Shown: in pieces, positions 1 to 64,000 of the stretch
How the letters are laid out: each line of letters opens with the position of its first letter
Numbering within the stretch: the first letter of the stretch is position 1
Assembly: GCA_017427065.1 (NCBI GenBank)
Contig: JAFRTL010000008.1
Location: forward strand, 1-64,000
Length of the DNA: 64,000 bases
DNA from: Bacteroidaceae bacterium
Lineage (GTDB): Bacteria > Bacteroidota > Bacteroidia > Bacteroidales > Bacteroidaceae
Direction of reading: 5' to 3'
Translations under genes and position numbers: made by a program
Notes under the pieces: generated by a model
The model's database searches: none
What the model was told of the DNA's origin: nothing
What the model saw: the letters and a program-made list of their open reading frames with translations, nothing else

Positions 1-52
1 ATAAATATATATATAGTAAATTCTACTCACAGGTACAGGGATACATAAGTGC

Positions 53-92
53 GTGTGTATTAATTTTTAGAAATAACTGAAATGAAAGAAAA
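53..92 (-). repeat. 40-bp repeat, copy 1 (inverted relative to copies 2 and 3)
   Basis: The reverse complement of this segment is identical over 40 bases to 1406-1445. The key words are TTTCAGTTATTTCTAAAAA and a terminal ACACAC run. Together the two copies form inverted repeats around the HU gene. A third, shorter copy lies at 8847-8878 at the boundary with core genes. Confidence 0.9.
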
Positions 93-172
93 ACGAACGC
101 GAAGCCAAAACTGCATATCTATGCAAAAAAGAAGGGTGGGGATCCCCCTGTCCTTTATACGAAATTTGACCT

Positions 173-206
173 CCCTCGTGAGGGCGTAAAAATTCCCTCG
201 TGAGGG
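173..206. repeat. two tandem copies of a 12-bp dyad, 22-bp period
   Basis: CCCTCGTGAGGG occurs at 173-184 and again at 195-206, exactly 22 bp apart. A degraded third version (cctcactagagag) follows at about 217. Each copy is nearly self-complementary, so the array could bind a dimeric protein on one helix face or form small hairpins. No function is assigned. Two exact units are too few and too short for a CRISPR array. Confidence 0.6.
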
Positions 207-315
207 AGGCTGAATTTCCTCACTAGAGAGTTATATGCATTTCTATATTCGCTTTCTGTATAAATATGCAAAAAATGGAGAAATCGCTTCTATTTGAAAA
301 TTTTCTTCAAAAAAG

Positions 316-346
316 TTTGCCAGTTTAAAAACTATACTTACCTTTG
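316..346 (+). promoter_or_regulatory. Bacteroidota sigma-ABfr type promoter
   Basis: TTTG at 316-319 and TACCTTTG at 339-346 are separated by 19 nt. This matches the family consensus of -33 TTTG and -7 TAnnTTTG. Initiation is expected near 353. The next coding start is at 728, and a strong terminator at 429-459 intervenes, so this promoter most likely drives a short non-coding transcript. Confidence 0.75.
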
Positions 347-352
347 CGCGAG

Positions 353-459
353 TTTTAAAATAGAGGTAATACCTCTGCTGCCCTAGGGCAGTAAAATTCT
401 GTCGTGTTTTATTTTGCGTTTATGTTGAGGAGCTGCTTGTGAAAGTAGTTCCTTTTTTT
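353..459 (+). ncRNA. putative small RNA, about 105 nt
   Basis: The segment is bounded by a consensus promoter (316-346) and an intrinsic terminator (429-459). Inside it are two further dyads: AGAGGT-AAT-ACCTCT at about 362-376 and the palindrome CTGCCCTAGGGCAG at about 378-391. The only ATG-started frame is six codons long, so a coding role is unlikely. I do not recognise the RNA family, and both ends are inferred from the promoter and terminator. An untranslated remnant of a lost gene is the main alternative. Confidence 0.5.
429..459 (+). terminator. intrinsic terminator of the putative small RNA
   Basis: A 10-bp stem (ggagctgctt / aagtagttcc, with G-U pairs) closes on a GTGA loop and is followed directly by seven T. 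It lies about 270 bp before the HU start, so it ends transcription from the 316-346 promoter before the HU gene. Confidence 0.8.
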
Positions 460-727
460 ATCCCTAATGTCAAAACTTCTCTCCCAAACCTCAAAAAATT
501 TTCACTTTTGCAATTCTAGAAAACCTATGATTATTATATAACGAAATGTAAACAAATGTTAAATATTTTCTAGGGTATTGACAAGCGGTACTTCAATGTT
601 GTAACTTATTTATATACGAGGCAAATTAGTGAGAAAGCCGAAAACGTGGTGGCCAACACGCCAAAAGCCAACAAGCTAACAAGCCAGTATAGTTAACCTT
701 ATTTTTAACCTTAAAACCTAAAAAACT

Positions 728-1300
728 ATGGCAATTAAAGTAATCGCAAGACAAACCTTGCAGAAAATCGGAAAGTATGTGGGCACTTATCGCTTCGTGA
801 TGCAGACCCAGTTGTACAACACCTTGACTCAATCCAAGGTAATCAAGGAAGCCTCCTTGCGCAGTGGTATCCAGAAGGGTGCGCTCAACGCAGCATGGGA
901 CGCTATCGGTGAAGTGATCAAGGCATGGGCCACCGAAGGCCACTCTGTAGCCATCCCAGGACTCGGTTCTATGCGCTTCAGCGTACGCGCCAACAGCGTG
1001 GAGAACGTAGAGGAAGTAAGTTCCAAGCTGATCACCTCGCGCCGTGTGATCTTCACGCCTAGCGTGGACATCAAGAATGAGTTGAAGGTGACAGGTATCA
1101 ACATCACCTGTTTCGACAAGGACGGTAACCTCGTGAAAGCCGTGAACTCCAGCGATGCCGGCAACGTGGAGGACGGTGAAGACGAGAACACTGGCAACGG
1201 CACCGACAATGGTGGCACCGACAACGGTAGTACTGAGAATCAGGGTGGAAACACCGAGACGCCAAGCGGTGACGACAATCCTGATGGTGGCATCGGGTAA
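728..1300 (+). CDS. HU-family DNA-binding protein with acidic low-complexity tail
   Basis: This 190-aa protein belongs to the Bacteroidota HU-like (HU-HIG) DNA-binding group. Residues 1 to about 125 hold the DNABII-like fold: an N-terminal helical part, then the beta-arm region with IPGLGSMRFSVRA at about 76-88. From about residue 142 the chain becomes a disordered tail rich in D, E, N, G and T, in repeated NGGTDNGS-like units, quite unlike canonical 90-aa HU. It is followed by a smalltalk gene, a pairing common in Bacteroides and Prevotella. The ATG at 728 follows an AT-rich leader. The gene is more GC-rich than its surroundings. A nucleoid or structural role is inferred from the family; the tail's purpose is unknown. 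Confidence 0.9.
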   Translation: MAIKVIARQTLQKIGKYVGTYRFVMQTQLYNTLTQSKVIKEASLRSGIQKGALNAAWDAIGEVIKAWATEGHSVAIPGLGSMRFSVRANSVENVEEVSSKLITSRRVIFTPSVDIKNELKVTGINITCFDKDGNLVKAVNSSDAGNVEDGEDENTGNGTDNGGTDNGSTENQGGNTETPSGDDNPDGGIG

Positions 1301-1305
1301 CGCCT

Positions 1306-1392
1306 AATTCACAATGCACAATTCACAATTACCATCCGGATGGGTAACGCTGCGCAGCCAATTGTGAATTGTCAATTATGAATTGTCAATTG
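1306..1392. repeat. structured intergenic repeat, copy A
   Basis: Two arms of CAATTGTGAATTG-like units (1306-1330 and 1360-1392) are mutually complementary. They flank a GC-rich core at 1331-1359 that holds a near-palindrome (ACCATCC/GGATGGGT) and the palindrome GCTGCGCAGC. The same plan and nearly the same core recur at 19465-19561. It can fold into a long hairpin just after the HU stop codon, so it may act in 3'-end formation or be a mobile REP-like element. Confidence 0.75.
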
Positions 1393-1405
1393 TAAAGCCT
1401 TCGGC

Positions 1406-1445
1406 TTTTCTTTCATTTCAGTTATTTCTAAAAATTAATACACAC
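1406..1445 (+). repeat. 40-bp repeat, copy 2 (smalltalk leader)
   Basis: It is identical over 40 bases to the reverse complement of 53-92, and about 20 contiguous bases are also shared with 8848-8867. It sits directly before the smalltalk start, so it may belong to that gene's leader. Copies 2 and 3 are direct repeats bracketing 1446-8846. Confidence 0.9.
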
Positions 1446-1470
1446 ACATTAACCTTAAACCTTAACTACT

Positions 1471-1578
1471 ATGAAGAACAAACGTGAACTTTTGAAGTAT
1501 GGCATCCAGCTACTTATAGCTATCCTCACTGCCATTGGCACCTCACTAGGCGTATCTTCCTGCATGAGTATGCTGTGA
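1471..1578 (+). CDS. smalltalk protein (35 aa)
   Basis: This micro-gene encodes 35 residues: a basic N-terminus (MKNKRELLKYG), one hydrophobic helix (about residues 12-28) and a short C-terminal tail with one Cys. Size, composition and position just after an HU-family gene fit the smalltalk family, a small Bacteroidota single-helix membrane protein of unknown function. The ATG follows a leader with repeated AACCTTAA words like those before the HU gene. An intrinsic terminator follows at 1602-1631. A 58-bp copy of its 3' end lies beyond the Fic gene at 2726-2783. Confidence 0.8.
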   Translation: MKNKRELLKYGIQLLIAILTAIGTSLGVSSCMSML

Positions 1579-1601
1579 GAAGCGGTATAATTATGATCAT
1601 G

Positions 1602-1631
1602 AAGGCTGGCTCGTGAGAGTTGGCCTTTTTT
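1602..1631 (+). terminator. intrinsic terminator after smalltalk
   Basis: A 9-bp stem (ggctggctc / gagttggcc, with G-U pairs) around a GTGA loop is followed by six T. It ends the HU-smalltalk transcript before the Fic gene. Confidence 0.75.
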
Positions 1632-1686
1632 CTTGCCAAGAATAAAAAAGGAGTATGACTATTCTTCAAAAACAAATCATTTTATT

Positions 1687-1694
1687 ATCTTTGT
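1687..1694 (+). promoter_or_regulatory. -7 promoter box for the Fic gene
   Basis: TATCTTTG matches TAnnTTTG and lies 24 bp before the Fic ATG. No clear TTTG box is seen at the -33 position. Confidence 0.55.
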
Positions 1695-1717
1695 AACATA
1701 ATAGAAACTTTTATCAG

Positions 1718-2719
1718 ATGATTACAGGCGCAATAATTGCAAAATATAAGAAGGCTGACGAAAACAACCGCCTGCTATCCTCATACAGACCTCTGCCACC
1801 TGAAACGCTCAAGTCGTTGCGGGAGTATTATCGTGTGGGACTAACCTATTCGAGTAATGCCCTTGAAGGTAACAGCTTGACGGAATCGGAAACCAAAGTA
1901 GTGATTGAAGACGGATTGACGATAGAGGGCAAACCCCTACGTGACCATTACGAGGCTGTTGGTCATGCCAAAGCATACGATTACGTCTATCAGATTATGG
2001 AAAAGGAAGGGCTTACAGAAGAGGATATCCTGAATCTTCACCGCCTATTCTATCAGCAGATAGATGTAGAGAAAGCTGGGCTATACCGTAATGTAAAGGT
2101 TTATATCAGTGGTAGCCGCTATGCAGTTGCGGCCGTCTCGAATATTCCTGCAGAAATGCAGAAACTCGTCAAATGGTACAATGATAACGAGAAGATTTTG
2201 CACCCCATAGAGTTGGCTGCTAAATTGCATCAGCGTTTTGTATTTATCCATCCGTTTGTTGATGGTAACGGTCGTGTGGCACGTCTTTTGATGAATCTCG
2301 CCTTGTTGCGTAATGGTTTTACCATAGCCATCATTCCGGCTTTACTGCGCCACGAATATATCTATTCTCTAGAAACTGCACATAATCGCCCAGAGGTGTT
2401 TGTAGACTTTATTGCAGATCGTGTAATAGCAACACAGCTCGACTTGCTTAGGCTGATGAGAGATGATGATACTGTAAATGATACTGTAAATGATACTGTA
2501 AAATCAGAAGTGTCTGCATTTTCTAAGACAGAGCAAACGGTGTTTGCTGTTATTAGTTCATACCCTTATTATTCATACGAGAAGTTGGCAGAATACTGCC
2601 ATCTCTCTCGCCCCACTATTGCTCGAACAATCAAGACGTTGCAAAGCCGCGAGTACATTCGTCGTATTGGTTCAGACAAGACAGGTCATTGGGAAGTTAT
2701 CAAAAAAGAGGACGAGTAA
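1718..2719 (+). CDS. Fic family protein with C-terminal winged helix
   Basis: Fic proteins usually transfer AMP from ATP to hydroxyl groups of target proteins. The active-site motif HPFVDGNGRVAR lies at residues 178-189 with all key residues present (H178, G183-N184-G185, R189). The N-terminal segment SNALEG (46-51) matches the inhibitory [S/T]xxxE[G/N] helix, so this is a class II, self-inhibited Fic protein; E50 would block the gamma-phosphate site. A winged-helix domain occupies about 270-325, which suggests transcriptional or DNA-linked autoregulation. The linker contains a triple NDTV repeat from a 12-bp tandem DNA repeat. No separate antitoxin gene is seen. It lies between an intact and a broken smalltalk gene, suggesting insertion. 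Length (333 aa) is usual for Fic-wHTH proteins. Confidence 0.92.
   Translation: MITGAIIAKYKKADENNRLLSSYRPLPPETLKSLREYYRVGLTYSSNALEGNSLTESETKVVIEDGLTIEGKPLRDHYEAVGHAKAYDYVYQIMEKEGLTEEDILNLHRLFYQQIDVEKAGLYRNVKVYISGSRYAVAAVSNIPAEMQKLVKWYNDNEKILHPIELAAKLHQRFVFIHPFVDGNGRVARLLMNLALLRNGFTIAIIPALLRHEYIYSLETAHNRPEVFVDFIADRVIATQLDLLRLMRDDDTVNDTVNDTVKSEVSAFSKTEQTVFAVISSYPYYSYEKLAEYCHLSRPTIARTIKTLQSREYIRRIGSDKTGHWEVIKKEDE
2468..2500 (+). repeat. 12-bp tandem repeat in the Fic linker
   Basis: The unit GATACTGTAAAT occurs two full times plus a third partial copy, encoding NDTV-NDTV-NDTV in frame between the Fic and winged-helix domains. The unit is a multiple of three, so slippage would change linker length without breaking the frame. 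Confidence 0.85.
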
Positions 2720-2725
2720 TGGAAT

Positions 2726-2783
2726 CTCACATCCATTAGCACCTCCATAGGCGTATCTTCCTGCATGAGCATGATGTGAGAAG
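2726..2783 (+). pseudogene. 3' remnant of a second smalltalk gene
   Basis: This 58-bp stretch aligns without gaps to 1525-1582. In the same frame it encodes the same smalltalk C-terminus (IGVSSCMSM then stop) with mostly silent or conservative changes. It has no start codon; its 5' part is replaced by the Fic gene, whose stop codon ends only 6 bp upstream. It is followed by its own terminator. I read it as the surviving end of a paralogous smalltalk gene. Confidence 0.75.
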
Positions 2784-2811
2784 AATAGCTTAGTGAAGGG
2801 CTAGAAAAGAA

Positions 2812-2854
2812 CTCCCGCTGCAAGATTGAAAATCATGTAGCGGGAGGCTTTTTA
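2812..2854 (+). terminator. intrinsic terminator after Fic / smalltalk remnant
   Basis: The arms ctcccgctgca (2812-2822) and tgtagcgggag (2836-2846) pair over 11 bp, with a T-run after them (2850-2854). It also separates the Fic transcript from the convergent ATPase gene ending at 2863. Confidence 0.8.
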
Positions 2855-2862
2855 ACTATACA

Positions 2863-4896
2863 TTAAAGTGGAAATTTCATTGGTTTATAGTCATAATCCG
2901 AACACTCCCATACCCATTGCACACATTGTCTGCCCATATGGAGATTGTTTATAGGATTCTTTATTAAACTAATTTCTAATGCTTCTTTACTTTGATAAAC
3001 AATAGCGAGATAATATAAGTCTTGTTTATATTGAGCGACAGCATATTCATTATTTGTCATTCTAAATTTCTGACCAGGAAATTCTACGGATTTTACCTCA
3101 ATATAAATGTAGTTACTATTTGGATCTTTTCCTTCTAAATCATATCCAACATTCTGATTACTCACATCTCGTAGGCTAAAGCCATTTGAATTTAAAGCAT
3201 TCAGCGTATTCTCTTCTGCACTTCTCCATTTTTGTATGCTAGTGCTAATTACATTAGATGAAGATGAAGACACATTATTAAACCAATCAGTTACACTTGC
3301 TTTATTCGGCATATTGTCATCAGATGTAGGCTTATCATGAGGGATATCTTCATCTTTAAACTGTCTCTCCTGCAAGTTTTTCAAATGCAATTTCTTTAGG
3401 CAAAGCCCAATATCTTTTTGTAAAATACCATTATCTTTCATTAATTGTACAAAACTATCATCAATAAGCAGATTGTTGTCATTAATTTCCTTTAGTGAGC
3501 ACAACTTATTATTAGACATAAAAATAGGACTTGAAGAAAATGTATTCAAATCATGATTCATTAAGATACTCTTTATACTAGCAACTGCAATTTGAGCATA
3601 ACCTTGCATAGATAATTCAACGACATTTACTGTTCCCAAAATGCTTTCTATGCTATCTGATTTACTACCTAAATACTTCATCAACCCTTCAACCCCAGCG
3701 ACTTCATTAATTGCTGGTGATAAAAATGGCTGATTGGATATTTCCATCATCTTTGCATAATCAACAGCATTAAACCAATGAGGAGATAGTTTTATTTCTG
3801 AGAAAAATGATCCAAGTTTATCTTTGAGTTGTTTGATGAATTCTTTTTCAAAAGACGGCTTCATTAGTTGGATAATGCTCAAGTCAAAATAAGGTATCAG
3901 GGCATTGACAATGCTACTATTCTTGTTTTCCAGGGCCTCTTTCAACAATGTAGCATAAAGCAAAACGAGATTAGAAATCACTTCTTTTGTCGTATCGTCT
4001 AAAATTAAATGCCTTCGTGAAGGATCTGTACTGAAATCACCATTCAAAATAACCCCCATTCCACATGTGTCTTCCGTAGGGAGGAAAGCATGAATTATGG
4101 CCTCATTCTTCGGCAATTTTACAATCTTGTTGTCCTGTAGTGAGAATGCGATTTTACAATTATTATACGAACAAACAAACCAATCGTTTATTGTATCTGT
4201 TGTCGATATTCTAATCTTTCTTCCTTGATTATTATCTTCTAAAATTGCAATATTGGCGGTAATTCTTTTCGTAAGCTCAATTCTAATTGTCCTTATGTTA
4301 TTCAGAAACAGTAACGTAGTATTAGCAAATGATGTGTATTCCTCATCAATTTGATTAGCCGTAGCTCCAGTAAAGATGAAAATAGTCTGATAGCCCTCGT
4401 TTTGTATTTTTATTATTTCGCTTGATAGTTCATTTATAACTTCTTCTTTTATGAAATGAGGTATTCTGATTAAAGGGATATTTGGTGCTTGTGGAATAAT
4501 CTGTTTTGACAATTCTTTAGAAAAAGTAATTTGGTAATCGCCACTTACCAGATGAACTTCTTTAGCGAAACTAACTACAGATTTGAATCCAATTCCACGA
4601 TAACCAATAGATGATCCACGAACTTTATTTGAAGAAGCACTTCTGCATAGGCTTTCTAAATCTGCACTATTAAAAGTACGGCCATTGTTGGCAACAAATA
4701 GATAATCTTTATGTCTTTTTACAAAAAAGCTACTAGCGCCTGCATCATCAGCATTTTGTAATAGTTCAATGAAAGAACGACTATTATAACTCTCAGACAC
4801 GTATGTTTCAAGACCTGCTAGGTCGGACAAGAGTATCGGGGAATTCTTAGCTTCATCAATCAATGATTGACGTATTATTTCAAAAGACTTATTCAT
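2863..4896 (-). CDS. sacsin-like GHKL ATPase with C-terminal DUF3883 domain
   Basis: This 677-aa protein starts with a histidine-kinase/Hsp90-like (GHKL) ATPase domain of the sacsin type. The N-box ELLQNADDAG is at 44-53, ANNGRTF at 69-75 and the glycine-rich lid GYRGIGFKSV at 98-107. After a long middle region without recognised motifs, residues about 555-650 form a DUF3883-like domain with GYDLEG...YIEVKS, a layout like PD-(D/E)xK nuclease folds. An ATPase plus a possible nuclease fits a DNA-acting or defence machine, but that is inference. Its ATG overlaps the stop of the upstream 270-aa gene by 4 nt (ATGA), so the two are translationally coupled. The pair is AT-rich and lies in the accessory block. 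No homologous system name is claimed. Confidence 0.82.
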   Translation of the reverse strand: MNKSFEIIRQSLIDEAKNSPILLSDLAGLETYVSESYNSRSFIELLQNADDAGASSFFVKRHKDYLFVANNGRTFNSADLESLCRSASSNKVRGSSIGYRGIGFKSVVSFAKEVHLVSGDYQITFSKELSKQIIPQAPNIPLIRIPHFIKEEVINELSSEIIKIQNEGYQTIFIFTGATANQIDEEYTSFANTTLLFLNNIRTIRIELTKRITANIAILEDNNQGRKIRISTTDTINDWFVCSYNNCKIAFSLQDNKIVKLPKNEAIIHAFLPTEDTCGMGVILNGDFSTDPSRRHLILDDTTKEVISNLVLLYATLLKEALENKNSSIVNALIPYFDLSIIQLMKPSFEKEFIKQLKDKLGSFFSEIKLSPHWFNAVDYAKMMEISNQPFLSPAINEVAGVEGLMKYLGSKSDSIESILGTVNVVELSMQGYAQIAVASIKSILMNHDLNTFSSSPIFMSNNKLCSLKEINDNNLLIDDSFVQLMKDNGILQKDIGLCLKKLHLKNLQERQFKDEDIPHDKPTSDDNMPNKASVTDWFNNVSSSSSNVISTSIQKWRSAEENTLNALNSNGFSLRDVSNQNVGYDLEGKDPNSNYIYIEVKSVEFPGQKFRMTNNEYAVAQYKQDLYYLAIVYQSKEALEISLIKNPINNLHMGRQCVQWVWECSDYDYKPMKFPL

Positions 4897-5705
4897 CGTG
4901 TTGGATATATTCTAATTTTACCAATTTTTACTACAGGAATATCAAGTTCTATAGTTCCAAAATGAAACACTTCAAATCCCATAAAATCACCACTGCCTTT
5001 TCTTATACTTTTATGTTCAACAATGTTGTTGTCTAAATCATATATAGCCATTTCTATACAGAAATAGTTTCCTGATTTTTTGTCATCCGAAGAAAGAATC
5101 TCGCAAAACACAGATAAAGAGCATTCATCTTTTACTTGAACGGAAAAGTTTTGAAGAACCAATCCGAATTTTTCTTCTATTGATTCAAAATGTTCAATTC
5201 TTTTGGTTAGGTCAACATTGATAGAATGCCTCTCTTGAGCTTCTGTAATATACCATTTCCTATTTTTTCTGATAAGTAATAATGATGCTACGTTACCTTT
5301 ATTAAACTCAATCTCAATACGATCGCCATCATGAGCGCTTCTAATACTTTCAAAACTAATTTCTATATCTGTAAATGAATTAGGCTGAAAAAATAATCCA
5401 TCTGAATAACTAATGCTTGATGGACTAATAAGATATTTTTCCTTTAAACCATATTCAATAGATATGTACCTTGCTTTATTAATAAATAGTTTATTCTTAT
5501 TTGCAGATAGATTGTAGGCTCTGAGAAATATAAAAAACTTCTCACGAGAATCATTATAGATTTCTTTAACTATTTCAAATCTAAAACCATTAAAAACAGA
5601 ATCTTTTAATAACTCCATAATGCTGTCTTTTTCGTAAGTTCCACTATATACTAGTTTATTTCTTCTCCTAATCTCACTTTTGTGAGATAATAAAAGATTT
5701 AGCAA
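4893..5705 (-). CDS. hypothetical beta-rich partner of the sacsin-like ATPase
   Basis: I do not recognise this 270-aa protein. It has no signal peptide or membrane helix, a basic N-terminus (HKSEIRRRNKL at about 8-18), and many short alternating hydrophobic strands. This suggests beta-sandwich domains around residues 75-155 and 175-268 with a short helical link between. It is the first gene of a two-gene operon whose second gene, the GHKL ATPase, begins inside its stop codon, so the two products probably act together, for example as adaptor and motor. Codon use and AT-richness match its partner and differ from the core genes beyond 8.9 kb. The first ATG is used because no better alternative is seen. 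Confidence 0.7.
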   Translation of the reverse strand: MLNLLLSHKSEIRRRNKLVYSGTYEKDSIMELLKDSVFNGFRFEIVKEIYNDSREKFFIFLRAYNLSANKNKLFINKARYISIEYGLKEKYLISPSSISYSDGLFFQPNSFTDIEISFESIRSAHDGDRIEIEFNKGNVASLLLIRKNRKWYITEAQERHSINVDLTKRIEHFESIEEKFGLVLQNFSVQVKDECSLSVFCEILSSDDKKSGNYFCIEMAIYDLDNNIVEHKSIRKGSGDFMGFEVFHFGTIELDIPVVKIGKIRIYPTR

Positions 5706-5850
5706 AAATAAGATAATCTTTTTTGATAAACAAAAAAAACTATTAAGAATGAAATAGTATTTACAACATTAAGAGTCATGAAGTTAAATAAGTATGACTT
5801 GAAAGAATTGTTATTTTCTTCAAAAAAGCTATTGTATCTGAAGAAAATGC

Positions 5851-5858
5851 TATATTTG
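5851..5858 (+). promoter_or_regulatory. -7 box for the exonuclease/BRCT gene
   Basis: TATATTTG fits TAnnTTTG, 66 bp before the ATG at 5925; a weaker TTG lies near the -33 position. This would give a leader of about 60 nt. Confidence 0.5.
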
Positions 5859-5924
5859 CAGACAGATGTATTTAGTTCTATTTCTGAATGAACTTATATC
5901 GCTAATGTATAAAATGCATAGATT

Positions 5925-7493
5925 ATGAGTAACCAAAACTTTATAGCTGTTGATTTTGAAACTGCAACTAACACCAGTAGAATGGCTTGTCAAGTAGGTA
6001 TTACTATTGTGAAAGACGGTATAATCAAAGATACTATAGTAAGACTGATACAACCTCCTCACAATGAATATGAACCCAATTGTATCAATGTTCATCATAT
6101 AGTACCTGAGATGACAGAGAAAGCACCTACTTTCGACAAAGTATGGCAGGAGATATCGCATCTGTTTATTGATACGACTATTGTTGCTCACAATGCTAGT
6201 TTTGATGAGGATGTATTATACAAAAATTTATCATATTACGGAATACTACCTATAGGTATTAACAAATTTGAGTGTACTTACTGCATATATAATCATAACT
6301 TGCATGATCTTTGCCAATCTTTTGGTATGTCTACACAAGGACATCATGATGCAGGATTTGATTCAAGATGTTGTGCACAGTTCTATTTAAATCACCTTAA
6401 TGGAGTAAAACCAGATTACAATCTTATTAATAAGGAGAATAATAACAACTTTTCTTCTCATGTCGCTCTTCATGGTGATGTGTTGCAGAAAGATTTATCT
6501 GAAGCAAATCCAAATAATCCATTTTTTGACCGCAAACTTGTAATAACTGGTGAATTTGATATTGATCGTATTGAGCTTGCAGAAAAGCTGAAAAAGATGG
6601 GAGCAGACATAGACACAACAATAACAAAACGTACTAGTTATGTAATTATTGGGAGTGAACCAGGGCCTAAGAAAATGGAAAAACTGGAAGAGCTTATTAA
6701 TAGCGGAAACCATATAGTTAAGATATATCCATCAGATCTTGAACGTATTTTCAATGGTGAATGGAATAATTACATGACAGTTAAACCGTCATTAGTTGGG
6801 AAAGATCCCAATCACCCATTATATGATAGGCGAGTTTTCATTACTGGTAAATGGGGAAATAGAACGAATTTCAAGAAACTCTTAGAGTCTTATGGAGCAG
6901 AAGTGGAGGATCAAATAACAAAATATGTTACTCATGTTTTCATTGGACAGGATCCTAAAGAAGAAGATTTGAATAATATTCAGAAATTAGAATTCAATGG
7001 TTTTCATTTTTGTCGATTATATCAGAATGATTTTGATAATCTTAGTTTTCAAATTTGGGATCCATATCGCACACCTTTCTTTTTGAAAAAAGAACTAGAT
7101 TTCTCCATACAGCTCTTTGAGCAACAACATATTCGTTTTGATGGGATGCGAAACATTATCGCTTCTAAGGAATTATATTATGGAAAAGGGTTTAAAGAAA
7201 AAGTAGATTGTTTCTATCAGATAGCAGGAAATCTTGGGGCATTTGGTAATTGGGATTTAAACAATGATGTTGATATTTGTGTATTAAGCAATTCTACCAT
7301 AAATAAACTGCGAGATGGAATAAAAGATGAGACGATAAAATATATAGAAGATACTTATAATAAGAACAATGCAGATCAATTCAATTACAAATTCCTAACA
7401 GAACAAGACATTCTGGATTATTGTAAATCAAGATGTGATGCTTGCGATGATGATGTAACTATGCATTACTATAATGTTTACATAAATTCTTAA
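5925..7493 (+). CDS. DEDDh 3'-5' exonuclease with tandem BRCT domains
   Basis: Residues 1-160 are an exonuclease of the DNA polymerase III epsilon type: D10-F-E12 (Exo I), AHNASFDED with D94 (Exo II), and H141...D146 (Exo III). All acidic metal ligands and the general-base His are present. Two BRCT domains follow, at about 193-275 (starting NPFFDRKLVITGEF) and 285-370 (starting HPLYDRRVFITGKW); the glycine and aromatic positions of the fold are visible. The last 145 residues have no recognised domain, and include NLGAFGNWDLNNDVD and a Cys/Asp-rich end (CKSRCDACDDD). DNA proofreading or trimming directed by BRCT contacts is inferred. The gene is AT-rich, stands alone, and ends before a strong convergent terminator. 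Confidence 0.85.
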   Translation: MSNQNFIAVDFETATNTSRMACQVGITIVKDGIIKDTIVRLIQPPHNEYEPNCINVHHIVPEMTEKAPTFDKVWQEISHLFIDTTIVAHNASFDEDVLYKNLSYYGILPIGINKFECTYCIYNHNLHDLCQSFGMSTQGHHDAGFDSRCCAQFYLNHLNGVKPDYNLINKENNNNFSSHVALHGDVLQKDLSEANPNNPFFDRKLVITGEFDIDRIELAEKLKKMGADIDTTITKRTSYVIIGSEPGPKKMEKLEELINSGNHIVKIYPSDLERIFNGEWNNYMTVKPSLVGKDPNHPLYDRRVFITGKWGNRTNFKKLLESYGAEVEDQITKYVTHVFIGQDPKEEDLNNIQKLEFNGFHFCRLYQNDFDNLSFQIWDPYRTPFFLKKELDFSIQLFEQQHIRFDGMRNIIASKELYYGKGFKEKVDCFYQIAGNLGAFGNWDLNNDVDICVLSNSTINKLRDGIKDETIKYIEDTYNKNNADQFNYKFLTEQDILDYCKSRCDACDDDVTMHYYNVYINS

Positions 7494-7546
7494 GAATTAT
7501 CCATAGGAGGTATTATTGAATTCATTGACAACTATTATCTGCAAAT

Positions 7547-7586
7547 ACTCCGCAATCGCGTTTTAATGTGACTGCGGAGTGTTTCT
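7547..7586. terminator. bidirectional terminator between convergent genes
   Basis: The arms actccgca (7547-7554) and tgcggagt (7573-7580) form an 8-bp stem. T-richness follows on the + strand and an A-rich flank precedes it, so it can serve the exonuclease gene and overlaps the end of the convergent lipoprotein gene at 7585. Confidence 0.6.
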
Positions 7587-7962
7587 ATTTACCTATAGTA
7601 TGAGTTATTCTTAATCCCATTACCCCCTCACCATTTTGTTTGACAACGAAGGGCTCTTGGTCTATTGAAACAGAGATCCTTCCAGTAATAGTTGCATAAT
7701 TAGGCGCTACTATCCCTAAATAGACCTCATCTCCAAACTTAAATGGGCCATGAATTTCTTCCCAATCCCTTGAATTTGTAGCAGTGTGAGTATCTCCATT
7801 CTCAGTAGCTATATTAATATTATATGATTGTATGTACTTGGTTACAACTTTCATTTCATATTTTACATAATAAGAATGGTTATCTGATGGATCATCAGAT
7901 GAGCATGAGCAGAGAAATATACATGCACAAGCTAAAACCAAAGCAAATATATAATTCTTCAT
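7585..7962 (-). CDS. small predicted lipoprotein, unknown function
   Basis: This 125-aa protein has a hydrophobic signal ending in the lipobox LCSC (Cys20). The next residues are SSDD; such acidic residues right after the Cys resemble the Bacteroidota lipoprotein export signal, so surface exposure is possible. The mature part is short and beta-rich (YYVKYEMKVV, GRISVSIDQEPFVV), about 105 residues, perhaps one immunoglobulin-like domain. I recognise no family. It lies alone between two + strand accessory genes and is AT-rich like them. Confidence 0.65.
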   Translation of the reverse strand: MKNYIFALVLACACIFLCSCSSDDPSDNHSYYVKYEMKVVTKYIQSYNINIATENGDTHTATNSRDWEEIHGPFKFGDEVYLGIVAPNYATITGRISVSIDQEPFVVKQNGEGVMGLRITHTIGK

Positions 7963-8055
7963 AACTTACATTAATTGTTTTATTATTAATAGCTATACAA
8001 AAGTAGTTATTATTCGTCTTTATGCAAATTAATATGTTCGAAAAACAAAAACTAT

Positions 8056-8087
8056 TTTGAAATAACACTTCGCTTTTCTTACCTTTG
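8056..8087 (+). promoter_or_regulatory. promoter of the NERD gene
   Basis: TTTG (8056-8059) and TACCTTTG (8080-8087) are 20 nt apart, matching the Bacteroidota consensus. The ATG is only 16 bp after the -7 box, so the 5' leader is very short. Confidence 0.75.
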
Positions 8088-8102
8088 TAACAAACTTTCA
8101 TT

Positions 8103-8837
8103 ATGGGAATACTAGTTTTCATACTATTTATAGGGCTTTTCATTTTACTATGGTATCTTATACCGAGTAAGGGTGAGATGGCAGAATTGCGTGTCCATAA
8201 TGTGCTGATTGAACTCCCAGAAGAATATCATGTTATAGATAATGTCATTATTGGAAGCAATAATTATTCCTCTCAAATAGATCATATAGTAGTATCGCCT
8301 TATGGTATTTTCGTTATAGAAACAAAAGGTTATAAAGGGTGGATATATGGTGGTGAGAATGCTCAGTATTGGACTCAAAACATATTTGGGAAGAAGTATC
8401 AACTATACAACCCCATATTGCAGAATCAAGGTCATGTGAAAGCCTTGATGAAGATTCTTCCAAGTATCCCTAATGATTGCTTCATTCCTATAGTATGTTT
8501 CAACAATGATGCTAGTATATTTGTTAAAGTACAAAACCATATTGTCATAAACAGGAGGAAACTGAAAACGACAATAAAGCGATATAATACACCTATCATC
8601 TCCTCAGAAGATAAAGAATGGATCATTAGCACGATAACCTCACACATGAGAGTGGGCAAAGAAGTTGAAAAAACTCATGTCTTCAATGCTAGGAATAAAG
8701 CTAGATCGAGTTATAAGGACATTAACAATGGTATATGCCCAAGATGTGGAGGTCAAATAGTAAAACGATATGGCAAATATGGTTCGTTTTATGGGTGTCG
8801 CAATTATCCTAATTGCAAATTTACTATGCAAGGATAA
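8103..8837 (+). CDS. membrane-anchored NERD-domain protein with topoisomerase-type zinc ribbon
   Basis: One membrane helix (residues 3-20) is followed by a NERD domain, a nuclease-related fold. QIDHIVVSPYGIFVIETKG (58-76) carries the expected catalytic D60 and E73-x-K75. The C-terminus (about 208-244) is a four-Cys zinc ribbon, CPRCGG...GCRNYPNCKF, of the kind found at the ends of type IA topoisomerases, which binds single-stranded or unusual DNA. The membrane anchor, nuclease-like core and DNA-binding finger suggest a surveillance or DNA-processing role at the inner membrane; this is inference. It is the last gene of the accessory block: the third copy of the block repeat starts 10 bp after its stop codon. 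Confidence 0.85.
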   Translation: MGILVFILFIGLFILLWYLIPSKGEMAELRVHNVLIELPEEYHVIDNVIIGSNNYSSQIDHIVVSPYGIFVIETKGYKGWIYGGENAQYWTQNIFGKKYQLYNPILQNQGHVKALMKILPSIPNDCFIPIVCFNNDASIFVKVQNHIVINRRKLKTTIKRYNTPIISSEDKEWIISTITSHMRVGKEVEKTHVFNARNKARSSYKDINNGICPRCGGQIVKRYGKYGSFYGCRNYPNCKFTMQG

Positions 8838-8846
8838 TATTTATTT

Positions 8847-8878
8847 TATTTCAGTTATTTCTAAAAAATAACACACAC
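8847..8878 (+). repeat. block repeat, copy 3, at the accessory/core junction
   Basis: ATTTCAGTTATTTCTAAAAA is identical to part of copy 2 (1406-1445), and a diverged AATAACACACAC tail extends the match. It lies between the NERD gene and the 3' end of the first core gene, so it marks one edge of the accessory block. Confidence 0.8.
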
Positions 8879-8881
8879 CCT

Positions 8882-9115
8882 TTACTCCACTTCCTCAAAC
8901 TCAGCGTATTCCCCTTCGCCCTCTTTGAACACTTTGGGTTTCTTGTGACTGAGGTCTTCCTTGTTCTTGGTGATCTGATCGCTGCCTTTAGGACGCTGGG
9001 CACTGGAGGCGCTGGAGCCAAAGCCGAAGATGGCCTTGAAGAAACGGATCATGGAGCCGAAACCGAAGAGGATGCCGGCGATGAGGATGGTGATGAGGAA
9101 GCCTAGGAGTTTCAT
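8882..9115 (-). CDS. DUF4834 family small membrane protein
   Basis: This 77-aa protein has an N-terminal membrane helix (KLLGFLITILIAGILFGFG), a short amphipathic RFFKAIFGF stretch, and a charged C-terminal tail (EGEGEYAEFEEVE). Layout and position match DUF4834 of Bacteroidales, whose function is unknown. The start at 9115 was chosen because its ATG overlaps the pssA stop by 4 nt (ATGA); an upstream start would add 14 residues lying inside pssA. It is the last gene of the psd-pssA-DUF4834 operon, hinting at a link to phospholipid synthesis. Confidence 0.8.
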   Translation of the reverse strand: MKLLGFLITILIAGILFGFGSMIRFFKAIFGFGSSASSAQRPKGSDQITKNKEDLSHKKPKVFKEGEGEYAEFEEVE

Positions 9116-9825
9116 GATGCCTTGCGCTGGGTGATAAGGGACAGAAGGATGAACCACACGATGATGAGCGCGATGCCCAGGATCTCAAAGCATGCCAACA
9201 ACAGAAGGCATCCGAAGAGGAAGATGAAACGTACCTTGTTGTCTGCCCAACTGAGGTTCTTGAACTTCAATGAAAACATGGGGATCTCTGACACCAGCAA
9301 CCAGCAGGATACGCCAATGAGAATGAGAATCAACAACGGGGTGCCTTGGAAACTCATCAGCAACTCATCGCCTCCAACGATCAGGGCTGCCCAGAACAGG
9401 GCATTGGCTGGTACGGGGAGGCCAATAAAGGAGGTGGTCTGACGGGCATCGTTGTTGAACTTTGCCAACCTTAACGCTGAGAAGACGGCAATGAGGAACG
9501 CCAGATAGGGCACGTAGGCGATAACGGGCGCCATGGAGAAATAATTCAGCAAACATATCTGCAACCAGCTGAAGACCATAGAGGCTGGGGCGATGCCGAA
9601 GGTGATGTCATCTGCCAACGAGTCGAGGTCCTTGCCAATGATGGAGTAGGCATGCAGCGAGCGGGCTGCCAATCCGTCGAAGAAATCGAACACGGCTCCC
9701 AGGATGATGAACACCAGCGCCCATTCGAAGTTCTGCATGAAACCATGATAGGTAGCCACACATCCGCAGAATAGATTCATGCAGGTAATGGTGTTGGGGA
9801 TGTGTTTGGTGATGCGGTTTGCCAT
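9112..9825 (-). CDS. pssA: CDP-diacylglycerol--serine O-phosphatidyltransferase
   Basis: The enzyme joins CDP-diacylglycerol and L-serine to make phosphatidylserine in the inner membrane, the first step towards phosphatidylethanolamine. The CDP-alcohol phosphotransferase signature DG-x2-AR-x8-G-x3-D-x3-D is complete (DGLAAR ... GKDLDSLAD, near residues 49-71). Several hydrophobic membrane helices surround it. The 237-aa length is normal for the short type II enzyme. It lies 12 bp after psd, the next enzyme of the pathway, and overlaps DUF4834 by 4 nt, so the three form one operon transcribed from the psd side. Confidence 0.95.
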   Translation of the reverse strand: MANRITKHIPNTITCMNLFCGCVATYHGFMQNFEWALVFIILGAVFDFFDGLAARSLHAYSIIGKDLDSLADDITFGIAPASMVFSWLQICLLNYFSMAPVIAYVPYLAFLIAVFSALRLAKFNNDARQTTSFIGLPVPANALFWAALIVGGDELLMSFQGTPLLILILIGVSCWLLVSEIPMFSLKFKNLSWADNKVRFIFLFGCLLLLACFEILGIALIIVWFILLSLITQRKAS

Positions 9826-9837
9826 AATGGAGCGTGG

Positions 9838-10521
9838 TTAAAGTTGGGCAATGATGGTTTCGTTTCCAGTGGTATGCTGACCCATGCTGACATTGACCTT
9901 GGTGCCTACAGGCAGGAAAAGGTCCACGCGAGAGCCGAACTTGATGAAGCCCAGGTGCTCGTCGATGTAGCAGTCGTCGCCTTCCTTGGCGTAGGTGACA
10001 ATGCGACGGGCTACGGCTCCTGCGATCTGGGTGGCCATGATCTCAATGCCGTTGGGCATCTCGATGACGACGCTGGAACGCTCATTGTCGGTACTCGACT
10101 TAGGGAGCCATGCGGCCATGTAGCGACCGTTCTTATGCCACGCCTTCTTCACGGTACCATCTACAGGGAACCAGTTGGCATGCACGTTCCACAGGTTCAT
10201 GAAGATGGAAACCTGCAAACGGCGGTCGTGGAAATATTCGTTCTCATTCACCTCTTCGATGACCACTATTTTACCATCGGCAGGGGCTACCACCATGTTG
10301 GTAGTGTCTTTCCCAAAAAGGCGGATAGGGCAACGGAAGAAATTGACCAGAATGCCATACAAGAGGATGCTGACAGCGAGGACAATGTAGAAAGGAATCT
10401 TGCTTTCGAAGCCAAAATAAAAGGCTAAGTTTATCACTATCAGCAGCAGTAAACCGCCTATGAGCGTATGGGTGCCTTCGCGGTGAATACGTATGTTTTT
10501 GAGTCTTTTTAGACGAGCCAT
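9838..10521 (-). CDS. psd: phosphatidylserine decarboxylase proenzyme
   Basis: It decarboxylates phosphatidylserine to phosphatidylethanolamine using a pyruvoyl group made by self-cleavage. The cleavage site is the Gly-Ser of [14 protein letters not shown] near the C-terminus, giving a short alpha chain that carries the pyruvoyl group. The N-terminal part has a membrane helix ([19 protein letters not shown]). The 227-aa length fits the short, archaeal-type PSD family common in Bacteroidota. The start at 10521 (MARLKRLKN) was preferred over an upstream ATG whose extra 25 residues are Cys/Phe-rich and lie in the promoter region. It is the first gene of the psd-pssA-DUF4834 operon, divergent from dnaE. 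Confidence 0.95.
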
Positions 10522-10635
10522 GAACCTATTGTTTTGATATAAGTTTTCAAACCAACTGCAAAAATACAAGTTTTTTAAACACAATCCAATTTTCAAAGAA
10601 AGAATTATAGTTGTTGATAACTTTTAGTGAAATAT

Positions 10636-10667
10636 TTTGGTAGGATGACAAGTAGATTGTACCTTTG
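10636..10667 (+). promoter_or_regulatory. dnaE promoter
   Basis: TTTG (10636-10639) and TACCTTTG (10660-10667) are 20 nt apart. The dnaE ATG follows 27 bp after the -7 box. Confidence 0.8.
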
Positions 10668-10693
10668 AGACGGATTTTCTGGATAGACATTTT

Positions 10694-13600
10694 ATGCAAG
10701 ATTTTGTTCATTTACATGTTCACTCCCAATACTCGGTGCTCGACGGACAGTGTAGCATCAAGCGACTGGTGGATAAGGCGGTTGGCAACGGCATGCGTGG
10801 CGTGGCCCTCACGGATCATGGCAACATGTTTGGCGTGAAGGAGCTGTACGACTATGTGGCTGGGGTCAACAAAAAGCGCAAGAAGGAGGGGCTGGAGCCT
10901 TTCAAGCCTATCTTCGGGTGTGAGGTGTATGTGGCCAGATATGGTCCGAAAGAACAGAAGAACGGTAAGCAGGACCAGAGTGGCTATCACCTGATCTTGC
11001 TGGCAAAGAATTATCAGGGGTATAAGAACCTGATTAAACTGGTGAGCAACGCGTGGGTGGATGGCTACTATATGCGTCCGCGTACCGACCGTGCCGATCT
11101 GGAGCGTTACCACGAGGGTCTGATTGTCTGCTCTGCCTGTTTGGCGGGGGAGGTGCCCAAGAAGATCCAGGAGGGCAACATGGAGAGTGTGCGCGAAGCG
11201 ATAGAGTGGCATAAGCGGGTGTTTGGCGACGATTATTACCTGGAACTGCAGCGTCATGAGGTGAAGGATCCTTCCATCCGGGCCAATCGCGAGGTGTATC
11301 CCGAACAGGTGAAGGTGAACAAGGTGCTGATGGAGCTGGCGCAGGAGTATGGCATCAAGCTGGTCTGCACCAACGACTGTCACTTCGTAGATGAGGATAA
11401 TGCGGAGGCACACGACCATCTGCTGTGTCTCTCCACAGGTAAGGATTTGGACGATCCTACGCGTATGGTCTATACGAAGCAGGAATGGTTCAAGACGCGT
11501 GAGGAGATGAACGAGATCTTTGCCGATGTGCCTGAAGCGCTCTCCAATACCTTGGAAATTCTGGATAAGGTGGAGATGTACAGCATAGACCATGATCCCA
11601 TCATGCCTGCTTTCCCGATACCTGAGAGTTTCGGAACGGAGGAAGAATGGCATAAGAAGTTTACCAAAGAAGACCTCTTCCTTGAGTTTACCAGCGATGA
11701 AAAGGGCGAAAACCCAATGCCTCGCGAGAAAGGGGAGGAGAAGATCAAGAAGTTGGGCGGCTACGACAAGCTCTATAGAATCAAGTTTGAGGCTGACTAT
11801 CTGGCAAAGTTGGCTTACGAAGGTGCGAAGAAGCGCTATGGTGATCCACTGCCAGAGGAGGTAAACGACCGTATCCGCTTCGAGTTGCACATCATGAAGA
11901 CGATGGGCTTCCCTGGCTACTTCCTCATTGTGCAGGACTTTATCAATTCTGCCCGTGATGAACTGGGGGTATTGGTGGGACCTGGTCGTGGATCGGCTGC
12001 GGGTAGTGTGGTGGCTTATTGCTTGGGTATCACCAAGATAGATCCGCTGAAGTATGACTTGCTGTTCGAGCGTTTCCTGAATCCCGACCGTATCTCGCTG
12101 CCTGATATCGATACCGACTTCGACGATGATGGTCGTGGAAGGGTGCTGCAATGGGTGGAGGATAAATACGGGCATGAGAACTGTGCACACATCATCACGT
12201 ATGCCACGATGGCCACGAAGAACTCCATCAAGGATGTGGCACGTGTGGAAAAGGTGCCTCTGGACATCAGCAATGCGCTCTGTAAAGCCATTCCCGACCG
12301 TCTGCCTGACGGCATGAAAATGAATCTGCCCAATGCCATCAAGTGTACGCCTAAGTTGCAGGAGGCCGAGACTTCCGACAATGAGGCGTTGGCGAATACC
12401 ATTAAATATGCGAAGATGCTCGAGGGACAGGTGCGTGGTACGGGTATTCATGCCTGTGGCTTCATCATCAGTCCTGATCCTATCTCGGATTGGGTGCCTG
12501 TATCCACTGCAGATGATCCTGACTTTAAAGATACCAAGACCAACTGTACGCAGTACGACGGTCATGTGATAGAATCGACGGGCTTGATAAAGATGGACTT
12601 CCTGGGACTGAAGACGCTTTCGGAGTTGAAAGAGGCCTGTGCCATCATCAAGCAGCATCGGGGCATAGACATTGATTTGGACAATATCCCGATCGATGAT
12701 CCAAAGACTTATGAACTCTATCAGCAGGGACGCACCATCGGCACGTTCCAGTTTGAATCGGCGGGTATGCAGAAGTATCTGCGCGAGTTGCATCCTACGG
12801 TGTTCGAGGACCTGATTGCCATGAATGCCCTCTATCGTCCAGGACCGATGGATTACATTCCTTCGTTCATCGCGCGTAAGAACGGTAAGGAGGAGATTCG
12901 CTATGACCTCCCATGCATGGAGAAATACCTGAAGGATACGTATGGCATTACGGTGTATCAGGAACAGGTGATGCTGCTGTCGCGCCAGTTGGCCGACTTT
13001 ACGCGTGGCGAGAGTGATGCGCTGCGTAAGGCGATGGGTAAGAAGAAGAAGGACATCGTAGATGCCATGAAGCCTAAGTTCATCGAGGGTGGCAAGAAGA
13101 ACGGACATGATCCTGAAACGTTGGAGAAGATTTGGGCCGATTGGGAGAAGTTCGCTTCTTACGCATTCAATAAGTCGCATGCCGCTTGTTACTCTTGGGT
13201 GGCTTTCCAGACGGCTTACTTGAAGGCCAACTATCCTGCGGAGTTCATGGCGGCGATCATGAGTCGCAGGCGCGATCAGATAACGGAAATCACCAAGTTG
13301 ATGGACGAATGTAAGTCGATGGGCATCGCTACGCTCGGTCCTGATGTGAATGAGAGTTACCTGAAGTTTGGTGTGAATCACAAGGGTGAGATACGCTTCG
13401 GATTGGCGGCCATCAAGGGCATGGGCGATGGAGCTGCTCTTGCCATTATTGATGAGCGCGAGAAGAATGGGCCTTACAAGACCATCTTCGACTTTGTGCA
13501 GCGTGTGAATCTGGGTAGCGTGAACCGTAAGGCACTGGAATCGTTGGTACTGAGTGGTGGATTCGATAGCTTTGGCATTCCTCGTGAAGAGTTCTTTGCG

Positions 13601-14401
13601 AGAAATCAGAAGGATGAGGTGTTCCTGGATACCTTGTTGCGCTACGGACAGAACTATCAGGTGAGCAAGGCGGAGGCACAGAACTCACTCTTTGGAGGTT
13701 TTGACGACATAGAGATAGCTACCCCTCCAGTACCAGAATCTGGTATGCGTTGGAGTGAGATAGAACGACTGAACAAGGAGCGTGAACTGGTGGGTATCTA
13801 CCTCTCTGCGCATCCGTTGGATGAGTATGCCGTGATTCTTCAAGATGTCTGCAACACCACGATGAAAGACCTGGAAGATGAGGTGGTCTTGGAAAACAGA
13901 GGGGATATCACAATGGGTGGTATTGTGACCAATGTGACTATAGGAACTACCAAGAAGGGTTATCCTTTCGGACGCGTGAAGGTGGAAGATTATTCCGACT
14001 CTCATGAGTTCGCGTTCTTTGGGGCTGATTGGGCGAAATTCCAACCGTTCTTCTATGAGCATTCCATCGTCTATATGGTGGGTAAGATACAACCGCATCA
14101 ATGGCGACCAGATGAGAAAGAACTACGCATCAACAGCGTGGAGTTTCTCCCCGAAGTGAAGGACAGGCTGATTACCAAGTTCACGGTGAAGCTGATGCTC
14201 AATGCGCTGGACAATGAGTTTGTGGCTGGTTTCTCCGATTTGGCGCGTAAGCATCCTGGACAAGCGGAACTGTATTTCAAAGTGGTGGATCCTGTTACCG
14301 AGAAGCCTTTGAACTTCAGATCGCGCGACGTGCGTCTGGCAGTGGATAAGGACATCGTATCTTTTGTCAAGGATAAGGAAATGGAATATGAAATTAATTA
14401 A
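10694..14401 (+). CDS. dnaE: DNA polymerase III alpha subunit
   Basis: This is the catalytic subunit of the replicative polymerase. The N-terminal PHP domain begins at once (FVHLHVHSQYSVLDG, residues 4-18). The C-family polymerase active site is seen in GPGRGSAAGS and PDIDTDFDDDGRGRV (about 470-484), carrying the catalytic aspartates. A helix-hairpin-helix region lies in the second half, and an OB-fold starts near 1070 (GDITMGGIVTNVTIG). Length (1235 aa) is typical of Bacteroidota DnaE1. Trx and a small acidic gene follow on the same strand with short gaps, suggesting one transcript. It has its own consensus promoter. Confidence 0.98.
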   Translation: MQDFVHLHVHSQYSVLDGQCSIKRLVDKAVGNGMRGVALTDHGNMFGVKELYDYVAGVNKKRKKEGLEPFKPIFGCEVYVARYGPKEQKNGKQDQSGYHLILLAKNYQGYKNLIKLVSNAWVDGYYMRPRTDRADLERYHEGLIVCSACLAGEVPKKIQEGNMESVREAIEWHKRVFGDDYYLELQRHEVKDPSIRANREVYPEQVKVNKVLMELAQEYGIKLVCTNDCHFVDEDNAEAHDHLLCLSTGKDLDDPTRMVYTKQEWFKTREEMNEIFADVPEALSNTLEILDKVEMYSIDHDPIMPAFPIPESFGTEEEWHKKFTKEDLFLEFTSDEKGENPMPREKGEEKIKKLGGYDKLYRIKFEADYLAKLAYEGAKKRYGDPLPEEVNDRIRFELHIMKTMGFPGYFLIVQDFINSARDELGVLVGPGRGSAAGSVVAYCLGITKIDPLKYDLLFERFLNPDRISLPDIDTDFDDDGRGRVLQWVEDKYGHENCAHIITYATMATKNSIKDVARVEKVPLDISNALCKAIPDRLPDGMKMNLPNAIKCTPKLQEAETSDNEALANTIKYAKMLEGQVRGTGIHACGFIISPDPISDWVPVSTADDPDFKDTKTNCTQYDGHVIESTGLIKMDFLGLKTLSELKEACAIIKQHRGIDIDLDNIPIDDPKTYELYQQGRTIGTFQFESAGMQKYLRELHPTVFEDLIAMNALYRPGPMDYIPSFIARKNGKEEIRYDLPCMEKYLKDTYGITVYQEQVMLLSRQLADFTRGESDALRKAMGKKKKDIVDAMKPKFIEGGKKNGHDPETLEKIWADWEKFASYAFNKSHAACYSWVAFQTAYLKANYPAEFMAAIMSRRRDQITEITKLMDECKSMGIATLGPDVNESYLKFGVNHKGEIRFGLAAIKGMGDGAALAIIDEREKNGPYKTIFDFVQRVNLGSVNRKALESLVLSGGFDSFGIPREEFFARNQKDEVFLDTLLRYGQNYQVSKAEAQNSLFGGFDDIEIATPPVPESGMRWSEIERLNKERELVGIYLSAHPLDEYAVILQDVCNTTMKDLEDEVVLENRGDITMGGIVTNVTIGTTKKGYPFGRVKVEDYSDSHEFAFFGADWAKFQPFFYEHSIVYMVGKIQPHQWRPDEKELRINSVEFLPEVKDRLITKFTVKLMLNALDNEFVAGFSDLARKHPGQAELYFKVVDPVTEKPLNFRSRDVRLAVDKDIVSFVKDKEMEYEIN

Positions 14402-14430
14402 ATAATTGTATAACTATAAAAATAAGAATC

Positions 14431-14745
14431 ATGTTAGTAGAATTTACAGACAGTAATTTTAGTGAACTGATGGCTACCGACAAGCCTGTTGTTATCGACT
14501 TCTGGGCTACTTGGTGTGGTCCTTGCCGTATGGTGGGCCCTATCATTGAGGAATTGGCAGGCGAGTACGACGGTCGTGTAGTGATTGGTAAATGCGATGT
14601 GGATGAGAACTCTGACCTCCCAGAGCAGTTTGGCATCCGCAACATCCCTACGGTGATGTTCTTCAAGAATGGACAGTTGGTGGACAAGCAGGTAGGTTCT
14701 GCTCCAAAGCCAACCTATGTGGCAAAGATTGAGGCTCTTTTATAA
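14431..14745 (+). CDS. trxA: thioredoxin
   Basis: This 104-aa cytoplasmic thioredoxin reduces protein disulfides, itself recharged by thioredoxin reductase. The redox motif WCGPC is at 28-32 inside the usual DFWATWCGPC context, and the cis-proline loop NIPTVMFF follows near 72-79. It has no signal peptide, so it is the general cytosolic form. It lies 29 bp after dnaE and 11 bp before a small conserved gene, probably co-transcribed. Confidence 0.97.
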   Translation: MLVEFTDSNFSELMATDKPVVIDFWATWCGPCRMVGPIIEELAGEYDGRVVIGKCDVDENSDLPEQFGIRNIPTVMFFKNGQLVDKQVGSAPKPTYVAKIEALL

Positions 14746-14756
14746 TTGACAAAGTC

Positions 14757-15089
14757 ATGAAAAAGCAAGAAGACGAGTTTCTGCAAGAAGACTTGGATGA
14801 TGAGAAGACCATCGAGTTCATCAAGAGCTACTTGCCTCAAGATCTGAAGGATAGGTTCACGGACGACCAGCTCTACTATTTCCTCGACCTCATTTATGAG
14901 TATTACGAGAAGAGTGGGGTGCTGGATGCTGAACCCGACGGTGAGGGCTTTGTGGACATTGACTTGGACAAGATCGTTGCCTTTATCATCAAGGAAGCCA
15001 AGAAAGACGGTATTGGCGAGTTCGGGCATGATGAGATTCTCTTCGTTGTGCAAGGGGAATCAGAATATGCCGAAACCCAAGAAGAATGA
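14757..15089 (+). CDS. conserved small acidic protein downstream of trxA
   Basis: I do not recognise a named family for this 110-aa protein. It is strongly acidic (EDEFLQEDLDDEKT at the start, SEYAETQEE at the end) and predicted mostly helical, with aromatic-rich helices (DDQLYYFLDLIYEYYEK, residues 41-57). It has no signal, membrane segment or metal motif. It sits 11 bp after trxA and ends right before a strong terminator, so it closes the dnaE-trxA transcript. Its core-like codon use suggests a real, conserved Bacteroidales gene. Confidence 0.75.
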   Translation: MKKQEDEFLQEDLDDEKTIEFIKSYLPQDLKDRFTDDQLYYFLDLIYEYYEKSGVLDAEPDGEGFVDIDLDKIVAFIIKEAKKDGIGEFGHDEILFVVQGESEYAETQEE

Positions 15090-15090
15090 G

Positions 15091-15116
15091 AAGAAGGTCG
15101 CCTGAGCGACCTTCTT
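15091..15116. terminator. bidirectional intrinsic terminator
   Basis: An 11-bp perfect stem (aagaaggtcgc / gcgaccttctt) with a CTGA loop starts one base after the stop codon at 15089. An A-rich 5' side and T-rich 3' side let it end both the dnaE-trxA transcript and the convergent tsaE operon. Confidence 0.85.
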
Positions 15117-15121
15117 TGTTA

Positions 15122-15346
15122 TTAGGATAGTCCTAAGATTCCAATGGTAATCAGTACTATTCCGACAATGCCATAAAACACGCGGGCATAGGTACGTCCA
15201 AGGGGTTTGACAATGAATTGGGAATTCGGACTTTTGAAGAACCAATCCCAATTCATCAGTGCACAAAGTGCGGAAAAACAACCTGCCAACAAGAAAAGGC
15301 CGTGCAGGAAGTAGCGTGTAAACTCGATGGAAATCAGCGTAAGCAT
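15122..15346 (-). CDS. Imm17-like two-helix membrane protein
   Basis: This 74-aa protein has two membrane helices (about 9-29 and 56-73) joined by a loop with NWDWFF and KPLGRTYARVFYGIVG. The NWDWF loop and GR-x-x-ARV-F motif resemble Imm17-type proteins (annotated as immunity 17 family). I assign this from memory of the family pattern, so confidence is moderate. It begins 5 bp after the tsaE stop and should be co-transcribed. No toxin gene is adjacent, so an immunity role is doubtful. A bidirectional terminator follows. Confidence 0.55.
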   Translation of the reverse strand: MLTLISIEFTRYFLHGLFLLAGCFSALCALMNWDWFFKSPNSQFIVKPLGRTYARVFYGIVGIVLITIGILGLS

Positions 15347-15351
15347 GACTC

Positions 15352-15780
15352 TTATTCTAATTCTGAAAGGGTGAGTACTCTGGCTCCATCGGCTTCTTCT
15401 TCGATGGTCACCTTGACGGTATTTCCAGGAAGCAGTTCTTCAATCAGTTCGGGCCATTCAATGAAACACAAGGCACCGCTGTAGAAGTAGTCTTCGTATC
15501 CTAAATCATATACCTCTTCCAACTTCTTGATGCGGTAAAAGTCAAAGTGGTAGATTAACTCTCCAGCAATGTCGGAGCGATATTCATTCACGATGGCAAA
15601 GGTGGGGGAGGTGATATTGTCGGTCACTCCCAACAACGTGCATACTTCTTTGATAAACGTGGTCTTTCCTGCACCCATCTTACCATAGAATGCAAACACG
15701 GTATTGTCGCCCATCGCTTCCACAAACTGACGGGCAGCTGCCTCTAAATCCGCTAATGTATTAATTCGAATGATTTGCAT
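15352..15780 (-). CDS. tsaE: tRNA threonylcarbamoyladenosine biosynthesis ATPase TsaE
   Basis: TsaE is the ATPase that works with TsaB and TsaD to place threonylcarbamoyl on A37 of ANN-decoding tRNAs. The Walker A motif GKMGAGKT is at 33-40, followed by the family segment [10 protein letters not shown] and the HFDFYRI strand. At 142 aa it is of normal length. The start at 15780 ([13 protein letters not shown]) was chosen over one five codons upstream, which lies in an AT repeat. TsaB and TsaD are not in the window. It lies between a Cys-containing membrane protein gene and the Imm17-like gene, all on the same strand. Confidence 0.93.
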
Positions 15781-15785
15781 AATTA

Positions 15786-15822
15786 TAATGTTCAATGCTC
15801 AATGTTCAATGTTCAATTGTGA
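15786..15822. repeat. short tandem AATGTTC repeat
   Basis: Tandem AATGTTC/AATGCTC words run from 15786 and end in CAATTGTGAATT. They resemble the arms of the structured repeats at 1306-1392 and 19465-19561 but lack the GC-rich core. The repeat overlaps the last codons of the next upstream gene, supplying its C-terminal IHN and stop. Confidence 0.6.
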
Positions 15823-16244
15823 ATTTCATCGTTATAAACCAGAAACACCTCATCTTTCACAGCATTAGGAAGCTGTATCTCACGTAGTTGCAGACTTCGC
15901 GCCCATCCAGGAACATCTTTTGGAAGCATCGTTTCGAAGATTTCGCGAAACTCGTTTTCTTCCTCCTCAGTATAAGTATCACTGTCCCTTCCTTTGAAAC
16001 GGTCGAGCTCCTCATCGTCGTAATACTCTATGTCTTTACTGCTGTTTAGAATACAGTCAAGCTCACAAAGTCCGCCTTCCTCCACCGCACAAGAGTCAGC
16101 TCCACAGTCGGTCACCATCTTCACTTCTGGCATCTTATCCAATTCGCCACGCTCCACCTTTTTATGAAGACGGGCATAACGGATACTGCCAGCAATGGCT
16201 GCCACCACGCCCAATAGGATAAGACTTATAATCAGTACGAACAT
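15813..16244 (-). CDS. conserved hypothetical membrane-anchored protein with four-Cys motif
   Basis: This 143-aa protein has one N-terminal membrane helix (LIISLILLGVVAAIAGSI, about 4-21), then a basic stretch and a Cys cluster CGADSC...GLCELDC (about 48-65) that could hold a metal or disulfides. An acidic segment (YYDDEELDRF, EEEENEFREIFE) and a C-terminal beta-like domain follow. I do not recognise the family. It is the first gene of the operon leading to tsaE and the Imm17-like gene. Its promoter overlaps that of the divergent DUF4112 gene. The last codons lie in a short AT repeat. Confidence 0.7.
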   Translation of the reverse strand: MFVLIISLILLGVVAAIAGSIRYARLHKKVERGELDKMPEVKMVTDCGADSCAVEEGGLCELDCILNSSKDIEYYDDEELDRFKGRDSDTYTEEEENEFREIFETMLPKDVPGWARSLQLREIQLPNAVKDEVFLVYNDEIHN

Positions 16245-16263
16245 CTCTTTTTCTTTTATTGCG

Positions 16264-16292
16264 CAAAGATAAGGAAAAAATCTTTATCTTTG
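16264..16292. promoter_or_regulatory. overlapping divergent promoters
   Basis: CAAAGATA at 16264-16271 is a -7 box (TATCTTTG) for the leftward gene starting at 16244. TATCTTTG at 16285-16292 is the -7 box for the rightward gene starting at 16312. Only 13 bp separate them, so two polymerases could not occupy both at once. Confidence 0.65.
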
Positions 16293-16311
16293 CTCAAAAT
16301 CAGGAAATCGT

Positions 16312-16818
16312 ATGCAGGATAGTCGACTGTCGAAAGCTCAACTAAGGGAAGCGCGAAGGCTCAGAGTGGAGCGCGCACATTCCTACCATATCGTCAAGCG
16401 CATTGCCGAGTGGATGGATCGCTATTATCTGGACCCTATCTTGGGCTTTATTCCTGCGGGTGATATCATCAGTGCGGGTTTGATAGTGCCTTATCTGTAT
16501 GTGGCCTCTTTTAAGGTTCAGTCCATTCCGCTGACTTTGGCTATCCTTTGCAATGTGTTGCTGGATGTGGCCATGGGACTTATCCCCTTTTGGATAGGCG
16601 ATATCCTGGATTTCTTTCATAGATCGTATGTGAGGAACTATAAGTTGATTGTGGGTTTTGTGGAAGGTGACGAGGAGATAATCCGTAAGGTAAACAAGCG
16701 TGCCATTTGGATGGTGGTGCTGCTCATCGTCCTCTGCGTACTTATCTACTTTCTGTTTCAATTGGCTGGCATGTTCTTCACTAGTGTGATAGGTTTTATT
16801 TCAGGATTATTCAGTTAA
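16312..16818 (+). CDS. DUF4112 family membrane protein
   Basis: This 168-aa protein contains the DUF4112 pattern: a basic amphipathic start, DRYYLDPILGFIPAGDIISAG (about 39-59), VPYLYVASF, and a second half LLDVAMGLIPFWIGDILDFF (about 84-103). The two internal IP-x-x-GD motifs look like a duplicated half. A last membrane helix (MVVLLIVLCVLIYFLFQLAG) closes it. Function is unknown. It lies 5 bp ahead of the transglutaminase-like lipoprotein gene and shares its transcript. Confidence 0.85.
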   Translation: MQDSRLSKAQLREARRLRVERAHSYHIVKRIAEWMDRYYLDPILGFIPAGDIISAGLIVPYLYVASFKVQSIPLTLAILCNVLLDVAMGLIPFWIGDILDFFHRSYVRNYKLIVGFVEGDEEIIRKVNKRAIWMVVLLIVLCVLIYFLFQLAGMFFTSVIGFISGLFS

Positions 16819-16823
16819 AAAAG

Positions 16824-19463
16824 ATGAAAAAGATAGTTGCCTTAGTCTTATGCCTTAGTGGCCTTTTTTCATGTTCCCCGTTAGAAAAAAATAATTTTCT
16901 AACTGGAGAAAAAAATCGCGCCCGTGTGGAAAGTGATTTTTCTCAGAAGATGGAGTTGGTAGGAAGTGCGTTTTTTGACACCCTTTCCTTGCATCCCACA
17001 TTGGCAGAAACAGAGGCGCTGAAGTTTCTCTATGCCTACATGCCACTTGGCGATGTGACCGACTATTCTACGGCTTTCTATCTGGATAATGTGCGCACGG
17101 CTTTCAAAGCACGTGAGGAAATGGAATGGGGAAAAACCATTCCAGAACTGATTTTCCGCCACTTTGTGCTTCCGCTTCGTGTGAATAATGAGAATTTGGA
17201 CGATTTCCGTACCTTATACTACGAAGAACTGAAGGAGCGCGTAGAGGGATTGAGCATGAAAGAGGCCATTCTGGAAGTGAATCATTGGTGCCACGAAAGG
17301 GTGACTTATCAACCCTCGGATGCGCGTACTACTTCGCCTTTGGCAACCATCAAAGCAGCGTATGGGCGTTGTGGAGAGGAGAGCACTTTCACAGTGGCAG
17401 CCCTTCGTACCATTGGCATTCCTGCCCGTCAGGTATATACGCCGCGTTGGGCGCATACCGACGATAATCATGCGTGGGTAGAGGCTTGGGCCGATGGAGA
17501 ATGGTGGTTTATGGGCGCTTGTGAGCCCGAACCTGTCCTTAATCTCGGATGGTTTAATGCACCTGCCTCTCGTGCCATGCTGATGCATACACGTGTCTTC
17601 GGCCATTATGAAGGTCCGGAGGAACAGATGCTGGAAACGCCAACATTCACGGAAATCAATCTGATAGACAATTATGGTTCCACGTCTCTGCTTCAGTTTT
17701 TGATACAAGATGAAAATGGTAATCCTGTTCCAGAGGCAAAGGTGGTTTTCATGATTTACAACTATGCCGAATTTTGTCCTGTCGTGACGAAAATCGCCGA
17801 TGAAATGGGACAAACTTTCTTATCGGCTGGTAAGGGCGGTATGCTGGTTTGGGCTTCGAAAGATGGCCATTATGGTTATGCCAAGGCTGCCTTTGGAGGT
17901 ACGGAGGAAACAGTTACCATCGTCCTGAATCGTCAGGCATCTACAGATGCACAGCAGCAAGCCTTCCCTTTGGAGCAGATAGATGTGATTCCTCCTGTGG
18001 AGCAGGCGAATATCCCCGATGTTTCTTCAGAATTACGTGAAGAAAACAATCTTCGTTTTGCTTATGAGGATTCCCTTCGTCAGGCGTATATGCGTACGTT
18101 CCTGACTGAAAAGCAGGCATTGGAACAGGCCTCAGCATTGGGGTTTAAGGGCGCAGAAATACAAGAAGCGGCAGCAATCTTGGTAAAGTCGCGTGGTAAT
18201 CATGAAGTCATCCGTCAATTTATGGAACATGGCGATTTGAATTTGTTGCGTGATTTGAGTGACAAGGATTATCGGGATATTTCGTTGGAAGTGTTGGATG
18301 ATTACTACCGCTATACACCAGAAGGTGCGATCTTAAATCCTCGTGTGGAGAACGAGATGCTGGTGCCTTTCAAACAGTATATGTTGGAACAGATTCCTGC
18401 CGATTTGCAGGCTTCGTTTAAGAATCCAACCGATTTGGTGAAATGGTGTCAGGAGAATATCCGCATTGTCAGTGAGGAAGGAGAACAGCGTTATGCCATC
18501 TCTACGCCAGGTGTATGGAAAGCCCGTGTAGCCAATGCCCGTTCGCGCGACATCTTCTTCGTGAATGTGGCTCGATTGATGGGCATCGATGCGCGTAAAG
18601 ATGCGGTGACGGGTAAGGTGCAATATCGTCCTAAAGAAGGAGATTGGATGGACGTTGATTTTGAGGCTTCTTCCCAAAAGGTTGCTCCTCAAGGCACGTT
18701 GGTTTTGCGTTATCAACCAGTAGCAGGACTCGATAATCCGCAGTATTACAGTCATTTCACCATCTCGAAGATCGAAGATGGCAATACCAATCTGCTGAGC
18801 TTTGATGAAGGACAGGTGGATATGGGAGGTGGCGTCAGTTGGTCGAATACCTTCAAGAATGGTACCATGCTTGATGAAGGGACTTATCTCTTGGTAAGTG
18901 GTCGAAGAATGGCAAGTGGAAACGTGGCAGCCACTATGCAGATCTTTAATGTGAAAGCTGGTGAAACCACCACACTCGACCTTGTCATTCGTGAGAGTAC
19001 GGAGAGTGAGGTCGCAGTGATAGGTTCTTTTGATTCTGAATCTAAATACATCACTTTGCCTGATGGAAAAGAGCAGAGTGTTCTCTCACAAACAGGACGT
19101 GGCTATTTTGTCATTGGAGTGTTGGGAGTAGGGCAGGAGCCAACCAATCATGCACTGCGTGACATTGCCAAGATGAAGGCTGACCTTGATAAGTGGGGAC
19201 GTCCGTTTGTGCTGCTCTTCCCAGATGAAGCGCAAGCGCGTAAGTTCAATGCTGCTGATTATGGCGAACTTCCTGCAAATACATCTTATGGCATTGATGA
19301 GGATGGGGTGATTCTGAAGCAGATACAGCGAGAAATGAAGCTCACGAATGCCAACCTCCCCGTCTTCATCATCGCAGATACGTTCAATCGAGTAGTCTTC
19401 ATCTCCCAAGGCTACACCATTGGACTTGGGGAACAGTTGCAGCAAGTAATCAGCAAGATATAG
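16824..19463 (+). CDS. large transglutaminase-like lipoprotein
   Basis: This 879-aa exported lipoprotein has a lipobox LFSC at Cys17. A transglutaminase/protease-like core is seen around residues 150-240: YGRCGEES with the nucleophile Cys (near 184) and DDNHAWVEAWADG with the His (near 216). The third position, usually Asp in a VDPT-like context, reads GACEPEP, so Glu or Cys may replace it. A carboxypeptidase-regulatory-like beta domain (LLQFLIQDENGNPVPEAKVVF) follows at about 290-370. A helical middle and a C-terminal thioredoxin-like segment (GRPFVLLFPDE, NLPVFIIADTFNRVVF) complete it. Such periplasmic proteins may act on peptides or amides; the substrate is unknown. It follows DUF4112 by 5 bp. 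Confidence 0.85.
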   Translation: MKKIVALVLCLSGLFSCSPLEKNNFLTGEKNRARVESDFSQKMELVGSAFFDTLSLHPTLAETEALKFLYAYMPLGDVTDYSTAFYLDNVRTAFKAREEMEWGKTIPELIFRHFVLPLRVNNENLDDFRTLYYEELKERVEGLSMKEAILEVNHWCHERVTYQPSDARTTSPLATIKAAYGRCGEESTFTVAALRTIGIPARQVYTPRWAHTDDNHAWVEAWADGEWWFMGACEPEPVLNLGWFNAPASRAMLMHTRVFGHYEGPEEQMLETPTFTEINLIDNYGSTSLLQFLIQDENGNPVPEAKVVFMIYNYAEFCPVVTKIADEMGQTFLSAGKGGMLVWASKDGHYGYAKAAFGGTEETVTIVLNRQASTDAQQQAFPLEQIDVIPPVEQANIPDVSSELREENNLRFAYEDSLRQAYMRTFLTEKQALEQASALGFKGAEIQEAAAILVKSRGNHEVIRQFMEHGDLNLLRDLSDKDYRDISLEVLDDYYRYTPEGAILNPRVENEMLVPFKQYMLEQIPADLQASFKNPTDLVKWCQENIRIVSEEGEQRYAISTPGVWKARVANARSRDIFFVNVARLMGIDARKDAVTGKVQYRPKEGDWMDVDFEASSQKVAPQGTLVLRYQPVAGLDNPQYYSHFTISKIEDGNTNLLSFDEGQVDMGGGVSWSNTFKNGTMLDEGTYLLVSGRRMASGNVAATMQIFNVKAGETTTLDLVIRESTESEVAVIGSFDSESKYITLPDGKEQSVLSQTGRGYFVIGVLGVGQEPTNHALRDIAKMKADLDKWGRPFVLLFPDEAQARKFNAADYGELPANTSYGIDEDGVILKQIQREMKLTNANLPVFIIADTFNRVVFISQGYTIGLGEQLQQVISKI

Positions 19464-19464
19464 A

Positions 19465-19561
19465 AATTGAGAATTGAGGATTGAGAATTGAGTATTACCA
19501 TCCGGAAGGTTTAACTTTGCGCAGCCTTAATTCTCAATTCTCAATTTTCAATTTTCAATTG
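19465..19561. repeat. structured intergenic repeat, copy B
   Basis: It shares with copy A (1306-1392) the core ACCATCCGGAnGG...TGCGCAGCC, here at 19497-19526, again flanked by complementary CAATT-rich arms (left GAATTGAG type, right TTCTCAATT type). It sits between convergent genes and overlaps the last codons of aroA, so it may work as a two-way 3' end. Confidence 0.75.
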
Positions 19562-20775
19562 ATAATAAATCCTGCGGTTCTGAGGTCTTTCCAAAAGTGC
19601 GGATACGATTTGCTGACTACCTCAGGATTGGCAATCTGGAGATTGTCGAATAAGAAAGAAGCGGGGGCAAAAGCCATCGCCATGCGATGATCCTCATACG
19701 TGGAGATGACAGGCTTATCTTCTGCGATGCAGCGTTCGCCATCCCAACATAAGGCCTCGTCTCCCTCTGCATGGAGCACGAAGCCCACTTTCTTCAGTTC
19801 TGTGATTAGCGCACTGATGCGATCGGTCTCCTTAATGCGAAGGCTTTGTAAACCTGTAAATCGGAAAGGTACGCCTTTCAGGCAGCAAGTCACCACGAAA
19901 GTCTGCGCTAAATCTGGGATTTCCACCAGATCGGCATCCAACCTTTCTGCACATTCTGAGGTCTTGGTCAGTCGCACACCTCCTTTGATGAACTCCGTTT
20001 TCACACCCAACTTTTCAAACAGTTTCGCGCCTTTGCTATCCCCTTGACAACTATTGGTAAAAAGTCCAGGAAGTTCTATGTGTGCCCTTGTACTAAGCGC
20101 TGCAATCTCATACCAGTAAGACGCTGCACTCCAGTCGCTCTCTATATAGTAAGGTGTATCCTGATAACCTCCGCCCTTTACGCAGATACTGTCATCTGTA
20201 ATCCATGAAACCTCTGCCCCAAAGTCGCGCATCAGTTGCATGGTCAGCTCTATGTAAGGGCGAGAAATGATGTTCCCTGTTAGGTGCAGCGTCAAGCCTT
20301 GAGACAAGGCACCACCCATCATCAGTAGGGCAGAGATATATTGCGAACTCACGCTTCCTTCCAAAGATACCTCTCCACCTTTTAGCGGCTTTCCTGTAAT
20401 ACGCAAAGGAGGAAAACCTTCTGCATCCACATATTCTATCTGGGCTCCGAGTGTACACAGTGCATCTACCAATATGCCTATGGGGCGATGCCTCATACGC
20501 TCCGTGCCAGTGATGATACGAGTGCCAGGTGTCACGCTGTAATATGCTGTGAGAAAGCGCATCGCCGTACCAGCAGCCATGATATCCACCACCTCAGGCT
20601 TTTCGCGTAGTGCGTTGATAGTCACCAACGTATCATCACAATCAGACAGATTTCCAGGTACATAGCTACCCCCTGCAAGGGCATGCAGCACCAGTGCTCT
20701 GTTGCTGATGCTCTTCGATGCTGGCAGTTGTATCTCTGTGCGTACACGTTCTGGTGCTGTAATGCGGTATGTCAT
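19555..20775 (-). CDS. aroA: 3-phosphoshikimate 1-carboxyvinyltransferase (EPSP synthase)
   Basis: It adds enolpyruvate from PEP to shikimate 3-phosphate in the aromatic amino acid pathway. Visible motifs are LPASKSISNRA (17-27, with the conserved Lys), GTAMRFLTAYY, SSQYISALLM, RIKETDRISAL and EDHRMAMAFA near the end, covering both active-site lobes. Length (406 aa) is slightly shorter than the E. coli enzyme, as usual in Bacteroidales. The ATG at 20775 (MTYRITAPE) was preferred because the upstream extension is Phe/Val-rich and lies in the intergenic region. The gene stands alone; aroB is 12 kb away. The extreme C-terminus lies in an intergenic repeat. Confidence 0.95.
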   Translation of the reverse strand: MTYRITAPERVRTEIQLPASKSISNRALVLHALAGGSYVPGNLSDCDDTLVTINALREKPEVVDIMAAGTAMRFLTAYYSVTPGTRIITGTERMRHRPIGILVDALCTLGAQIEYVDAEGFPPLRITGKPLKGGEVSLEGSVSSQYISALLMMGGALSQGLTLHLTGNIISRPYIELTMQLMRDFGAEVSWITDDSICVKGGGYQDTPYYIESDWSAASYWYEIAALSTRAHIELPGLFTNSCQGDSKGAKLFEKLGVKTEFIKGGVRLTKTSECAERLDADLVEIPDLAQTFVVTCCLKGVPFRFTGLQSLRIKETDRISALITELKKVGFVLHAEGDEALCWDGERCIAEDKPVISTYEDHRMAMAFAPASFLFDNLQIANPEVVSKSYPHFWKDLRTAGFIIN

Positions 20776-20921
20776 GGCGTTGTTTATTTTTCGCAACAAA
20801 AATACGAAAACTTCCGTATTTTTACACATTATATACTATTAATCTCTTTTTAGGGCCCTCAGTCATGCCTATGACTGAATATGAAATGTAGCAAAGAAAT
20901 CGCGGATTATGAATAATTGAT

Positions 20922-20929
20922 TATCTTTG
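20922..20929 (+). promoter_or_regulatory. -7 box for the repeat-protein gene
   Basis: TATCTTTG lies 24 bp before the ATG at 20954. The -33 region lacks TTTG. Confidence 0.55.
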
Positions 20930-20953
20930 TAGTTGTATATAGTTATTGCTGCA

Positions 20954-21355
20954 ATGAAACGATTCTTAGTACTTTTGTTTTGTGTGGGACTGTCGATGCT
21001 CTCTGCATCTGCACAGCAGTTCTATACTAGCAGCGGTAGTCTGATGGGAAAGGTGGAAAACAGTCGTATCTATAACAAAAGCGGAAGTTATAAGGGTAAG
21101 ATAGACGGGAGTCGCCTCTATAATCAAAGTGGCAGTTACATTGGTAAAGTGGAGAATGATAGAATTTACAATAGCTCTGGTAGTTACCAGGGAAAGATTG
21201 ACAATGGTAGGATATATAATAAAAGTGGTAGTTACTTAGGGCGGATAGATGGGGAATGGATCTATAATGCCAGAGGTTCGCTGATAGGAAAGGCGAAGAA
21301 TCTGGATGTCACGGTTCTTACCCTTATCTTTTTCTTCCACTTTTGGGATGTATAA
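20954..21355 (+). CDS. exported beta-repeat protein (beta-flower-like)
   Basis: A signal peptide (KRFLVLLFCVGLSMLSASA) is followed by five to six tandem repeats of about 18 residues with the pattern SGSYxGKIDNxRIYNx. Each repeat would form a short beta-hairpin, giving a small propeller or flower such as the 4-fold beta flower proteins annotated in Bacteroidota. The short C-terminus is hydrophobic (VLTLIFFFHFWDV). The DNA repeats are diverged, so the duplication is not recent. The ATG at 20954 was chosen over a TTG seven codons upstream because it gives a regular signal peptide. Role unknown; probably periplasmic or surface. Confidence 0.7.
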   Translation: MKRFLVLLFCVGLSMLSASAQQFYTSSGSLMGKVENSRIYNKSGSYKGKIDGSRLYNQSGSYIGKVENDRIYNSSGSYQGKIDNGRIYNKSGSYLGRIDGEWIYNARGSLIGKAKNLDVTVLTLIFFFHFWDV

Positions 21356-21381
21356 TGTTTTAACTTGTAATACTCTATGCT

Positions 21382-22401
21382 ATGAAGAAAAGTTTATTGT
21401 CTCTGGGCCTAGCTACCTTAATGTGCCTGCCTTTGGTGGCACAGAACCCTGAAAATGACAAGGAATTTTGGGGTAGTGCTGAAACATATCTGCATAGGCA
21501 GACGGCACGTACGCTGGATTTGGTGGATAAAGCGTTGAAGGAGTTTCCGCCAATAACAGGCAATGGCACTGCTCGAAGGTTGGCACTCTATAATGTGGAT
21601 GCCATACTGCATAACACAGCCTTCGATAAGAGTGAGGCACTGATGGACTATGTGAAGACGCGTATGCAGCAGGTGATAGATGGTCTCAAAGCACCGTTGG
21701 AGGCAGAGATGAGCATCTATAAACTATATAATCATGGTTTTATCGTACGCACGAAGAGTGCTACAGTGGCCTATGATATGGTGATGGGTAGCTCTTATCA
21801 GTTGATCCCAGATGAATTAATGGAGCAGTTGGTGGATCTTTGCGACATTATGTTCCTCAGTCATAAGCATCGTGACCATGTAGATCCTGGGGTGGTGAAG
21901 ATGTTTACTGACAGGGGCAAACAGGTGGTAGGTCCAGATGAGGCTTTACCAGAGAATAAAGAAATGACACACATCCGACAAGAAAGGATTGCAGATATGA
22001 ACATCCAGTTGCCTAAAGGAAGGCTGAGCATCAAGGTGTTGCCTGGTCATCAGGATGAATTGCAGAATAATATCTATGTGATCACCACGCCAGAGGGGCT
22101 GACTTATGCTCAGACTGGTGATCAGTATCATGGGGAGGATATTCCTTGGATAGCCAATGTGAAACAGTATATTCCTAAAGTGGATGTGCTGCTGATCAAT
22201 TGTTGGGCAATGGAACTGAAAACGCATGTGGATGGGTTCAGTCCTGAATTAGTGATCACTGGCCATGAGAATGAAATGGGACATAGCATTGATCATCGAG
22301 AGGCCTACTGGATGAGTTACTTAAAGCTGGATGAACTGGGTTATCCATATTCGCTTATGACTTGGGGAGAGTGCTATAATTATAATAAGGAGAAAAAATA
22401 A
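21382..22401 (+). CDS. exported metallo-beta-lactamase-fold hydrolase
   Basis: A signal peptide (residues 1 to about 20) is followed by about 100 helical residues and an MBL domain. The metal motif is SHKHRDHVD (HxHxDH, near 161-167), followed by TGDQYHGEDIPW with further ligands and ITGHENEMGHSIDHRE near the end. The fold is closest to the UlaG/L-ascorbate-6-phosphate lactonase-like branch (beta-lactamase superfamily domain), here secreted. The substrate cannot be told from sequence. It lies 26 bp after the beta-repeat protein gene and before an ECF sigma factor. Confidence 0.85.
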   Translation: MKKSLLSLGLATLMCLPLVAQNPENDKEFWGSAETYLHRQTARTLDLVDKALKEFPPITGNGTARRLALYNVDAILHNTAFDKSEALMDYVKTRMQQVIDGLKAPLEAEMSIYKLYNHGFIVRTKSATVAYDMVMGSSYQLIPDELMEQLVDLCDIMFLSHKHRDHVDPGVVKMFTDRGKQVVGPDEALPENKEMTHIRQERIADMNIQLPKGRLSIKVLPGHQDELQNNIYVITTPEGLTYAQTGDQYHGEDIPWIANVKQYIPKVDVLLINCWAMELKTHVDGFSPELVITGHENEMGHSIDHREAYWMSYLKLDELGYPYSLMTWGECYNYNKEKK

Positions 22402-22467
22402 TTTTCAATATAGTGTAGTTATCTGTTGGGCACCTGCGTCTAATGTACAGAAAAACGAAACAAAAAG

Positions 22468-22947
22468 ATGGATGCATTAGAACAAAAATTTGCACAGATG
22501 GTCAGAGAACATAAGACGACGATTTATACCGTATGCTACATGTTCTCTAAGGAAGAGGATGAAGTGAATGACCTCTTCCAAGAGGTACTCATCAACCTGT
22601 GGAAGGGTTTTGAGGGCTTTCAAGGGAAAAGCGACGTGAAGACGTGGATCTACCGCGTGAGCCTGAATACCTGTATATCACAGGATAGAAAGAAGAAAAG
22701 CCGCAAGAAGGCAGAGATGGACATGAACGCAGGCCTGCTGGGTGAGGGAGGTGAAAACTCAAAGCAAATCCGGATGCTGCATGAGCGCATCAACCGCCTG
22801 GAAATCTTTGATCGTGCCATCATCCTGTTGTGGCTGGAGAATCAGAGCTATGACGAGATAGCTGCCATCGTGGGAATCTCTGTGAAGAATGTATCTGTCC
22901 GTCTGCTTCGCATCAAGAAAAAGTTGATGGAAATGTCTAACGATTAA
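22468..22947 (+). CDS. ECF-type RNA polymerase sigma factor
   Basis: This 159-aa sigma-70 family protein carries region 2 (residues about 8-75, with NDLFQEVLINLWKGFEGFQG and KTWIYRVSLNTC) and region 4 (about 105-155, with the helix-turn-helix YDEIAAIVGISVKNVSVRLLRIKKKL). It has no extra domains. The next gene, 12 bp downstream, encodes a membrane protein with a coiled-coil N-terminus instead of a classical FecR-type anti-sigma factor, and may sense or hold this sigma factor. No susCD genes follow, so it is not the usual polysaccharide-locus type. Confidence 0.93.
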   Translation: MDALEQKFAQMVREHKTTIYTVCYMFSKEEDEVNDLFQEVLINLWKGFEGFQGKSDVKTWIYRVSLNTCISQDRKKKSRKKAEMDMNAGLLGEGGENSKQIRMLHERINRLEIFDRAIILLWLENQSYDEIAAIVGISVKNVSVRLLRIKKKLMEMSND

Positions 22948-22959
22948 AATTACACTACT

Positions 22960-23544
22960 ATGGAAGAGCATATGGAATTACAGGAAATGCGTGAGCAACT
23001 GGAATTGCTCAAGGCACAGGTGGCTAAGCAGCAATTGGTGAACGATCTCAACGTGCGGAAGATGGCTAAGGACAAAGTGTCGAAGTTGAAGTTCAAGTTC
23101 TGGTGGAAATTGGCGATTTGTCTTTTCGGTATAGCCTATTGCCCCTGGGCTATTAGGGAGGTTATGGGCGCAAGTTTAGGTTTCACATTGGTTACAGAGG
23201 CTTTCCTTGTGGTGGCTTTCTTTTTTGAAATCATCACGCATAAGGATTTATGGAATGATCATCTGAATACTAATATGGCTGACTTCAGCCGTCGGATGCT
23301 TCGTATCAAGAAACTGAACGCCATGTGGTTCAAGTGGGGCATGATCTTCATCTTTCCTTGGTTCGCTTGGTTCATTTATGAGGTATATAAGGCTTCTGTG
23401 TATGAGTACCAGTGGGTAGCCATAGGAATAGGAGGTCTCATTGGCGGTCTGATAGGTTTTGCTATTGGTTATAGATTGTATAGAACGGAACAGGATGCCT
23501 TGCAAGAACTGTCAGAGCAAGTGAATGGATTGCAGGAAGAATAG
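22960..23544 (+). CDS. membrane protein partner of the ECF sigma factor
   Basis: This 194-aa protein starts with a Glu/Leu/Gln-rich coiled coil (MELQEMREQLELLKAQVAKQ, cytoplasmic) and has about four membrane helices (near 51-68, 74-95, 126-146 and 150-172). The last contains a Gly-rich IGIGGLIGGLIGFAIGY zipper. It ends in another short acidic coiled coil. No named family is recognised. It is coupled with the sigma gene (12-bp gap) and closed by a terminator, so an anti-sigma or sensor role is a fair inference, not shown by motifs. Confidence 0.65.
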   Translation: MEEHMELQEMREQLELLKAQVAKQQLVNDLNVRKMAKDKVSKLKFKFWWKLAICLFGIAYCPWAIREVMGASLGFTLVTEAFLVVAFFFEIITHKDLWNDHLNTNMADFSRRMLRIKKLNAMWFKWGMIFIFPWFAWFIYEVYKASVYEYQWVAIGIGGLIGGLIGFAIGYRLYRTEQDALQELSEQVNGLQEE

Positions 23545-23567
23545 ACGAATTATGACTGTAGTAATAG

Positions 23568-23595
23568 TCCCCTCCCCGAAGGAGGGGATTTTTTT
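23568..23595 (+). terminator. intrinsic terminator of the sigma factor operon
   Basis: The stem cccctcc / ggagggg with a short CCGAA loop is followed by seven T. Confidence 0.9.
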
Positions 23596-23667
23596 GTAAC
23601 TACAAAAATTGGAAATATCGGAAGAAAGTCCTATTTTTGACCGAAATTGGATAAGAATGGGATTGTA

Positions 23668-26259
23668 ATGATTAAAGGACTGAGGTATATATGCTTGATA
23701 ATAAGCCTGCTCTTATTAGGGCAAGCAAGTCTCTATGCGCAGATGTTTTTGACTCAGCGTGACAGGGATATAGAGGGCAGTATATGCTATAATGAAAGTG
23801 TCTATATCCTTTCCAATTATTCGGGGTCTTCACTGGAGAACTTTTCGTTGGACGAATTGCTTCAGCGTAATGTGGAGGCTTTCTATTTTTATCTGCGCAA
23901 AGACTCTGTGAGCAATGCTCTGATGCTGCGCAATCCCAATGGCAGTTTTACGCCATTCTCGGAGGCTCTGGTCTCTGTAAGGAGAGCCTTGACAGAGAAC
24001 AGCAAGTCGGTAATAACCTTGTTCCTTGATTATGTGGTAGAGGCAGATATGGTACAAGCGTTCAGTGAGATAGGCTTGCTGAATTACATCTATGAATATG
24101 ACAATCGTACGGGATGGCCTACACTGAAGAACATGATGGATTCTGATAGGAGATTAGTGCTCTTTGAGGTCCAACACCATCTGAATAGCCCTTCGTGGAT
24201 GAATAATCTGACAGACCATGTGGAGAATGTGGATGCAGACTGGGGTGTCACAGTATCATCTATAGAGTCATTTGATGAACGACTGAAGAAAAGTCTTTCC
24301 ATCTATACAGGTCTGAAATATCTTGAGAACACGATGGGAGAAGAAGAGATTTATGACATGGCTCGCTATTCTCCCTACTTGATAGAGAATTTCAAAAGGG
24401 CTTGGATCAGGGATGGAATGATGCCTAATTTTGTCTTGGTGAATCGCTACTATTCTTGGGTGAACACTACTTTGGCTTCATTCAGAAACTTTAGTATTAT
24501 GTCTGGCATAGTCACCTATAATGGTGAATTGCTGAACTATGTGAACTGGGAGGGCCTCTCTAACTATACGACTGGTAGGTTTACTCTGCCTTTGGAAGCA
24601 AATGGCGAGATTGAACTGGTACCATCGAGTCCTGGTTATACCATCACTCCAGAGAAAATGAGAATGGAGAGCAATGGTAGCAGACGAATTTTCATAGGAG
24701 AATTCAGGGCAAAACCTATTCCATTCACTCAAAATCTGGAATTAAACCTTCCATTGAATGGTTCTGCAAAAGACGACTCAAAGAACCATTACATTACATC
24801 AGCTCGTGGTGTGGAATTTGGGTTAGATCCTATTAGAGGGGAGGTGGCCTCTTTTGAAAATCCCATGCGTATAGACCTGCCTACCTCTTCGGAGATTAAG
24901 ATGAGGGACCATGATTTTACTGTGGGCGTTTGGTTGAAAATTCCTAAGTATCTGGAAGGCAAGACCGACTATTGTGTGTTGGGATCCAAAAATAACGCTT
25001 ACCAGCAAGGACTTCATTTTCTTATAAGAAACCACAAACCTTACATGGGCTTTTTCAATAATGACCTGCATGGGAATACAGAAATTGAAGCTGGTAAATG
25101 GTATCATGTGGTTTGGAGATACAATAAACGCAATGGAGAACAGGCCATTTTTGTGAATGGCAAATTGGATGCAATCGCTTTGGAGCGTCCAGCCTACCTT
25201 GGCAATGATAGCCTATATGTAGGTTATGTGGATTTCAGTCAGACGGCTAATTTTGAGGGTAATCTCAGTGGGTTTAATGTTTGGTCGCGTGTATTAAGCG
25301 ATAAGGAAATCTTGGCTCTTAACAGTCAGGTGGTGGATTTCAATGCGAGTCCTATGGACAATCTGAACAAGTGGCTTTTGGCTGGTCTTTTGATGGCTGT
25401 CGTGGCATTGGCATATCTTGTCTATCGATTTTATAAGCATCGGAAGGCAGTGAAAGCTGGCGACTCTCTTTCAGGTATCAATGGATTGGCGAAAGTAGAG
25501 GAGGATAAGGAACAACTGAAGAATATTATCCGTCTGTTTGGCGATTTTTTGGTTATCGATCGTAATGGAGAAGATATCACGGCGCTATTCACTCCTAAAA
25601 TAAAGCAAATCTTCTTGTTGATTCTACTTTATTCTTCGCGTGGAGGTCAGGGCGTTTCAGGAAATGAACTGGCTGAACATATTTGGGGAGATACTGAAGG
25701 CAAAAAGATAAAGAGTCTTCGTAGTGTTTCTATCTTAAAACTCCGTAAGATTTTGGAAAGATTAGATAAGATGGAGGTGCTATTCAATGCAAACCACTAT
25801 AGTATCCAAATGTCTGAACCATTGGTATGCGACTATCTGCAGTATCTGGATATGTTGCGCGAGAAACGGGTGACTACCAAAAGGACTTTCGAGCAGTTTT
25901 ATCGTATCCTTAGTCGTGGAGAAATCTTTGAAGGCATGTCATTCGAATGGATGGACGATTACAAGAGTTATGTATGCAACAGTTCTGTCGATGTGATGTC
26001 CCGCTTTATAGGGAGCTATTCCATCAAGGATGAACCCGATGTGGTGATACAAATTGCAGAACAGATTTTGTTGAATGATCCTTCAAATGAAGAGGCCTTG
26101 AGCTATAAGGTTAGAGCATTGATGGCGCACAATAATTTCAAGCAGGCACGCTATGCTTATGATAGATTCTGCAACGAATACAAGGCCATGTATGGTGAAC
26201 CCTTTGGGCTTTCATTTGAACAGATTTCAAGCGAAGAGGGTCTAAAAGATTTGTTATAG
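23668..26259 (+). CDS. transmembrane regulator: PI-PLC-like + LamG-like + SARP/BTAD output
   Basis: An unusual 863-aa modular protein. A signal anchor (about 3-25) is followed by a PI-PLC-like TIM barrel (about 35-210), recognised by SVITLFLDYV, GLLNYIYEYD, GWPTLKNMM and RRLVLFEVQ. However, the usual catalytic His positions read SNYSGS and LMLRN, so it is probably inactive and used for binding. A LamG/concanavalin-like domain lies at about 390-550 (DHDFTVGVWLKIP, GKWYHVVWRYN, NGKLDAIAL). One membrane helix (WLLAGLLMAVVALAYLVYRFY) leads to a cytoplasmic winged helix (ELAEHIWGD, SLRSVSILKLRKIL) and a BTAD-like helical end. It would carry an envelope signal directly to DNA. The ATG at 23668 replaces a TTG seven codons upstream. 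It is monocistronic; the Gfo/Idh operon follows. Confidence 0.78.
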   Translation: MIKGLRYICLIISLLLLGQASLYAQMFLTQRDRDIEGSICYNESVYILSNYSGSSLENFSLDELLQRNVEAFYFYLRKDSVSNALMLRNPNGSFTPFSEALVSVRRALTENSKSVITLFLDYVVEADMVQAFSEIGLLNYIYEYDNRTGWPTLKNMMDSDRRLVLFEVQHHLNSPSWMNNLTDHVENVDADWGVTVSSIESFDERLKKSLSIYTGLKYLENTMGEEEIYDMARYSPYLIENFKRAWIRDGMMPNFVLVNRYYSWVNTTLASFRNFSIMSGIVTYNGELLNYVNWEGLSNYTTGRFTLPLEANGEIELVPSSPGYTITPEKMRMESNGSRRIFIGEFRAKPIPFTQNLELNLPLNGSAKDDSKNHYITSARGVEFGLDPIRGEVASFENPMRIDLPTSSEIKMRDHDFTVGVWLKIPKYLEGKTDYCVLGSKNNAYQQGLHFLIRNHKPYMGFFNNDLHGNTEIEAGKWYHVVWRYNKRNGEQAIFVNGKLDAIALERPAYLGNDSLYVGYVDFSQTANFEGNLSGFNVWSRVLSDKEILALNSQVVDFNASPMDNLNKWLLAGLLMAVVALAYLVYRFYKHRKAVKAGDSLSGINGLAKVEEDKEQLKNIIRLFGDFLVIDRNGEDITALFTPKIKQIFLLILLYSSRGGQGVSGNELAEHIWGDTEGKKIKSLRSVSILKLRKILERLDKMEVLFNANHYSIQMSEPLVCDYLQYLDMLREKRVTTKRTFEQFYRILSRGEIFEGMSFEWMDDYKSYVCNSSVDVMSRFIGSYSIKDEPDVVIQIAEQILLNDPSNEEALSYKVRALMAHNNFKQARYAYDRFCNEYKAMYGEPFGLSFEQISSEEGLKDLL

Positions 26260-26416
26260 AAACTATAATAGGGCAAATTTTCTTTCTAATAATCAAAAAT
26301 TTTTGTAAAAGTTTCTGTTTTATTATTTCGCTGATAATAAGCGCATTGCCTTTAATAAAGTGGGCAAATTAGCCTCTTGTTAGTCCTACCTTTACTCCTT
26401 TTTTAAATAAGGTTAG

Positions 26417-26446
26417 TTGCTTTTTTATAAATAATATTTATATTTG
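26417..26446 (+). promoter_or_regulatory. promoter of the Gfo/Idh/MocA operon
   Basis: TTG (26417-26419) and TATATTTG (26439-26446) are 19 nt apart. A leader of about 70 nt precedes the ATG at 26525. The operon's regular codon choice suggests strong expression. Confidence 0.65.
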
Positions 26447-26524
26447 TAGTGCCTTATTGGGGCAAACTATATCTGTAAAGATTATAGCTTAACATATTTT
26501 TTAACTATTAGTAACTTTAAATTT

Positions 26525-27979
26525 ATGGAACGTAGAAATTTCCTGAAGACAATGGGTGCAGCTGCTGCATTTACCATTGTTCCTCGCAAGGTGTTGGGCA
26601 ACGGCTTCATGGCTCCTAGTGACACGGTGAACCTTGCTGCTATCGGCGTAGGTAGTCAGGGTGGTGGTGATATCCAGAATATCATGACTCCTGAGGTGCC
26701 TATCGACAGAAAGAACCAGACTCGTAGCAGAGCTGCTGGAAGTAATGGAAATTATTCTGGTGCTATTCAGCGTCAGATGCAAAGACGTGCATCTGACAAC
26801 ATCGTTCAGATGGGTGATGCAGGTAGAAGAGAGTTTCATTATGCCAACATCTATGCTCTTTGCGATGTAGACTGGGGTTATGCTGGACATATTATGGCTG
26901 GCTATCCTAGTGCAAAGAAGTACTACGACTGGCGTGAGATGCTGGAGAAGGATCGCAACAACATCGATGCTGTTCTGATTGGTACTCCTGACCACAACCA
27001 TGCTATCATTGCTTCTCACTTCATGAAGGCTGGCAAGGCTGTGTTCGTTGAGAAACCAATGGCCAAGACTATTCACGAGTGCCGTTACTTAGCACAGTTG
27101 GCTAAGGAAACAGGTGTAGTGACTCAGATGGGTAACCAGGGCCACAACGTAGAGGGTACTTATCAGACTATTGAGTGGATCCAGAGCGGTCTGATCGGTG
27201 ATGTAACTGAAGTTCACATGTGGTCTAACCGTCCAATGTGGCCACAAGGTTATCTGACTCGTGGTGCAGAACAGCCTATTCCAGAAGATTTCAACTATGA
27301 TGTATGGCTCGGCCCGGCTCCTTACAAACCATTCAATTTAGCCTTCACACACTTCAATTGGCGTGGTCTGTGGGATTATGGTACTGGTGCTATGGGTGAC
27401 ATGGGTGCTCATACTTTTGATGCTCCTATTCTTGCTCTTGAACTGGGTATGCCTACAAAGATTCAAGCTACAACTCCTCCATTTAATGCTGAGTATATTC
27501 CTCTCTGCGAGCAGGTTGAGTATTACTTCCCAGCACGTGGAAAGAAACCTCCAGTGAAGGTAACTTGGAGTGATGGTGGTATTAAGCCTTTCCGTCCAAA
27601 CGAGTTGGAACCAGACCGTCAGCTGCGTGAGTGCTTGTACGTTGGTACAAAGGGTATGATCATGCATGGTACTCATGGTGCTTCTCCTGAGTTGATTCCA
27701 TTGAAGAAGGGCTTCAAGGAGCCTAAGAAGACGTTGGCTCGTCCTGACAACATTTATGTGGACTTCATCAATGCTATTAAGGAAGGCCGCAAGGCTAAGA
27801 ACGACTTCGAGATTGCTTCTAAGCTGACTGAAATTATGTTGCTGACCAACATTGCCGTGATGTCACAGCAAATTAACACTACGCTGGAGTATGATGCCCA
27901 GAAGATGGAAATCACCAACTTGCCTGAGGCTAATCAGTTCTTCAAGTCTGAGTATCGTAAGGGTTGGGAGTTGGCATAA
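26525..27979 (+). CDS. Tat-exported Gfo/Idh/MocA family oxidoreductase (paralogue 1)
   Basis: This 484-aa NAD(P)-dependent sugar or cyclitol oxidoreductase has a twin-arginine signal (ERRNFLKTMGAAAAF). The Rossmann glycine motif IGVGSQGGG is at about 41-49, then the EKP motif of the family (FVEKPMAKT) and the C-terminal alpha/beta domain (GALWDYG-like, GAMGDMGAHTFDAP). The cofactor normally enters the periplasm already bound, consistent with Tat export. Long stretches are almost identical to the next gene, so this is a tandem duplication. Substrate unknown; the third gene (TIM-barrel epimerase) suggests 3-keto-sugar chemistry. Confidence 0.92.
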   Translation: MERRNFLKTMGAAAAFTIVPRKVLGNGFMAPSDTVNLAAIGVGSQGGGDIQNIMTPEVPIDRKNQTRSRAAGSNGNYSGAIQRQMQRRASDNIVQMGDAGRREFHYANIYALCDVDWGYAGHIMAGYPSAKKYYDWREMLEKDRNNIDAVLIGTPDHNHAIIASHFMKAGKAVFVEKPMAKTIHECRYLAQLAKETGVVTQMGNQGHNVEGTYQTIEWIQSGLIGDVTEVHMWSNRPMWPQGYLTRGAEQPIPEDFNYDVWLGPAPYKPFNLAFTHFNWRGLWDYGTGAMGDMGAHTFDAPILALELGMPTKIQATTPPFNAEYIPLCEQVEYYFPARGKKPPVKVTWSDGGIKPFRPNELEPDRQLRECLYVGTKGMIMHGTHGASPELIPLKKGFKEPKKTLARPDNIYVDFINAIKEGRKAKNDFEIASKLTEIMLLTNIAVMSQQINTTLEYDAQKMEITNLPEANQFFKSEYRKGWELA

Positions 27980-28010
27980 TAGTATTAACCGATTTAAAGT
28001 AAAGAATAAT

Positions 28011-29471
28011 ATGGAAAAGAATATTACACGCAGAAGCTTCCTGAAAGCTGCAGGTGCTGCTGCTGCATTCACAATCGTTCCACGCAATGTGTTGGGTATG
28101 GGCTATCAGGCTCCGAGCGACACTGTGAATTTGGTTGCCATTGGTGTTGGTAATCAGGGTGGTGGTGACATCCAGAATATCGCTACTCCTGATGTGCCTA
28201 TCAACAGAGGTAGCATTCCTGGCATGGGCATTCAGCCTTATTCTGGTTTGACTCCTCCACGTCAGGCTCCTCGTGCTTCCGATAGTCCTGTTCAGATGGG
28301 TGATGCTGGCCGTCGTGAGTTCCATTATGCCAACATTTACGCTATCTGTGATGTGGACTTTAACTATGCTGCTCGTATCATGAATGGCTACCCTAAGGCT
28401 AAGAGATATCATGACTGGCGCGAGATGCTGGAGAAGGATCGCAACAATATCGATGCTGCTCTGATTGCAACTCCTGACCATAACCATGCAATCATCGCTT
28501 CTCATTTCATGAAGGCTGGTAAGGCTGTGTTCGTTGAGAAGCCTATGGCTAAGACCATCTACGAGACCCGTTACTTGGCTAAGTTGGCTAAAGAAACTGG
28601 CGTAGTGACTCAGATGGGTAACCAGGGCCACAACGTGGAAGGTACTTATCAGACTATCGAGTGGATCCAGAGTGGCTTGATTGGTGACGTAACTGAGGTT
28701 CACATGTGGTCTAACCGTCCAATGTGGAAACAGGGTTACTTCGATCGTCCTGCAGAAGAGGTAGTTCCAGAGGGATTCGATTATGACACTTGGCTGGGCC
28801 CGGCTCCTAAGAAGCCTTACACTGCCGCTACTACTCACTTCTCTTGGCGTGGTCTGTGGGACTATGGTACTGGTGCTATGGGTGACATGGGTGCTCATAC
28901 GTTCGATGCTCCTATTTTGGCACTGAACTTGGGTATGCCGACTAAGATCCAGGCTACTACTACTCCGTTCAACAAGGAATATCTGCCACAGTGCGAGTAT
29001 GTAGAGTATCAGTTTGCTAACCCAGATCCAAAGAAGAAGAATCCTATCAAGGTAACTTGGAGTGATGGTGGTATCAAACCATTCCGTCCAGCTGCATTGG
29101 AGGCTAACCGTCAGTTGCGCGAGTGCTTGTACATTGGTACAAAGGGCATGATCATGCATGGTACTCACGGTGCATCTCCTGAGTTGGTTCCTGCTGATCC
29201 TAACTTCGTGGCTCCTGCTAAGACGTTGGCTCGTCCAGACAACATCTATGTGGACTTCATCAACGCTATCAAGGAAGGTCGCAAGGCTAAGAACGACTTC
29301 GAGATTTCTTCTAAGTTAAATGAAATCATGTTGCTGACTAACATCGCAGTGGTATCACAGCAAATCAACAAGACGCTGGAATATGATGCTGCCAACATGA
29401 AGATCACTAACTTGCCAGAAGCTAACGACTACTTCCACTATCAGTATCGTGATGGTTGGTCTTTGGCATAA
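28011..29471 (+). CDS. Tat-exported Gfo/Idh/MocA family oxidoreductase (paralogue 2)
   Basis: This 486-aa paralogue of the preceding gene has the same plan: Tat signal (TRRSFLKAAGAAAAF), IGVGNQGGG Rossmann motif, FVEKPMAKT, and the C-terminal GAMGDMGAHTFDAP. The start at 28011 (MEKNITRRSF) was chosen, 31 bp after the first gene; a longer frame running into gene 1 has no signal peptide. The two differ mainly near residues 60-90, around 235-260 and in the C-terminal third, likely tuning substrate choice. Central regions are nearly identical in DNA, pointing to gene conversion or a recent duplication. Confidence 0.92.
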   Translation: MEKNITRRSFLKAAGAAAAFTIVPRNVLGMGYQAPSDTVNLVAIGVGNQGGGDIQNIATPDVPINRGSIPGMGIQPYSGLTPPRQAPRASDSPVQMGDAGRREFHYANIYAICDVDFNYAARIMNGYPKAKRYHDWREMLEKDRNNIDAALIATPDHNHAIIASHFMKAGKAVFVEKPMAKTIYETRYLAKLAKETGVVTQMGNQGHNVEGTYQTIEWIQSGLIGDVTEVHMWSNRPMWKQGYFDRPAEEVVPEGFDYDTWLGPAPKKPYTAATTHFSWRGLWDYGTGAMGDMGAHTFDAPILALNLGMPTKIQATTTPFNKEYLPQCEYVEYQFANPDPKKKNPIKVTWSDGGIKPFRPAALEANRQLRECLYIGTKGMIMHGTHGASPELVPADPNFVAPAKTLARPDNIYVDFINAIKEGRKAKNDFEISSKLNEIMLLTNIAVVSQQINKTLEYDAANMKITNLPEANDYFHYQYRDGWSLA

Positions 29472-29496
29472 TGTCTATTTTTAATTGATTAAAGAT

Positions 29497-30627
29497 ATGG
29501 ATAAATCAAGAAGACAATTTTTGGGACTGTCTGCTGCCGCTTTGGCAGGTGTGACTTTGGTCCCTTCTTTGGTTTCATGTAAAGCTGAGAATGCTGCTCC
29601 TGCGCCAGCTGCTGATGGGAAGATTAGTTCTACTTTCAATGGTGTTGCTATTGGAACGATTACTTATAGCTATCGTGGAATGCAACCTGGCTTGGAGAAT
29701 TTGATTAAGACGTGTAAGGATTCTCTTATAAGTAACTTAGAGTTGATGGGTAGTGATCTTGAAGGTTGCTTGGGTATCCCAGAAAACCCAACCATGCGTA
29801 TCATGCAGGCAGCTATGGCTGCTCAACGTCCAGCTGCTGGTGCTCCAGCTGCTGCTGGTCAGCGTCCTGGCGGTGGTGCTCCAGGTGGTGCTCCAGGTGG
29901 TGCTCCTGGTGGCCCAGGTGGTCCTGGTGGTTTCCGTCGTCCATCTTTCACTCCTGAACAGCAAGCTGAGATTGACAAGTATAATGAGGATGTGAAGAAG
30001 TTCCGTCGTGACATGGATTGGGATAAGGTAGAAGTTGTTCGTAAGCGTTTTGCTGACGAGGGTATTGCCATTCACATCGTGAAGACTGAGCCTTCTCGTT
30101 ATACAGATCCTGAGGACATTGACTATGCATTCAAGTTGGCTAAGGCTATGGGTGCTGTAGGTGTAACAGATGAGTTGTCTCAGGAAGCTGTTGAGAAGAT
30201 CGCTCCTTATGCTGAGAAGCACGATATGTTCTACATCATGCATAACCACATGCAGTATGCTACAGAAGAGTGGAGCGCAGGACCAGACAAGGCATTGGCA
30301 GTATCTCCTAAGATTATGCTGAACTTTGATATGGGTCACTACTTTGGCTCTACTGGTAAGCACCCTCTGGACTTCATCAAGAAGTATGGTGATCGTATTG
30401 TAAACTTGCACATCAAGGATAAGACTGGTCCTAATGCTGAAGAACCTAATGCAAATCAGGTTTGGGGTCAGGGTCAGACTCCATTGGAGGATGTGTTGCT
30501 CTACTTGCGTGACAATAAGGTGCCTATCTTCCCTGATATTGAGTTGGAATATACTGTGAAACCATGGTCTAATTCAGTGAAGGAAGTTGCTACTTGTGTG
30601 AAGTACGCTCGTCAGATTCTGATGTAA
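29497..30627 (+). CDS. Tat lipoprotein, sugar phosphate isomerase/epimerase-like TIM barrel
   Basis: This 376-aa protein has a twin-arginine signal (SRRQFLGLSAAALAG) ending in a lipobox LVSC (Cys28), so it is a Tat-exported lipoprotein. The xylose-isomerase-like TIM barrel shows the metal ligands of the family (ELMG, YIMHNHMQY, LNFDMGHYFG, LHIKDK, PDIELEY). A Gly/Ala/Pro-rich insertion of about 45 residues (near 110-155, repeats of GGAP) interrupts the barrel after the second strand region. Together with the two oxidoreductases it likely oxidises and rearranges a sugar in the periplasm. The ATG at 29497 was chosen over a TTG upstream. A terminator follows. Confidence 0.88.
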   Translation: MDKSRRQFLGLSAAALAGVTLVPSLVSCKAENAAPAPAADGKISSTFNGVAIGTITYSYRGMQPGLENLIKTCKDSLISNLELMGSDLEGCLGIPENPTMRIMQAAMAAQRPAAGAPAAAGQRPGGGAPGGAPGGAPGGPGGPGGFRRPSFTPEQQAEIDKYNEDVKKFRRDMDWDKVEVVRKRFADEGIAIHIVKTEPSRYTDPEDIDYAFKLAKAMGAVGVTDELSQEAVEKIAPYAEKHDMFYIMHNHMQYATEEWSAGPDKALAVSPKIMLNFDMGHYFGSTGKHPLDFIKKYGDRIVNLHIKDKTGPNAEEPNANQVWGQGQTPLEDVLLYLRDNKVPIFPDIELEYTVKPWSNSVKEVATCVKYARQILM

Positions 30628-30653
30628 TTACATGATTACATACAGATACATTA

Positions 30654-30680
30654 AGAGCCACCCGATTGGGTGGCTCTTTT
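30654..30680 (+). terminator. intrinsic terminator of the oxidoreductase operon
   Basis: A 10-bp perfect stem (agagccaccc / gggtggctct) with a GATT loop is followed by a T-run. The convergent acyl-CoA ligase gene ends 28 bp further on. Confidence 0.9.
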
Positions 30681-30707
30681 ATTTCATCTCTATATCTAAT
30701 AATTCTA

Positions 30708-32393
30708 TTAAACTGGATAATTAGTATAGATGTAGCGTTTAATACTCTTCTTTGGCGTCTTCTCAAACTCTTCTGGCATTTGATGAATGGCATGCACTCT
30801 GGCATACGATGGGATGATTTGGTTTAAAGTCTGGCGGTTTTCTTCCATCTTCTTTGCCAAATCGCCTTGGGAGATATGAGCCTTCTTAAGTTCGTCAGGA
30901 TCTGTATAGACTAATCCATAGAGATGTTCACCCTTCTGGATAACTAAGCATTCTGTGACAAATGGAAGAGATGCCAATTTATCTTCTATCTCCTCAGGAT
31001 AGATATTTTGGCCGTTGGCTCCTAAGAGCATGGTCTTAGAGCGACCCTTGATAAAGACATTGCCTTCTGCATCCATCACGCCAAGGTCGCCAGTATGATA
31101 CCAACCATCTCTCAAGGTCTGTGCAGTAGCCTCTTCGTTTTTATAGTAGCCAAGCATGACATTCATGCCTCGTGCCAATATCTCACCAGGTATATGCTGA
31201 GGGTCACGACTGTCTATCTTAATCTCCATGCGTGGAGCAGCTTTTCCGCAAGAACCTTGCTTGAATCGTTGCCAGTCTTCATAGCAAAGAATAGGGGCAC
31301 ATTCTGTAGCTCCATATCCAACAGTATAGTTGAAACCGATGCCTTTCAGGAAGATTTCCACATCCTGGTTCATGGCAGCACCACCAATGATGATTTCATA
31401 GAAGTTATCGCCAAAGGCTTTCTGCATACGTCTTCGGATTTGCATCTTCACACGGTCGCGAAGCAATGGGGTCATCAACGCCAATCGAATGCCTGGAGCC
31501 TTGATCTGTGGGAAGATAGCTTTACGTACGATTTTCTCTATGATCAAAGGTACAGCGATGATGACGCGAGGCTTCAGTTCTGCGAAAGCATTGAGCAATA
31601 CAGCTGGTGATGGTGTTTTTGTGAGGAAGTAGACGTGCATGCCCCAAAGGAATTCGAAGAGAAACTCAAATGCCATGCCATATTCATGAGCCATAGGGAG
31701 CATAGAAACCACATTATCACCTGGCTTCAACTCTTTTCCAAGCACTTCTTCTGCAAACTTGGCATTGCTCCACAAAGCACGATAGGGCAGCATCACGCCT
31801 TTAGAGTTGGATGTAGTGCCACTAGTAAAGTTGAGTACAGCCAGTTCGTCAGGCGAATCACGATGGTAGTGAATGTCGCGTGCGCGGAAGTACATTGGAA
31901 ATCGTTCTCCAAACAGGCGATTAAGGTTGGCACGTGCATACTGGACTTTCTCAGTACGACCTACCAGAAGTGAATACTCATCGTTTGAGTTAGAGAAGAT
32001 ACCTTCCAGACCTGGCATCTTATCAGGATCGAGCTTTGGCCATACCTGATCACCTACGAAGAGGAGCTTCGCTTCTGAGAAATTCACCAGATCATGAATT
32101 TGCTCAGGATGGAACTCGTGCAAGATAGGCACAGCTACCGCTCCATACGTCAGAGTGGCCAGGAAAGCAATGCCCCAGCGCACTGTGTTTCTACCACATA
32201 TAGCTACCTTGTCTCCTTTCTCAACACCAGAGGCCTCGAGTATGATGTGAACTTTCTCGATGATTCGAGCAACGTCTTTATACTTATAGGTATGAGTACC
32301 ATAGTCTGTTAAAGCATCCAAGTCCCAATATTTACGGATGCTCTGTTCGATATAGTCATTAAAACTTGGACAATCCATAGTTTGTAAATTCAT
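30708..32393 (-). CDS. AMP-binding long-chain acyl-CoA ligase
   Basis: An adenylate-forming enzyme that activates a carboxylic acid (probably a fatty acid) with ATP and links it to CoA. The P-loop motif LNFTSGTTSNSKGVM, the VGYGATECAPI substrate/AMP motif and WYHTGDLGVMD are all present, with a C-terminal lid ending in KKSIKRYIY. At about 561 aa it has normal length. I chose the ATG at 32393 (MNLQTMDCPSFNDYIE) because family members begin just before this segment. A further in-frame ATG lies at 32441, and the stretch above it looks non-coding. The gene is preceded by tRNA-Pro and its terminator on the same strand. Confidence 0.9.
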   Translation of the reverse strand: MNLQTMDCPSFNDYIEQSIRKYWDLDALTDYGTHTYKYKDVARIIEKVHIILEASGVEKGDKVAICGRNTVRWGIAFLATLTYGAVAVPILHEFHPEQIHDLVNFSEAKLLFVGDQVWPKLDPDKMPGLEGIFSNSNDEYSLLVGRTEKVQYARANLNRLFGERFPMYFRARDIHYHRDSPDELAVLNFTSGTTSNSKGVMLPYRALWSNAKFAEEVLGKELKPGDNVVSMLPMAHEYGMAFEFLFEFLWGMHVYFLTKTPSPAVLLNAFAELKPRVIIAVPLIIEKIVRKAIFPQIKAPGIRLALMTPLLRDRVKMQIRRRMQKAFGDNFYEIIIGGAAMNQDVEIFLKGIGFNYTVGYGATECAPILCYEDWQRFKQGSCGKAAPRMEIKIDSRDPQHIPGEILARGMNVMLGYYKNEEATAQTLRDGWYHTGDLGVMDAEGNVFIKGRSKTMLLGANGQNIYPEEIEDKLASLPFVTECLVIQKGEHLYGLVYTDPDELKKAHISQGDLAKKMEENRQTLNQIIPSYARVHAIHQMPEEFEKTPKKSIKRYIYTNYPV

Positions 32394-32577
32394 AGTATCT
32401 ATGCTATTAATAATTGCACAATCATCTTTCATGTGTGCCATTTTTCCTTTTGCGAATGCAAATCTAAGAAGATTTTTGCACGCTTGCAAGTTTTCTGTGC
32501 AAAAGATGCACTCAAATTGCAAAATCTTTGTAACTTCATGCAAATAGTCCTTTAGGAAAAAGATAGGAAATAAAGAC

Positions 32578-32615
32578 AAAAGGCATTGAACCTCAATAGG
32601 TAATCAATGCCTTTT
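32578..32615 (-). terminator. intrinsic terminator after tRNA-Pro
   Basis: The arms aggcattga (32581-32589) and tcaatgcct (32604-32612) are flanked by AAA and TTTTT, so the hairpin works in both directions. On the minus strand it directly follows the tRNA. Confidence 0.85.
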
Positions 32616-32623
32616 TCTCAATG

Positions 32624-32698
32624 TCGGGGTGACTGGATTCGAACCAGCGACCCCACGCCCCCCAGACGTATACTCTAACCGGGCTGAGCTACACCCCG
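32624..32698 (-). tRNA. tRNA-Pro (anticodon GGG)
   Basis: The reverse strand folds as a cloverleaf: acceptor CGGGGTG/CACCCCG, D arm GCTC...GAGT, anticodon stem TACGT/GCGTG with loop CTGGGGG (anticodon GGG), and T arm CTGG-TTCGAAT-CCAG. The CCA end is not encoded: the bases after the discriminator A read CA. A terminator follows at 32578-32615. Confidence 0.93.
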
Positions 32699-32757
32699 AA
32701 TTGCGGATGCAAAGTTATTGTTCTTTTTCAATATTTGCAAATTAATCTGTGGCTTTT

Positions 32758-33819
32758 TTAGATCCCCATACATTCGCGATAGAAGTCGAAAGTTTCGAAG
32801 ATTGTCTCTTGATTTGCCGTTTGATCGATGCAGATATCACCTACGTCTTTCAGCAAAGTGAAGTTGATAATTCCTGATGTATTCTTTTTGTCATGCTTCA
32901 TGTATTCGTAGAGCAAGGGGTATTCCTTACAAGTGAAATAGAAGGCTCCATAGTTCTCCTTGACGAATTGTATCACCATGCGCAACACTTCCTTGGAGAA
33001 TCCTAGTTTCATAAAGGAAAGATAAAGCTCACAAACCAATCCCCATGCCACTGCATAACCATGTAGGACGGGCTTTTCCTGGTGTAATGCCCATGCTTCA
33101 AAAGCATGTCCGAAAGAGTGTCCCAAATTAAGAGCCTTTCTGATACCTTGCTCTTTAGGGTCTATTTCTACGATATGCTCCTTCACAGAAACAGACTTCC
33201 AGACCATTTCCTTCAATTGGTCATAATCTATCTCATCCGTATTAAATGCCAATAGTTCATTGAGCGTTTGTTTGTCACTGATGAGACCATGTTTAAGCAT
33301 CTCTGCATATCCGGAAAAGAAATTGGCATCATCCAGAGTTCTTAGAAAGTTGGTATCCAATATGACACTACTGGCAGGAGCGAATGCTCCGATCTCATTC
33401 TTCAATCCATTGAAGTTGATGCCTGTTTTTCCGCCCACTGCCGCGTCGACCATAGAAAGTAGGGTGGTAGGTATATTTATATAAGGTATACCACGTTTGA
33501 AGGTGGCGGCTGCAAATCCACCTAAATCGGTAACCATCCCACCACCTAAATTAATTAATAAGGAATGGCGACTGGCTCCGTGATTGCTTAACTCCATCCA
33601 TACGTGTGCTAACGAATCAAGTTCCTTATGCGCATCGCCAGCTTCAATGATAATTTCATAGGCATCTTTCATACAAGAAAAGGTCTTGATAAGAGGCTGA
33701 CATAGCTGATGCGTATTTTTGTCAGTTAGCAAAAATAATTTATCTAACTTAAAACGTAGAATGGCCTCAGAAAGACTATGCTCTAAGTTTTGGCAGTTTA
33801 TGATTTCTTGTTTGGTCAT
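32758..33819 (-). CDS. aroB: 3-dehydroquinate synthase
   Basis: It converts DAHP to 3-dehydroquinate, the second shikimate-pathway step, with NAD and a divalent metal. Motifs are INLGGGMVTDLGGF and FKRGIPYINIPTTLLSMVDAAVGGKTGIN (written in two parts: FKRGIPYINIPTT and MVDAAVGGKTGIN), and the metal-binding His segments LNLGHSFGHAFE and LHGYAVAWG. Length (353 aa) is normal. The ATG at 33819 (MTKQEIINCQN) was preferred over one eight codons upstream because the latter lies in the promoter. It is divergent from a small membrane protein gene and overlaps no other gene. Confidence 0.95.
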   Translation of the reverse strand: MTKQEIINCQNLEHSLSEAILRFKLDKLFLLTDKNTHQLCQPLIKTFSCMKDAYEIIIEAGDAHKELDSLAHVWMELSNHGASRHSLLINLGGGMVTDLGGFAAATFKRGIPYINIPTTLLSMVDAAVGGKTGINFNGLKNEIGAFAPASSVILDTNFLRTLDDANFFSGYAEMLKHGLISDKQTLNELLAFNTDEIDYDQLKEMVWKSVSVKEHIVEIDPKEQGIRKALNLGHSFGHAFEAWALHQEKPVLHGYAVAWGLVCELYLSFMKLGFSKEVLRMVIQFVKENYGAFYFTCKEYPLLYEYMKHDKKNTSGIINFTLLKDVGDICIDQTANQETIFETFDFYRECMGI

Positions 33820-33840
33820 AATTTGAATGTTTTTGTGTTG

Positions 33841-33876
33841 CAAAAATAGGAATTACAAAGCAAATATGTAACTTTG
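33841..33876. promoter_or_regulatory. divergent promoters between aroB and a membrane protein gene
   Basis: CAAAAATA at 33841-33848 is a leftward -7 box (TATTTTTG) for aroB, and TAACTTTG at 33869-33876 is a rightward box for the gene at 33895. Both give leaders of about 15-20 nt. Confidence 0.6.
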
Positions 33877-33894
33877 CAACAAAAGATTTAAGAT

Positions 33895-34302
33895 ATGAAA
33901 GCATTATTACCTGTTTTTTGTCGTCCATTGGGCTATGCTATCATAGCTTTGGCCGTATTCATGCCGTTTATCCTCTACTTTATGGGGAAGGTTACCGATG
34001 CCAATCTGGTTTTTTACAAGGAATGTTCCAAGCTCTTGATGATGATGGGCTGTCTGATGATTATTTTTGCCTTCTCCAAGGATGAAACCAGAGAAATCGA
34101 ACAAGGTAGAAACCGTGCTGTACGCAATGCTATTTTCTTTACCGTATTGATCTTATTTTGTAATATGGTGTATAGAGTATATGTTGGCGACATAACTTCA
34201 GTAGATTCATCCACATTCCTTATTTTCCTGATTGCAAATGTGCTTTGTGTGGAATATGAAATAAACAGAGTCCGGATAAGGAATCTTTTCAAACGGTCAT
34301 AA
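33895..34302 (+). CDS. conserved hypothetical four-helix membrane protein
   Basis: This 135-aa protein has four hydrophobic helices (about 12-32, 45-62, 78-96 and 105-123) and charged loops (KDETREIEQGRNRAVRN at about 62-78). It ends with a basic tail (NRVRIRNLFKRS). No signal peptide or known family is recognised. It stands between aroB (divergent) and the outer membrane barrel gene, with its own -7 box. The short spacer to the next gene lacks a clear terminator. Confidence 0.7.
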   Translation: MKALLPVFCRPLGYAIIALAVFMPFILYFMGKVTDANLVFYKECSKLLMMMGCLMIIFAFSKDETREIEQGRNRAVRNAIFFTVLILFCNMVYRVYVGDITSVDSSTFLIFLIANVLCVEYEINRVRIRNLFKRS

Positions 34303-34356
34303 TTTTTAATAAAAACCGACCAAGCTATTAAACCTTTTGTCGTTTTCTCTATCAAA

Positions 34357-37353
34357 ATGAGAAAACGATCAAATAACAGTATGAAAAAGATTAACAGAAG
34401 TATTATGAGAAGATTTTTGCACGTGATGGTATTGCTGATGATAGCAATAGTAGCACAAGCGCAGAATAATACAAGTACAGTTGCTGGACAAGTACTTGAT
34501 TCGGATAGTAAAGAGCCAGTTTCACAAGCCAATGTCCGATTGTTGTCATTGCCCGATAGTACGTATGTTGGAGGTGCTGCTACCACCAATAATGGCTATT
34601 TTGCCTTGCAGCGTGTAGCACCAGGCAATTACGTGCTGAAGGTAACATTTATCGGGTATAAGGATATGATTCATCCTCTGAAACTTACCCAAGATACAGG
34701 AGATATCAATGTGGGACAGATTTCTTTGGAACCTGATTCCAAACTTCTTTCAGAAGCAGTGGTAACAGCTGAGGTTGCTAAGGTGCAAGCTATCGAAGAT
34801 ACCTTGGTTTACAATGCAGCTGCCTATCGTGTTTCTGAGGGTGCCATGCTCGAGGAATTGGTAAGGAAGCTTCCTGGTGCAGAAGTGGATTCTGAAGGCA
34901 ATGTCAAGGTTAACGGAAAGGAAGTGAAGAAGATCATGGTGAATGGTAAGGAGTTCTTCGGAGGTGATGTGGCAACTGGTTTGAAGAACCTTCCTGTGGA
35001 CATGGTGGAGAATGTCAAGACATACGATCGTCAGTCGGATATGGCACGAGTGACGGGCATTGAAGACGGAGAAGAAGAGACCGTTTTGGATCTGACTGTA
35101 AAGAAGGGTATGAATCAAGGTTGGTTTGGTAATATCGATCTTGGCGCAGGTAATCATAACCGCTATACTAGCCGTGCCATGGTGAATCGTTTTTACGACA
35201 GTTCACAAATGTCTCTTATCGGGTCTGCCAATAACGTTAATGATCGTGGCTTTGGTGGAGGTGGAGGCTTTGGTGGGGGTGGAGGCTTTGGCCGTCAGAA
35301 TCAAGGTCTTACTGCAACAAAGACCGTAGGTATCAGTTTTGCTACAGAAGTCAAGAATTTAGAGCTTGGTGGTAGCGCCCGTTACAATTATCGTGATAAT
35401 GATGCAATCACTATCGGACAGACAGAGAATATCCTGCCAAAAGGTAGTACATTCGTCAATTCCAATTCTTACTCTGGCAATGGCAACAAATCATTTAATG
35501 CTGATTTCCGTTTGGAATGGAAGCCTAATGATTTAACTAATATCCAGTTGAGGCCTAACTTCTCTATAGGTAAAACGGGCAGGTCTTCTGAGACTCTACA
35601 AGGTACTTTCAACTCTGATCCGTTTGAGATCGTAGATAATCCAAACGATTATTTGGACTTCAATGCGCTTAATGTAGATCCTCTGCGAGCCATTCGTATT
35701 AATGCTCAGAATAATGAAAGTTTGAATGATGGCAAGAGTCTGTCTACAAATACCACACTGCAAGTAAATCGTCGATTGAATGATTCTGGAAGAAACATCA
35801 CTTTCCGTGGTCAATTCCGTTATGGAGACAATGAGAGCGACCAATTTACGCAGAACCTTACGCGCTATTATCAGTTGATTGGTTCTTCTGGTCAGGATTC
35901 AACGTTGATCAGAAACCAGTATATCTCATCACCAAACAAGACGACTAGTTTGATGGGACAGCTTACTTATAGTGAGCCAATCGCTAATCAGGTTTATCTG
36001 CAATTCAGCTATCAGTTGACTTATGGGTATCAGGACAATGATCGTACTACTTACGATTTGGCTAAGTTCCCTTGGAGTATAGGACAGCCTTTGCCAAGTA
36101 ATTATCAGACTGCTGTCATTGATAGTTTGGGTAAGTATGCGGAGTATAGGTACTACAATCACGATGCAATGGTGGCTTTGCGTGTAGTAAGAGATGCTTA
36201 TCAGTTTACAGCAGGTATGTCATTCCAACCACAGCATACCAATCTGTCTTACAAGCGTGGCAACTATATGACAGACACGGTACGCAATGTGTTCAACTTC
36301 GCTCCTAATGTGGATCTGCGTTTGAGATTCTCAAAGGTTAGCCAGTTGCGCTTGACATATCGAGGAAGTAGTTCACAACCAAGTATGGAGAATCTGCTCC
36401 CTATTGTGGATAATTCAAACCCAATGAATATCCAAGTGGGTAACCCTGGTTTGAAGCCTTCTTTCTCACATAATGTACAGGCTTTCTTCAATACCTTCGA
36501 TGCAGAGCATCAGCGTAGTATCATCGTGAATGCGAACTTCAATACTACACAGAACAGCATCAGTAACAGTCGTATCTATAACGAATCCACTGGTGGATGG
36601 ACAACGACGCCAAAGAATATCAATGGCAACTGGAGTGCGATGGGTATGTTTGGTTTCAATACAGCGCTGAAAAACCAAAAGTTCACCATCAGCACATTCA
36701 CTAATCTTAATTATGTGAACAGTGTGGCTTATCTGACAGATAATACTACAAAGATTGAGGATAAAAACACTACCACCAATACAACAATTAGTGAACGACT
36801 TAATGGTGCTTATCGTAACAGTTGGTTTGAGTTTGGTATTAATGGCAATATCAATTACACCATGGAGCGCAATAAGTTGAACAGTTCTTTAAATCAGGAG
36901 CCTTACACCTATTCATATGGCGCTAACCTCTCATTGACACTTCCTTGGAACATGACTATTTCTACAGATATCAATAATCAGAGCCGTAGAGGTTATACGG
37001 ATAAGAGCATGAATCGTGATGAACTGATTTGGAATGCTCAGATTGCTCAGCCTCTCTTGAAGGGTTCAGCTTCTTTGAGCTTCGAGATGTACGATATCCT
37101 GCATAAGCAAAGCAATATCAGCCGTTCATTCAATGCCAGCATGCGTTCTGTTTCCAGTTATAATGCTATCAACAGCTACTTCTTGGTACACTTCATCTAT
37201 CGTCTGAATGTCTTTAAAGGACAGCAGCAACAGCGTGGGAGAGGCCGTGGTGGCTTTGGCGGTCCTGGTGGTCCTGGTGGCGAAGGCGGTGGTGGTTTCC
37301 GTCCTGGTGGTGGCTTCCCAGGAGGAGGTGGTGGCCGTCCTGGTGGTCGCTGA
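34357..37353 (+). CDS. TonB-receptor-like outer membrane beta-barrel protein with Gly/Arg-rich tail
   Basis: This 998-aa outer membrane protein has a signal peptide (RRFLHVMVLLMIAIVAQAQ). It then has a carboxypeptidase-regulatory-like beta domain (STVAGQVLDSDSKEPVSQA, about 45-125) and a plug-like segment (about 150-265, with LVRKLPGAEVDSEGNVKVNG and VENVKTYDR). The long beta-barrel has many aromatic-terminated strands, of the OMP_b-brl_3 type. A GGGGFGGGGGFG loop lies near residue 305. The C-terminus departs from the usual aromatic end: after FIYRLNVFKGQQQ come about 40 residues almost only of G, R, P and F. No SusD partner is adjacent, so a nutrient cannot be named. The start may be any of three close ATGs; the first is given. 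Confidence 0.85.
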   Translation: MRKRSNNSMKKINRSIMRRFLHVMVLLMIAIVAQAQNNTSTVAGQVLDSDSKEPVSQANVRLLSLPDSTYVGGAATTNNGYFALQRVAPGNYVLKVTFIGYKDMIHPLKLTQDTGDINVGQISLEPDSKLLSEAVVTAEVAKVQAIEDTLVYNAAAYRVSEGAMLEELVRKLPGAEVDSEGNVKVNGKEVKKIMVNGKEFFGGDVATGLKNLPVDMVENVKTYDRQSDMARVTGIEDGEEETVLDLTVKKGMNQGWFGNIDLGAGNHNRYTSRAMVNRFYDSSQMSLIGSANNVNDRGFGGGGGFGGGGGFGRQNQGLTATKTVGISFATEVKNLELGGSARYNYRDNDAITIGQTENILPKGSTFVNSNSYSGNGNKSFNADFRLEWKPNDLTNIQLRPNFSIGKTGRSSETLQGTFNSDPFEIVDNPNDYLDFNALNVDPLRAIRINAQNNESLNDGKSLSTNTTLQVNRRLNDSGRNITFRGQFRYGDNESDQFTQNLTRYYQLIGSSGQDSTLIRNQYISSPNKTTSLMGQLTYSEPIANQVYLQFSYQLTYGYQDNDRTTYDLAKFPWSIGQPLPSNYQTAVIDSLGKYAEYRYYNHDAMVALRVVRDAYQFTAGMSFQPQHTNLSYKRGNYMTDTVRNVFNFAPNVDLRLRFSKVSQLRLTYRGSSSQPSMENLLPIVDNSNPMNIQVGNPGLKPSFSHNVQAFFNTFDAEHQRSIIVNANFNTTQNSISNSRIYNESTGGWTTTPKNINGNWSAMGMFGFNTALKNQKFTISTFTNLNYVNSVAYLTDNTTKIEDKNTTTNTTISERLNGAYRNSWFEFGINGNINYTMERNKLNSSLNQEPYTYSYGANLSLTLPWNMTISTDINNQSRRGYTDKSMNRDELIWNAQIAQPLLKGSASLSFEMYDILHKQSNISRSFNASMRSVSSYNAINSYFLVHFIYRLNVFKGQQQQRGRGRGGFGGPGGPGGEGGGGFRPGGGFPGGGGGRPGGR

Positions 37354-37384
37354 TAGAAATATCTTCACAATGTGGTCAAATTAT

Positions 37385-37426
37385 ATGTCCACAGTTATGA
37401 ACATTTATGTCCATAACTGTGGACAT
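37385..37426. terminator. 15-bp inverted repeat downstream of the barrel gene
   Basis: ATGTCCACAGTTATG (37385-37399) and its exact complement CATAACTGTGGACAT (37412-37426) form a hairpin with a 12-nt loop. Further half-copies (TTCATAATGGTGGGCAT) follow, ending in TTTTTG. It could terminate the barrel gene transcript, though the T-run is 20 bp after the stem. The words recur often enough to be a small repeat cluster as well. Confidence 0.55.
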
Positions 37427-37502
37427 TAATGTTCATAATGGTGGGCATTTTTGAGAATGGTTAAAAAATCCATCGTTATAGCTGTTTTTTATTTTTTCAT
37501 TG

Positions 37503-37510
37503 TATCTTTG
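37503..37510 (+). promoter_or_regulatory. -7 box for cls
   Basis: TATCTTTG lies 30 bp before the cls ATG. The -33 position is T-rich without a clean TTTG. Confidence 0.55.
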
Positions 37511-37539
37511 TTAGTTGCAATAAAGAAGAAACCGTTTTT

Positions 37540-38979
37540 ATGTTAGCTTTAGCTGTCAACATATCACAAATTCTATCCACCACATTTAATGTATTATATG
37601 TGTTGGCCATTCTCAGCGTCATCATCTTGTTGGTGCTGGAGAATCGGAATCCTGTTAAGACAGTATCCTGGATATTGGTCATTACCTTCCTTCCTGTCAT
37701 TGGATTGATATTGTATCTATACTTTGGCAGAGACCATCGCAGACAAAAGAAGATAAGTCGTCGTAGTTATAGTCGCTTGATGAGTAAGCCTCGTGCAGAA
37801 TATCTGGCACAAGAATCTGTGGTTGTCCCGCCTGATTATAGGCGTTTGGTGATGCTATTCCAAAACATAGATCAGTCTTTTCCTTTCGGAGGCAATCGAG
37901 TGGAAACCTATATAGATGGCGAGTCCATGCTCAGTGCGTTGATTGAAGAAATAAGAAAGGCAGAAAACCATATTCACATGGAATATTACATCTTTAATGA
38001 TGATGAAGTGGGAAATATGGTTCTGGATGTGCTGAAGGAAAAAGTGAAGGAGGGAGTCCATGTGCGTGTCATCTATGATGATGTGGGTTGTTGGCATGTT
38101 CCTTCGAAGTTCTTTCGGAAAATGAGCGATGCTGGTATAGAAGTACGAGGTTTCTTGAAGGTTCATTTCCCATTTTTCTCAGGAAGGGTAAATTACCGTA
38201 ATCATCGAAAGCTGACAGTGATCGATGGAAAGGTGGGATTTGTCGGAGGAATGAATCTCGCAGATAGGTATGTGAAAGGCGTGAAATGGGGCAATTGGCG
38301 TGATACACATCTGAAGATAGAGGGAAAGGCTGTACATGGCTTGCAAACAACCTTCTTGATGGATTGGTATTTTGTAGATCAGAAGTTGCTGACTTCTTCG
38401 GAGTATTTCCCCAAACTGATGGATGTTGGTAGCTCTGTGGCGCAAATAGTGACCAGTGAACCCACTTCTCAATGGCCTGACATTATGCAAGGCTTGGTGA
38501 AAGCCATCACAGGAGCACGGAAGTATTTTTATGTGCAAACGCCATATTTCCTTCCTACAGAGCCTGTGCTTTTTGCCTTACAAACAGCAGCTTTAGCAGG
38601 TGTAGATGTACGATTGATGATACCAAAGAAATCAGATACAGTCTTGCCTCATTTAGGTACGCTATCCTATTTGCGAGATGTTCTTCAAGCAGGTGTGAAA
38701 GTTTATCAATATCAAAAAGGATTCATTCACTCCAAACTCATGGTATCCGATGATGTATTGGTGTCTGTTGGATCCACCAATATGGATTTCCGTAGTTTCG
38801 AGCATAATTTTGAGGTAAATGCGTTCGTATATGATAAGGAATTTGCACAACAGATGAAGCAGGTCTTTATAGACGATCAAGCGGATACTGTGCAAGTCTC
38901 ATTGAAAGAATGGAAAAAGAGACCTTGGTGGGAAAGATTGATGGAAGGTACTATCCGACTGATGGCTCCGTTACTATAA
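37540..38979 (+). CDS. cls: cardiolipin synthase (phospholipase D family)
   Basis: It makes cardiolipin at the inner membrane, in most bacteria by joining two phosphatidylglycerols. Two N-terminal membrane helices (about 12-36 and 43-62) are followed by two PLD domains with HxKxxxxD motifs: HRKLTVID (near 226) and HSKLMVSD (near 402), each followed by the Gly-Gly/Ser-x-N segments (GGMNLADRY, GSTNMDFRS). The 479-aa length is typical of ClsA. With psd/pssA and cdsA, this window carries several main phospholipid steps. The next gene starts 14 bp downstream and may be co-transcribed. Confidence 0.93.
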   Translation: MLALAVNISQILSTTFNVLYVLAILSVIILLVLENRNPVKTVSWILVITFLPVIGLILYLYFGRDHRRQKKISRRSYSRLMSKPRAEYLAQESVVVPPDYRRLVMLFQNIDQSFPFGGNRVETYIDGESMLSALIEEIRKAENHIHMEYYIFNDDEVGNMVLDVLKEKVKEGVHVRVIYDDVGCWHVPSKFFRKMSDAGIEVRGFLKVHFPFFSGRVNYRNHRKLTVIDGKVGFVGGMNLADRYVKGVKWGNWRDTHLKIEGKAVHGLQTTFLMDWYFVDQKLLTSSEYFPKLMDVGSSVAQIVTSEPTSQWPDIMQGLVKAITGARKYFYVQTPYFLPTEPVLFALQTAALAGVDVRLMIPKKSDTVLPHLGTLSYLRDVLQAGVKVYQYQKGFIHSKLMVSDDVLVSVGSTNMDFRSFEHNFEVNAFVYDKEFAQQMKQVFIDDQADTVQVSLKEWKKRPWWERLMEGTIRLMAPLL

Positions 38980-38993
38980 TGAATTGAAATAAA

Positions 38994-39914
38994 ATGAAGA
39001 ATCTGATTGTTGTCTTATTGGCTTTCTCGTGTTTACTGAGTTGTTCTTCACCACAACCACCTCGTCAGAAAGTGGTAGATGAGGGAGGTCTGGGAAAATT
39101 CCCGTCTATAGTGACAGAAGATGCTGCCTTCAAGGGTTATACCATCTATAGACCCGCGGATATTCAGCAAGCGATAACAGAAAAGCCTCTGCCGTTGGTT
39201 ATCTTTGGTAATGGGGGATGTATGAATACGTCTGTCTATTTTGAGAGGTTCCTTAGTGAAATAGCTTCTTTTGGTTATGTAGTCTTAGCTGTAGGGCCTT
39301 ATCATTCAACGATAGAAGAGGCTCAAGCTGATGAGGAGACTTCTGAATGGACAGACTATCATTTGCTTACGGATGCAATGGATCTGATGGAGAAAGCAGT
39401 GAAAGACGAACGTTCAGTCTTTTATAAGGCTGTGGACATGAATAAGGTAGCAGTGATGGGACAGTCGTGCGGAGGATTGCAGGCTTTGGCCGTATCTGGG
39501 GATGCACGTGTTAAGACCACCATTTGTTTGAATAGTGGTGTGATTATTCCTACAGAAGAACAGGCTCAACGTCATTTGAATCTAGTGATTGATAAGTCTG
39601 CATTAAAGAATCTTCATGCACCTATCATATATTTAGTTGGAGGAAAAAACGATATCGCATATGAAAACGCGTTGGATGATTTCCGACGGATAGATCATGT
39701 TTTTGCCGTTATTGCTACAGATGAATCTGGACACATGGGTACCTATGCTGAAGAATTTGGTGGCACTTATGGACAGATTGCTCTTCGATGGTTGGAGTGG
39801 CAGTTACATGGAGAAGAGTGGGCTGAATCTGTCTTTATAGGTGAAGAGTGTATTTGTGCCTATCCGGGTTGGGATGCGCAATTCAAGAATATAGAAAAGT
39901 TGACACTCCCATAA
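38994..39914 (+). CDS. alpha/beta hydrolase lipoprotein
   Basis: This 306-aa protein has a lipobox LLSC (Cys17) followed by SSPQPPRQ. It has an alpha/beta-hydrolase core with the nucleophile elbow VMGQSCGG (GxSxG, near residue 157), an oxyanion-like GNGGC segment near 75, and late acid/His candidates (GGKNDIAYEN, DESGHMG). It resembles dienelactone-hydrolase or cutinase-like esterases, but the substrate is unknown. The last 55 bp overlap the convergent rsmD gene tail to tail. It lies 14 bp after cls. Confidence 0.85.
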   Translation: MKNLIVVLLAFSCLLSCSSPQPPRQKVVDEGGLGKFPSIVTEDAAFKGYTIYRPADIQQAITEKPLPLVIFGNGGCMNTSVYFERFLSEIASFGYVVLAVGPYHSTIEEAQADEETSEWTDYHLLTDAMDLMEKAVKDERSVFYKAVDMNKVAVMGQSCGGLQALAVSGDARVKTTICLNSGVIIPTEEQAQRHLNLVIDKSALKNLHAPIIYLVGGKNDIAYENALDDFRRIDHVFAVIATDESGHMGTYAEEFGGTYGQIALRWLEWQLHGEEWAESVFIGEECICAYPGWDAQFKNIEKLTLP

Positions 39915-40414
39915 GTTCTGCTTTGCTTAAAGAAGGGGTGATTATGGAACTTATGGTCTTTCCCGTGTTCTAAGACGAATAACCCATCTTCCTTCAGTAG
40001 ATGCTTCTCAAAGACAAGGTCTGGAAGTGTGTCCAGTTCTGGGAGAGCATAGGGAGGGTCTGCGAAGATAAAATCAAACTGCATATTGCAGCGTTGGATA
40101 AACTTAAATACATCCGTATTAAGTACGACACTATTGGTCGTTTTCACTTCACGCATCACTTTATTGATGAACTGATAGTGGTCCCTGTCTTTCTCTATAC
40201 TAACTACTTTGTCACAACCTCTAGAAAGGAGTTCTAAACTGATGCTTCCTGTGCCTGCAAAAAGATCCAAAGCAGTCACTCCTTCATTTAAATCTATGAG
40301 ATTGGAGAGCACATTAAAAAGGTTCTCCTTGGCAAAATCGGTTGTTGGACGTGCTTTGAAACTACGTGGAACGTCAAAGTGCCTACCTTTATATATACCA
40401 CTGACGACTCTCAT
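39860..40414 (-). CDS. rsmD: 16S rRNA (guanine966-N2)-methyltransferase
   Basis: It methylates G966 of 16S rRNA using S-adenosylmethionine during small-subunit assembly. The protein starts with the family MRVVSGIYKGR, then shows RPTTDFAKENLFN, the SAM-binding LDLFAGTGSISLELLSRG and the catalytic FADPPYALPEL (DPPY). Length (184 aa) is normal. It is the last gene of an operon with DUF3822, whose stop it overlaps by 4 nt. The C-terminal 55 bp overlap the convergent hydrolase gene. Confidence 0.95.
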   Translation of the reverse strand: MRVVSGIYKGRHFDVPRSFKARPTTDFAKENLFNVLSNLIDLNEGVTALDLFAGTGSISLELLSRGCDKVVSIEKDRDHYQFINKVMREVKTTNSVVLNTDVFKFIQRCNMQFDFIFADPPYALPELDTLPDLVFEKHLLKEDGLFVLEHGKDHKFHNHPFFKQSRTYGSVNFSIFLNCASQPG

Positions 40415-41190
40415 TGAGTGAAGGATTTGATATCAATGTCTGTAGTATTCTCTTCAATAATTACATGCTGCAAGTATTTTTGAAGAATATGAAGTAGCTC
40501 CTCTATATTCGCAAGCTTCCCAGAAATATGTAGTTCATCTTCCTCTTGGTTCATATTTAGACTCTTCCAGCATGCCAAAGAATGAAAGGCAATGTCTGAT
40601 TGTTGGCTGTAAGTTTGTGTATTACTTAGTAGGAGACGTCCCTCATCATAAGCCATCAAGGTACAAATGCTATTGCCTACATGTACAATAAGTTGCTTAT
40701 GATTTTCTATGCCTTTCTTTTTCCCATAATGGTTTAAGAGTGCTGTGGTTTTTGAGTAGAACTTGGCATTGGGATATTTCTCTTGTAAAAATGCCTTAGT
40801 GCTTTGGTCCATGCCGTATAGAACTACAATATTGTTGTTTGATACAACATTATAACCCACAATTTCATTATCCATTTTATGGAAACTATGATAGAAAAAC
40901 TCCTCAGCTTGCTCGTCTTCAAAGAAGTCTAGCGGAATGGTCATTTGTCGGGTATTTTCAAACAGGACATTGACTTTCCCGAATGAGTTATTCAACCATT
41001 CTGTTTGTCTAATTATCTTTTTGAGATTACCGCATTCCGACAAAAGAATGTCTGCCTCTACAAAATAGTTTGAATATGCTTCTTCTGCACTGGTCAAAGG
41101 ATTATAGAGTGAAAAACAAAATCCATCCGCTGTACAGCGGATGGATAATGTATATTGTTCAGATTTCCTGAAATCAGTAGTCTCAATCAT
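40411..41190 (-). CDS. DUF3822 family protein
   Basis: This 259-aa cytoplasmic protein matches DUF3822, found beside rsmD in many Bacteroidales. It starts ETTDFRKSEQYTLSIRCTAD, and has FFYHSFHKMDNEIVGYNVV in the middle and LIVHVGNSICTLMAYDEG near 175. The repeated beta-strand pattern suggests two similar halves. Function is unknown. The ATG at 41190 was chosen because the longer frame adds 22 residues that lie inside the upstream gene. It overlaps rsmD by 4 nt (ATGA), so the two are coupled. Confidence 0.85.
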   Translation of the reverse strand: MIETTDFRKSEQYTLSIRCTADGFCFSLYNPLTSAEEAYSNYFVEADILLSECGNLKKIIRQTEWLNNSFGKVNVLFENTRQMTIPLDFFEDEQAEEFFYHSFHKMDNEIVGYNVVSNNNIVVLYGMDQSTKAFLQEKYPNAKFYSKTTALLNHYGKKKGIENHKQLIVHVGNSICTLMAYDEGRLLLSNTQTYSQQSDIAFHSLACWKSLNMNQEEDELHISGKLANIEELLHILQKYLQHVIIEENTTDIDIKSFTQ

Positions 41191-41209
41191 GTGACTGTTG
41201 CTAGAGGGA

Positions 41210-41884
41210 TTACTCCCAGTTACCAGCATTGTTGTTTGCAGTCTCCAGATCACCAATTTTCAGACCTGCATATCTACCAAGCTGAGTCTGCTCGTCTACC
41301 AGGTTAACGATTTCCTGCTTGTCCAGACCATTCAGGTAAGTGGTGTAAGGAGTTTTCACCTCCAACAGGCAGAATGGAGCACCAGATCTTGCAATTTGAG
41401 TGATAGTATCCATCTCAAACTGAGCACCATTGCCAAAAGGAACAAAACGCAAAGAATCTGCATTGTAACCCTGGCCAAAGAGGGTGTCAACTACAGCAAT
41501 CCAGTTGGTATCACGACGGAAGTTCTGCAAGCCTGCCTCTGCAATAGCCTTAGCATCGCCCTTCTTGATGATATCCATAGCCTTCTTCTCTGTCATACCG
41601 CTTTCCAACTGAGCATCAGAAAGTTCGCCCTGCTTGAATACGAAAGGAATCTTCTCAGTCTTAACAAAGTGAATCAGTGAATCAAAGTTATCGGTGTACT
41701 GCTGATTGTGCAGATTGCGATACTGTTCCTGAGCTTTGCGAATGTCAATCAGACGAGTCTGAACAGCAGCGTCACGAACGTCTTTCTCTTTCTGGAAGTT
41801 GATTGGGCCCATGATACTTGCATAGCAAATGTACACCAGAGCGACAATACAGATGGCTAAAATAGCATTAAATACTGTTTTCAT
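41210..41884 (-). CDS. conserved single-helix membrane protein, first gene of the rsmD operon
   Basis: This 224-aa protein has one N-terminal membrane helix (AILAICIVALVYICYASI), then a helical, charged segment (KEKDVRDAAVQTRLIDIRKAQEQY, written as two parts KEKDVRDAAVQTR and LIDIRKAQEQY). This layout resembles type IV pilin-like or secretin-associated proteins that begin with one helix. The globular domain contains YNADSLRFVPFGNGAQFEMD. No named family is recognised. It is 19 bp upstream of DUF3822, with a consensus -7 box ahead of it. Confidence 0.7.
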   Translation of the reverse strand: MKTVFNAILAICIVALVYICYASIMGPINFQKEKDVRDAAVQTRLIDIRKAQEQYRNLHNQQYTDNFDSLIHFVKTEKIPFVFKQGELSDAQLESGMTEKKAMDIIKKGDAKAIAEAGLQNFRRDTNWIAVVDTLFGQGYNADSLRFVPFGNGAQFEMDTITQIARSGAPFCLLEVKTPYTTYLNGLDKQEIVNLVDEQTQLGRYAGLKIGDLETANNNAGNWE

Positions 41885-41919
41885 GATAAATATGTTTTTT
41901 AATTATTATATTCGCACTG

Positions 41920-41927
41920 CAAAAATA
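41920..41927 (-). promoter_or_regulatory. -7 box for the rsmD operon
   Basis: CAAAAATA read on the minus strand is TATTTTTG, 36 bp before the start at 41884. Confidence 0.55.
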
Positions 41928-41979
41928 AGGGAAATAATTTTAATATTTCTCTTTTAAACGAACTTTTTATGCTTTAAAC

Positions 41980-43398
41980 ATGCTAAAATTCTATTTCACG
42001 GAACAAATTAAGGAAAATTTTCCGTATAAACCAACACTTGAGCAAGAAAAAACTTTAAATATGTTATCAGAATACTATTTAGAGGCTCAAGGCAAGGCAA
42101 TTTTGCTTCTAAAGGGGTATGCAGGAACTGGTAAGACATCACTCATGGCTGCCTTCGTCCAGACGCTTTATAAAATGAAACAGAAGGTAGTTTTGCTTGC
42201 TCCAACAGGGAGGGCTGCTAAAGTTTTTGCTGCATATGCAGGAAAGCCTGCTTACACCATTCATAAGAAGATCTACCGTGAACAGTCGTTCTCTGGAGAA
42301 GGGGGAAGCTTTGTCATAAACGACAATCTTCATAAGCACACTTTATTTGTAATTGATGAGGCCTCTATGATAGCCAATGATGCATTTTCTGGTAGTACTT
42401 TTGGGACAGGATATTTGTTGGACGATCTGATTAACTACGTTTATTCTGGAGAAGGATGCCGCTTAATCATGATAGGGGATACAGCACAACTTCCTCCTGT
42501 TGGAGAAGAGTTCAGTCCTGCATTAGATGCAGTATGTATGAACGGCTATGGATTGGAAGTCAGGGAGATGGAAATGACAGAAGTAATTCGTCAGGAACAA
42601 GATTCTGGTATCTTGTGGAATGCCACAATGCTGCGTGAGCAGATTATGAAGGAGGACTTTACTATTCTCCCAAAGTTTAGGATTAAGGGTTTCGCAGATG
42701 TTTGTGTGATATCAGGAGAGGATTTGATAGAAACCATTTCCAATTGTTACGATCGTGATGGGATAGAGGAAACCATTGTGATTTGCCGTTCCAATAAGCG
42801 AGCCAATATCTATAATAATGGCATTAGGGGCAGAATCCTTTGGCGAGAAGAAGAGTTAGAGAGTGGCGATATGCTGATGGTGACGAAGAATAACTATTAT
42901 TGGACAGAACAAGAGCCAGAAATGGATTTCATTGCCAATGGAGATCTGGCTCGTGTAGTACGCGTTAGAGGAGAACGTGAACAATATGGTTTCCGTTTTG
43001 TGGAAGCCACTTTGGCTTTTCCTGATTATAATGAGCTGGAAGTGGATGTCAACCTTCTTCTGGATACTTTGAAGAGTGATGCTCCTTCACTTTCTAAAGC
43101 GGATAGCAAAAGACTCTACACCCAAGTAATGGAGGATTATTCAGATATTTCCATTAAGCGAGAGAGGATAAAGAAATTGAAATCCGACCCCTATTTCAAT
43201 GCCTTGCAAGTGAAGTATGCCTATGCCGTCACTTGCCATAAGGCTCAGGGTGGTCAGTGGAAGAATGTCTTTCTGGATCAGGCTTATGCCAATGAGGAGT
43301 TCCTTACACCAGATTATTTCAGATGGTTATACACAGCAGTGACTCGTGCTACGGATACATTATTTCTTGTGAATTATCCTAAGAAGAACTTAGAATAA
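41980..43398 (+). CDS. RecD-like AAA ATPase / DNA helicase
   Basis: This 472-aa superfamily 1 helicase has Walker A GYAGTGKTS (about 46-54), APTGRAAKVF (motif Ia), the Walker B VIDEASMI, and GDTAQLPPVGEE (motif III). The UvrD-like C-terminal end carries YAVTCHKAQGGQWKNV and WLYTAVTRATDTLFLV (motifs V-VI). It lacks a RecB/RecC context and an N-terminal extension, so it belongs to the short RecD2/Dda-like group that handles DNA at stalled forks. It is divergent from the rsmD operon and convergent with alaS. Confidence 0.9.
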   Translation: MLKFYFTEQIKENFPYKPTLEQEKTLNMLSEYYLEAQGKAILLLKGYAGTGKTSLMAAFVQTLYKMKQKVVLLAPTGRAAKVFAAYAGKPAYTIHKKIYREQSFSGEGGSFVINDNLHKHTLFVIDEASMIANDAFSGSTFGTGYLLDDLINYVYSGEGCRLIMIGDTAQLPPVGEEFSPALDAVCMNGYGLEVREMEMTEVIRQEQDSGILWNATMLREQIMKEDFTILPKFRIKGFADVCVISGEDLIETISNCYDRDGIEETIVICRSNKRANIYNNGIRGRILWREEELESGDMLMVTKNNYYWTEQEPEMDFIANGDLARVVRVRGEREQYGFRFVEATLAFPDYNELEVDVNLLLDTLKSDAPSLSKADSKRLYTQVMEDYSDISIKRERIKKLKSDPYFNALQVKYAYAVTCHKAQGGQWKNVFLDQAYANEEFLTPDYFRWLYTAVTRATDTLFLVNYPKKNLE

Positions 43399-43426
43399 TA
43401 CATTTTGAGAAAGAAAGAGTATAGAC

Positions 43427-43471
43427 AAAAAACAGCAGCTATATGTTTCACGTTGAAACATATAGCTGCTG
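43427..43471 (-). terminator. alaS terminator with a parS-like centre
   Basis: A perfect 18-bp stem (CAGCAGCTATATGTTTCA, complement at 43454-43471) has a 3-nt CGT loop. On the minus strand it ends in TTTTTT (43427-43432), right for ending alaS, which stops at 43495. The centre TGTTTCACGTTGAAACA is one base longer than the ParB site TGTTTCACGTGAAACA. Confidence 0.8.
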
Positions 43472-43494
43472 ATATTATTATAGAATTGGGTGCT

Positions 43495-46116
43495 TTAATT
43501 AACGCAGAGTTCCACCACTTTATCTACTGCAGCAGAAAGGCCTTCCTTGTTCTTTCCACCAGCAGTAGCGAAGTGTGGCTGACCACCACCACCGCCTTGA
43601 ATTAATTTCGCGGCTTCGCGTACCAACTTACCTGCATTGAGCTGACGGTCGTTTACCAGATTATCACTGATCATCACATTCAGTGAAGGCTTATCTGCAG
43701 AGAAGGTACCAATGACTGCAAGCATATTCTCAGGGATGGCTGCACGCAACTTAAATACCAAATCCTTCGCAGCATCGGGTGCCAAAGGTAAAACAGCTTT
43801 GACAACCTTCATACCATCGATATCTTCCACACGTCCCAACAACTGGTTCTTTATGGTTTCAATGGCCTGTGCTTGGAATGACTCTATTTCCTTCTTCATG
43901 CCATCATGTTCTTCGATATATTTTTTCAATACACCAGGAAGGTCCTTAGCATTGTTGAACAAGGCACGCACGGCATTGAGGGTATCTTCCATCACATAGA
44001 GAGACTCTTCGAAGTTTTGTCCGGTAATGGCTTCAATACGACGAACACCAGCAGCTACACTGCTTTCAGAGATGATTTTAAAGAAACCAATGCGACCTGT
44101 ACTTTGTGCATGAATACCGCCACAGAACTCTACGCTATCACCAAACTGAATGACGCGCACTGTATCTCCGTATTTCTCACCAAAAAGGGCGATGGCACCC
44201 ATTTTCTTGGCTTCTTCTATAGGAGTATCGCGATGCTCTTGCAAAGGAAGGTCGGCACGTATCTTTGCATTTACCAATCGTTCAACCTGTCGCAGTTCTT
44301 CATCTGTCACTTTTTGGAAGTGAGAGAAGTCGAAACGAAGAGTATTGCCTGATACGAAAGATCCCTTCTGCTCTACATGCTCCCCTAATACCTGACGTAA
44401 AGCCTGATCAAGAAGGTGCGTAGCAGAGTGATTGGCAGCACTGGCATTTCGCTTCTCTACATCCACACATGCCATGAATTCGGCTTCAGGATGCTCTGGC
44501 AATTTGGTAGTAAGATGGATATTGATGCCGTTCTCATGCTTGGTATCCGTAATCTCAATGGTTTCGTGTTCGCTGACAATGACGCCACTCTCACCAACTT
44601 GACCTCCCATCTCTCCATAGAAAGGCGTGTAGTCGAATACCAACTGGTAGAAAGTATTCTTCTTTTGGGTGACTTTGCGATATCGCAGTATGTGGCATTC
44701 GTGCTCTGTGAAATCATATCCTACAAACTGAGGCTCGCCTTCACGAAGAATCATCCAATCGCCCGTTTCCATAGCAGCTGCATTGCGTGCACGTTCTTTC
44801 TGTTTCTGCATCTCTTCATTAAACTGTTTTTCGTTCACAGAAATACCGTTCTCTCGACAAATCAATTCAGTAAGGTCGAGAGGGAATCCGTAAGTATCAA
44901 ACAAGGTAAATGCTTGTACACCATCAAGTTCGGTTTTACCTGAGGCTTTCAACTCTTCCATGGCCTTGGTTAGCAGGCCGATACCATTGGAGAGGGTGCG
45001 CAGAAATGCATCTTCTTCCTCTTTCATCACTTTGCTAATCAACGTCTGCTGTGCCACAAGTTCAGGATAGGAGTCTCCCATTTCTCTAGTAAGCACAGGT
45101 AATAATTTATAGAGGAAGGCTTCTTTTTGTCCTAAGAAAGTGTATGCATAACGTACAGCACGACGCAGTATACGACGAATCACATAACCAGCTTTGGCAT
45201 TGCTTGGAAGTTGCCCATCTGCGATGCTGAAAGATACGGCACGGATATGGTCGGCAATTACACGCATGGCAACGTCAGTTTCTTCCTTATCTCCGTATTT
45301 CAGACCAGAAAGGTGCTCAATCTCATGAATGATAGGTTGGAAGATGTCTGTGTCATAGTTGGAATGCTTTCCTTGAAGGGCACGCACCAGACGCTCAAAA
45401 CCCATACCAGTGTCGATGACGTTCATGGAAAGTTTTTCCAAAGAACCGTCAGCCTTACGATTGAACTGCATGAATACGAGGTTCCAGATTTCAATGACTT
45501 GTGGATCATCTTTATTTACTAATTCACGTCCAGGTACTGTTGCCTTCTCCTCGGGTGTGCGACTGTCGAGATGGATTTCAGAACAAGGACCGCAAGGACC
45601 TGTATCGCCCATTTCCCAGAAATTATCATGTTTGTTGCCATTGATGATATGATCAGGAGATACATGCTTTGCCCAATATGAGGCGGCTTCATCATCGCGT
45701 GGTATATTCTCTTCAGGAGATCCTTCGAAGACGGTGACATAAAGGTCGTCAGGATTCAGTCCCAAAACATCTACCAAATATTCCCATGCCATATCAATGG
45801 CACCCTCCTTGAAATAATCTCCAAAGCTCCAGTTACCCAACATTTCGAACATGGTGTGATGGTAAGTATCATGGCCTACTTCTTCCAAGTCGTTGTGTTT
45901 ACCACTTACACGTAGGCACTTCTGTGAATCGGCTCTACGACGTGGTTCTGGATCTCGAGTGCCCAAAATAATATCTTTCCACTGATTCATACCAGCATTA
46001 GTGAACATCAGTGTAGGATCGTCCTTAATTACCATAGGAGCAGAAGGCACAATAAGATGGCCTTTTGACTCGAAAAACTTCTTAAATGATTCGCGTATTT
46101 CGTTAGCAGTCATCAT
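43495..46116 (-). CDS. alaS: alanine--tRNA ligase
   Basis: This enzyme charges tRNA-Ala and edits mischarged Ser/Gly. Class II core motifs are at the N-terminus ([29 protein letters not shown]). The editing domain has [11 protein letters not shown] (HxxxH zinc/editing site) with [13 protein letters not shown], and the C-terminal DHH-type domain ends [16 protein letters not shown]. The full length of 873 aa is normal. The start is MM at 46116/46113 and cannot be resolved. A divergent promoter pair separates it from the MerR gene. A strong hairpin terminator follows. Confidence 0.97.
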
Positions 46117-46144
46117 AGTAAAACTTTTTCTTAAAAAAACTGTG

Positions 46145-46172
46145 CAAAGATAAGATGAAATTATTATTTTTG
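46145..46172. promoter_or_regulatory. divergent promoters between alaS and the MerR gene
   Basis: CAAAGATA (46145-46152) is a leftward TATCTTTG box for alaS, and TATTTTTG (46165-46172) a rightward box for the MerR gene. They are 12 bp apart. Confidence 0.6.
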
Positions 46173-46203
46173 CAACACACCTAATATATAATATTCAAAG
46201 AAG

Positions 46204-46605
46204 ATGCTGAACTCAACAAATGATTTAAAACTTTATTACTCCATAGGGGAAGTATCCCAAATGTGTGGAATCACTGAAACGACATTGCGTTATTGGGAAA
46301 GAGAGATCCCTCAATTGAAGCCAAAGAAGGCAGGACGCAACATACGTCAATATACCAAGGAGGATCTTGAGATTGTCAGACTTATTCAGCATTTGTTGAA
46401 AGAACGTGGAATGACAATAGAAGGCGTTCGTAAGCGCTTAAGCAAAAACAAGGAGGCTGCCTCAAAAGATGCTGAAGTGGTGGAGCGTTTGCGTGGAATT
46501 AGGCAGAAGCTTGTTCAGATGCGTGATGCATTAGATGCGTTTACTTATCAACAAGTGGATGATTTGAAGGATAATATTGCGTCTATTTCTGAACCTACTC
46601 CCTGA
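46204..46605 (+). CDS. MerR family transcriptional regulator
   Basis: This 133-aa protein has an N-terminal MerR helix-turn-helix (YYSIGEVSQMCGITETTLRYWEREIPQL, given here as YYSIGEVSQMCGITE and TTLRYWEREIPQL) and wing (GRNIRQYTKEDLEIV). A coiled-coil dimer helix follows, and the C-terminal ligand domain is very short. No metal-binding Cys residues are seen, so it is of the general MerR/HTH_17-like, not metal-sensing, type. The 3' end overlaps the convergent RelA/SpoT gene by 11 bp. Confidence 0.88.
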   Translation: MLNSTNDLKLYYSIGEVSQMCGITETTLRYWEREIPQLKPKKAGRNIRQYTKEDLEIVRLIQHLLKERGMTIEGVRKRLSKNKEAASKDAEVVERLRGIRQKLVQMRDALDAFTYQQVDDLKDNIASISEPTP

Positions 46606-48844
46606 TGATGTTCTTAATGTTCTTGATCTTCTTCAAGCCATTGATGATGGTCTGGACATCTTGAACATCGTAAGCGTATAGTTGGATATCTCCATGGAAG
46701 ATGCCTTCGTTGGTTTCTATGGACAACTTGCGGATGTTTACATTGAATTGACGAGAAATAATCTGGGTAACGTCATTGACCAGTCCTAAGCAATCAACCC
46801 CTTCGATGTGCAGTGTCACAATGAAGGAAAGTTGTCTGTGTGTATCCCATTGTGTAGCAAGAATTCGTCTGCCATAACTGCTTTTGAGTTTCATGGCAAC
46901 AGGACATTGACGCTTGTGGATAATGACATTTCCATTATCGTCAATATATCCTAAAACATCATCTCCAGGGATTGGATGACAACAATCTGCCATCTTATAC
47001 TTACTCTGAATGGCTTCTTCGTCAAGTTTAATGATCTGCTTAGTATTGATTTTTTCTTTTTCTTGCGGAGAATCTGGTTGTGGTTTGCTATTTTTGTCTT
47101 GTTTGTCTCCTTTAATAAATGGTATTTTGAGGAATTTCTTCCATCCAGAGTTTTGTTTGCCTTTCAACTCATTCAAATCATTCTCATTCAATACTAACTT
47201 CTTGGAGCCTATTTCAGTGAGGAAAACTTCAGGAGTTTTATTGTGTAATATTGCAAGTCTTCCTATCAATGCTTCGTCGGCATGTAGGTTCTCTGATTTA
47301 AGCAAATCATTTAAGATCTTAATTCCCTCGGCTTGAAGGGCTTTTGATTCTTTACGAAGAATCGAAGCAATCTTATTTCTGGCTTTGGCAGTCGCAGCTA
47401 TGCTCAACCATTCTGATTGGACATGCTGTGATCTTGAAGTCAGCACCTCTACTTGGTCGCCACTCTGCAACTTGTGGCTAAGTGGGACCAACTTATGATT
47501 TACTTTAGCTCCGATACAATGACAACCGATTTCTGTATGCAGAGAGAATGCAAAGTCTAAAGCTGTGGAGTTTTGTGGCAAAGTTTTTATCTCACCTTTA
47601 GGAGTGAACACAAATATCTCTTGTGCGAAAAGATTCAGTTTAATGGTGTCCAAAAAGTCTATGGCATCTGGTTGTGGATCATCCAGTATCTCCTTAATGG
47701 TATTTAACCATTTCTCCAATTCTCCTTCGTCTTCTCCTACAGCTCCTTCTTTGTATTTCCAATGGGCGGCAAAGCCTTGCTCAGCAATGTCGTTCATGCG
47801 CTCACTTCTGATTTGTACCTCAATCCATTGACCGTTATTGGCCATCAGAGTAACGTGCAATGCCTGATAACCATTGGATTTCGGGTGACTAACCCAGTCG
47901 CGTATACGATCGGGGTGTGCCTTATAGATTTTGGAGATAGATACATAGATATCAAAACAATCGTTCAACTCTTCCTCTTTACTTTTAGGTTCAAAGATGA
48001 TACGTACTGCCAGAATGTCGAATACTTCTTCGAAAGGCACATGTTTTAATTGCATCTTGCTCCAGATGGAATAGACCGTCTTTACACGAGCCATGATACT
48101 GTATTTCAGCCCCATCTTGTCGAGTGCCTGACGGATAGGTGCGGTAAATTCCTGGAATACCTTGTCACGTTCAGAAGCAGTGGCTTCCAGTTTCTTCTTT
48201 ATGGCATTGTACTCCTCTGGATGCTCATACTTGAAGCTCAGATCTTCAAGTTCAGATTTTATCTTGTTCAGTCCCAAGCGATAGGCGAGGGGAGCATAAA
48301 GGTAGAGCGTTTCTCCTGCTATTTTATATTGCTTGTTGGGTGCTTGTGAAGCCAACGTGCGCATATTATGCAGACGGTCAGCTATTTTGATGAGAATCAC
48401 ACGAATATCGCTTGACATCGTGAGGAGCAACTTCTTGAAGTTTTCTGCTTGTGCGGAAGCATGGTCACCGAAAATACCTCCAGAAATCTTGGTTAATCCG
48501 TCAACGATTTGTGCAATTTTTGCTCCGAAAAGATTTTCAATATCTTCAGTTGTGTAATCAGTATCTTCCACGACATCGTGAAGTAAGGCTGCACAGATAG
48601 AAGTAGAACCTAATCCTATCTCATTACACACAATCTTTGCAACTGCCAAAGGGTGCATGATGTAAGGTTCACCAGAGAGGCGCTTCACACCACGATGGGC
48701 TTGATTGGCAAAATTAAAGGCCTTCGTGATTATTTCTACACGTTTACGGTGGTTAGTGGCAAGATAATCATTCAGCAACCCTTCAAAAGCTTGCTGTATC
48801 ATCTCATCATCTGTCATTTCCTTATGTTCGTTAAGGTCTTCCAT
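46595..48844 (-). CDS. RelA/SpoT bifunctional (p)ppGpp synthetase/hydrolase
   Basis: It makes and degrades the alarmone (p)ppGpp for the stringent response. In order: an N-terminal HD hydrolase (ALLHDVVEDTD near 86-96), a synthetase domain (VKTVYSIWSKMQ, FDILAVRIIF, about 240-360), a TGS domain (IFVFTPKGEIKTLP, about 410), a zinc/helical region and a C-terminal ACT domain (VTLHIEGVDCLGLV). The intact HD motif indicates hydrolysis as well, so SpoT/Rel is more likely than a pure RelA. The ATG at 48844 (MEDLNEHKEM) was preferred over one nine codons upstream. It is downstream of the par cluster and lytic transglycosylase on the same strand. Confidence 0.93.
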   Translation of the reverse strand: MEDLNEHKEMTDDEMIQQAFEGLLNDYLATNHRKRVEIITKAFNFANQAHRGVKRLSGEPYIMHPLAVAKIVCNEIGLGSTSICAALLHDVVEDTDYTTEDIENLFGAKIAQIVDGLTKISGGIFGDHASAQAENFKKLLLTMSSDIRVILIKIADRLHNMRTLASQAPNKQYKIAGETLYLYAPLAYRLGLNKIKSELEDLSFKYEHPEEYNAIKKKLEATASERDKVFQEFTAPIRQALDKMGLKYSIMARVKTVYSIWSKMQLKHVPFEEVFDILAVRIIFEPKSKEEELNDCFDIYVSISKIYKAHPDRIRDWVSHPKSNGYQALHVTLMANNGQWIEVQIRSERMNDIAEQGFAAHWKYKEGAVGEDEGELEKWLNTIKEILDDPQPDAIDFLDTIKLNLFAQEIFVFTPKGEIKTLPQNSTALDFAFSLHTEIGCHCIGAKVNHKLVPLSHKLQSGDQVEVLTSRSQHVQSEWLSIAATAKARNKIASILRKESKALQAEGIKILNDLLKSENLHADEALIGRLAILHNKTPEVFLTEIGSKKLVLNENDLNELKGKQNSGWKKFLKIPFIKGDKQDKNSKPQPDSPQEKEKINTKQIIKLDEEAIQSKYKMADCCHPIPGDDVLGYIDDNGNVIIHKRQCPVAMKLKSSYGRRILATQWDTHRQLSFIVTLHIEGVDCLGLVNDVTQIISRQFNVNIRKLSIETNEGIFHGDIQLYAYDVQDVQTIINGLKKIKNIKNIIRE

Positions 48845-48898
48845 AGTAAACGTGATTAATGCTTCACACAAAGATACATAAAAAGTTCAAAAAAGAAG

Positions 48899-50227
48899 CT
48901 ATTTTACTCTAAGGTTTTTGCCTGCAGTGATTTTGGAACCTGAAATACCATTCAAACTACGAAGTCTTGCAACGGTTGTTCCATAACGCGCAGCAATGGT
49001 AGAGAGTGTTTCACCTGACCTAATTTTATGGTAGGTAGGAGTGTTCCCACTTGCTGTACTGGTTCTACTAGAACTAGAAGAAGTGCTTCTAGAAGCGGTA
49101 GTCCTTGTATTCGTTGGCACGCTTGCTGTCCTTCTATTCCTAAAAAACTGGGCACTCTTATAAGCAAGGATGTCATCTTGTTTCTCAAGGAAGGCTGAAA
49201 CATACTTTTGGGGGAGTCTCAGGGTTTGGGTCTTAGTATCTCCAGGTATAATGTTCTGTCTGAATTGTGGATTCAGACTTTTCAGTGCATCCAGCTCTAC
49301 ATCACATACTTCAGCAATCTGTTGTAAATGAATGCGTTGGTTCACCTGTATTGTATCACTGGCAACAGGTAATGTGGTTTCCTTCGGACAGATGTTGTGT
49401 TTACAATAATAGTTCATCACATAATTTGCTGCAATGAAGGAAGGCACATATCCTTGAGTCTCTGTGCGCAGGTAATTGTAGATTTCCCAATAGTCTCTTT
49501 TCCCTCCTGCACGAGTGATGGCTTTATTGATATTGCCAGGACCACTGTTGTATGCAGCAATGACCAATGTCCAATCGTGGTAGATATCATACAAGTCTTT
49601 CAGATAACGTACTGCTGCCCATGTGGACTTGATAGGATCACGACGTTCGTCCAATAAACTGTTGGTTTCCAATCCATAAATCTTACCTGTTGCAACCATA
49701 AACTGCCATAGACCTGCTGCTCCTGCACGTGAAACGGCATTGGGATCAAGGGCAGATTCGATAATTGGAAGGTACTTAAGCTCCATTGGAAGGCCATAGG
49801 CTTCTAAAGCCTCTTCGAAGATAGGCATGTAGAAATTACTGGCACTCACCATATAAGACACCCTTTCACGGAGGTTGGTTGTATAGAGGTCGATAAATTT
49901 GCGTACTACTTCATTGAAAGGCATCTCAATGACGGTGGGCATGCGGGAAAGACGATCCATGATAACAGAATCGCTTACGACAGGGTTCACGTTCTCCATA
50001 TTACAGTCGGAAACCGTACTGATAAGATTCTTCACTTTCCAGTCGGCCAGAAGGCTGTCGATAGGATAAGTCATACTCAGAGGCAGTCCTATTTCTTCTT
50101 TCTTTTCCTGTCCATTCTCATGAACGATAACCTCTATGCTTTCTCCTACTTCTTGTCCGAGCACTGGAAGAGTGCCTCCCAAGAGGAATCCGCATAGCAA
50201 GCTTTGGATGATAGTTCTAAGTCTCAT
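48899..50227 (-). CDS. membrane-bound lytic transglycosylase with LysM (MltD-like)
   Basis: It cleaves peptidoglycan glycan strands in the envelope. The SLT core has EALEAYGLPMELKYLPIIES (catalytic Glu in IIES), GAAGLWQFMVATGK and AAYNSGPGNINKA, characteristic of family 1 goose-type/MltD enzymes. A signal peptide leads the protein, and a LysM domain closes it (YHKIRSGETLSTIAARYGTT). A second LysM-like part sits near residues 300-340, and a Ser/Thr/Arg-rich linker lies between. Length 442 aa. It lies 24 bp downstream of DUF5683 in the par cluster, a conserved Bacteroidota order. Confidence 0.92.
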   Translation of the reverse strand: MRLRTIIQSLLCGFLLGGTLPVLGQEVGESIEVIVHENGQEKKEEIGLPLSMTYPIDSLLADWKVKNLISTVSDCNMENVNPVVSDSVIMDRLSRMPTVIEMPFNEVVRKFIDLYTTNLRERVSYMVSASNFYMPIFEEALEAYGLPMELKYLPIIESALDPNAVSRAGAAGLWQFMVATGKIYGLETNSLLDERRDPIKSTWAAVRYLKDLYDIYHDWTLVIAAYNSGPGNINKAITRAGGKRDYWEIYNYLRTETQGYVPSFIAANYVMNYYCKHNICPKETTLPVASDTIQVNQRIHLQQIAEVCDVELDALKSLNPQFRQNIIPGDTKTQTLRLPQKYVSAFLEKQDDILAYKSAQFFRNRRTASVPTNTRTTASRSTSSSSSRTSTASGNTPTYHKIRSGETLSTIAARYGTTVARLRSLNGISGSKITAGKNLRVK

Positions 50228-50251
50228 ATTGGGTCTTTATTATTATCTAGT

Positions 50252-50968
50252 TTAAAAAGTGAAACTGCATTGTACACCTACCGATTGCTTGGATTTGAAA
50301 CCTGTTGCTCCATTCAGCAGAGTTGGTTCCAGTCTCATGCTCAAATCGGGCGATATGTCGAAATTCGACAGTTCCGCGTCTATGTAGGCATCTACTACTG
50401 ACAGCAGATAAACACCTACAAAAGCGAAAATACTGAGGTCTCTATATTTTCTGTACATATCTTTTCGTTTGCGAAGCACTTCTGTAATCTGATTGTGCGA
50501 TGTACGTCTCAGATAACTGGCAGGCAGAAGGTCGGTAATGTTGCTTGAGCTCCAATTATTGTTCACGGCATCTTTATAAGCATTGGCATAATCCTTATAC
50601 ATTCGATTATTCCAATTCAGTGCATATGTACATCCCACAAAGCCACCATAGAAAATAGGCAATTTCCAATATTTCCTGTTGTATATTTGTCCACCTCCTG
50701 GAATGACAATAGCCAACCAAGTGGCTTTAGTAGGGTTAGGAATCCATACATTGCTATTGACACCCACTTTCTGTAGGCTGTCTTCCAGCATCTGAGGACT
50801 GATGGGAGGAATTTCTGGAGTTAACAATGTGCTATCTGTCAGTGGACCTTGGAGTCTCCTTCGTTCTGCTCTTGGAATATCTTGCCCGTATGCATTGAGC
50901 ATCAGTGCCTCTGTCAAACATAACAAGATAGCCATCAGCCATCGGTATGTGAATCCTTTCAACTTCAT
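50252..50968 (-). CDS. DUF5683 family protein
   Basis: This 238-aa envelope protein has an N-terminal signal (LLCLTEALMLNAYGQ) and the DUF5683 core: PTKATWLAIVIPGGGQIYNR, YWKLPIFYGGFVGC and the following helical stretch, with a later membrane segment (LSIFAFVGVYLLSVVDAYID). The family is restricted to Bacteroidota and its function is unknown. The start overlaps the parB stop by 4 nt (ATGA), so it is co-translated with chromosome-segregation genes and precedes a cell wall enzyme, suggesting a role near division. Confidence 0.85.
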   Translation of the reverse strand: MKLKGFTYRWLMAILLCLTEALMLNAYGQDIPRAERRRLQGPLTDSTLLTPEIPPISPQMLEDSLQKVGVNSNVWIPNPTKATWLAIVIPGGGQIYNRKYWKLPIFYGGFVGCTYALNWNNRMYKDYANAYKDAVNNNWSSSNITDLLPASYLRRTSHNQITEVLRKRKDMYRKYRDLSIFAFVGVYLLSVVDAYIDAELSNFDISPDLSMRLEPTLLNGATGFKSKQSVGVQCSFTF

Positions 50969-51840
50969 TTTTTCTTCATCCCGTCAAAGAGTACCATGAT
51001 TCTTTCAAGCTCTTCTTCATTATTGAAAGGGATAGTTATTTTACCTTTACCTTTCTCGGAACAAGTAAACTGTACATTGGTTTGGAAGAATGCGGACAAT
51101 TGCTGCTTCAGCAAATTGAACTCCTTAGGAAGCTTGGCTTGAGCTTTCGCATTTGGTTCATCACCATTTAGAAATGCTTTTACCAATTCCTCCACCTTAC
51201 GCACGGAGTAATCACGGTTCAGTATATCTTCGTAGAGCTTCATCTGCTTTTTGGGATCATCCAATGCGAGAAGCGCGCGCGCATGTCCCATGTCAATCTG
51301 TTTGTTCTGCAAGCCCAACTGTATAGGAGCTGGAAGCTTGAGTAATCGCAGATAGTTGGCAATGGTTGCCCTTTTCTTTCCTACACGTTCGCTTAGTCGT
51401 TCTTGTGTCAATCCATACTGATCGAGCAAATGCTGATAAGCCAAGGCTATTTCCACAGAATTCAAATCCTCGCGTTGGATGTTCTCTATCAATGCCATCT
51501 CCATCACATTTTCATCATCAGCGGTGCGGATGTAAGCAGGGATAGTGGTGAGATGAGCCATTTGTGAAGCTCGGAATCTACGTTCTCCAGCAATAATTTG
51601 ATATTCATCGTCAGAGAGTTTACGTAGCGTAATAGGCTGTATGATACCTATTTCTGTAATAGAATCTGCCAATTCTTGCAAAGCCACAGGATCGAATTCC
51701 CGACGTGGCTGATTAGGATTAACCTTGATCTTACTCAGTTCTATCTCATTGATGGAGGAAGACCCTTCTGTTTGGATATTGTCCATATCGAGCAAGGCAT
51801 CCAAACCTCTTCCCAATGCATTTCTCTGTTGTTTAGCCAT
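50965..51840 (-). CDS. parB: chromosome partitioning protein ParB
   Basis: It is a CTP-dependent clamp that loads at parS sites and spreads along DNA. The N-terminal ParB/Srx-type domain has IKVNPNQPRREFD and the CTP/arginine motif GERRFRAS. The central helix-turn-helix (LSERVGKKRATIANYLRLL) reads parS, and the C-terminus is a dimer domain. At 291 aa it has normal length. It follows parA by 6 bp and overlaps DUF5683 by 4 nt. No exact parS (TGTTTCACGTGAAACA) was found in this window. Confidence 0.95.
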   Translation of the reverse strand: MAKQQRNALGRGLDALLDMDNIQTEGSSSINEIELSKIKVNPNQPRREFDPVALQELADSITEIGIIQPITLRKLSDDEYQIIAGERRFRASQMAHLTTIPAYIRTADDENVMEMALIENIQREDLNSVEIALAYQHLLDQYGLTQERLSERVGKKRATIANYLRLLKLPAPIQLGLQNKQIDMGHARALLALDDPKKQMKLYEDILNRDYSVRKVEELVKAFLNGDEPNAKAQAKLPKEFNLLKQQLSAFFQTNVQFTCSEKGKGKITIPFNNEEELERIMVLFDGMKKK

Positions 51841-51846
51841 CTTGCT

Positions 51847-52620
51847 TTACTCCTTTCCTTCGTTTCTGCTGATAAGTTCCTTTGCCAATGCCATGTGGTT
51901 CTTCGCACCGTTAGAGTCAGCATCGTAGAGAATAGCGGGTACTCCGTAGCTAGGAGCCTCACTCAGTTTCACATTGCGCTGAATCACAGTGTTGAAGACC
52001 AATTCTTGGAAATGGCGTTTCACTTCATCGTAGATTTGATTGGCTTGACGAAGACGTGAATCGTACATAGTGAGAAGGAAGCCTTCAATCTCCAATGTGG
52101 GGTTCAGTCTCGACTTTATGATTTTGATGGTGTTCAAGAGCTTGCTGATACCCTCCAGCGCGAAATATTCTGCTTGAACGGGAATAATGACAGAATTGGA
52201 GGCTGTTAGTGAATTCACAGTGATGAGTCCCAAAGAGGGAGAGCAATCTATCAGTATATAATCAAAATCGTCTTTCAAAGGTGCCAGCACATTACGCATG
52301 ATTTTCTCGCGATTTGGCATGTTGAGCATCTCTATTTCTGCTCCTACCAAATTGATGTGTGAAGGGATTACTTTCAGTGTTTCTATTTCTGTGTCATGAA
52401 TAGCCTCCTTCACATTAGCATTGTCAATCAAGCACTCGTAAATGGAGCATTCCACCTGCTTGATGTTGATGCCTAATCCTGAAGAAGCATTAGCCTGAGG
52501 GTCAGCGTCAACGACCAGCACTTTTTTTTCCAATGTGGCCAATGATGCTGCCAAATTAATGGTGGTAGTGGTCTTTCCCACACCTCCCTTTTGGTTGGCT
52601 AAAGCGATAATTTTACCCAT
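51847..52620 (-). CDS. parA: chromosome partitioning ATPase ParA
   Basis: This 257-aa ParA/Soj-type ATPase moves ParB-bound origins. The deviant Walker A KGGVGKTTT is at 10-18, Walker A' VLVVDADPQANASSG near 36-50, and DYILIDCSPSLGLIT is the Walker B. It has no N-terminal DNA-binding extension, so it is the chromosomal type. It begins the parA-parB-DUF5683-lytic transglycosylase cluster, with a palindrome-containing promoter (52652-52718) that is duplicated beyond the neighbouring cassette. Confidence 0.96.
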   Translation of the reverse strand: MGKIIALANQKGGVGKTTTTINLAASLATLEKKVLVVDADPQANASSGLGINIKQVECSIYECLIDNANVKEAIHDTEIETLKVIPSHINLVGAEIEMLNMPNREKIMRNVLAPLKDDFDYILIDCSPSLGLITVNSLTASNSVIIPVQAEYFALEGISKLLNTIKIIKSRLNPTLEIEGFLLTMYDSRLRQANQIYDEVKRHFQELVFNTVIQRNVKLSEAPSYGVPAILYDADSNGAKNHMALAKELISRNEGKE

Positions 52621-52651
52621 AATAATCTATTTATACCTATATTATAAAATG

Positions 52652-52718
52652 CAAAGATAGCACAATTCTTTGTGCTATCCTTATTTCAGCCTATTTTTTT
52701 GATTTTTTAAGGGCTGTG
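52652..52718. repeat. promoter-like repeat R, copy 1 (before parA)
   Basis: About 65 bp nearly identical to 54944-55012. It contains the 24-bp palindrome GATAGCACAA-TTCT-TTGTGCTATC (52656-52679), overlapping a minus-strand -7 box (TATCTTTG), then A/T tracts and AAGGGCTGT. It sits 31 bp before the parA start. The loop TTCT is the reverse complement of the AGAA found in copy 2. Confidence 0.85.
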
Positions 52719-52752
52719 TGTATGGGAAAAGACGTAAAGGTTTAGAAGATTC

Positions 52753-53898
52753 TTATTTGATCGTTACCCATTGATTTCCACCGTCAGCACTATCCACTAC
52801 GGCATGAATAAACTTCACACCCATCACGCCGTCAGATATTGTTGGGAAATCGAAGCAAGAATAGTCTTTGCCGTGTTTCTTTGCATCCACGGCATTGAGA
52901 AATTCCCGATGAATATTCGCAAAAGCTACGAATAGTCCCTCAGGATGTCCTGATGGAATGCGTGCGAAGGCACCGGCCTTCTCGTGTATGGCTGGTGTAC
53001 CTCGGTGTATGAGACGCATGGCCTCACCCTTTGGAGTATAACGCACCACCTCGGGATCCTCCTGCATCCATTCCAGAGCACCTTTGTCACCATAAACGCG
53101 AACGACAAAACCATTGCAGTGACCTTCGGCAATCTGACTGCACCAATATGCTCCATGGGCACCATTGTCGTATTCCACAATGATATTAGCATTCAGCTCT
53201 AGAGGCTGATTGTATTTATCACGAGTGGCAAGAAGCCGATGTATTTTAAGACCGGTGAGGTATGAAACATAGTTTTCGATATGAGTGCCCAGATCACCTA
53301 CGCAGTTGGTAATACCCGAGATAACGGGATCAGTGCGCCATACAGCCAGGCTCATGTCATTCTTGCTATCAGGATCAAGTATGTCGAGTAACCAGCCCTG
53401 CACATATTCTGCATTCACAGCTATGACCTTACCTATCTTGCCTTCAGCAATCATTTCCTTCATCACCTTACTCATGGTGTAGCCAGTATAACTATATCCT
53501 ACGCCAAAGAGAAGGCCTGTAGACTTGACAATAGCCTCCAACTCCTCGGCTTGTGCCACGGTGAAGCATAAAGGTTTCTCGCAGAACACGTTGATGCCCG
53601 CCTCCAAGAAACATTTAGCTATCTCATAGTGTGTGATGTTGGGCGTAACTATGACCACGAAGTCGATGCCATCCTCGCGGGCTGCCTCGGCTTTAGCCAT
53701 TGTCTTGTAGTCTGGATAGACACGGTCGGGATCCAAATCATAGGTTTTGCCAGTTTCTTGGTTCAAAGTTTCACGGGTGCTGAAACATCCGGCAACCAAG
53801 GCTGAACGGGGGTCAAACTGAAGCGCTTTGCGGTGCACGTCACCTATGAAGGCTTTGTTATGACCGCCTACCATTCCATAACGAATTTCTCTTGCCAT
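52753..53898 (-). CDS. cytoplasmic Gfo/Idh/MocA family oxidoreductase
   Basis: This 381-aa NAD(P)-dependent sugar oxidoreductase has no signal peptide, unlike the paralogues at 26.5-29.5 kb. It has a GMVGGHNKAFIGDVHR-type start, the Rossmann and EKP motif (VFCEKPLCFT near 102-111), and the C-terminal substrate domain (GDLGTHIENYVSYLTGL). It lies 20 bp after a sugar isomerase/epimerase gene, with which it likely works on one cyclic sugar. The two genes are bounded by the R repeats, suggesting they entered as a unit. Confidence 0.9.
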   Translation of the reverse strand: MAREIRYGMVGGHNKAFIGDVHRKALQFDPRSALVAGCFSTRETLNQETGKTYDLDPDRVYPDYKTMAKAEAAREDGIDFVVIVTPNITHYEIAKCFLEAGINVFCEKPLCFTVAQAEELEAIVKSTGLLFGVGYSYTGYTMSKVMKEMIAEGKIGKVIAVNAEYVQGWLLDILDPDSKNDMSLAVWRTDPVISGITNCVGDLGTHIENYVSYLTGLKIHRLLATRDKYNQPLELNANIIVEYDNGAHGAYWCSQIAEGHCNGFVVRVYGDKGALEWMQEDPEVVRYTPKGEAMRLIHRGTPAIHEKAGAFARIPSGHPEGLFVAFANIHREFLNAVDAKKHGKDYSCFDFPTISDGVMGVKFIHAVVDSADGGNQWVTIK

Positions 53899-53918
53899 AA
53901 TCTTATCCTTTTATATTG

Positions 53919-54914
53919 TTATTTATTGGATATTGCTTTGTCAAACTTAACGGCGGATGGTTTGAAGTCAACACGCCGTACAAAGGCAGCAGCTTCGGTG
54001 GCTCCATCGATACGGTCCATGCCTGAATCCTCCCATTCCACAGACAGCGGTCCATCGTAGCCATAGGCATTGAGCACACGTATTATCTCTTCGAAATTCA
54101 CGTCACCATGACCTAGAGAGCGGAAATTCCAACCCCGGCGCAAATCACCGAAATCGATATGACTGCCCAGAATACCAGAGCGTCCGTCAAGGGTGACCGC
54201 AGCATCCTTCATGTGGACATGATATACGCGATCGATAAAGTCATTCAGGAACAGATGGGGCTTGATGCCTTGCCAGATCAGATGACTGGGGTCAAAATTC
54301 AGACCGAATTCTTTACGGTCGGCAAACTTCGCCAGCAGGCGTTTGGTGGAATAGTAATCGAATGCTATCTCGCCTGGATGTACCTCAAGAGCGAATTTGA
54401 CATCGCATTTCTTAAAGACGTCTAAAATGGGAGTCCAAAGTTCTACGATTCGGTTAAAACCTGCCTCAATCATCTCCTCAGTTGTCTGGGGGAAAGAATA
54501 CATATACTTCCAGATGGGGGATCCGGTGAAACCAGTGACTACGTGGACGCCAAACTTTGCAGCGACGACTGGCACCTTCATCATGGTATCGATGGCCCAC
54601 TGCCTGATAGCCTCCGGATTATTGGCAAGGGCAGATGGTGCAAAATTGTTCAAACGTGGGTCTGGGTCGTCGCCCACGCACTGGCCAATGATGTGAACAG
54701 CCAAGGCCGTCATGACCAGCCCGTTCTTCTTGAGGTTTTCCTTCATCCAGTTCACGTAACTCTCATCAGAGATTGCTCGGTCAACATCGATGCCGTTGCC
54801 CCAACAAGCCACTTCTAATCCGTCGTAACCCATTTTCTTGGCAAGCGTGCATAACTCATCAAATGGTATGTCTGCCCATTGGATGGTGCATAGTGTAACA
54901 AGGTGCTTTCCCAT
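53919..54914 (-). CDS. sugar phosphate isomerase/epimerase family protein
   Basis: This 331-aa TIM barrel of the xylose-isomerase-like group shows metal and substrate motifs: GYDGLEVACWG (near 30), FALEVHPGEIAFDYYST (EVHPG, near 176-192), FGLNFDPSHLIWQG, HVHMKDAAV and SVEWEDSGMDR near the end. It is cytoplasmic, with no signal. It is the first gene of the two-gene cassette with the oxidoreductase downstream. Such pairs usually oxidise and rearrange inositols or keto-sugars; the true substrate cannot be read. Its promoter region is the R repeat, copy 2. Confidence 0.9.
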   Translation of the reverse strand: MGKHLVTLCTIQWADIPFDELCTLAKKMGYDGLEVACWGNGIDVDRAISDESYVNWMKENLKKNGLVMTALAVHIIGQCVGDDPDPRLNNFAPSALANNPEAIRQWAIDTMMKVPVVAAKFGVHVVTGFTGSPIWKYMYSFPQTTEEMIEAGFNRIVELWTPILDVFKKCDVKFALEVHPGEIAFDYYSTKRLLAKFADRKEFGLNFDPSHLIWQGIKPHLFLNDFIDRVYHVHMKDAAVTLDGRSGILGSHIDFGDLRRGWNFRSLGHGDVNFEEIIRVLNAYGYDGPLSVEWEDSGMDRIDGATEAAAFVRRVDFKPSAVKFDKAISNK

Positions 54915-54943
54915 AATATTAGTATGTTTAAGTTTGATAAATA

Positions 54944-55012
54944 CAAAGATAGCACAAAGAATTGTGCTATCCTTATTTCAGCCTATTTTTTTTGATTTTT
55001 TTTAAGGCTGTC
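54944..55012. repeat. promoter-like repeat R, copy 2 (before the isomerase gene)
   Basis: It matches 52652-52718 closely, with a palindrome of the same arms, GATAGCACAA-AGAA-TTGTGCTATC (54948-54971). It is 29 bp before the isomerase start, nearly the same distance as copy 1 to parA, and contains the same -7 box. The 4-nt centre is inverted relative to copy 1, and both have A/T tracts on the same side. It also follows the serpin gene and may act as a terminator for it. Confidence 0.85.
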
Positions 55013-55030
55013 GGTATCTATAAAGGCTTG

Positions 55031-56296
55031 TTATTTGCCGTAATAGCCTATAAATACAGGAGTACCAGTACTACGCTCGTTAATGCTATAGAAGAACGGA
55101 CGGTCGAACTTCAATTCACGTGGCTGTGGGGGCTCATGCAGATTGGCTCCTGCCCACATGATGTCTGTTACTGCTGCTGCTTCTACGCCTTCTTCATCCA
55201 CTTTGATATAAGTCTTTTGCAAGATATTACCACCTTTCTCGCTTGGCAGCTTCTCCAACATGTTCACTCCTAAACTGGCAAAGTTGAGACTTGGATTGAT
55301 GGCGTTAAGTGCCGTTGGAAGTGACTTGATGGTGTATTCCGATTCAAACTTGGGAAGCCACAACTGTAAGTCGTAAAGGTCGCCTTTCATCTGCTTATTC
55401 TTCAAACTCTCTATGGCTTCCGTGATGCTATGTCCCTTCTTTGGCAGGAAGAATGACATGCTGAAAGATAAAGAGTTAAACGGTAGGGTGATATATTCTA
55501 AAGCCTCTGTTTCTGCCACTACCATCTCTGCATGTTTGTACATCATATCCACATCCTTCTTGCTTCCATCGGCATAGTGGAAGTCCTCTTTCTTGGTCTG
55601 CTTTTTATCAAACTGAGCCTCCCATTTGCCATAGAAGTAGAGGGCATTGATCAGGTGGAACAGATCCTCACTACTGGTATTATCGAGCAGTTTCGGAATG
55701 AGCTTGTTGGTCTTTTCAGAGCACCATGCATTGATGGCATCCACCGTACTCTTCTTGCTGAAGTCCACTCTCTTTGTTTCGGCTTTATAAATGTCTCCAA
55801 TGGTCTTAGTGAAACTGTCCACCACCTTATAGTTCTTGTTGTACCAGAAAGAGTTGGCGCTCTTGAACACCGCATGGCTGTCGTCTTGACTAAGTCCCTC
55901 CACCATCACACGGAAGTACTCGTTGATGTCGTTAATCTGATAGTCATTCAGATTCATGGTTTCTCGAAGCTTATCAAAGGATTCTTCGTCCAATCCATTG
56001 AGCAGCATTCCTAAATCCACGTTGAGACTGAAAGGTGAGATTAGGATATTCTCCCCTTTTTTCTTCAGTTGGTAAGTCTGTGAGAACAAGTCCCATGAAA
56101 ACGAACTCAGTTGTTGTCCCATCATCCGTTGTGTTTCCGTCAGATTGATAGCTTCAAAACGTGTCCAAGCCTCGTCTGGATTGATATTCGGCTCTGGATT
56201 CTCTGGACCATTATTGTTTGGGAACAATGGCTCCTCATTGTGGCAAGCACCTAATGTGAAGGCTGCCAACATCAGTGTAAAGAAGTGTTTTTTCAT
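55031..56296 (-). CDS. serpin family lipoprotein
   Basis: This 421-aa serine (or cysteine) protease inhibitor is anchored as a lipoprotein by LGAC (Cys18), then HNEEPLFPNN and a Pro/Asn-rich linker. The serpin fold is seen in ISPFSLNVDLGMLLNGL (near 86-102), a central NALYFYGKWEAQFD and the breach motif FFYSINERSTGTPVFIGYYGK, given as FFYSINERSTG and TPVFIGYYG. The reactive loop hinge EEGVEAAAVTDIMW has the small residues needed for the inhibitory transition, so it is probably an active inhibitor. The target is unknown; the loop after GAN is short and Pro-rich. Bacterial serpins in gut or oral Bacteroidota may face host proteases. Confidence 0.93.
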   Translation of the reverse strand: MKKHFFTLMLAAFTLGACHNEEPLFPNNNGPENPEPNINPDEAWTRFEAINLTETQRMMGQQLSSFSWDLFSQTYQLKKKGENILISPFSLNVDLGMLLNGLDEESFDKLRETMNLNDYQINDINEYFRVMVEGLSQDDSHAVFKSANSFWYNKNYKVVDSFTKTIGDIYKAETKRVDFSKKSTVDAINAWCSEKTNKLIPKLLDNTSSEDLFHLINALYFYGKWEAQFDKKQTKKEDFHYADGSKKDVDMMYKHAEMVVAETEALEYITLPFNSLSFSMSFFLPKKGHSITEAIESLKNKQMKGDLYDLQLWLPKFESEYTIKSLPTALNAINPSLNFASLGVNMLEKLPSEKGGNILQKTYIKVDEEGVEAAAVTDIMWAGANLHEPPQPRELKFDRPFFYSINERSTGTPVFIGYYGK

Positions 56297-56329
56297 ATGA
56301 AAGCATTTTAATGTTTTCTATGTTAACGC

Positions 56330-56337
56330 AAAGTTAT
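56330..56337 (-). promoter_or_regulatory. -7 box for the serpin gene
   Basis: CAAAGTTA read on the minus strand is TAACTTTG, 34 bp before the serpin ATG. Confidence 0.6.
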
Positions 56338-56501
56338 AGAATCCTTGCATCGAAGATTGTTAAAAGTTGTTAAGCGGTGTGATGAGGTGATTTTTATAAG
56401 TCTATCCAAATGTTTTTGATAGGATGTAAAAATAGAGAAGATGGTGAGATAAATTTATTTTTCTAGTTAGGAAAAAATATTTTTCTAGTTAGCAAAAATA
56501 A

Positions 56502-56585
56502 AATCAAGGCTTATGATTGTTTAATCAAAGCCTTTAACTATGTAATCAGAGCTTATGATTATGTAATCAAAGGTTATGATTTGAT
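56502..56585. repeat. four tandem 21-bp repeats
   Basis: The units begin AATCAAGG, AATCAAAG, AATCAGAG and AATCAAAG at 56502, 56523, 56544 and 56565, and share the middle TTATGAT(T). The 21-bp period is two helix turns, so equivalent bases face the same side of DNA. The array lies between the serpin and surE promoters and could be a protein-binding array; no function is shown. Confidence 0.8.
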
Positions 56586-56710
56586 TTTATCTGCTTAAAA
56601 AGATAATTATGTATCGTTGCTTTTCGGTTTTTGTTCCGTAAGATAATATATAATGTGTAGTTGTGTGCAGTTTTTTCATTTCTTCATGCTTGAAACATGG
56701 CAAAATTTTG

Positions 56711-56718
56711 TATCTTCG
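56711..56718 (+). promoter_or_regulatory. surE-lpxB promoter
   Basis: TATCTTCG is one base from the TAnnTTTG consensus, and the ATG at 56738 follows 20 bp later. No clean -33 TTTG was identified. Confidence 0.5.
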
Positions 56719-56737
56719 CGAATTATTTGAAAGAAGT

Positions 56738-57499
56738 ATGAAGAAAGATCGACCGCTGATATTGATTTCCAACGATGATGGAGTGAACGCCAAAGGACTG
56801 AAGGAACTCATCCGTTTCCTCCGTCCTATGGGCGATTTGATAGTGATGGCTCCAGACGCCCCGCGCTCTGGTTTTGCATGTTCCATCAGTTGCTATGTGC
56901 CAGTGAGTTACGAATTGGTACATGAAGAAGAAGGACTGGTCGTTTATAAGTGTTCTGGAACCCCGACGGATTGTACGAAACTGGCGTTTTATTCCGTGCT
57001 TGATAGAAATCCTGATTTGGTGATAGGAGGTATCAATCATGGAGACAACTCATCGGTGAATGTGCATTATTCTGGTACGATGGGGGTGGTTATCGAGGGT
57101 TGTTTGCGTGGTTTCCCTTCCATCGGCTTTTCACTTTGCGACCATGATCTGGACGCTGATTTTGCACCATTGGAGAGGTATGTGCAACGCATTACAAAGA
57201 AAGTGCTTGAAGAAGGACTTCCCTCACTGACGTGTCTGAATGTGAATTTTCCAAAGGCCTCAACGTTTAAGGGCGTAAAGATTTGTCAGCAAGCTAAAGG
57301 ACTTTGGATAAAAGAATGGATAAAGCGCGAAGATCAAGAGAGGCATGTGTTCGATATGGCTGGCGTATTCATGGATACAGATGCCGATTGTGAACTCAAT
57401 GATCATTGGGCTTTGCGAAATGGCTATGTGGCCATCACGCCTACTACAGTGGATGCCACTGACTATGAGATGATTAAGCGGATGAACGACTGGTTTTAA
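56738..57499 (+). CDS. surE: 5'/3'-nucleotidase SurE
   Basis: It hydrolyses nucleoside monophosphates. The family metal/phosphate motif [12 protein letters not shown] lies at residues 9-20, followed by [39 protein letters not shown] and [12 protein letters not shown] near the end. Length 253 aa. The ATG at 56738 replaces an upstream start that would add 25 residues from the promoter region. It is 3 bp upstream of lpxB, so the two form an operon. Confidence 0.96.
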
Positions 57500-57502
57500 G
57501 CA

Positions 57503-58675
57503 ATGAAATACTACTTGATAGTTGGAGAAGCCTCGGGCGACCTTCATGCATCCAATCTGATGAGGGCGTTAAAGGAGATAGATGCGGAAGCAGACTTCCG
57601 TTTCTTTGGAGGCGACTTGATGGCTTCGGAGGGAGGAACCTTGGTGAAGCACTATCGAGAGTTGGCTTATATGGGTTTTATCCCCGTTCTTTTGCATCTC
57701 CCCACGATCTTCAAGAACATGCGTTTCTGTAAGCAGGATATTGTGGAATGGGAACCGGATGCCTTGATTTTAGTGGATTATCCTGGATTCAATTTGAAAA
57801 TTGCAAAGTATATCCATCGCCATACTTCCATTCCTGTGTTCTACTATATTTCTCCGAAAATTTGGGCGTGGAAGGAGTATCGCATTAAGAACATCAAGCG
57901 CGATGTGGATCAGCTGTATTCTATCCTCCCATTCGAAGTGGACTTTTATGAAGGTAAGCACCATTATCCTATTCATTATGTAGGAAATCCAACACTTGAT
58001 GAAGTGGCGCTTTACAAACATACTCATCCACAGAGTTTTGAGAGATTTGTTGCAGAAAATAACCTGTCAGAAAAACCTATTATCGCCTTATTGGCAGGAA
58101 GTAGGAAACAGGAGATCAAGGACAACCTCTCACGAATGATAGAGGCCGCTTCTGTATTTGAGGACTTCCAATTAGTTTTGGCAGGTGCTCCAGGTATATC
58201 TCCTACATTCTATCAGGATTTCCTCCATGGAAAGAAGGTGAAGGTGGTCTTTGGAAAAACATATGAATTGCTTAACCATGCCTCTTATGCTTTGGTAACC
58301 TCTGGAACAGCAACGTTAGAAACGGCATTGTTCCGTGTGCCACAAGTGGTTTGCTATTATACTCCTGTAGGAAAGTTCATCTCCTTTATGCGAAAGTTGG
58401 TCCTGAGTGTCAAATACATCTCTTTAGTCAACTTAGTTGCAGGACATATGGTTGTTCAAGAATTGGTAGCAGATACGATGACTGTGGAAAACATGCGCAA
58501 CGAATTGGATCGTTTAATACATGATAAAACCTACAGACAACGAATGCTGGAAGGTTATTCGGAAGTTGCCCAAAAATTAGGAGCCACAGGAGCACCTCAA
58601 CATGCTGCAAGTTTAATGACTGACTATTTGCTTAGAAAACGAAGCAGTACAGATAAATCACAGAAGCAGGGATAG
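57503..58675 (+). CDS. lpxB: lipid-A-disaccharide synthase
   Basis: It joins UDP-diacylglucosamine and lipid X to form the lipid A disaccharide at the inner membrane. The N-terminal VGEASGDLHASNLM (7-20), FGGDLMASEGG, LVDYPGFNLKIAK and ISPKIWAWKEYR match the family, and GTATLETALFRVPQVV is the nucleotide-sugar end. The 390-aa length is normal. It supports a lipopolysaccharide-bearing organism. It follows surE by 3 bp and its last 44 bp overlap the convergent cdsA gene. Confidence 0.96.
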   Translation: MKYYLIVGEASGDLHASNLMRALKEIDAEADFRFFGGDLMASEGGTLVKHYRELAYMGFIPVLLHLPTIFKNMRFCKQDIVEWEPDALILVDYPGFNLKIAKYIHRHTSIPVFYYISPKIWAWKEYRIKNIKRDVDQLYSILPFEVDFYEGKHHYPIHYVGNPTLDEVALYKHTHPQSFERFVAENNLSEKPIIALLAGSRKQEIKDNLSRMIEAASVFEDFQLVLAGAPGISPTFYQDFLHGKKVKVVFGKTYELLNHASYALVTSGTATLETALFRVPQVVCYYTPVGKFISFMRKLVLSVKYISLVNLVAGHMVVQELVADTMTVENMRNELDRLIHDKTYRQRMLEGYSEVAQKLGATGAPQHAASLMTDYLLRKRSSTDKSQKQG

Positions 58676-59465
58676 CTATAAGAGAACTGTCAAATCTGTC
58701 TAGTAAACCTCCATGTCCAGGTAAAAAGTTGCCAGAATCCTTCACTCCCAATTGACGTTTCATTAAGGATTCTACCAAATCTCCCCAAGTGCCAAAGACA
58801 ACAACTGTAAGCGCCAATCCTGCCCATTCCAGATAAGTCATAAATGGGAAGAAGTAACCCAAAGCAAAAGAAGCCGCAAGAGTCACTATTCCTCCACCAA
58901 TACTGCCTTCCCATGATTTCTTTGGAGAAATACGTTCAAACAAACGATGTTTTCCTATTAAGCATCCCACACAATAAGCTCCTGTATCATTCAGCCATAA
59001 GAAAATGAAGACAGACAATGGGAAGATAGGATTATAAACAATGCCTTCTGTCAAACCATTCCTTTGGAATCCCAAAATATTCAAAAGAGCAAAAGGCAAA
59101 GCTATATAAAGTTGGCTAAGCATAGAATATGCCCAGTTGCCTATAGGATTCTCACGTTTCTGATACAGTTCTTTGATTAAGATGAAAAGCAGAAACGCCA
59201 GATAAGGCATGAAGATGCGGATTCCCTCTACTTCCATAGAATAAGCCAAGAATGCCAAGAACAGAAACGCGGCTCCTAAAGATGTCAGGATTTTGCTAAT
59301 GTAAACCTCCCCGCTCTGATTAACCAATTGTCCAAACTCAAACACAGTAAGCATACTGACAAGAGCAAACAGAAATCCGAAGGAAAGTGGATTGTACAAG
59401 ATACAACCCACAATGATGACAACAAACAAAATACCTGTAATGGTACGTGTAATGAAGTTTTTCAT
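58632..59465 (-). CDS. cdsA: phosphatidate cytidylyltransferase
   Basis: It makes CDP-diacylglycerol, the branch point feeding PssA and cardiolipin synthesis. Seven or eight membrane helices fill the 277 aa, and the C-terminal CDS signature (GDLVESLMKRQLGVKDSGN followed by PGHGGLLDRFDS) is complete. Its start overlaps the ftsH stop by 4 nt. It ends inside lpxB on the other strand. With psd, pssA and cls it completes most phospholipid steps in this window. Confidence 0.95.
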   Translation of the reverse strand: MKNFITRTITGILFVVIIVGCILYNPLSFGFLFALVSMLTVFEFGQLVNQSGEVYISKILTSLGAAFLFLAFLAYSMEVEGIRIFMPYLAFLLFILIKELYQKRENPIGNWAYSMLSQLYIALPFALLNILGFQRNGLTEGIVYNPIFPLSVFIFLWLNDTGAYCVGCLIGKHRLFERISPKKSWEGSIGGGIVTLAASFALGYFFPFMTYLEWAGLALTVVVFGTWGDLVESLMKRQLGVKDSGNFLPGHGGLLDRFDSSLIAIPASVIYLYCFVF

Positions 59466-61483
59466 TGTTTGTCCTCCTCTTTATCTTTTCCCTCTGTTGG
59501 TGGTTCCTTTTCTTTCTCAGCAGCTTCCTTGTATTCCTTGGAAATCTCGTTGGCACTCATAATCTCTTCGGAACGTGAAGCCCAAGGACGTTTCCCAAAG
59601 ATATGCTCCACATCCTCTGCAAAGATGACTTCCTTCTCAATCAGTTGCTGTGCCAATTGATTATGTCCTTCTTGATGTTCGCGAAGGATGTTTTTGGCAC
59701 GTTCATACTGCTCATTGATCATACGCTTCACTTCTTCATCTATCAGTTCTGCAGTCTTTTCGCTGTATGGTTTATTAAAGGCATACTCTTGGTTTGGATT
59801 GTAGTAGCACAAATTAGGAAGCTTGTCGCTCATACCCATGTAGGTAATCATGGCAAATGCCTGTTTTGTCACACGTTCCAAATCGTTCATGGCACCAGAG
59901 GATATGCGTCCGATAAACATCTCTTCTGCAGCACGACCTCCCAAAGTGGCGCACATTTCATCGAGCATCTGTTCCTTCGTTGTAATCTGGCGCTCTTCTG
60001 GAAGGTACCAAGCGGCTCCTAAAGCCCTTCCGCGAGGAACTATGGTCACTTTAATAAGAGGATTGGCATATTCCAACAGCCAAGAGATGGTGGCATGACC
60101 AGCTTCATGGATGGCAATGGAACGTCGTTCTTCCTCTGTTGTTATCTTGGTTTTCTTTTCCAAACCGCCCACTATACGATCTACAGCATCCAAGAAATCC
60201 TGCTTCTCCACCACTTTCTTCTTATGCCGTGCAGCGATCAAAGCAGCTTCGTTGCAAACATTTGCGATATCTGCACCAGAGAAACCTGGAGTCTGACGTG
60301 CCAGAAGATCCACATCCACGTTTTTATCCATTTTAATCGGACGGAGATGTACTCCGAAAATGGCTTTACGTTCATTCAAATCGGGTAAGTCCACATGAAT
60401 TTGTCGATCAAAACGACCTGCACGAAGCAGTGCTTGATCAAGCACATCCACTCGGTTGGTTGCAGCAAGAATAATTACACCACTGTTAGAACCGAATCCA
60501 TCCATTTCAGTAAGCAACTGGTTGAGGGTGTTTTCACGCTCGTCATTTCCACCCATGGCAGCAGCTTTGGCACGTGCCCTTCCTACTGCATCAATCTCAT
60601 CGATAAACACGATGCAAGGAGCTTTCTCCTTTGCTTGTCTAAAAAGGTCGCGTACACGTGAAGCGCCCACACCAACAAACATTTCCACGAAGTCGGAACC
60701 AGCTAATGAGAAGAAAGGCACGTCTGCTTCGCCGGCTACTGCTTTGGCTAATAACGTCTTACCTGTTCCTGGAGGGCCCACCAGTAATGCACCCTTAGGG
60801 ATTTTACCTCCTAATTCTGTGTATTTTTGAGGTTCCTTCAGAAATTCTACAATTTCTTGAACTTCTTGTTTGGCTTCAGAAAGACCCGCGACATCTTTGA
60901 AAGTAACTTTCACAGAATTGTCTTTCTCAAATAACTGCGCTTTAGATTTTCCAACACTGAAAATACCGCCAGTACCACCAGCTCCACCACCCATTCTGCG
61001 GAATATCCAAATGAAGAAAAGCACTGTAAGTGCCAAAGGCCACAATTGCCAAAGTAAAGTTCCAAGCGTATTCTGACGCTTCTCATAGCTGATAGAACCG
61101 TCATAATGCATTTCGTCTTTTTCTTTTTGGATGAATTCTCCTAAACTTTCTCTGGAAGGAGCTTCTGTGGAGATTATAGGATTACGTTTCGCACGCTCAG
61201 CATCCTCCTTGAATACAGTGTTGATATAGTCTTGTTTGATGTAAGCCTCCACCGTATTGTCATCAAATCCAACGACTTTGCTCACGTATCCATTTCTTAT
61301 GTATTGTTGGAATTCATCGTATGTGACTACCTTCGATGCTGTTCCGCCTTCACTAGATAACCAGAGCAAGATAAGCATTGTGGCGATAATAAGATAAAGC
61401 CAGCTCAAGTTGAACTTGGGCATGTTAATCTTATTATTTGACTTGTTGTCTCTATTATTATTGTTGTTCTTCTGTCTCTCCAT
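59462..61483 (-). CDS. ftsH: ATP-dependent zinc metalloprotease FtsH
   Basis: This membrane-bound AAA+ protease degrades misfolded membrane proteins and short-lived regulators. Two N-terminal membrane helices (about 28-46 and 143-163) bracket a periplasmic part. The AAA domain has Walker A GPPGTGKT, Walker [10 protein letters not shown] and the second-region [14 protein letters not shown]. The protease zinc motif is HEAGH, with a later Glu/Asp. The N-terminus is Asn-rich ([14 protein letters not shown]), and a Gly-rich stretch follows helix 2. The C-terminus is highly charged (EEDKQ). Length 673 aa. Operon order is rsfS-ftsH-cdsA. Confidence 0.97.
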
Positions 61484-61489
61484 AGCGTG

Positions 61490-61849
61490 TCAATCTAATT
61501 CAGGAACATGTTCCAGTTTTGCGTCTGCCCAAAGGTGTTCCAAGTCATAGAATTCTCTAATCTCAGGCAGGAAGATGTGAACAATTACATCGCCATAATC
61601 CATAGCAACCCATTGTGCATTTTGAACTCCAATGGTAGCTAAAGGCTTCAATCCCGTTTCCTTTTGTGCAGTTTCTTTCACTGAGTCGGTTATTGCCAAT
61701 AGTTGGGTAGGGGAGTTGCCTTGGCAGATAATGAAATAATTGCAGATAGTATCGTTAATGTCCGAAAGGTCTGCAACAACGATGTGACTGCCCTTCTTGT
61801 CTTGTATTCCTTTAGTAATTTGACGTATTAACTCTTTGGATATGTTCAT
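61490..61849 (-). CDS. rsfS: ribosome silencing factor
   Basis: RsfS binds the large ribosomal subunit (protein L14) and blocks subunit joining in poor conditions. The 119-aa protein has the Iojap/RsfS pattern: KGSHIVVADLSDIND near 18-32, CNYFIICQGNSPTQLLAI, and the family WVAMDYGDVIVHIF followed by YDLEHLWADA near the end. It is the first gene of the rsfS-ftsH-cdsA operon, 6 bp before ftsH. CAAAGATA at 61883-61890 is its -7 box (TATCTTTG), 33 bp upstream of the ATG. Confidence 0.94.
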   Translation of the reverse strand: MNISKELIRQITKGIQDKKGSHIVVADLSDINDTICNYFIICQGNSPTQLLAITDSVKETAQKETGLKPLATIGVQNAQWVAMDYGDVIVHIFLPEIREFYDLEHLWADAKLEHVPELD

Positions 61850-62004
61850 TCCTTTTTTAATTCTTTATAATTATAATGAGTGCAAAGATACATTATTATT
61901 CTCTTTCTTCCACTTCATTTATAGAAAAGTGCTACATTTTTTATTTTTTTTATGTTCTAGTCAATAACGAAGAAAGTTTTTTTGAAAAAATATCCAATAA
62001 AAAG

Positions 62005-62034
62005 TTTGCAATTAGAGTTTTCTTCGTACCTTTG
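62005..62034 (+). promoter_or_regulatory. tRNA-Gln promoter
   Basis: TTTG (62005-62008) and TACCTTTG (62027-62034) are 18 nt apart. The tRNA begins 18 bp after the -7 box. Confidence 0.75.
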
Positions 62035-62051
62035 CAACCGCAAAACGGAAT

Positions 62052-62122
62052 TGGAGTATGGTGTAATGGTAACACTACAGATTCTGGTCCTGTCATTCCA
62101 GGTTCGAATCCTGGTACTCCAA
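62052..62122 (+). tRNA. tRNA-Gln (anticodon CTG)
   Basis: Acceptor TGGAGTA/TACTCCA, D arm GTGT...ACAC, anticodon stem ACAGA/CCTGT around loop TTCTGGT (anticodon CTG, decoding CAG), and T arm CCAGG-TTCGAAT-CCTGG. The last pair of the anticodon stem (A31-C39) is a mismatch, which I note but do not think disqualifies it. CCA is not encoded: AAC follows. A terminator follows at 62128. Confidence 0.9.
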
Positions 62123-62127
62123 CTATA

Positions 62128-62155
62128 AAGCCCTGACGATTGTCGGGGCTTTTTC
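62128..62155 (+). terminator. intrinsic terminator after tRNA-Gln
   Basis: The stem aagccctgac (62128-62137) / gtcggggctt (62142-62151), with a GATT loop, is followed by a T-run. Confidence 0.9.
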
Positions 62156-62164
62156 TTATAAAAG

Positions 62165-62197
62165 AAATCCCTCAATTTTCATTAATTGGAGGGATTT
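62165..62197 (-). terminator. terminator of the DUF349 gene
   Basis: The arms aaatccctcaatt and aattggagggattt pair except for one extra base and are placed 20 bp after the DUF349 stop on the minus strand. A short T-run (CTTTTA) follows on that strand. Confidence 0.65.
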
Positions 62198-62216
62198 CAA
62201 TGATATTCGAATTATT

Positions 62217-64000
62217 TTATTCTTGTTCTTCTTGCTGCTCTAAGATATTCTTGTCCATTTCTCTGATTTTCTCTTCAGCCTCCTTGATATCCTCTTGCAG
62301 TTTTTCAACCTTTTTATTCAACTCATCCAGTAAACTGTTGCCTTTCTTTGAAGAAGCCGTGAGGAAACCTAAGTTGTTCTGATAAGTAATCAGTTCGCTC
62401 TTCATAGTTTCGTAGTTGCGTACCAATTTCTCGCGCTCCTTGTAAATGCTTTGTGCACCCTTATCCTGAGCATCCTTTACCGCAGACTTGAAGTTGTTGA
62501 ACTTCTTGCCTACACTACTCATGTTGAACTGCTTGAAAGCGTTGTCCACCAGTTCGTGATACTGCTTGTAAATTTTGTCTTTCTCTCTAAAAGGTACATG
62601 TCCTGTTTCATTCCACTCCTTCATCAAATCGCGTACCTTCTGTGCCACCTCAGAATCTTCTGCTTGTTGCTGCAGTTCCTGCAGTTGGCTGATGATAGCC
62701 TTCTTCTTTTCCAGATTGATCTGTTCTGTACTGCGTTGTGAAGAAGTAGCCTTTCCCTTCTGCTCGAAGAAATAATCGCAAGCGCCAATGAACTTTTTCC
62801 ATATGGCATCAGAATATTTTCTGGCAACAGGACCGATCTCTTTCCACTCCTTCTGAAGTTTTACGAATTGTTCGCTGGTAGCTTTCCAGTCAGTGCTTTC
62901 CTTTAATGCCTCTGCCTTTTCTATCAGTGCACGTTTCTTCTCCAGATTCTGAGTCATCACATCCTTTGTCTCCTTGAAGAACTCAGCCTTTTTGTGGAAG
63001 AATTCATCGCAAGCTTTGCGGAAACGTTCGAATATCTTGGTATTCATTTTCTGAGGAGCAAAGCCTATGGTCTTCCACTTATTTTGCAAAGCGATGATTT
63101 CCTTTGTCTTGTTGTCCCAGTCAGAGAAGTTTTTCAGTTCGTTAAAGTCAATGCCCTCTACGATCTCGCAGATGACAGTCTTCTGATCCAAGTTCTGACG
63201 TTCCTGTTCCTTTAATTGCTCAAAGTGTTTCTGATGCCTACGGTTAACGATAGTAGAGGCATTCTTGAAACGTGTCCAGATTTCCTCACGCAAGTCTTTT
63301 GCCACAGGACCCGTATCGCGGAACTCCTGATGTAACTTCTGCAACTGATGGAAAGCTGATACAACATCTTCTTCTTCGGTCAGACGTTCAGCAGCTTCGC
63401 ACAGATGTATTTTGATGGCTTGGTTCTTCTTGAAGTCATATTCGCGGAACTCATTGTTCAGTTTCAGCAGATCATAGAATTTCTCTACGTTAAGCTGGTA
63501 GTTTTTCCAAAGCTCGTTGGCTTTGCCTTGAGGAATCAGAGTAACTTCGTTCCACTGTTGTTGCAGACGCTTAAACTCAGCATAGTTTTTATTAGGATCT
63601 TCCGTAGATTCGATGAGGTCTTTCAGTTCCTCGATAATGGAAAGTTTTACCTGAAGATTCATCTCTTTCTGTTTCTCCAACTCTGCATTAGTTTGGTTGC
63701 GCTTTTCTTTAATGGCTGACATGAGTTGCTTGAACTCCTCCTCCAAAGGATCGGGAGTAGGCAGGAAGTCGGCTTCTGCGCCACCGTTTGCGATGAACTG
63801 CTGCTTAGCTTCCTCAGCTTCAGAAACATGGATTTTGTAGAATGCCTGCTTCAGACCATCAATTTCTACTCTTGACGCGCTTTCCACGTCGTTTTCAATC
63901 TCTTTAAGCCTGTTCAAAATGTCTTCCTTGGTCAGTTTTTTCGCAGGTTCTGCGACAACTTCTTCCACTGGGCTTTCTACAGGTGCATCCACTGGTTGTT
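62217..64000 (-). CDS. DUF349 domain-containing protein, 5' end beyond the window
   Basis: At least 594 residues of a helical-repeat protein. Several DUF349 units of about 70-75 residues are visible, each with W-x(n)-F/Y-W-x-I-G-like signatures (e.g. WNEVTLIPQGKANELWKNY, WKTIGFAPQKMNTKIFERFR, WKEIGPVARKYSDAIWKKF, WNETGHVPFREKDKIYKQY), and a coiled-coil C-terminus (LNKKVEKLQEDIKEAEEKI). In-frame codons upstream of the GTG at 63992 read Q-P, so the gene continues past the edge and its true start is not in view. Function is unknown; a bacterial family of largely alpha-helical proteins. A terminator follows. Confidence 0.85.
   Translation of the reverse strand, partial: QPVDAPVESPVEEVVAEPAKKLTKEDILNRLKEIENDVESASRVEIDGLKQAFYKIHVSEAEEAKQQFIANGGAEADFLPTPDPLEEEFKQLMSAIKEKRNQTNAELEKQKEMNLQVKLSIIEELKDLIESTEDPNKNYAEFKRLQQQWNEVTLIPQGKANELWKNYQLNVEKFYDLLKLNNEFREYDFKKNQAIKIHLCEAAERLTEEEDVVSAFHQLQKLHQEFRDTGPVAKDLREEIWTRFKNASTIVNRRHQKHFEQLKEQERQNLDQKTVICEIVEGIDFNELKNFSDWDNKTKEIIALQNKWKTIGFAPQKMNTKIFERFRKACDEFFHKKAEFFKETKDVMTQNLEKKRALIEKAEALKESTDWKATSEQFVKLQKEWKEIGPVARKYSDAIWKKFIGACDYFFEQKGKATSSQRSTEQINLEKKKAIISQLQELQQQAEDSEVAQKVRDLMKEWNETGHVPFREKDKIYKQYHELVDNAFKQFNMSSVGKKFNNFKSAVKDAQDKGAQSIYKEREKLVRNYETMKSELITYQNNLGFLTASSKKGNSLLDELNKKVEKLQEDIKEAEEKIREMDKNILEQQEEQE

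Follow-up and report, generated by a model that had tools for sequence, protein, structure and literature searches.

A sacsin-type GHKL ATPase with a DUF3883 end and a partner of no known family: a candidate compact, Tiamat-like two-gene system in a Bacteroidaceae genome

In a contig of a Bacteroidaceae bacterium, the 64,000-nucleotide stretch analysed here (the window) carries two overlapping genes, which raise the question of whether an ATPase, a nuclease-like domain and a protein of no recognised family together make up an undescribed antiphage system. Both open reading frames lie where the original prediction had placed them, with the ATGA overlap that it had described (Table 1), and the plan of ATPase, nuclease-like domain and partner of no known family can indeed be read from the sequence. 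The pair looks like a compact two-part relative of Tiamat, in which the separate partner of no known family would be what is new and the Tiamat-type end domains of the ATPase what is already known.

Table 1. Coordinates of the features discussed, in positions of the window.
Feature	Position	Strand	Remark
ATPase gene	2863..4896	-	677 aa, ATG start
ATPase regions			residues ~1-300, sacsin/Hsp90-type GHKL; 301-550, fast-changing middle; 551-677, nuclease-like C-terminal NOV_C/DUF3883
ATGA overlap, partner stop/ATPase start	4893..4896	-	4 nt
Partner gene	4893..5618	-	241 aa from ATG 5618 (probable start); aligned with 5 homologues
Partner regions (241 aa)			residues 1-134, variable N-terminal half; 135-176, conserved linker; 177-241, C-terminal part
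Longer partner ORF from TTG	4893-5705	-	270 aa
Stretch upstream of ATG 5618, first read as coding	5619..5705	-	probably 5' leader
Bacteroidota-type promoter-like site TTTG-N-TAnnTTTG before pair	5703..5734	-	pattern search
AT-rich cassette	1407..8884	.	Fic, pair, exonuclease-BRCT, 125-aa ORF, NERD
Direct repeats, 45-nt, bracketing cassette	1407-1451 and 8840-8884		87% alike
Fic protein with HTH, neighbour	1718..2719	+	Pfam Fic 3.1e-26; PADLOC SoFic 2.8e-35, PDC-S04
Exonuclease with two BRCT, neighbour	5925..7493	+	Pfam RNase_T, BRCT; PADLOC candidate PDC-S48 4.4e-21
NERD nuclease-related protein with Zn ribbon, neighbour	8103..8837	+	Pfam NERD 1.4e-30

The larger protein is, as had been proposed, a GHKL ATPase ending in DUF3883, matching SACS (6.4e-10) and NOV_C (3.8e-13, residues 576-639) in Pfam and P_loop_sacsin in NCBIfam (1.1e-20). 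The residues that had been singled out in it, N48 and the E-V-K motif, are present, and E44, N48, G98, G101, G103, D586, E600 and K602 are invariant in all nine proteins of an alignment that includes the window's own and leaves out the partial L002. The candidate nuclease motif is E600-V601-K602, with D586 upstream, and the NOV_C (DUF3883) end is predicted to be a PD-(D/E)xK endonuclease; the available part of one study names DUF3883 as a novel REase domain (PMC3710099).

When compared with PADLOC, the ATPase matched TmtA, which we take to be the Tiamat protein, at 6.5e-55 (best stretch residues 8-358; top profile PDLC03964). Two Tiamat-type (TmtA) proteins, L010 and L011, of 1549 and 1603 aa, also end in NOV_C (2.9e-15 and 2.1e-11), and an N-terminal sacsin/GHKL ATPase plus a C-terminal NOV_C is thus common to the window ATPase and the long TmtA. 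Because both end domains are shared, "undescribed" was too strong a word for the ATPase; for the same reason we read the pair as a putative mini-Tiamat plus a separate partner. The two nevertheless differ in extent, since PDLC03964 is covered from 16 to 1536 by L010 and from 7 to 1536 by L011, whereas the best stretch of the window protein runs from 16 to 394 of 1538; the TmtA models listed span 1063-1782 positions, and the window protein gave no continuous full-profile match. It is 872-926 residues shorter than the two long TmtA, with most of the middle missing. Tiamat is a single-gene system, whereas the window ATPase has a separate partner gene upstream, overlapping at five of six places, and neither of the two long TmtA proteins was found to contain a partner-like domain. 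In the accessible text of PMC10482375, Tiamat is counted among systems of unknown mechanism.

Other known systems were compared with the pair. According to the available part of PMC12137116, VcSduA, a Shedu protein with GHKL (paraMORC3), protects against phage and needs both its GHKL and its PD-(D/E)xK domain, an order of domains resembling that of the window ATPase; its nuclease is, however, DUF4263 and it is described there as one protein, whereas the window has NOV_C and a partner gene, and Pfam gave no match to DUF4263 (the Shedu type I-D/paraMORC3 nuclease) in the window ATPase at E up to 1. With PADLOC, the HmaA profile weakly matches the NOV_C end through the profile's own C-terminal part (3.3e-5), and in the Hma-type operon of L026 (HmaA, a TmtA-like GHKL protein, HmaB) the TmtA-like gene neighbours HmaA. 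Hma differs in having separate proteins plus a helicase and a methylase, and neither (SNF2 helicase, DNA methylase) was found among the seven window proteins scanned with Pfam. L026 was rejected as a close relative, being an Hma-type stretch. The PADLOC profile of PD-T4-1 weakly matches residues 575-640 of the ATPase, at its NOV_C end (4.2e-5), and nothing outside. Among the matches listed, no published title or opening of an abstract describing the partner and ATPase pair was found, which is not proof of absence.

By profile, the solved structures nearest to the ATPase are fragments of sacsin (such as 5v47, at E 0.0018), with MORC2 and MutL behind, and it is these fragments that could speak for a protein-quality pair, in which a sacsin/Hsp90-like chaperone would work with a client-binding adaptor and have no phage role. 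We hold this to be very unlikely, given that the D...ExK-type residues are intact, that both ends are in common with TmtA, and that the ATPase is patchily distributed and rare (present in 6 of 379 family genomes including the window's own, five of them with the partner), its homologues occurring also on a plasmid and on a viral contig.

The partner had rightly been called a protein of no recognised family: in its 270-aa form it had no match up to E 1 in Pfam, PADLOC, NCBIfam or PHROGs and none up to E 5 among the sequences of the PDB, two matches to PDB profiles (E 1.1 and 2.3) were taken as chance, and no relation to any known sensor was detectable. Its length, on the other hand, needs correcting, probably to 241 aa. 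The TTG proposed as its start (5705-5703) forms the final three bases of the TAnnTTTG box of a promoter-like site whose upstream TTTG begins at 5734, and because it sits within that site we place the probable start at ATG 5618. The pattern TTTG-N-TAnnTTTG, which we take as the Bacteroidota promoter consensus, occurs 8 times in the window against 2.57 (sd 1.73) expected in shuffles, a count reached by 1 of 100 shuffles. The stretch upstream of the ATG has no counterpart in the partner homologues, and the aligned ATG opens three of the five homologous partner ORFs (L002, L023, L024), the ORF of L025 being open further upstream and the partner domain of L016 being internal to a fusion. Could the partner, instead of sensing a protein, recognise modified DNA of the phage, as in modification-dependent (type IV-like) restriction? 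GrwAB and TgvAB are, in the part of PMC12137116 available, two-gene NTPase-nuclease systems reading modified DNA, and no methylase was found among the seven window proteins scanned with Pfam; Pfam, however, recognised no DNA-binding domain in the partner, and we give this option a slim chance.

A check of gene order across genomes, which had been suggested, showed a two-gene unit whose order is kept in other genomes; the genes do co-occur elsewhere, and no characterised non-defence pathway containing both was seen. Ten ATPase loci were read, of which L002 is partial and broken; in all six places where the partner was read, it immediately precedes the ATPase, with the 4-nt ATGA overlap also in L016, L023, L024 and L025 and a 6-nt gap instead in L002. 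This is not an unbiased count, because three of the loci (L023, L024, L025) came from the ATPase search followed by reading of the adjacent gene. Partner-led searches reached the window, L002 and G500 and met the partner only beside the ATPase; they were positive for the window and G500 among 216 family genomes, for the window alone among 61 relatives, and for the window alone among 393 order genomes once one spurious match was dropped. A partner match in G105 (L004, E 2e-4), inside a 720-aa ORF resembling by eye a capsule chain-length protein, was rejected. In all 10 pairwise comparisons among the five intact loci, partner identity was lower than ATPase identity (68% vs 90.7% for L016/L023), and in 13 of 15 pairs the partner was less similar over its N-terminal half than over its C-terminal part (41% vs 86% for L016/L025). 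We count this faster change, chiefly of the N-terminal half, as sensor-like behaviour in favour of a sensor role.

We hypothesise, with a little better than even confidence, that the pair is a compact two-gene antiphage system of Tiamat type acting as a partner-gated, ATP-dependent nuclease; its ATP hydrolysis, nuclease activity, complex formation, trigger and antiphage function are what we infer from sequence comparison. The 677-aa protein would be engine and effector: on binding ATP, the GHKL ATPase would dimerise and clamp, as MutL, Hsp90 and other GHKL proteins do, and the clamping could switch on the predicted C-terminal NOV_C endonuclease. The 241-aa partner would act as sensor or adaptor: an infection signal, which could be altered DNA or a protein of the phage, would be met by the variable N-terminal half, and docking on the ATPase would fall to the conserved linker together with the C-terminal part. 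As outcome we rank first that incoming DNA would be cleaved, and second that the infected cell would be killed. This two-gene form is less than half the size of Tiamat and carries its candidate sensor on a separate protein, which would make sensing and cutting testable apart.

The pair could also be a toxin-antitoxin or abortive unit, in which the partner would be an antitoxin holding the ATPase-nuclease inactive until infection releases the ATPase to kill the cell. The order of a small gene followed by a larger enzyme gene with translational overlap would suit this, as would the homologue of L017, which is coupled to PARIS: AriA (6e-61) and AriB (3e-97) immediately precede the ATPase there, AriB overlapping it by 8 nt, and PARIS, an ABC ATPase plus a Toprim nuclease, is itself described as a toxin-antitoxin system (PMC11455837). 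Neither AriA nor AriB was found among the five window proteins scanned with PADLOC. The partner of L016 is, however, fused with about 437 residues of duplicated sequence, which is more adaptor-like than a small antitoxin, the ATPase of L009 has no ORF >54 aa on its strand within the preceding 570 bases, and homologous ATPases also stand behind a protein of a different family; we consider a toxin-antitoxin unit unlikely.

Four other ATPase homologues were accompanied by an alpha-type protein (two), by an alpha-type protein together with PARIS AriA-AriB (one), or by no upstream gene that we could see (one). The alpha-type proteins, in Planococcus and a viral contig and found at L012, L018 and L017, are weakly related to each other (best BLAST E values between about 1e-6 and 4e-3 among three sequences). 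The ATPase homologue of L018 lies behind the endolysin gene of the viral contig, and that of L009 lies between two AbiE pairs, with FRG and Bro-N candidates also there. The expected defence neighbourhood was found in part: PARIS, AbiE and a viral contig accompany some ATPase homologues, which are 29-35% identical and stand without the window-type partner, whereas L024, L016 and L012 have no clear defence neighbour by eye. It is conceivable, and we put it forward as a tentative idea that we doubt more than we believe, that a conserved SACS-NOV_C ATPase-nuclease would serve as a plug-in immune engine with interchangeable unrelated partners, each a different trigger, single-chain Tiamat being the form with a built-in sensor. 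The differing neighbours, PARIS included, suggest a general rewiring of one effector to new triggers. The partners so grouped are the window type (also repeat-fused), the alpha type, and PARIS AriA-AriB in the same operon.

The setting of the pair is AT-rich, as had been noted, with G+C per kb of 0.28-0.35 at 3001-9000 against 0.37-0.53 elsewhere in the window. In the assembly (2.5 Mb, 83% complete), the exact 20-nt core of the bracketing repeats has three copies, all at the cassette site, and four further copies elsewhere when two mismatches are allowed. Beside pssA, the cassette genes were absent in all 16 genus genomes whose flank was compared. The sister L028, with its HU gene cut at residue 45 and a junction away from the repeats, was rejected as a clean empty site because the sister may just as well have suffered a loss or been misassembled. 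Pfam agrees with the families first given to the neighbours (Table 1); the Fic gene is a neighbour outside the pair, and the 125-aa ORF has a lipoprotein-like start. Neighbours of repair type, together with a weak match of the ATPase to the NCBIfam MutL model (E 0.011), would suit a DNA repair unit, in which a MutL-like ATPase-nuclease acts with the adjoining exonuclease-BRCT and NERD genes. These two genes were, however, at none of the nine other ATPase loci (E 1e-3; several loci are short contigs), and a patchy spread is ill-suited to core repair, so that such a unit seems hardly likely at all.

The partner was not found in the plasmids or viral contigs searched. A single-sequence ATPase query gave no match in viral contigs and one phage record, 15% covered, and alignment-based ATPase queries found L018 (viral contig) and the remote L026. 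Matches of the partner's C-terminal piece to 149 phage records (E up to 10) were judged chance, the best 20 of the 149 covering ~30% of the query and 16 of them being annotated as topoisomerase large subunit, as were those to 33 plasmid records of Rhizobium and kin, with 36-58% covered among the matches listed. A standalone 114-aa Rhodococcus plasmid protein (four records) matches the partner's C-terminal half over its length (best tblastn E 0.7; hhalign 94.5%; HMMER 33 bits) and is probably kin of the partner, although it was picked from a large search.

The second gene of the pair encodes an ATPase with Pfam matches to SACS (6.4e-10) and NOV_C (3.8e-13) and an NCBIfam match to P_loop_sacsin (1.1e-20), and it is joined to the partner gene by an ATGA overlap, so the coupling of a GHKL ATPase/DUF3883 gene to its partner is as the original prediction described it. 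At E up to 1 the partner drew no match from Pfam, PADLOC, NCBIfam or PHROGs, nor did any PDB sequence match it at E up to 5. Its start had been placed at a TTG at 5705, and this was probably wrong, since the TTG forms the last bases of a promoter-like TTTG-N-TAnnTTTG site of the Bacteroidota form at 5734-5703, and since the partner homologues align from an ATG at 5618. The partner thus probably starts at this ATG and has 241 aa. The ORFs of three homologues (L002, L023 and L024) begin at the aligned ATG; that of L025 is open beyond it, further upstream, and in L016 (from genome G500) the partner domain is internal to a fusion.

Features of the gene pair and of the repeat core in the window
Feature	Coordinates	Strand	Description
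ATPase gene, second of pair	2863-4896	minus	677 aa, sacsin/Hsp90-type GHKL ATPase domain and C-terminal NOV_C (DUF3883)
Partner gene, first of pair	ends at 4893	minus	family-free in the libraries scanned
20-nt core copies	64-83; 1415-1434; 8848-8867	minus; plus; plus	two direct, one inverted

Gene order across genomes had been proposed as a check, and the partner gene lies immediately upstream of the ATPase at six of the ten ATPase loci read, L002 being partial: the window, L002, L016, L023, L024 and L025. L023, L024 and L025 were reached via the ATPase and the partner was then read beside it, so the count of six is not free of search bias. Searches led by the partner did reach the other three, namely the window, L002 and G500, although G500 had come up earlier via the ATPase. 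The two genes overlap by 4 nt at five of these loci and are separated by a 6-nt gap in L002, a Butyricimonas locus where the ATPase frame beside the partner (10709-11493) is broken near 11167 and the contig ends shortly after. The L016 partner forms the C-terminal portion of a 670-aa protein; the region before it is internally duplicated (35% identity across 206 residues). Extra genes, differing between loci, were seen upstream of the partner in L016 (883-1509) and L024 (9706-10146), both without a Pfam match, and in L025 (6302-7132), with a DUF5677 match below cut-off (2.8e-4); these are possible third components. A standalone 114-aa protein resembling the C-terminal half of the partner was also observed in Rhodococcus erythropolis pBD2 (L044, 3968-4312).

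ATPase homologues also occur with other neighbours. On a Planococcus plasmid (L012), a 209-aa protein of another family is encoded upstream of the ATPase with an 8-nt overlap, and on a viral contig (L018) a 212-aa protein of that same family is encoded 36 nt upstream, the gene pair sitting behind tail and endolysin genes. In L017 (2166-6866), the order is a weakly related 226-aa protein of the alpha type, the PARIS genes AriA and AriB (PADLOC, 6e-61 and 3e-97) and the SACS-NOV_C ATPase, with 8 nt shared between the AriB and ATPase genes. In L009, no ORF longer than 54 aa was found on the ATPase strand in the 570 bases upstream of the ATPase, which lies within a dense defence region (1642-17480) with two AbiEi-AbiEii pairs, FRG and Bro-N candidates and a PDC-M21C-matching gene. 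The neighbours in L024 are, by eye, ordinary. A separate contig filed as viral (L026, 589-12450) carries an HmaA helicase, a TmtA-like GHKL protein and an HmaB methylase in one stretch, together with an integrase and a WYL-like regulator, both named by eye.

Residues E44, N48, G98, G101, G103, K105, D586, E600 and K602 are invariant in all nine aligned ATPases, the window's included. The ATPase is conserved at its ends but not in its middle: identity between the window and L018 is 37% over residues 1-300, 13% over 301-550 and 42% over 551-677. The five intact partner loci form 10 pairs, and in every one the partner shows lower identity than the ATPase. On average the best conserved part of the partner is the linker at 135-176, and in 13 of 15 pairs its N-terminal half is less alike than its C-terminal part (the exceptions being window/L025 and L016/L024). 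Since the L016 and L025 partners are 86% alike at the C-terminus and 41% in the N-terminal half, and since the partner and ATPase trees group the loci differently, these comparisons suggest recombination.

The window ATPase matches PADLOC TmtA (Tiamat) at 6.5e-55, with a best stretch covering only positions 16-394 of 1538. Two long proteins, L010 (G338, 1549 aa) and L011 (G186, 1603 aa), both from the same order, match the profile end to end, each with SACS N-terminally and NOV_C C-terminally; in L011 the SACS match falls below Pfam's cut-off. The window ATPase therefore keeps both end domains of TmtA but is without most of its middle. A partner-like domain was not found in L010 or L011. We do not class the window pair as Tiamat, because it has neither the full-profile match nor the single-gene make-up.

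In the model with the best support, the partner would gate a GHKL clamp, which would in turn switch on the C-terminal NOV_C domain, a predicted nuclease. There are precedents: DUF3883 has been termed a novel REase domain (PMC3710099), and MORC/paraMORC ATPases with fused or adjoining nucleases are described in restriction systems, with DNA looping proposed for them (PMC2292703). For VcSduA, protection is reported to be abolished by changes in the GHKL and likewise in the PD-(D/E)xK domain, and to be similarly robust across all tested multiplicities (PMC12137116). Anti-restriction proteins of phages are what PARIS senses (PMC11455837). A DNA-restricting ATPase with PARIS as its guard would make sense of the AriB-ATPase coupling in L017, an inference from one locus, which is without the window's partner.

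Both genes are rare in the searched genomes, whose order, family and phylum sets overlap in membership and include many incomplete assemblies (the window genome, G000, is 2.5 Mb and 83% complete). The ATPase matched in 5 of 393 order genomes at E up to 1e-15, full-length only in the window and G355; in 4 of 151 family genomes at 1e-10, partially in G429; in 6 of 379 family genomes at 1e-30, the window's own counted; and solely in the window's own among 375 phylum genomes (E up to 1e-40). The partner was found only in the window's own genome among 393 order genomes (one spurious match dropped) and 61 relatives. Of 216 family genomes two carried it, the window's own and G500, and it also occurs in one Butyricimonas MAG (L002).

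The AT-rich setting beside Fic, exonuclease-BRCT and NERD genes, noted earlier, was seen again as one cassette, in which PADLOC names Fic as SoFic (2.8e-35) and exonuclease-BRCT as candidate PDC-S48. A remote Fic counterpart (25% identical) occurs in L025 only, and the exonuclease-BRCT and NERD genes were at none of the nine other ATPase loci. Of 25 other genomes of the genus, 24 yielded the adjoining pssA, and no cassette gene was found beside it at E 1e-5 in 16 fetched flanks of those 24. The nearest relative (L028, pssA 93% identical) lacks the cassette at its site, and the partner was not found in its genome (76% complete). There (576-1040) an HU gene breaks off at residue 45, and the p91-pssA block follows after about 50 bp; this joining of a cut gene to the block led us to reject L028 as a clean empty site. 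The cassette is bracketed by 45-nt direct repeats, and their exact 20-nt core has three copies in the 2.5-Mb assembly, all around the cassette, with four further copies elsewhere at 2 mismatches. Separately, 58-nt direct repeats (1525-1582 and 2726-2783, 88% alike) lie on either side of the Fic gene.
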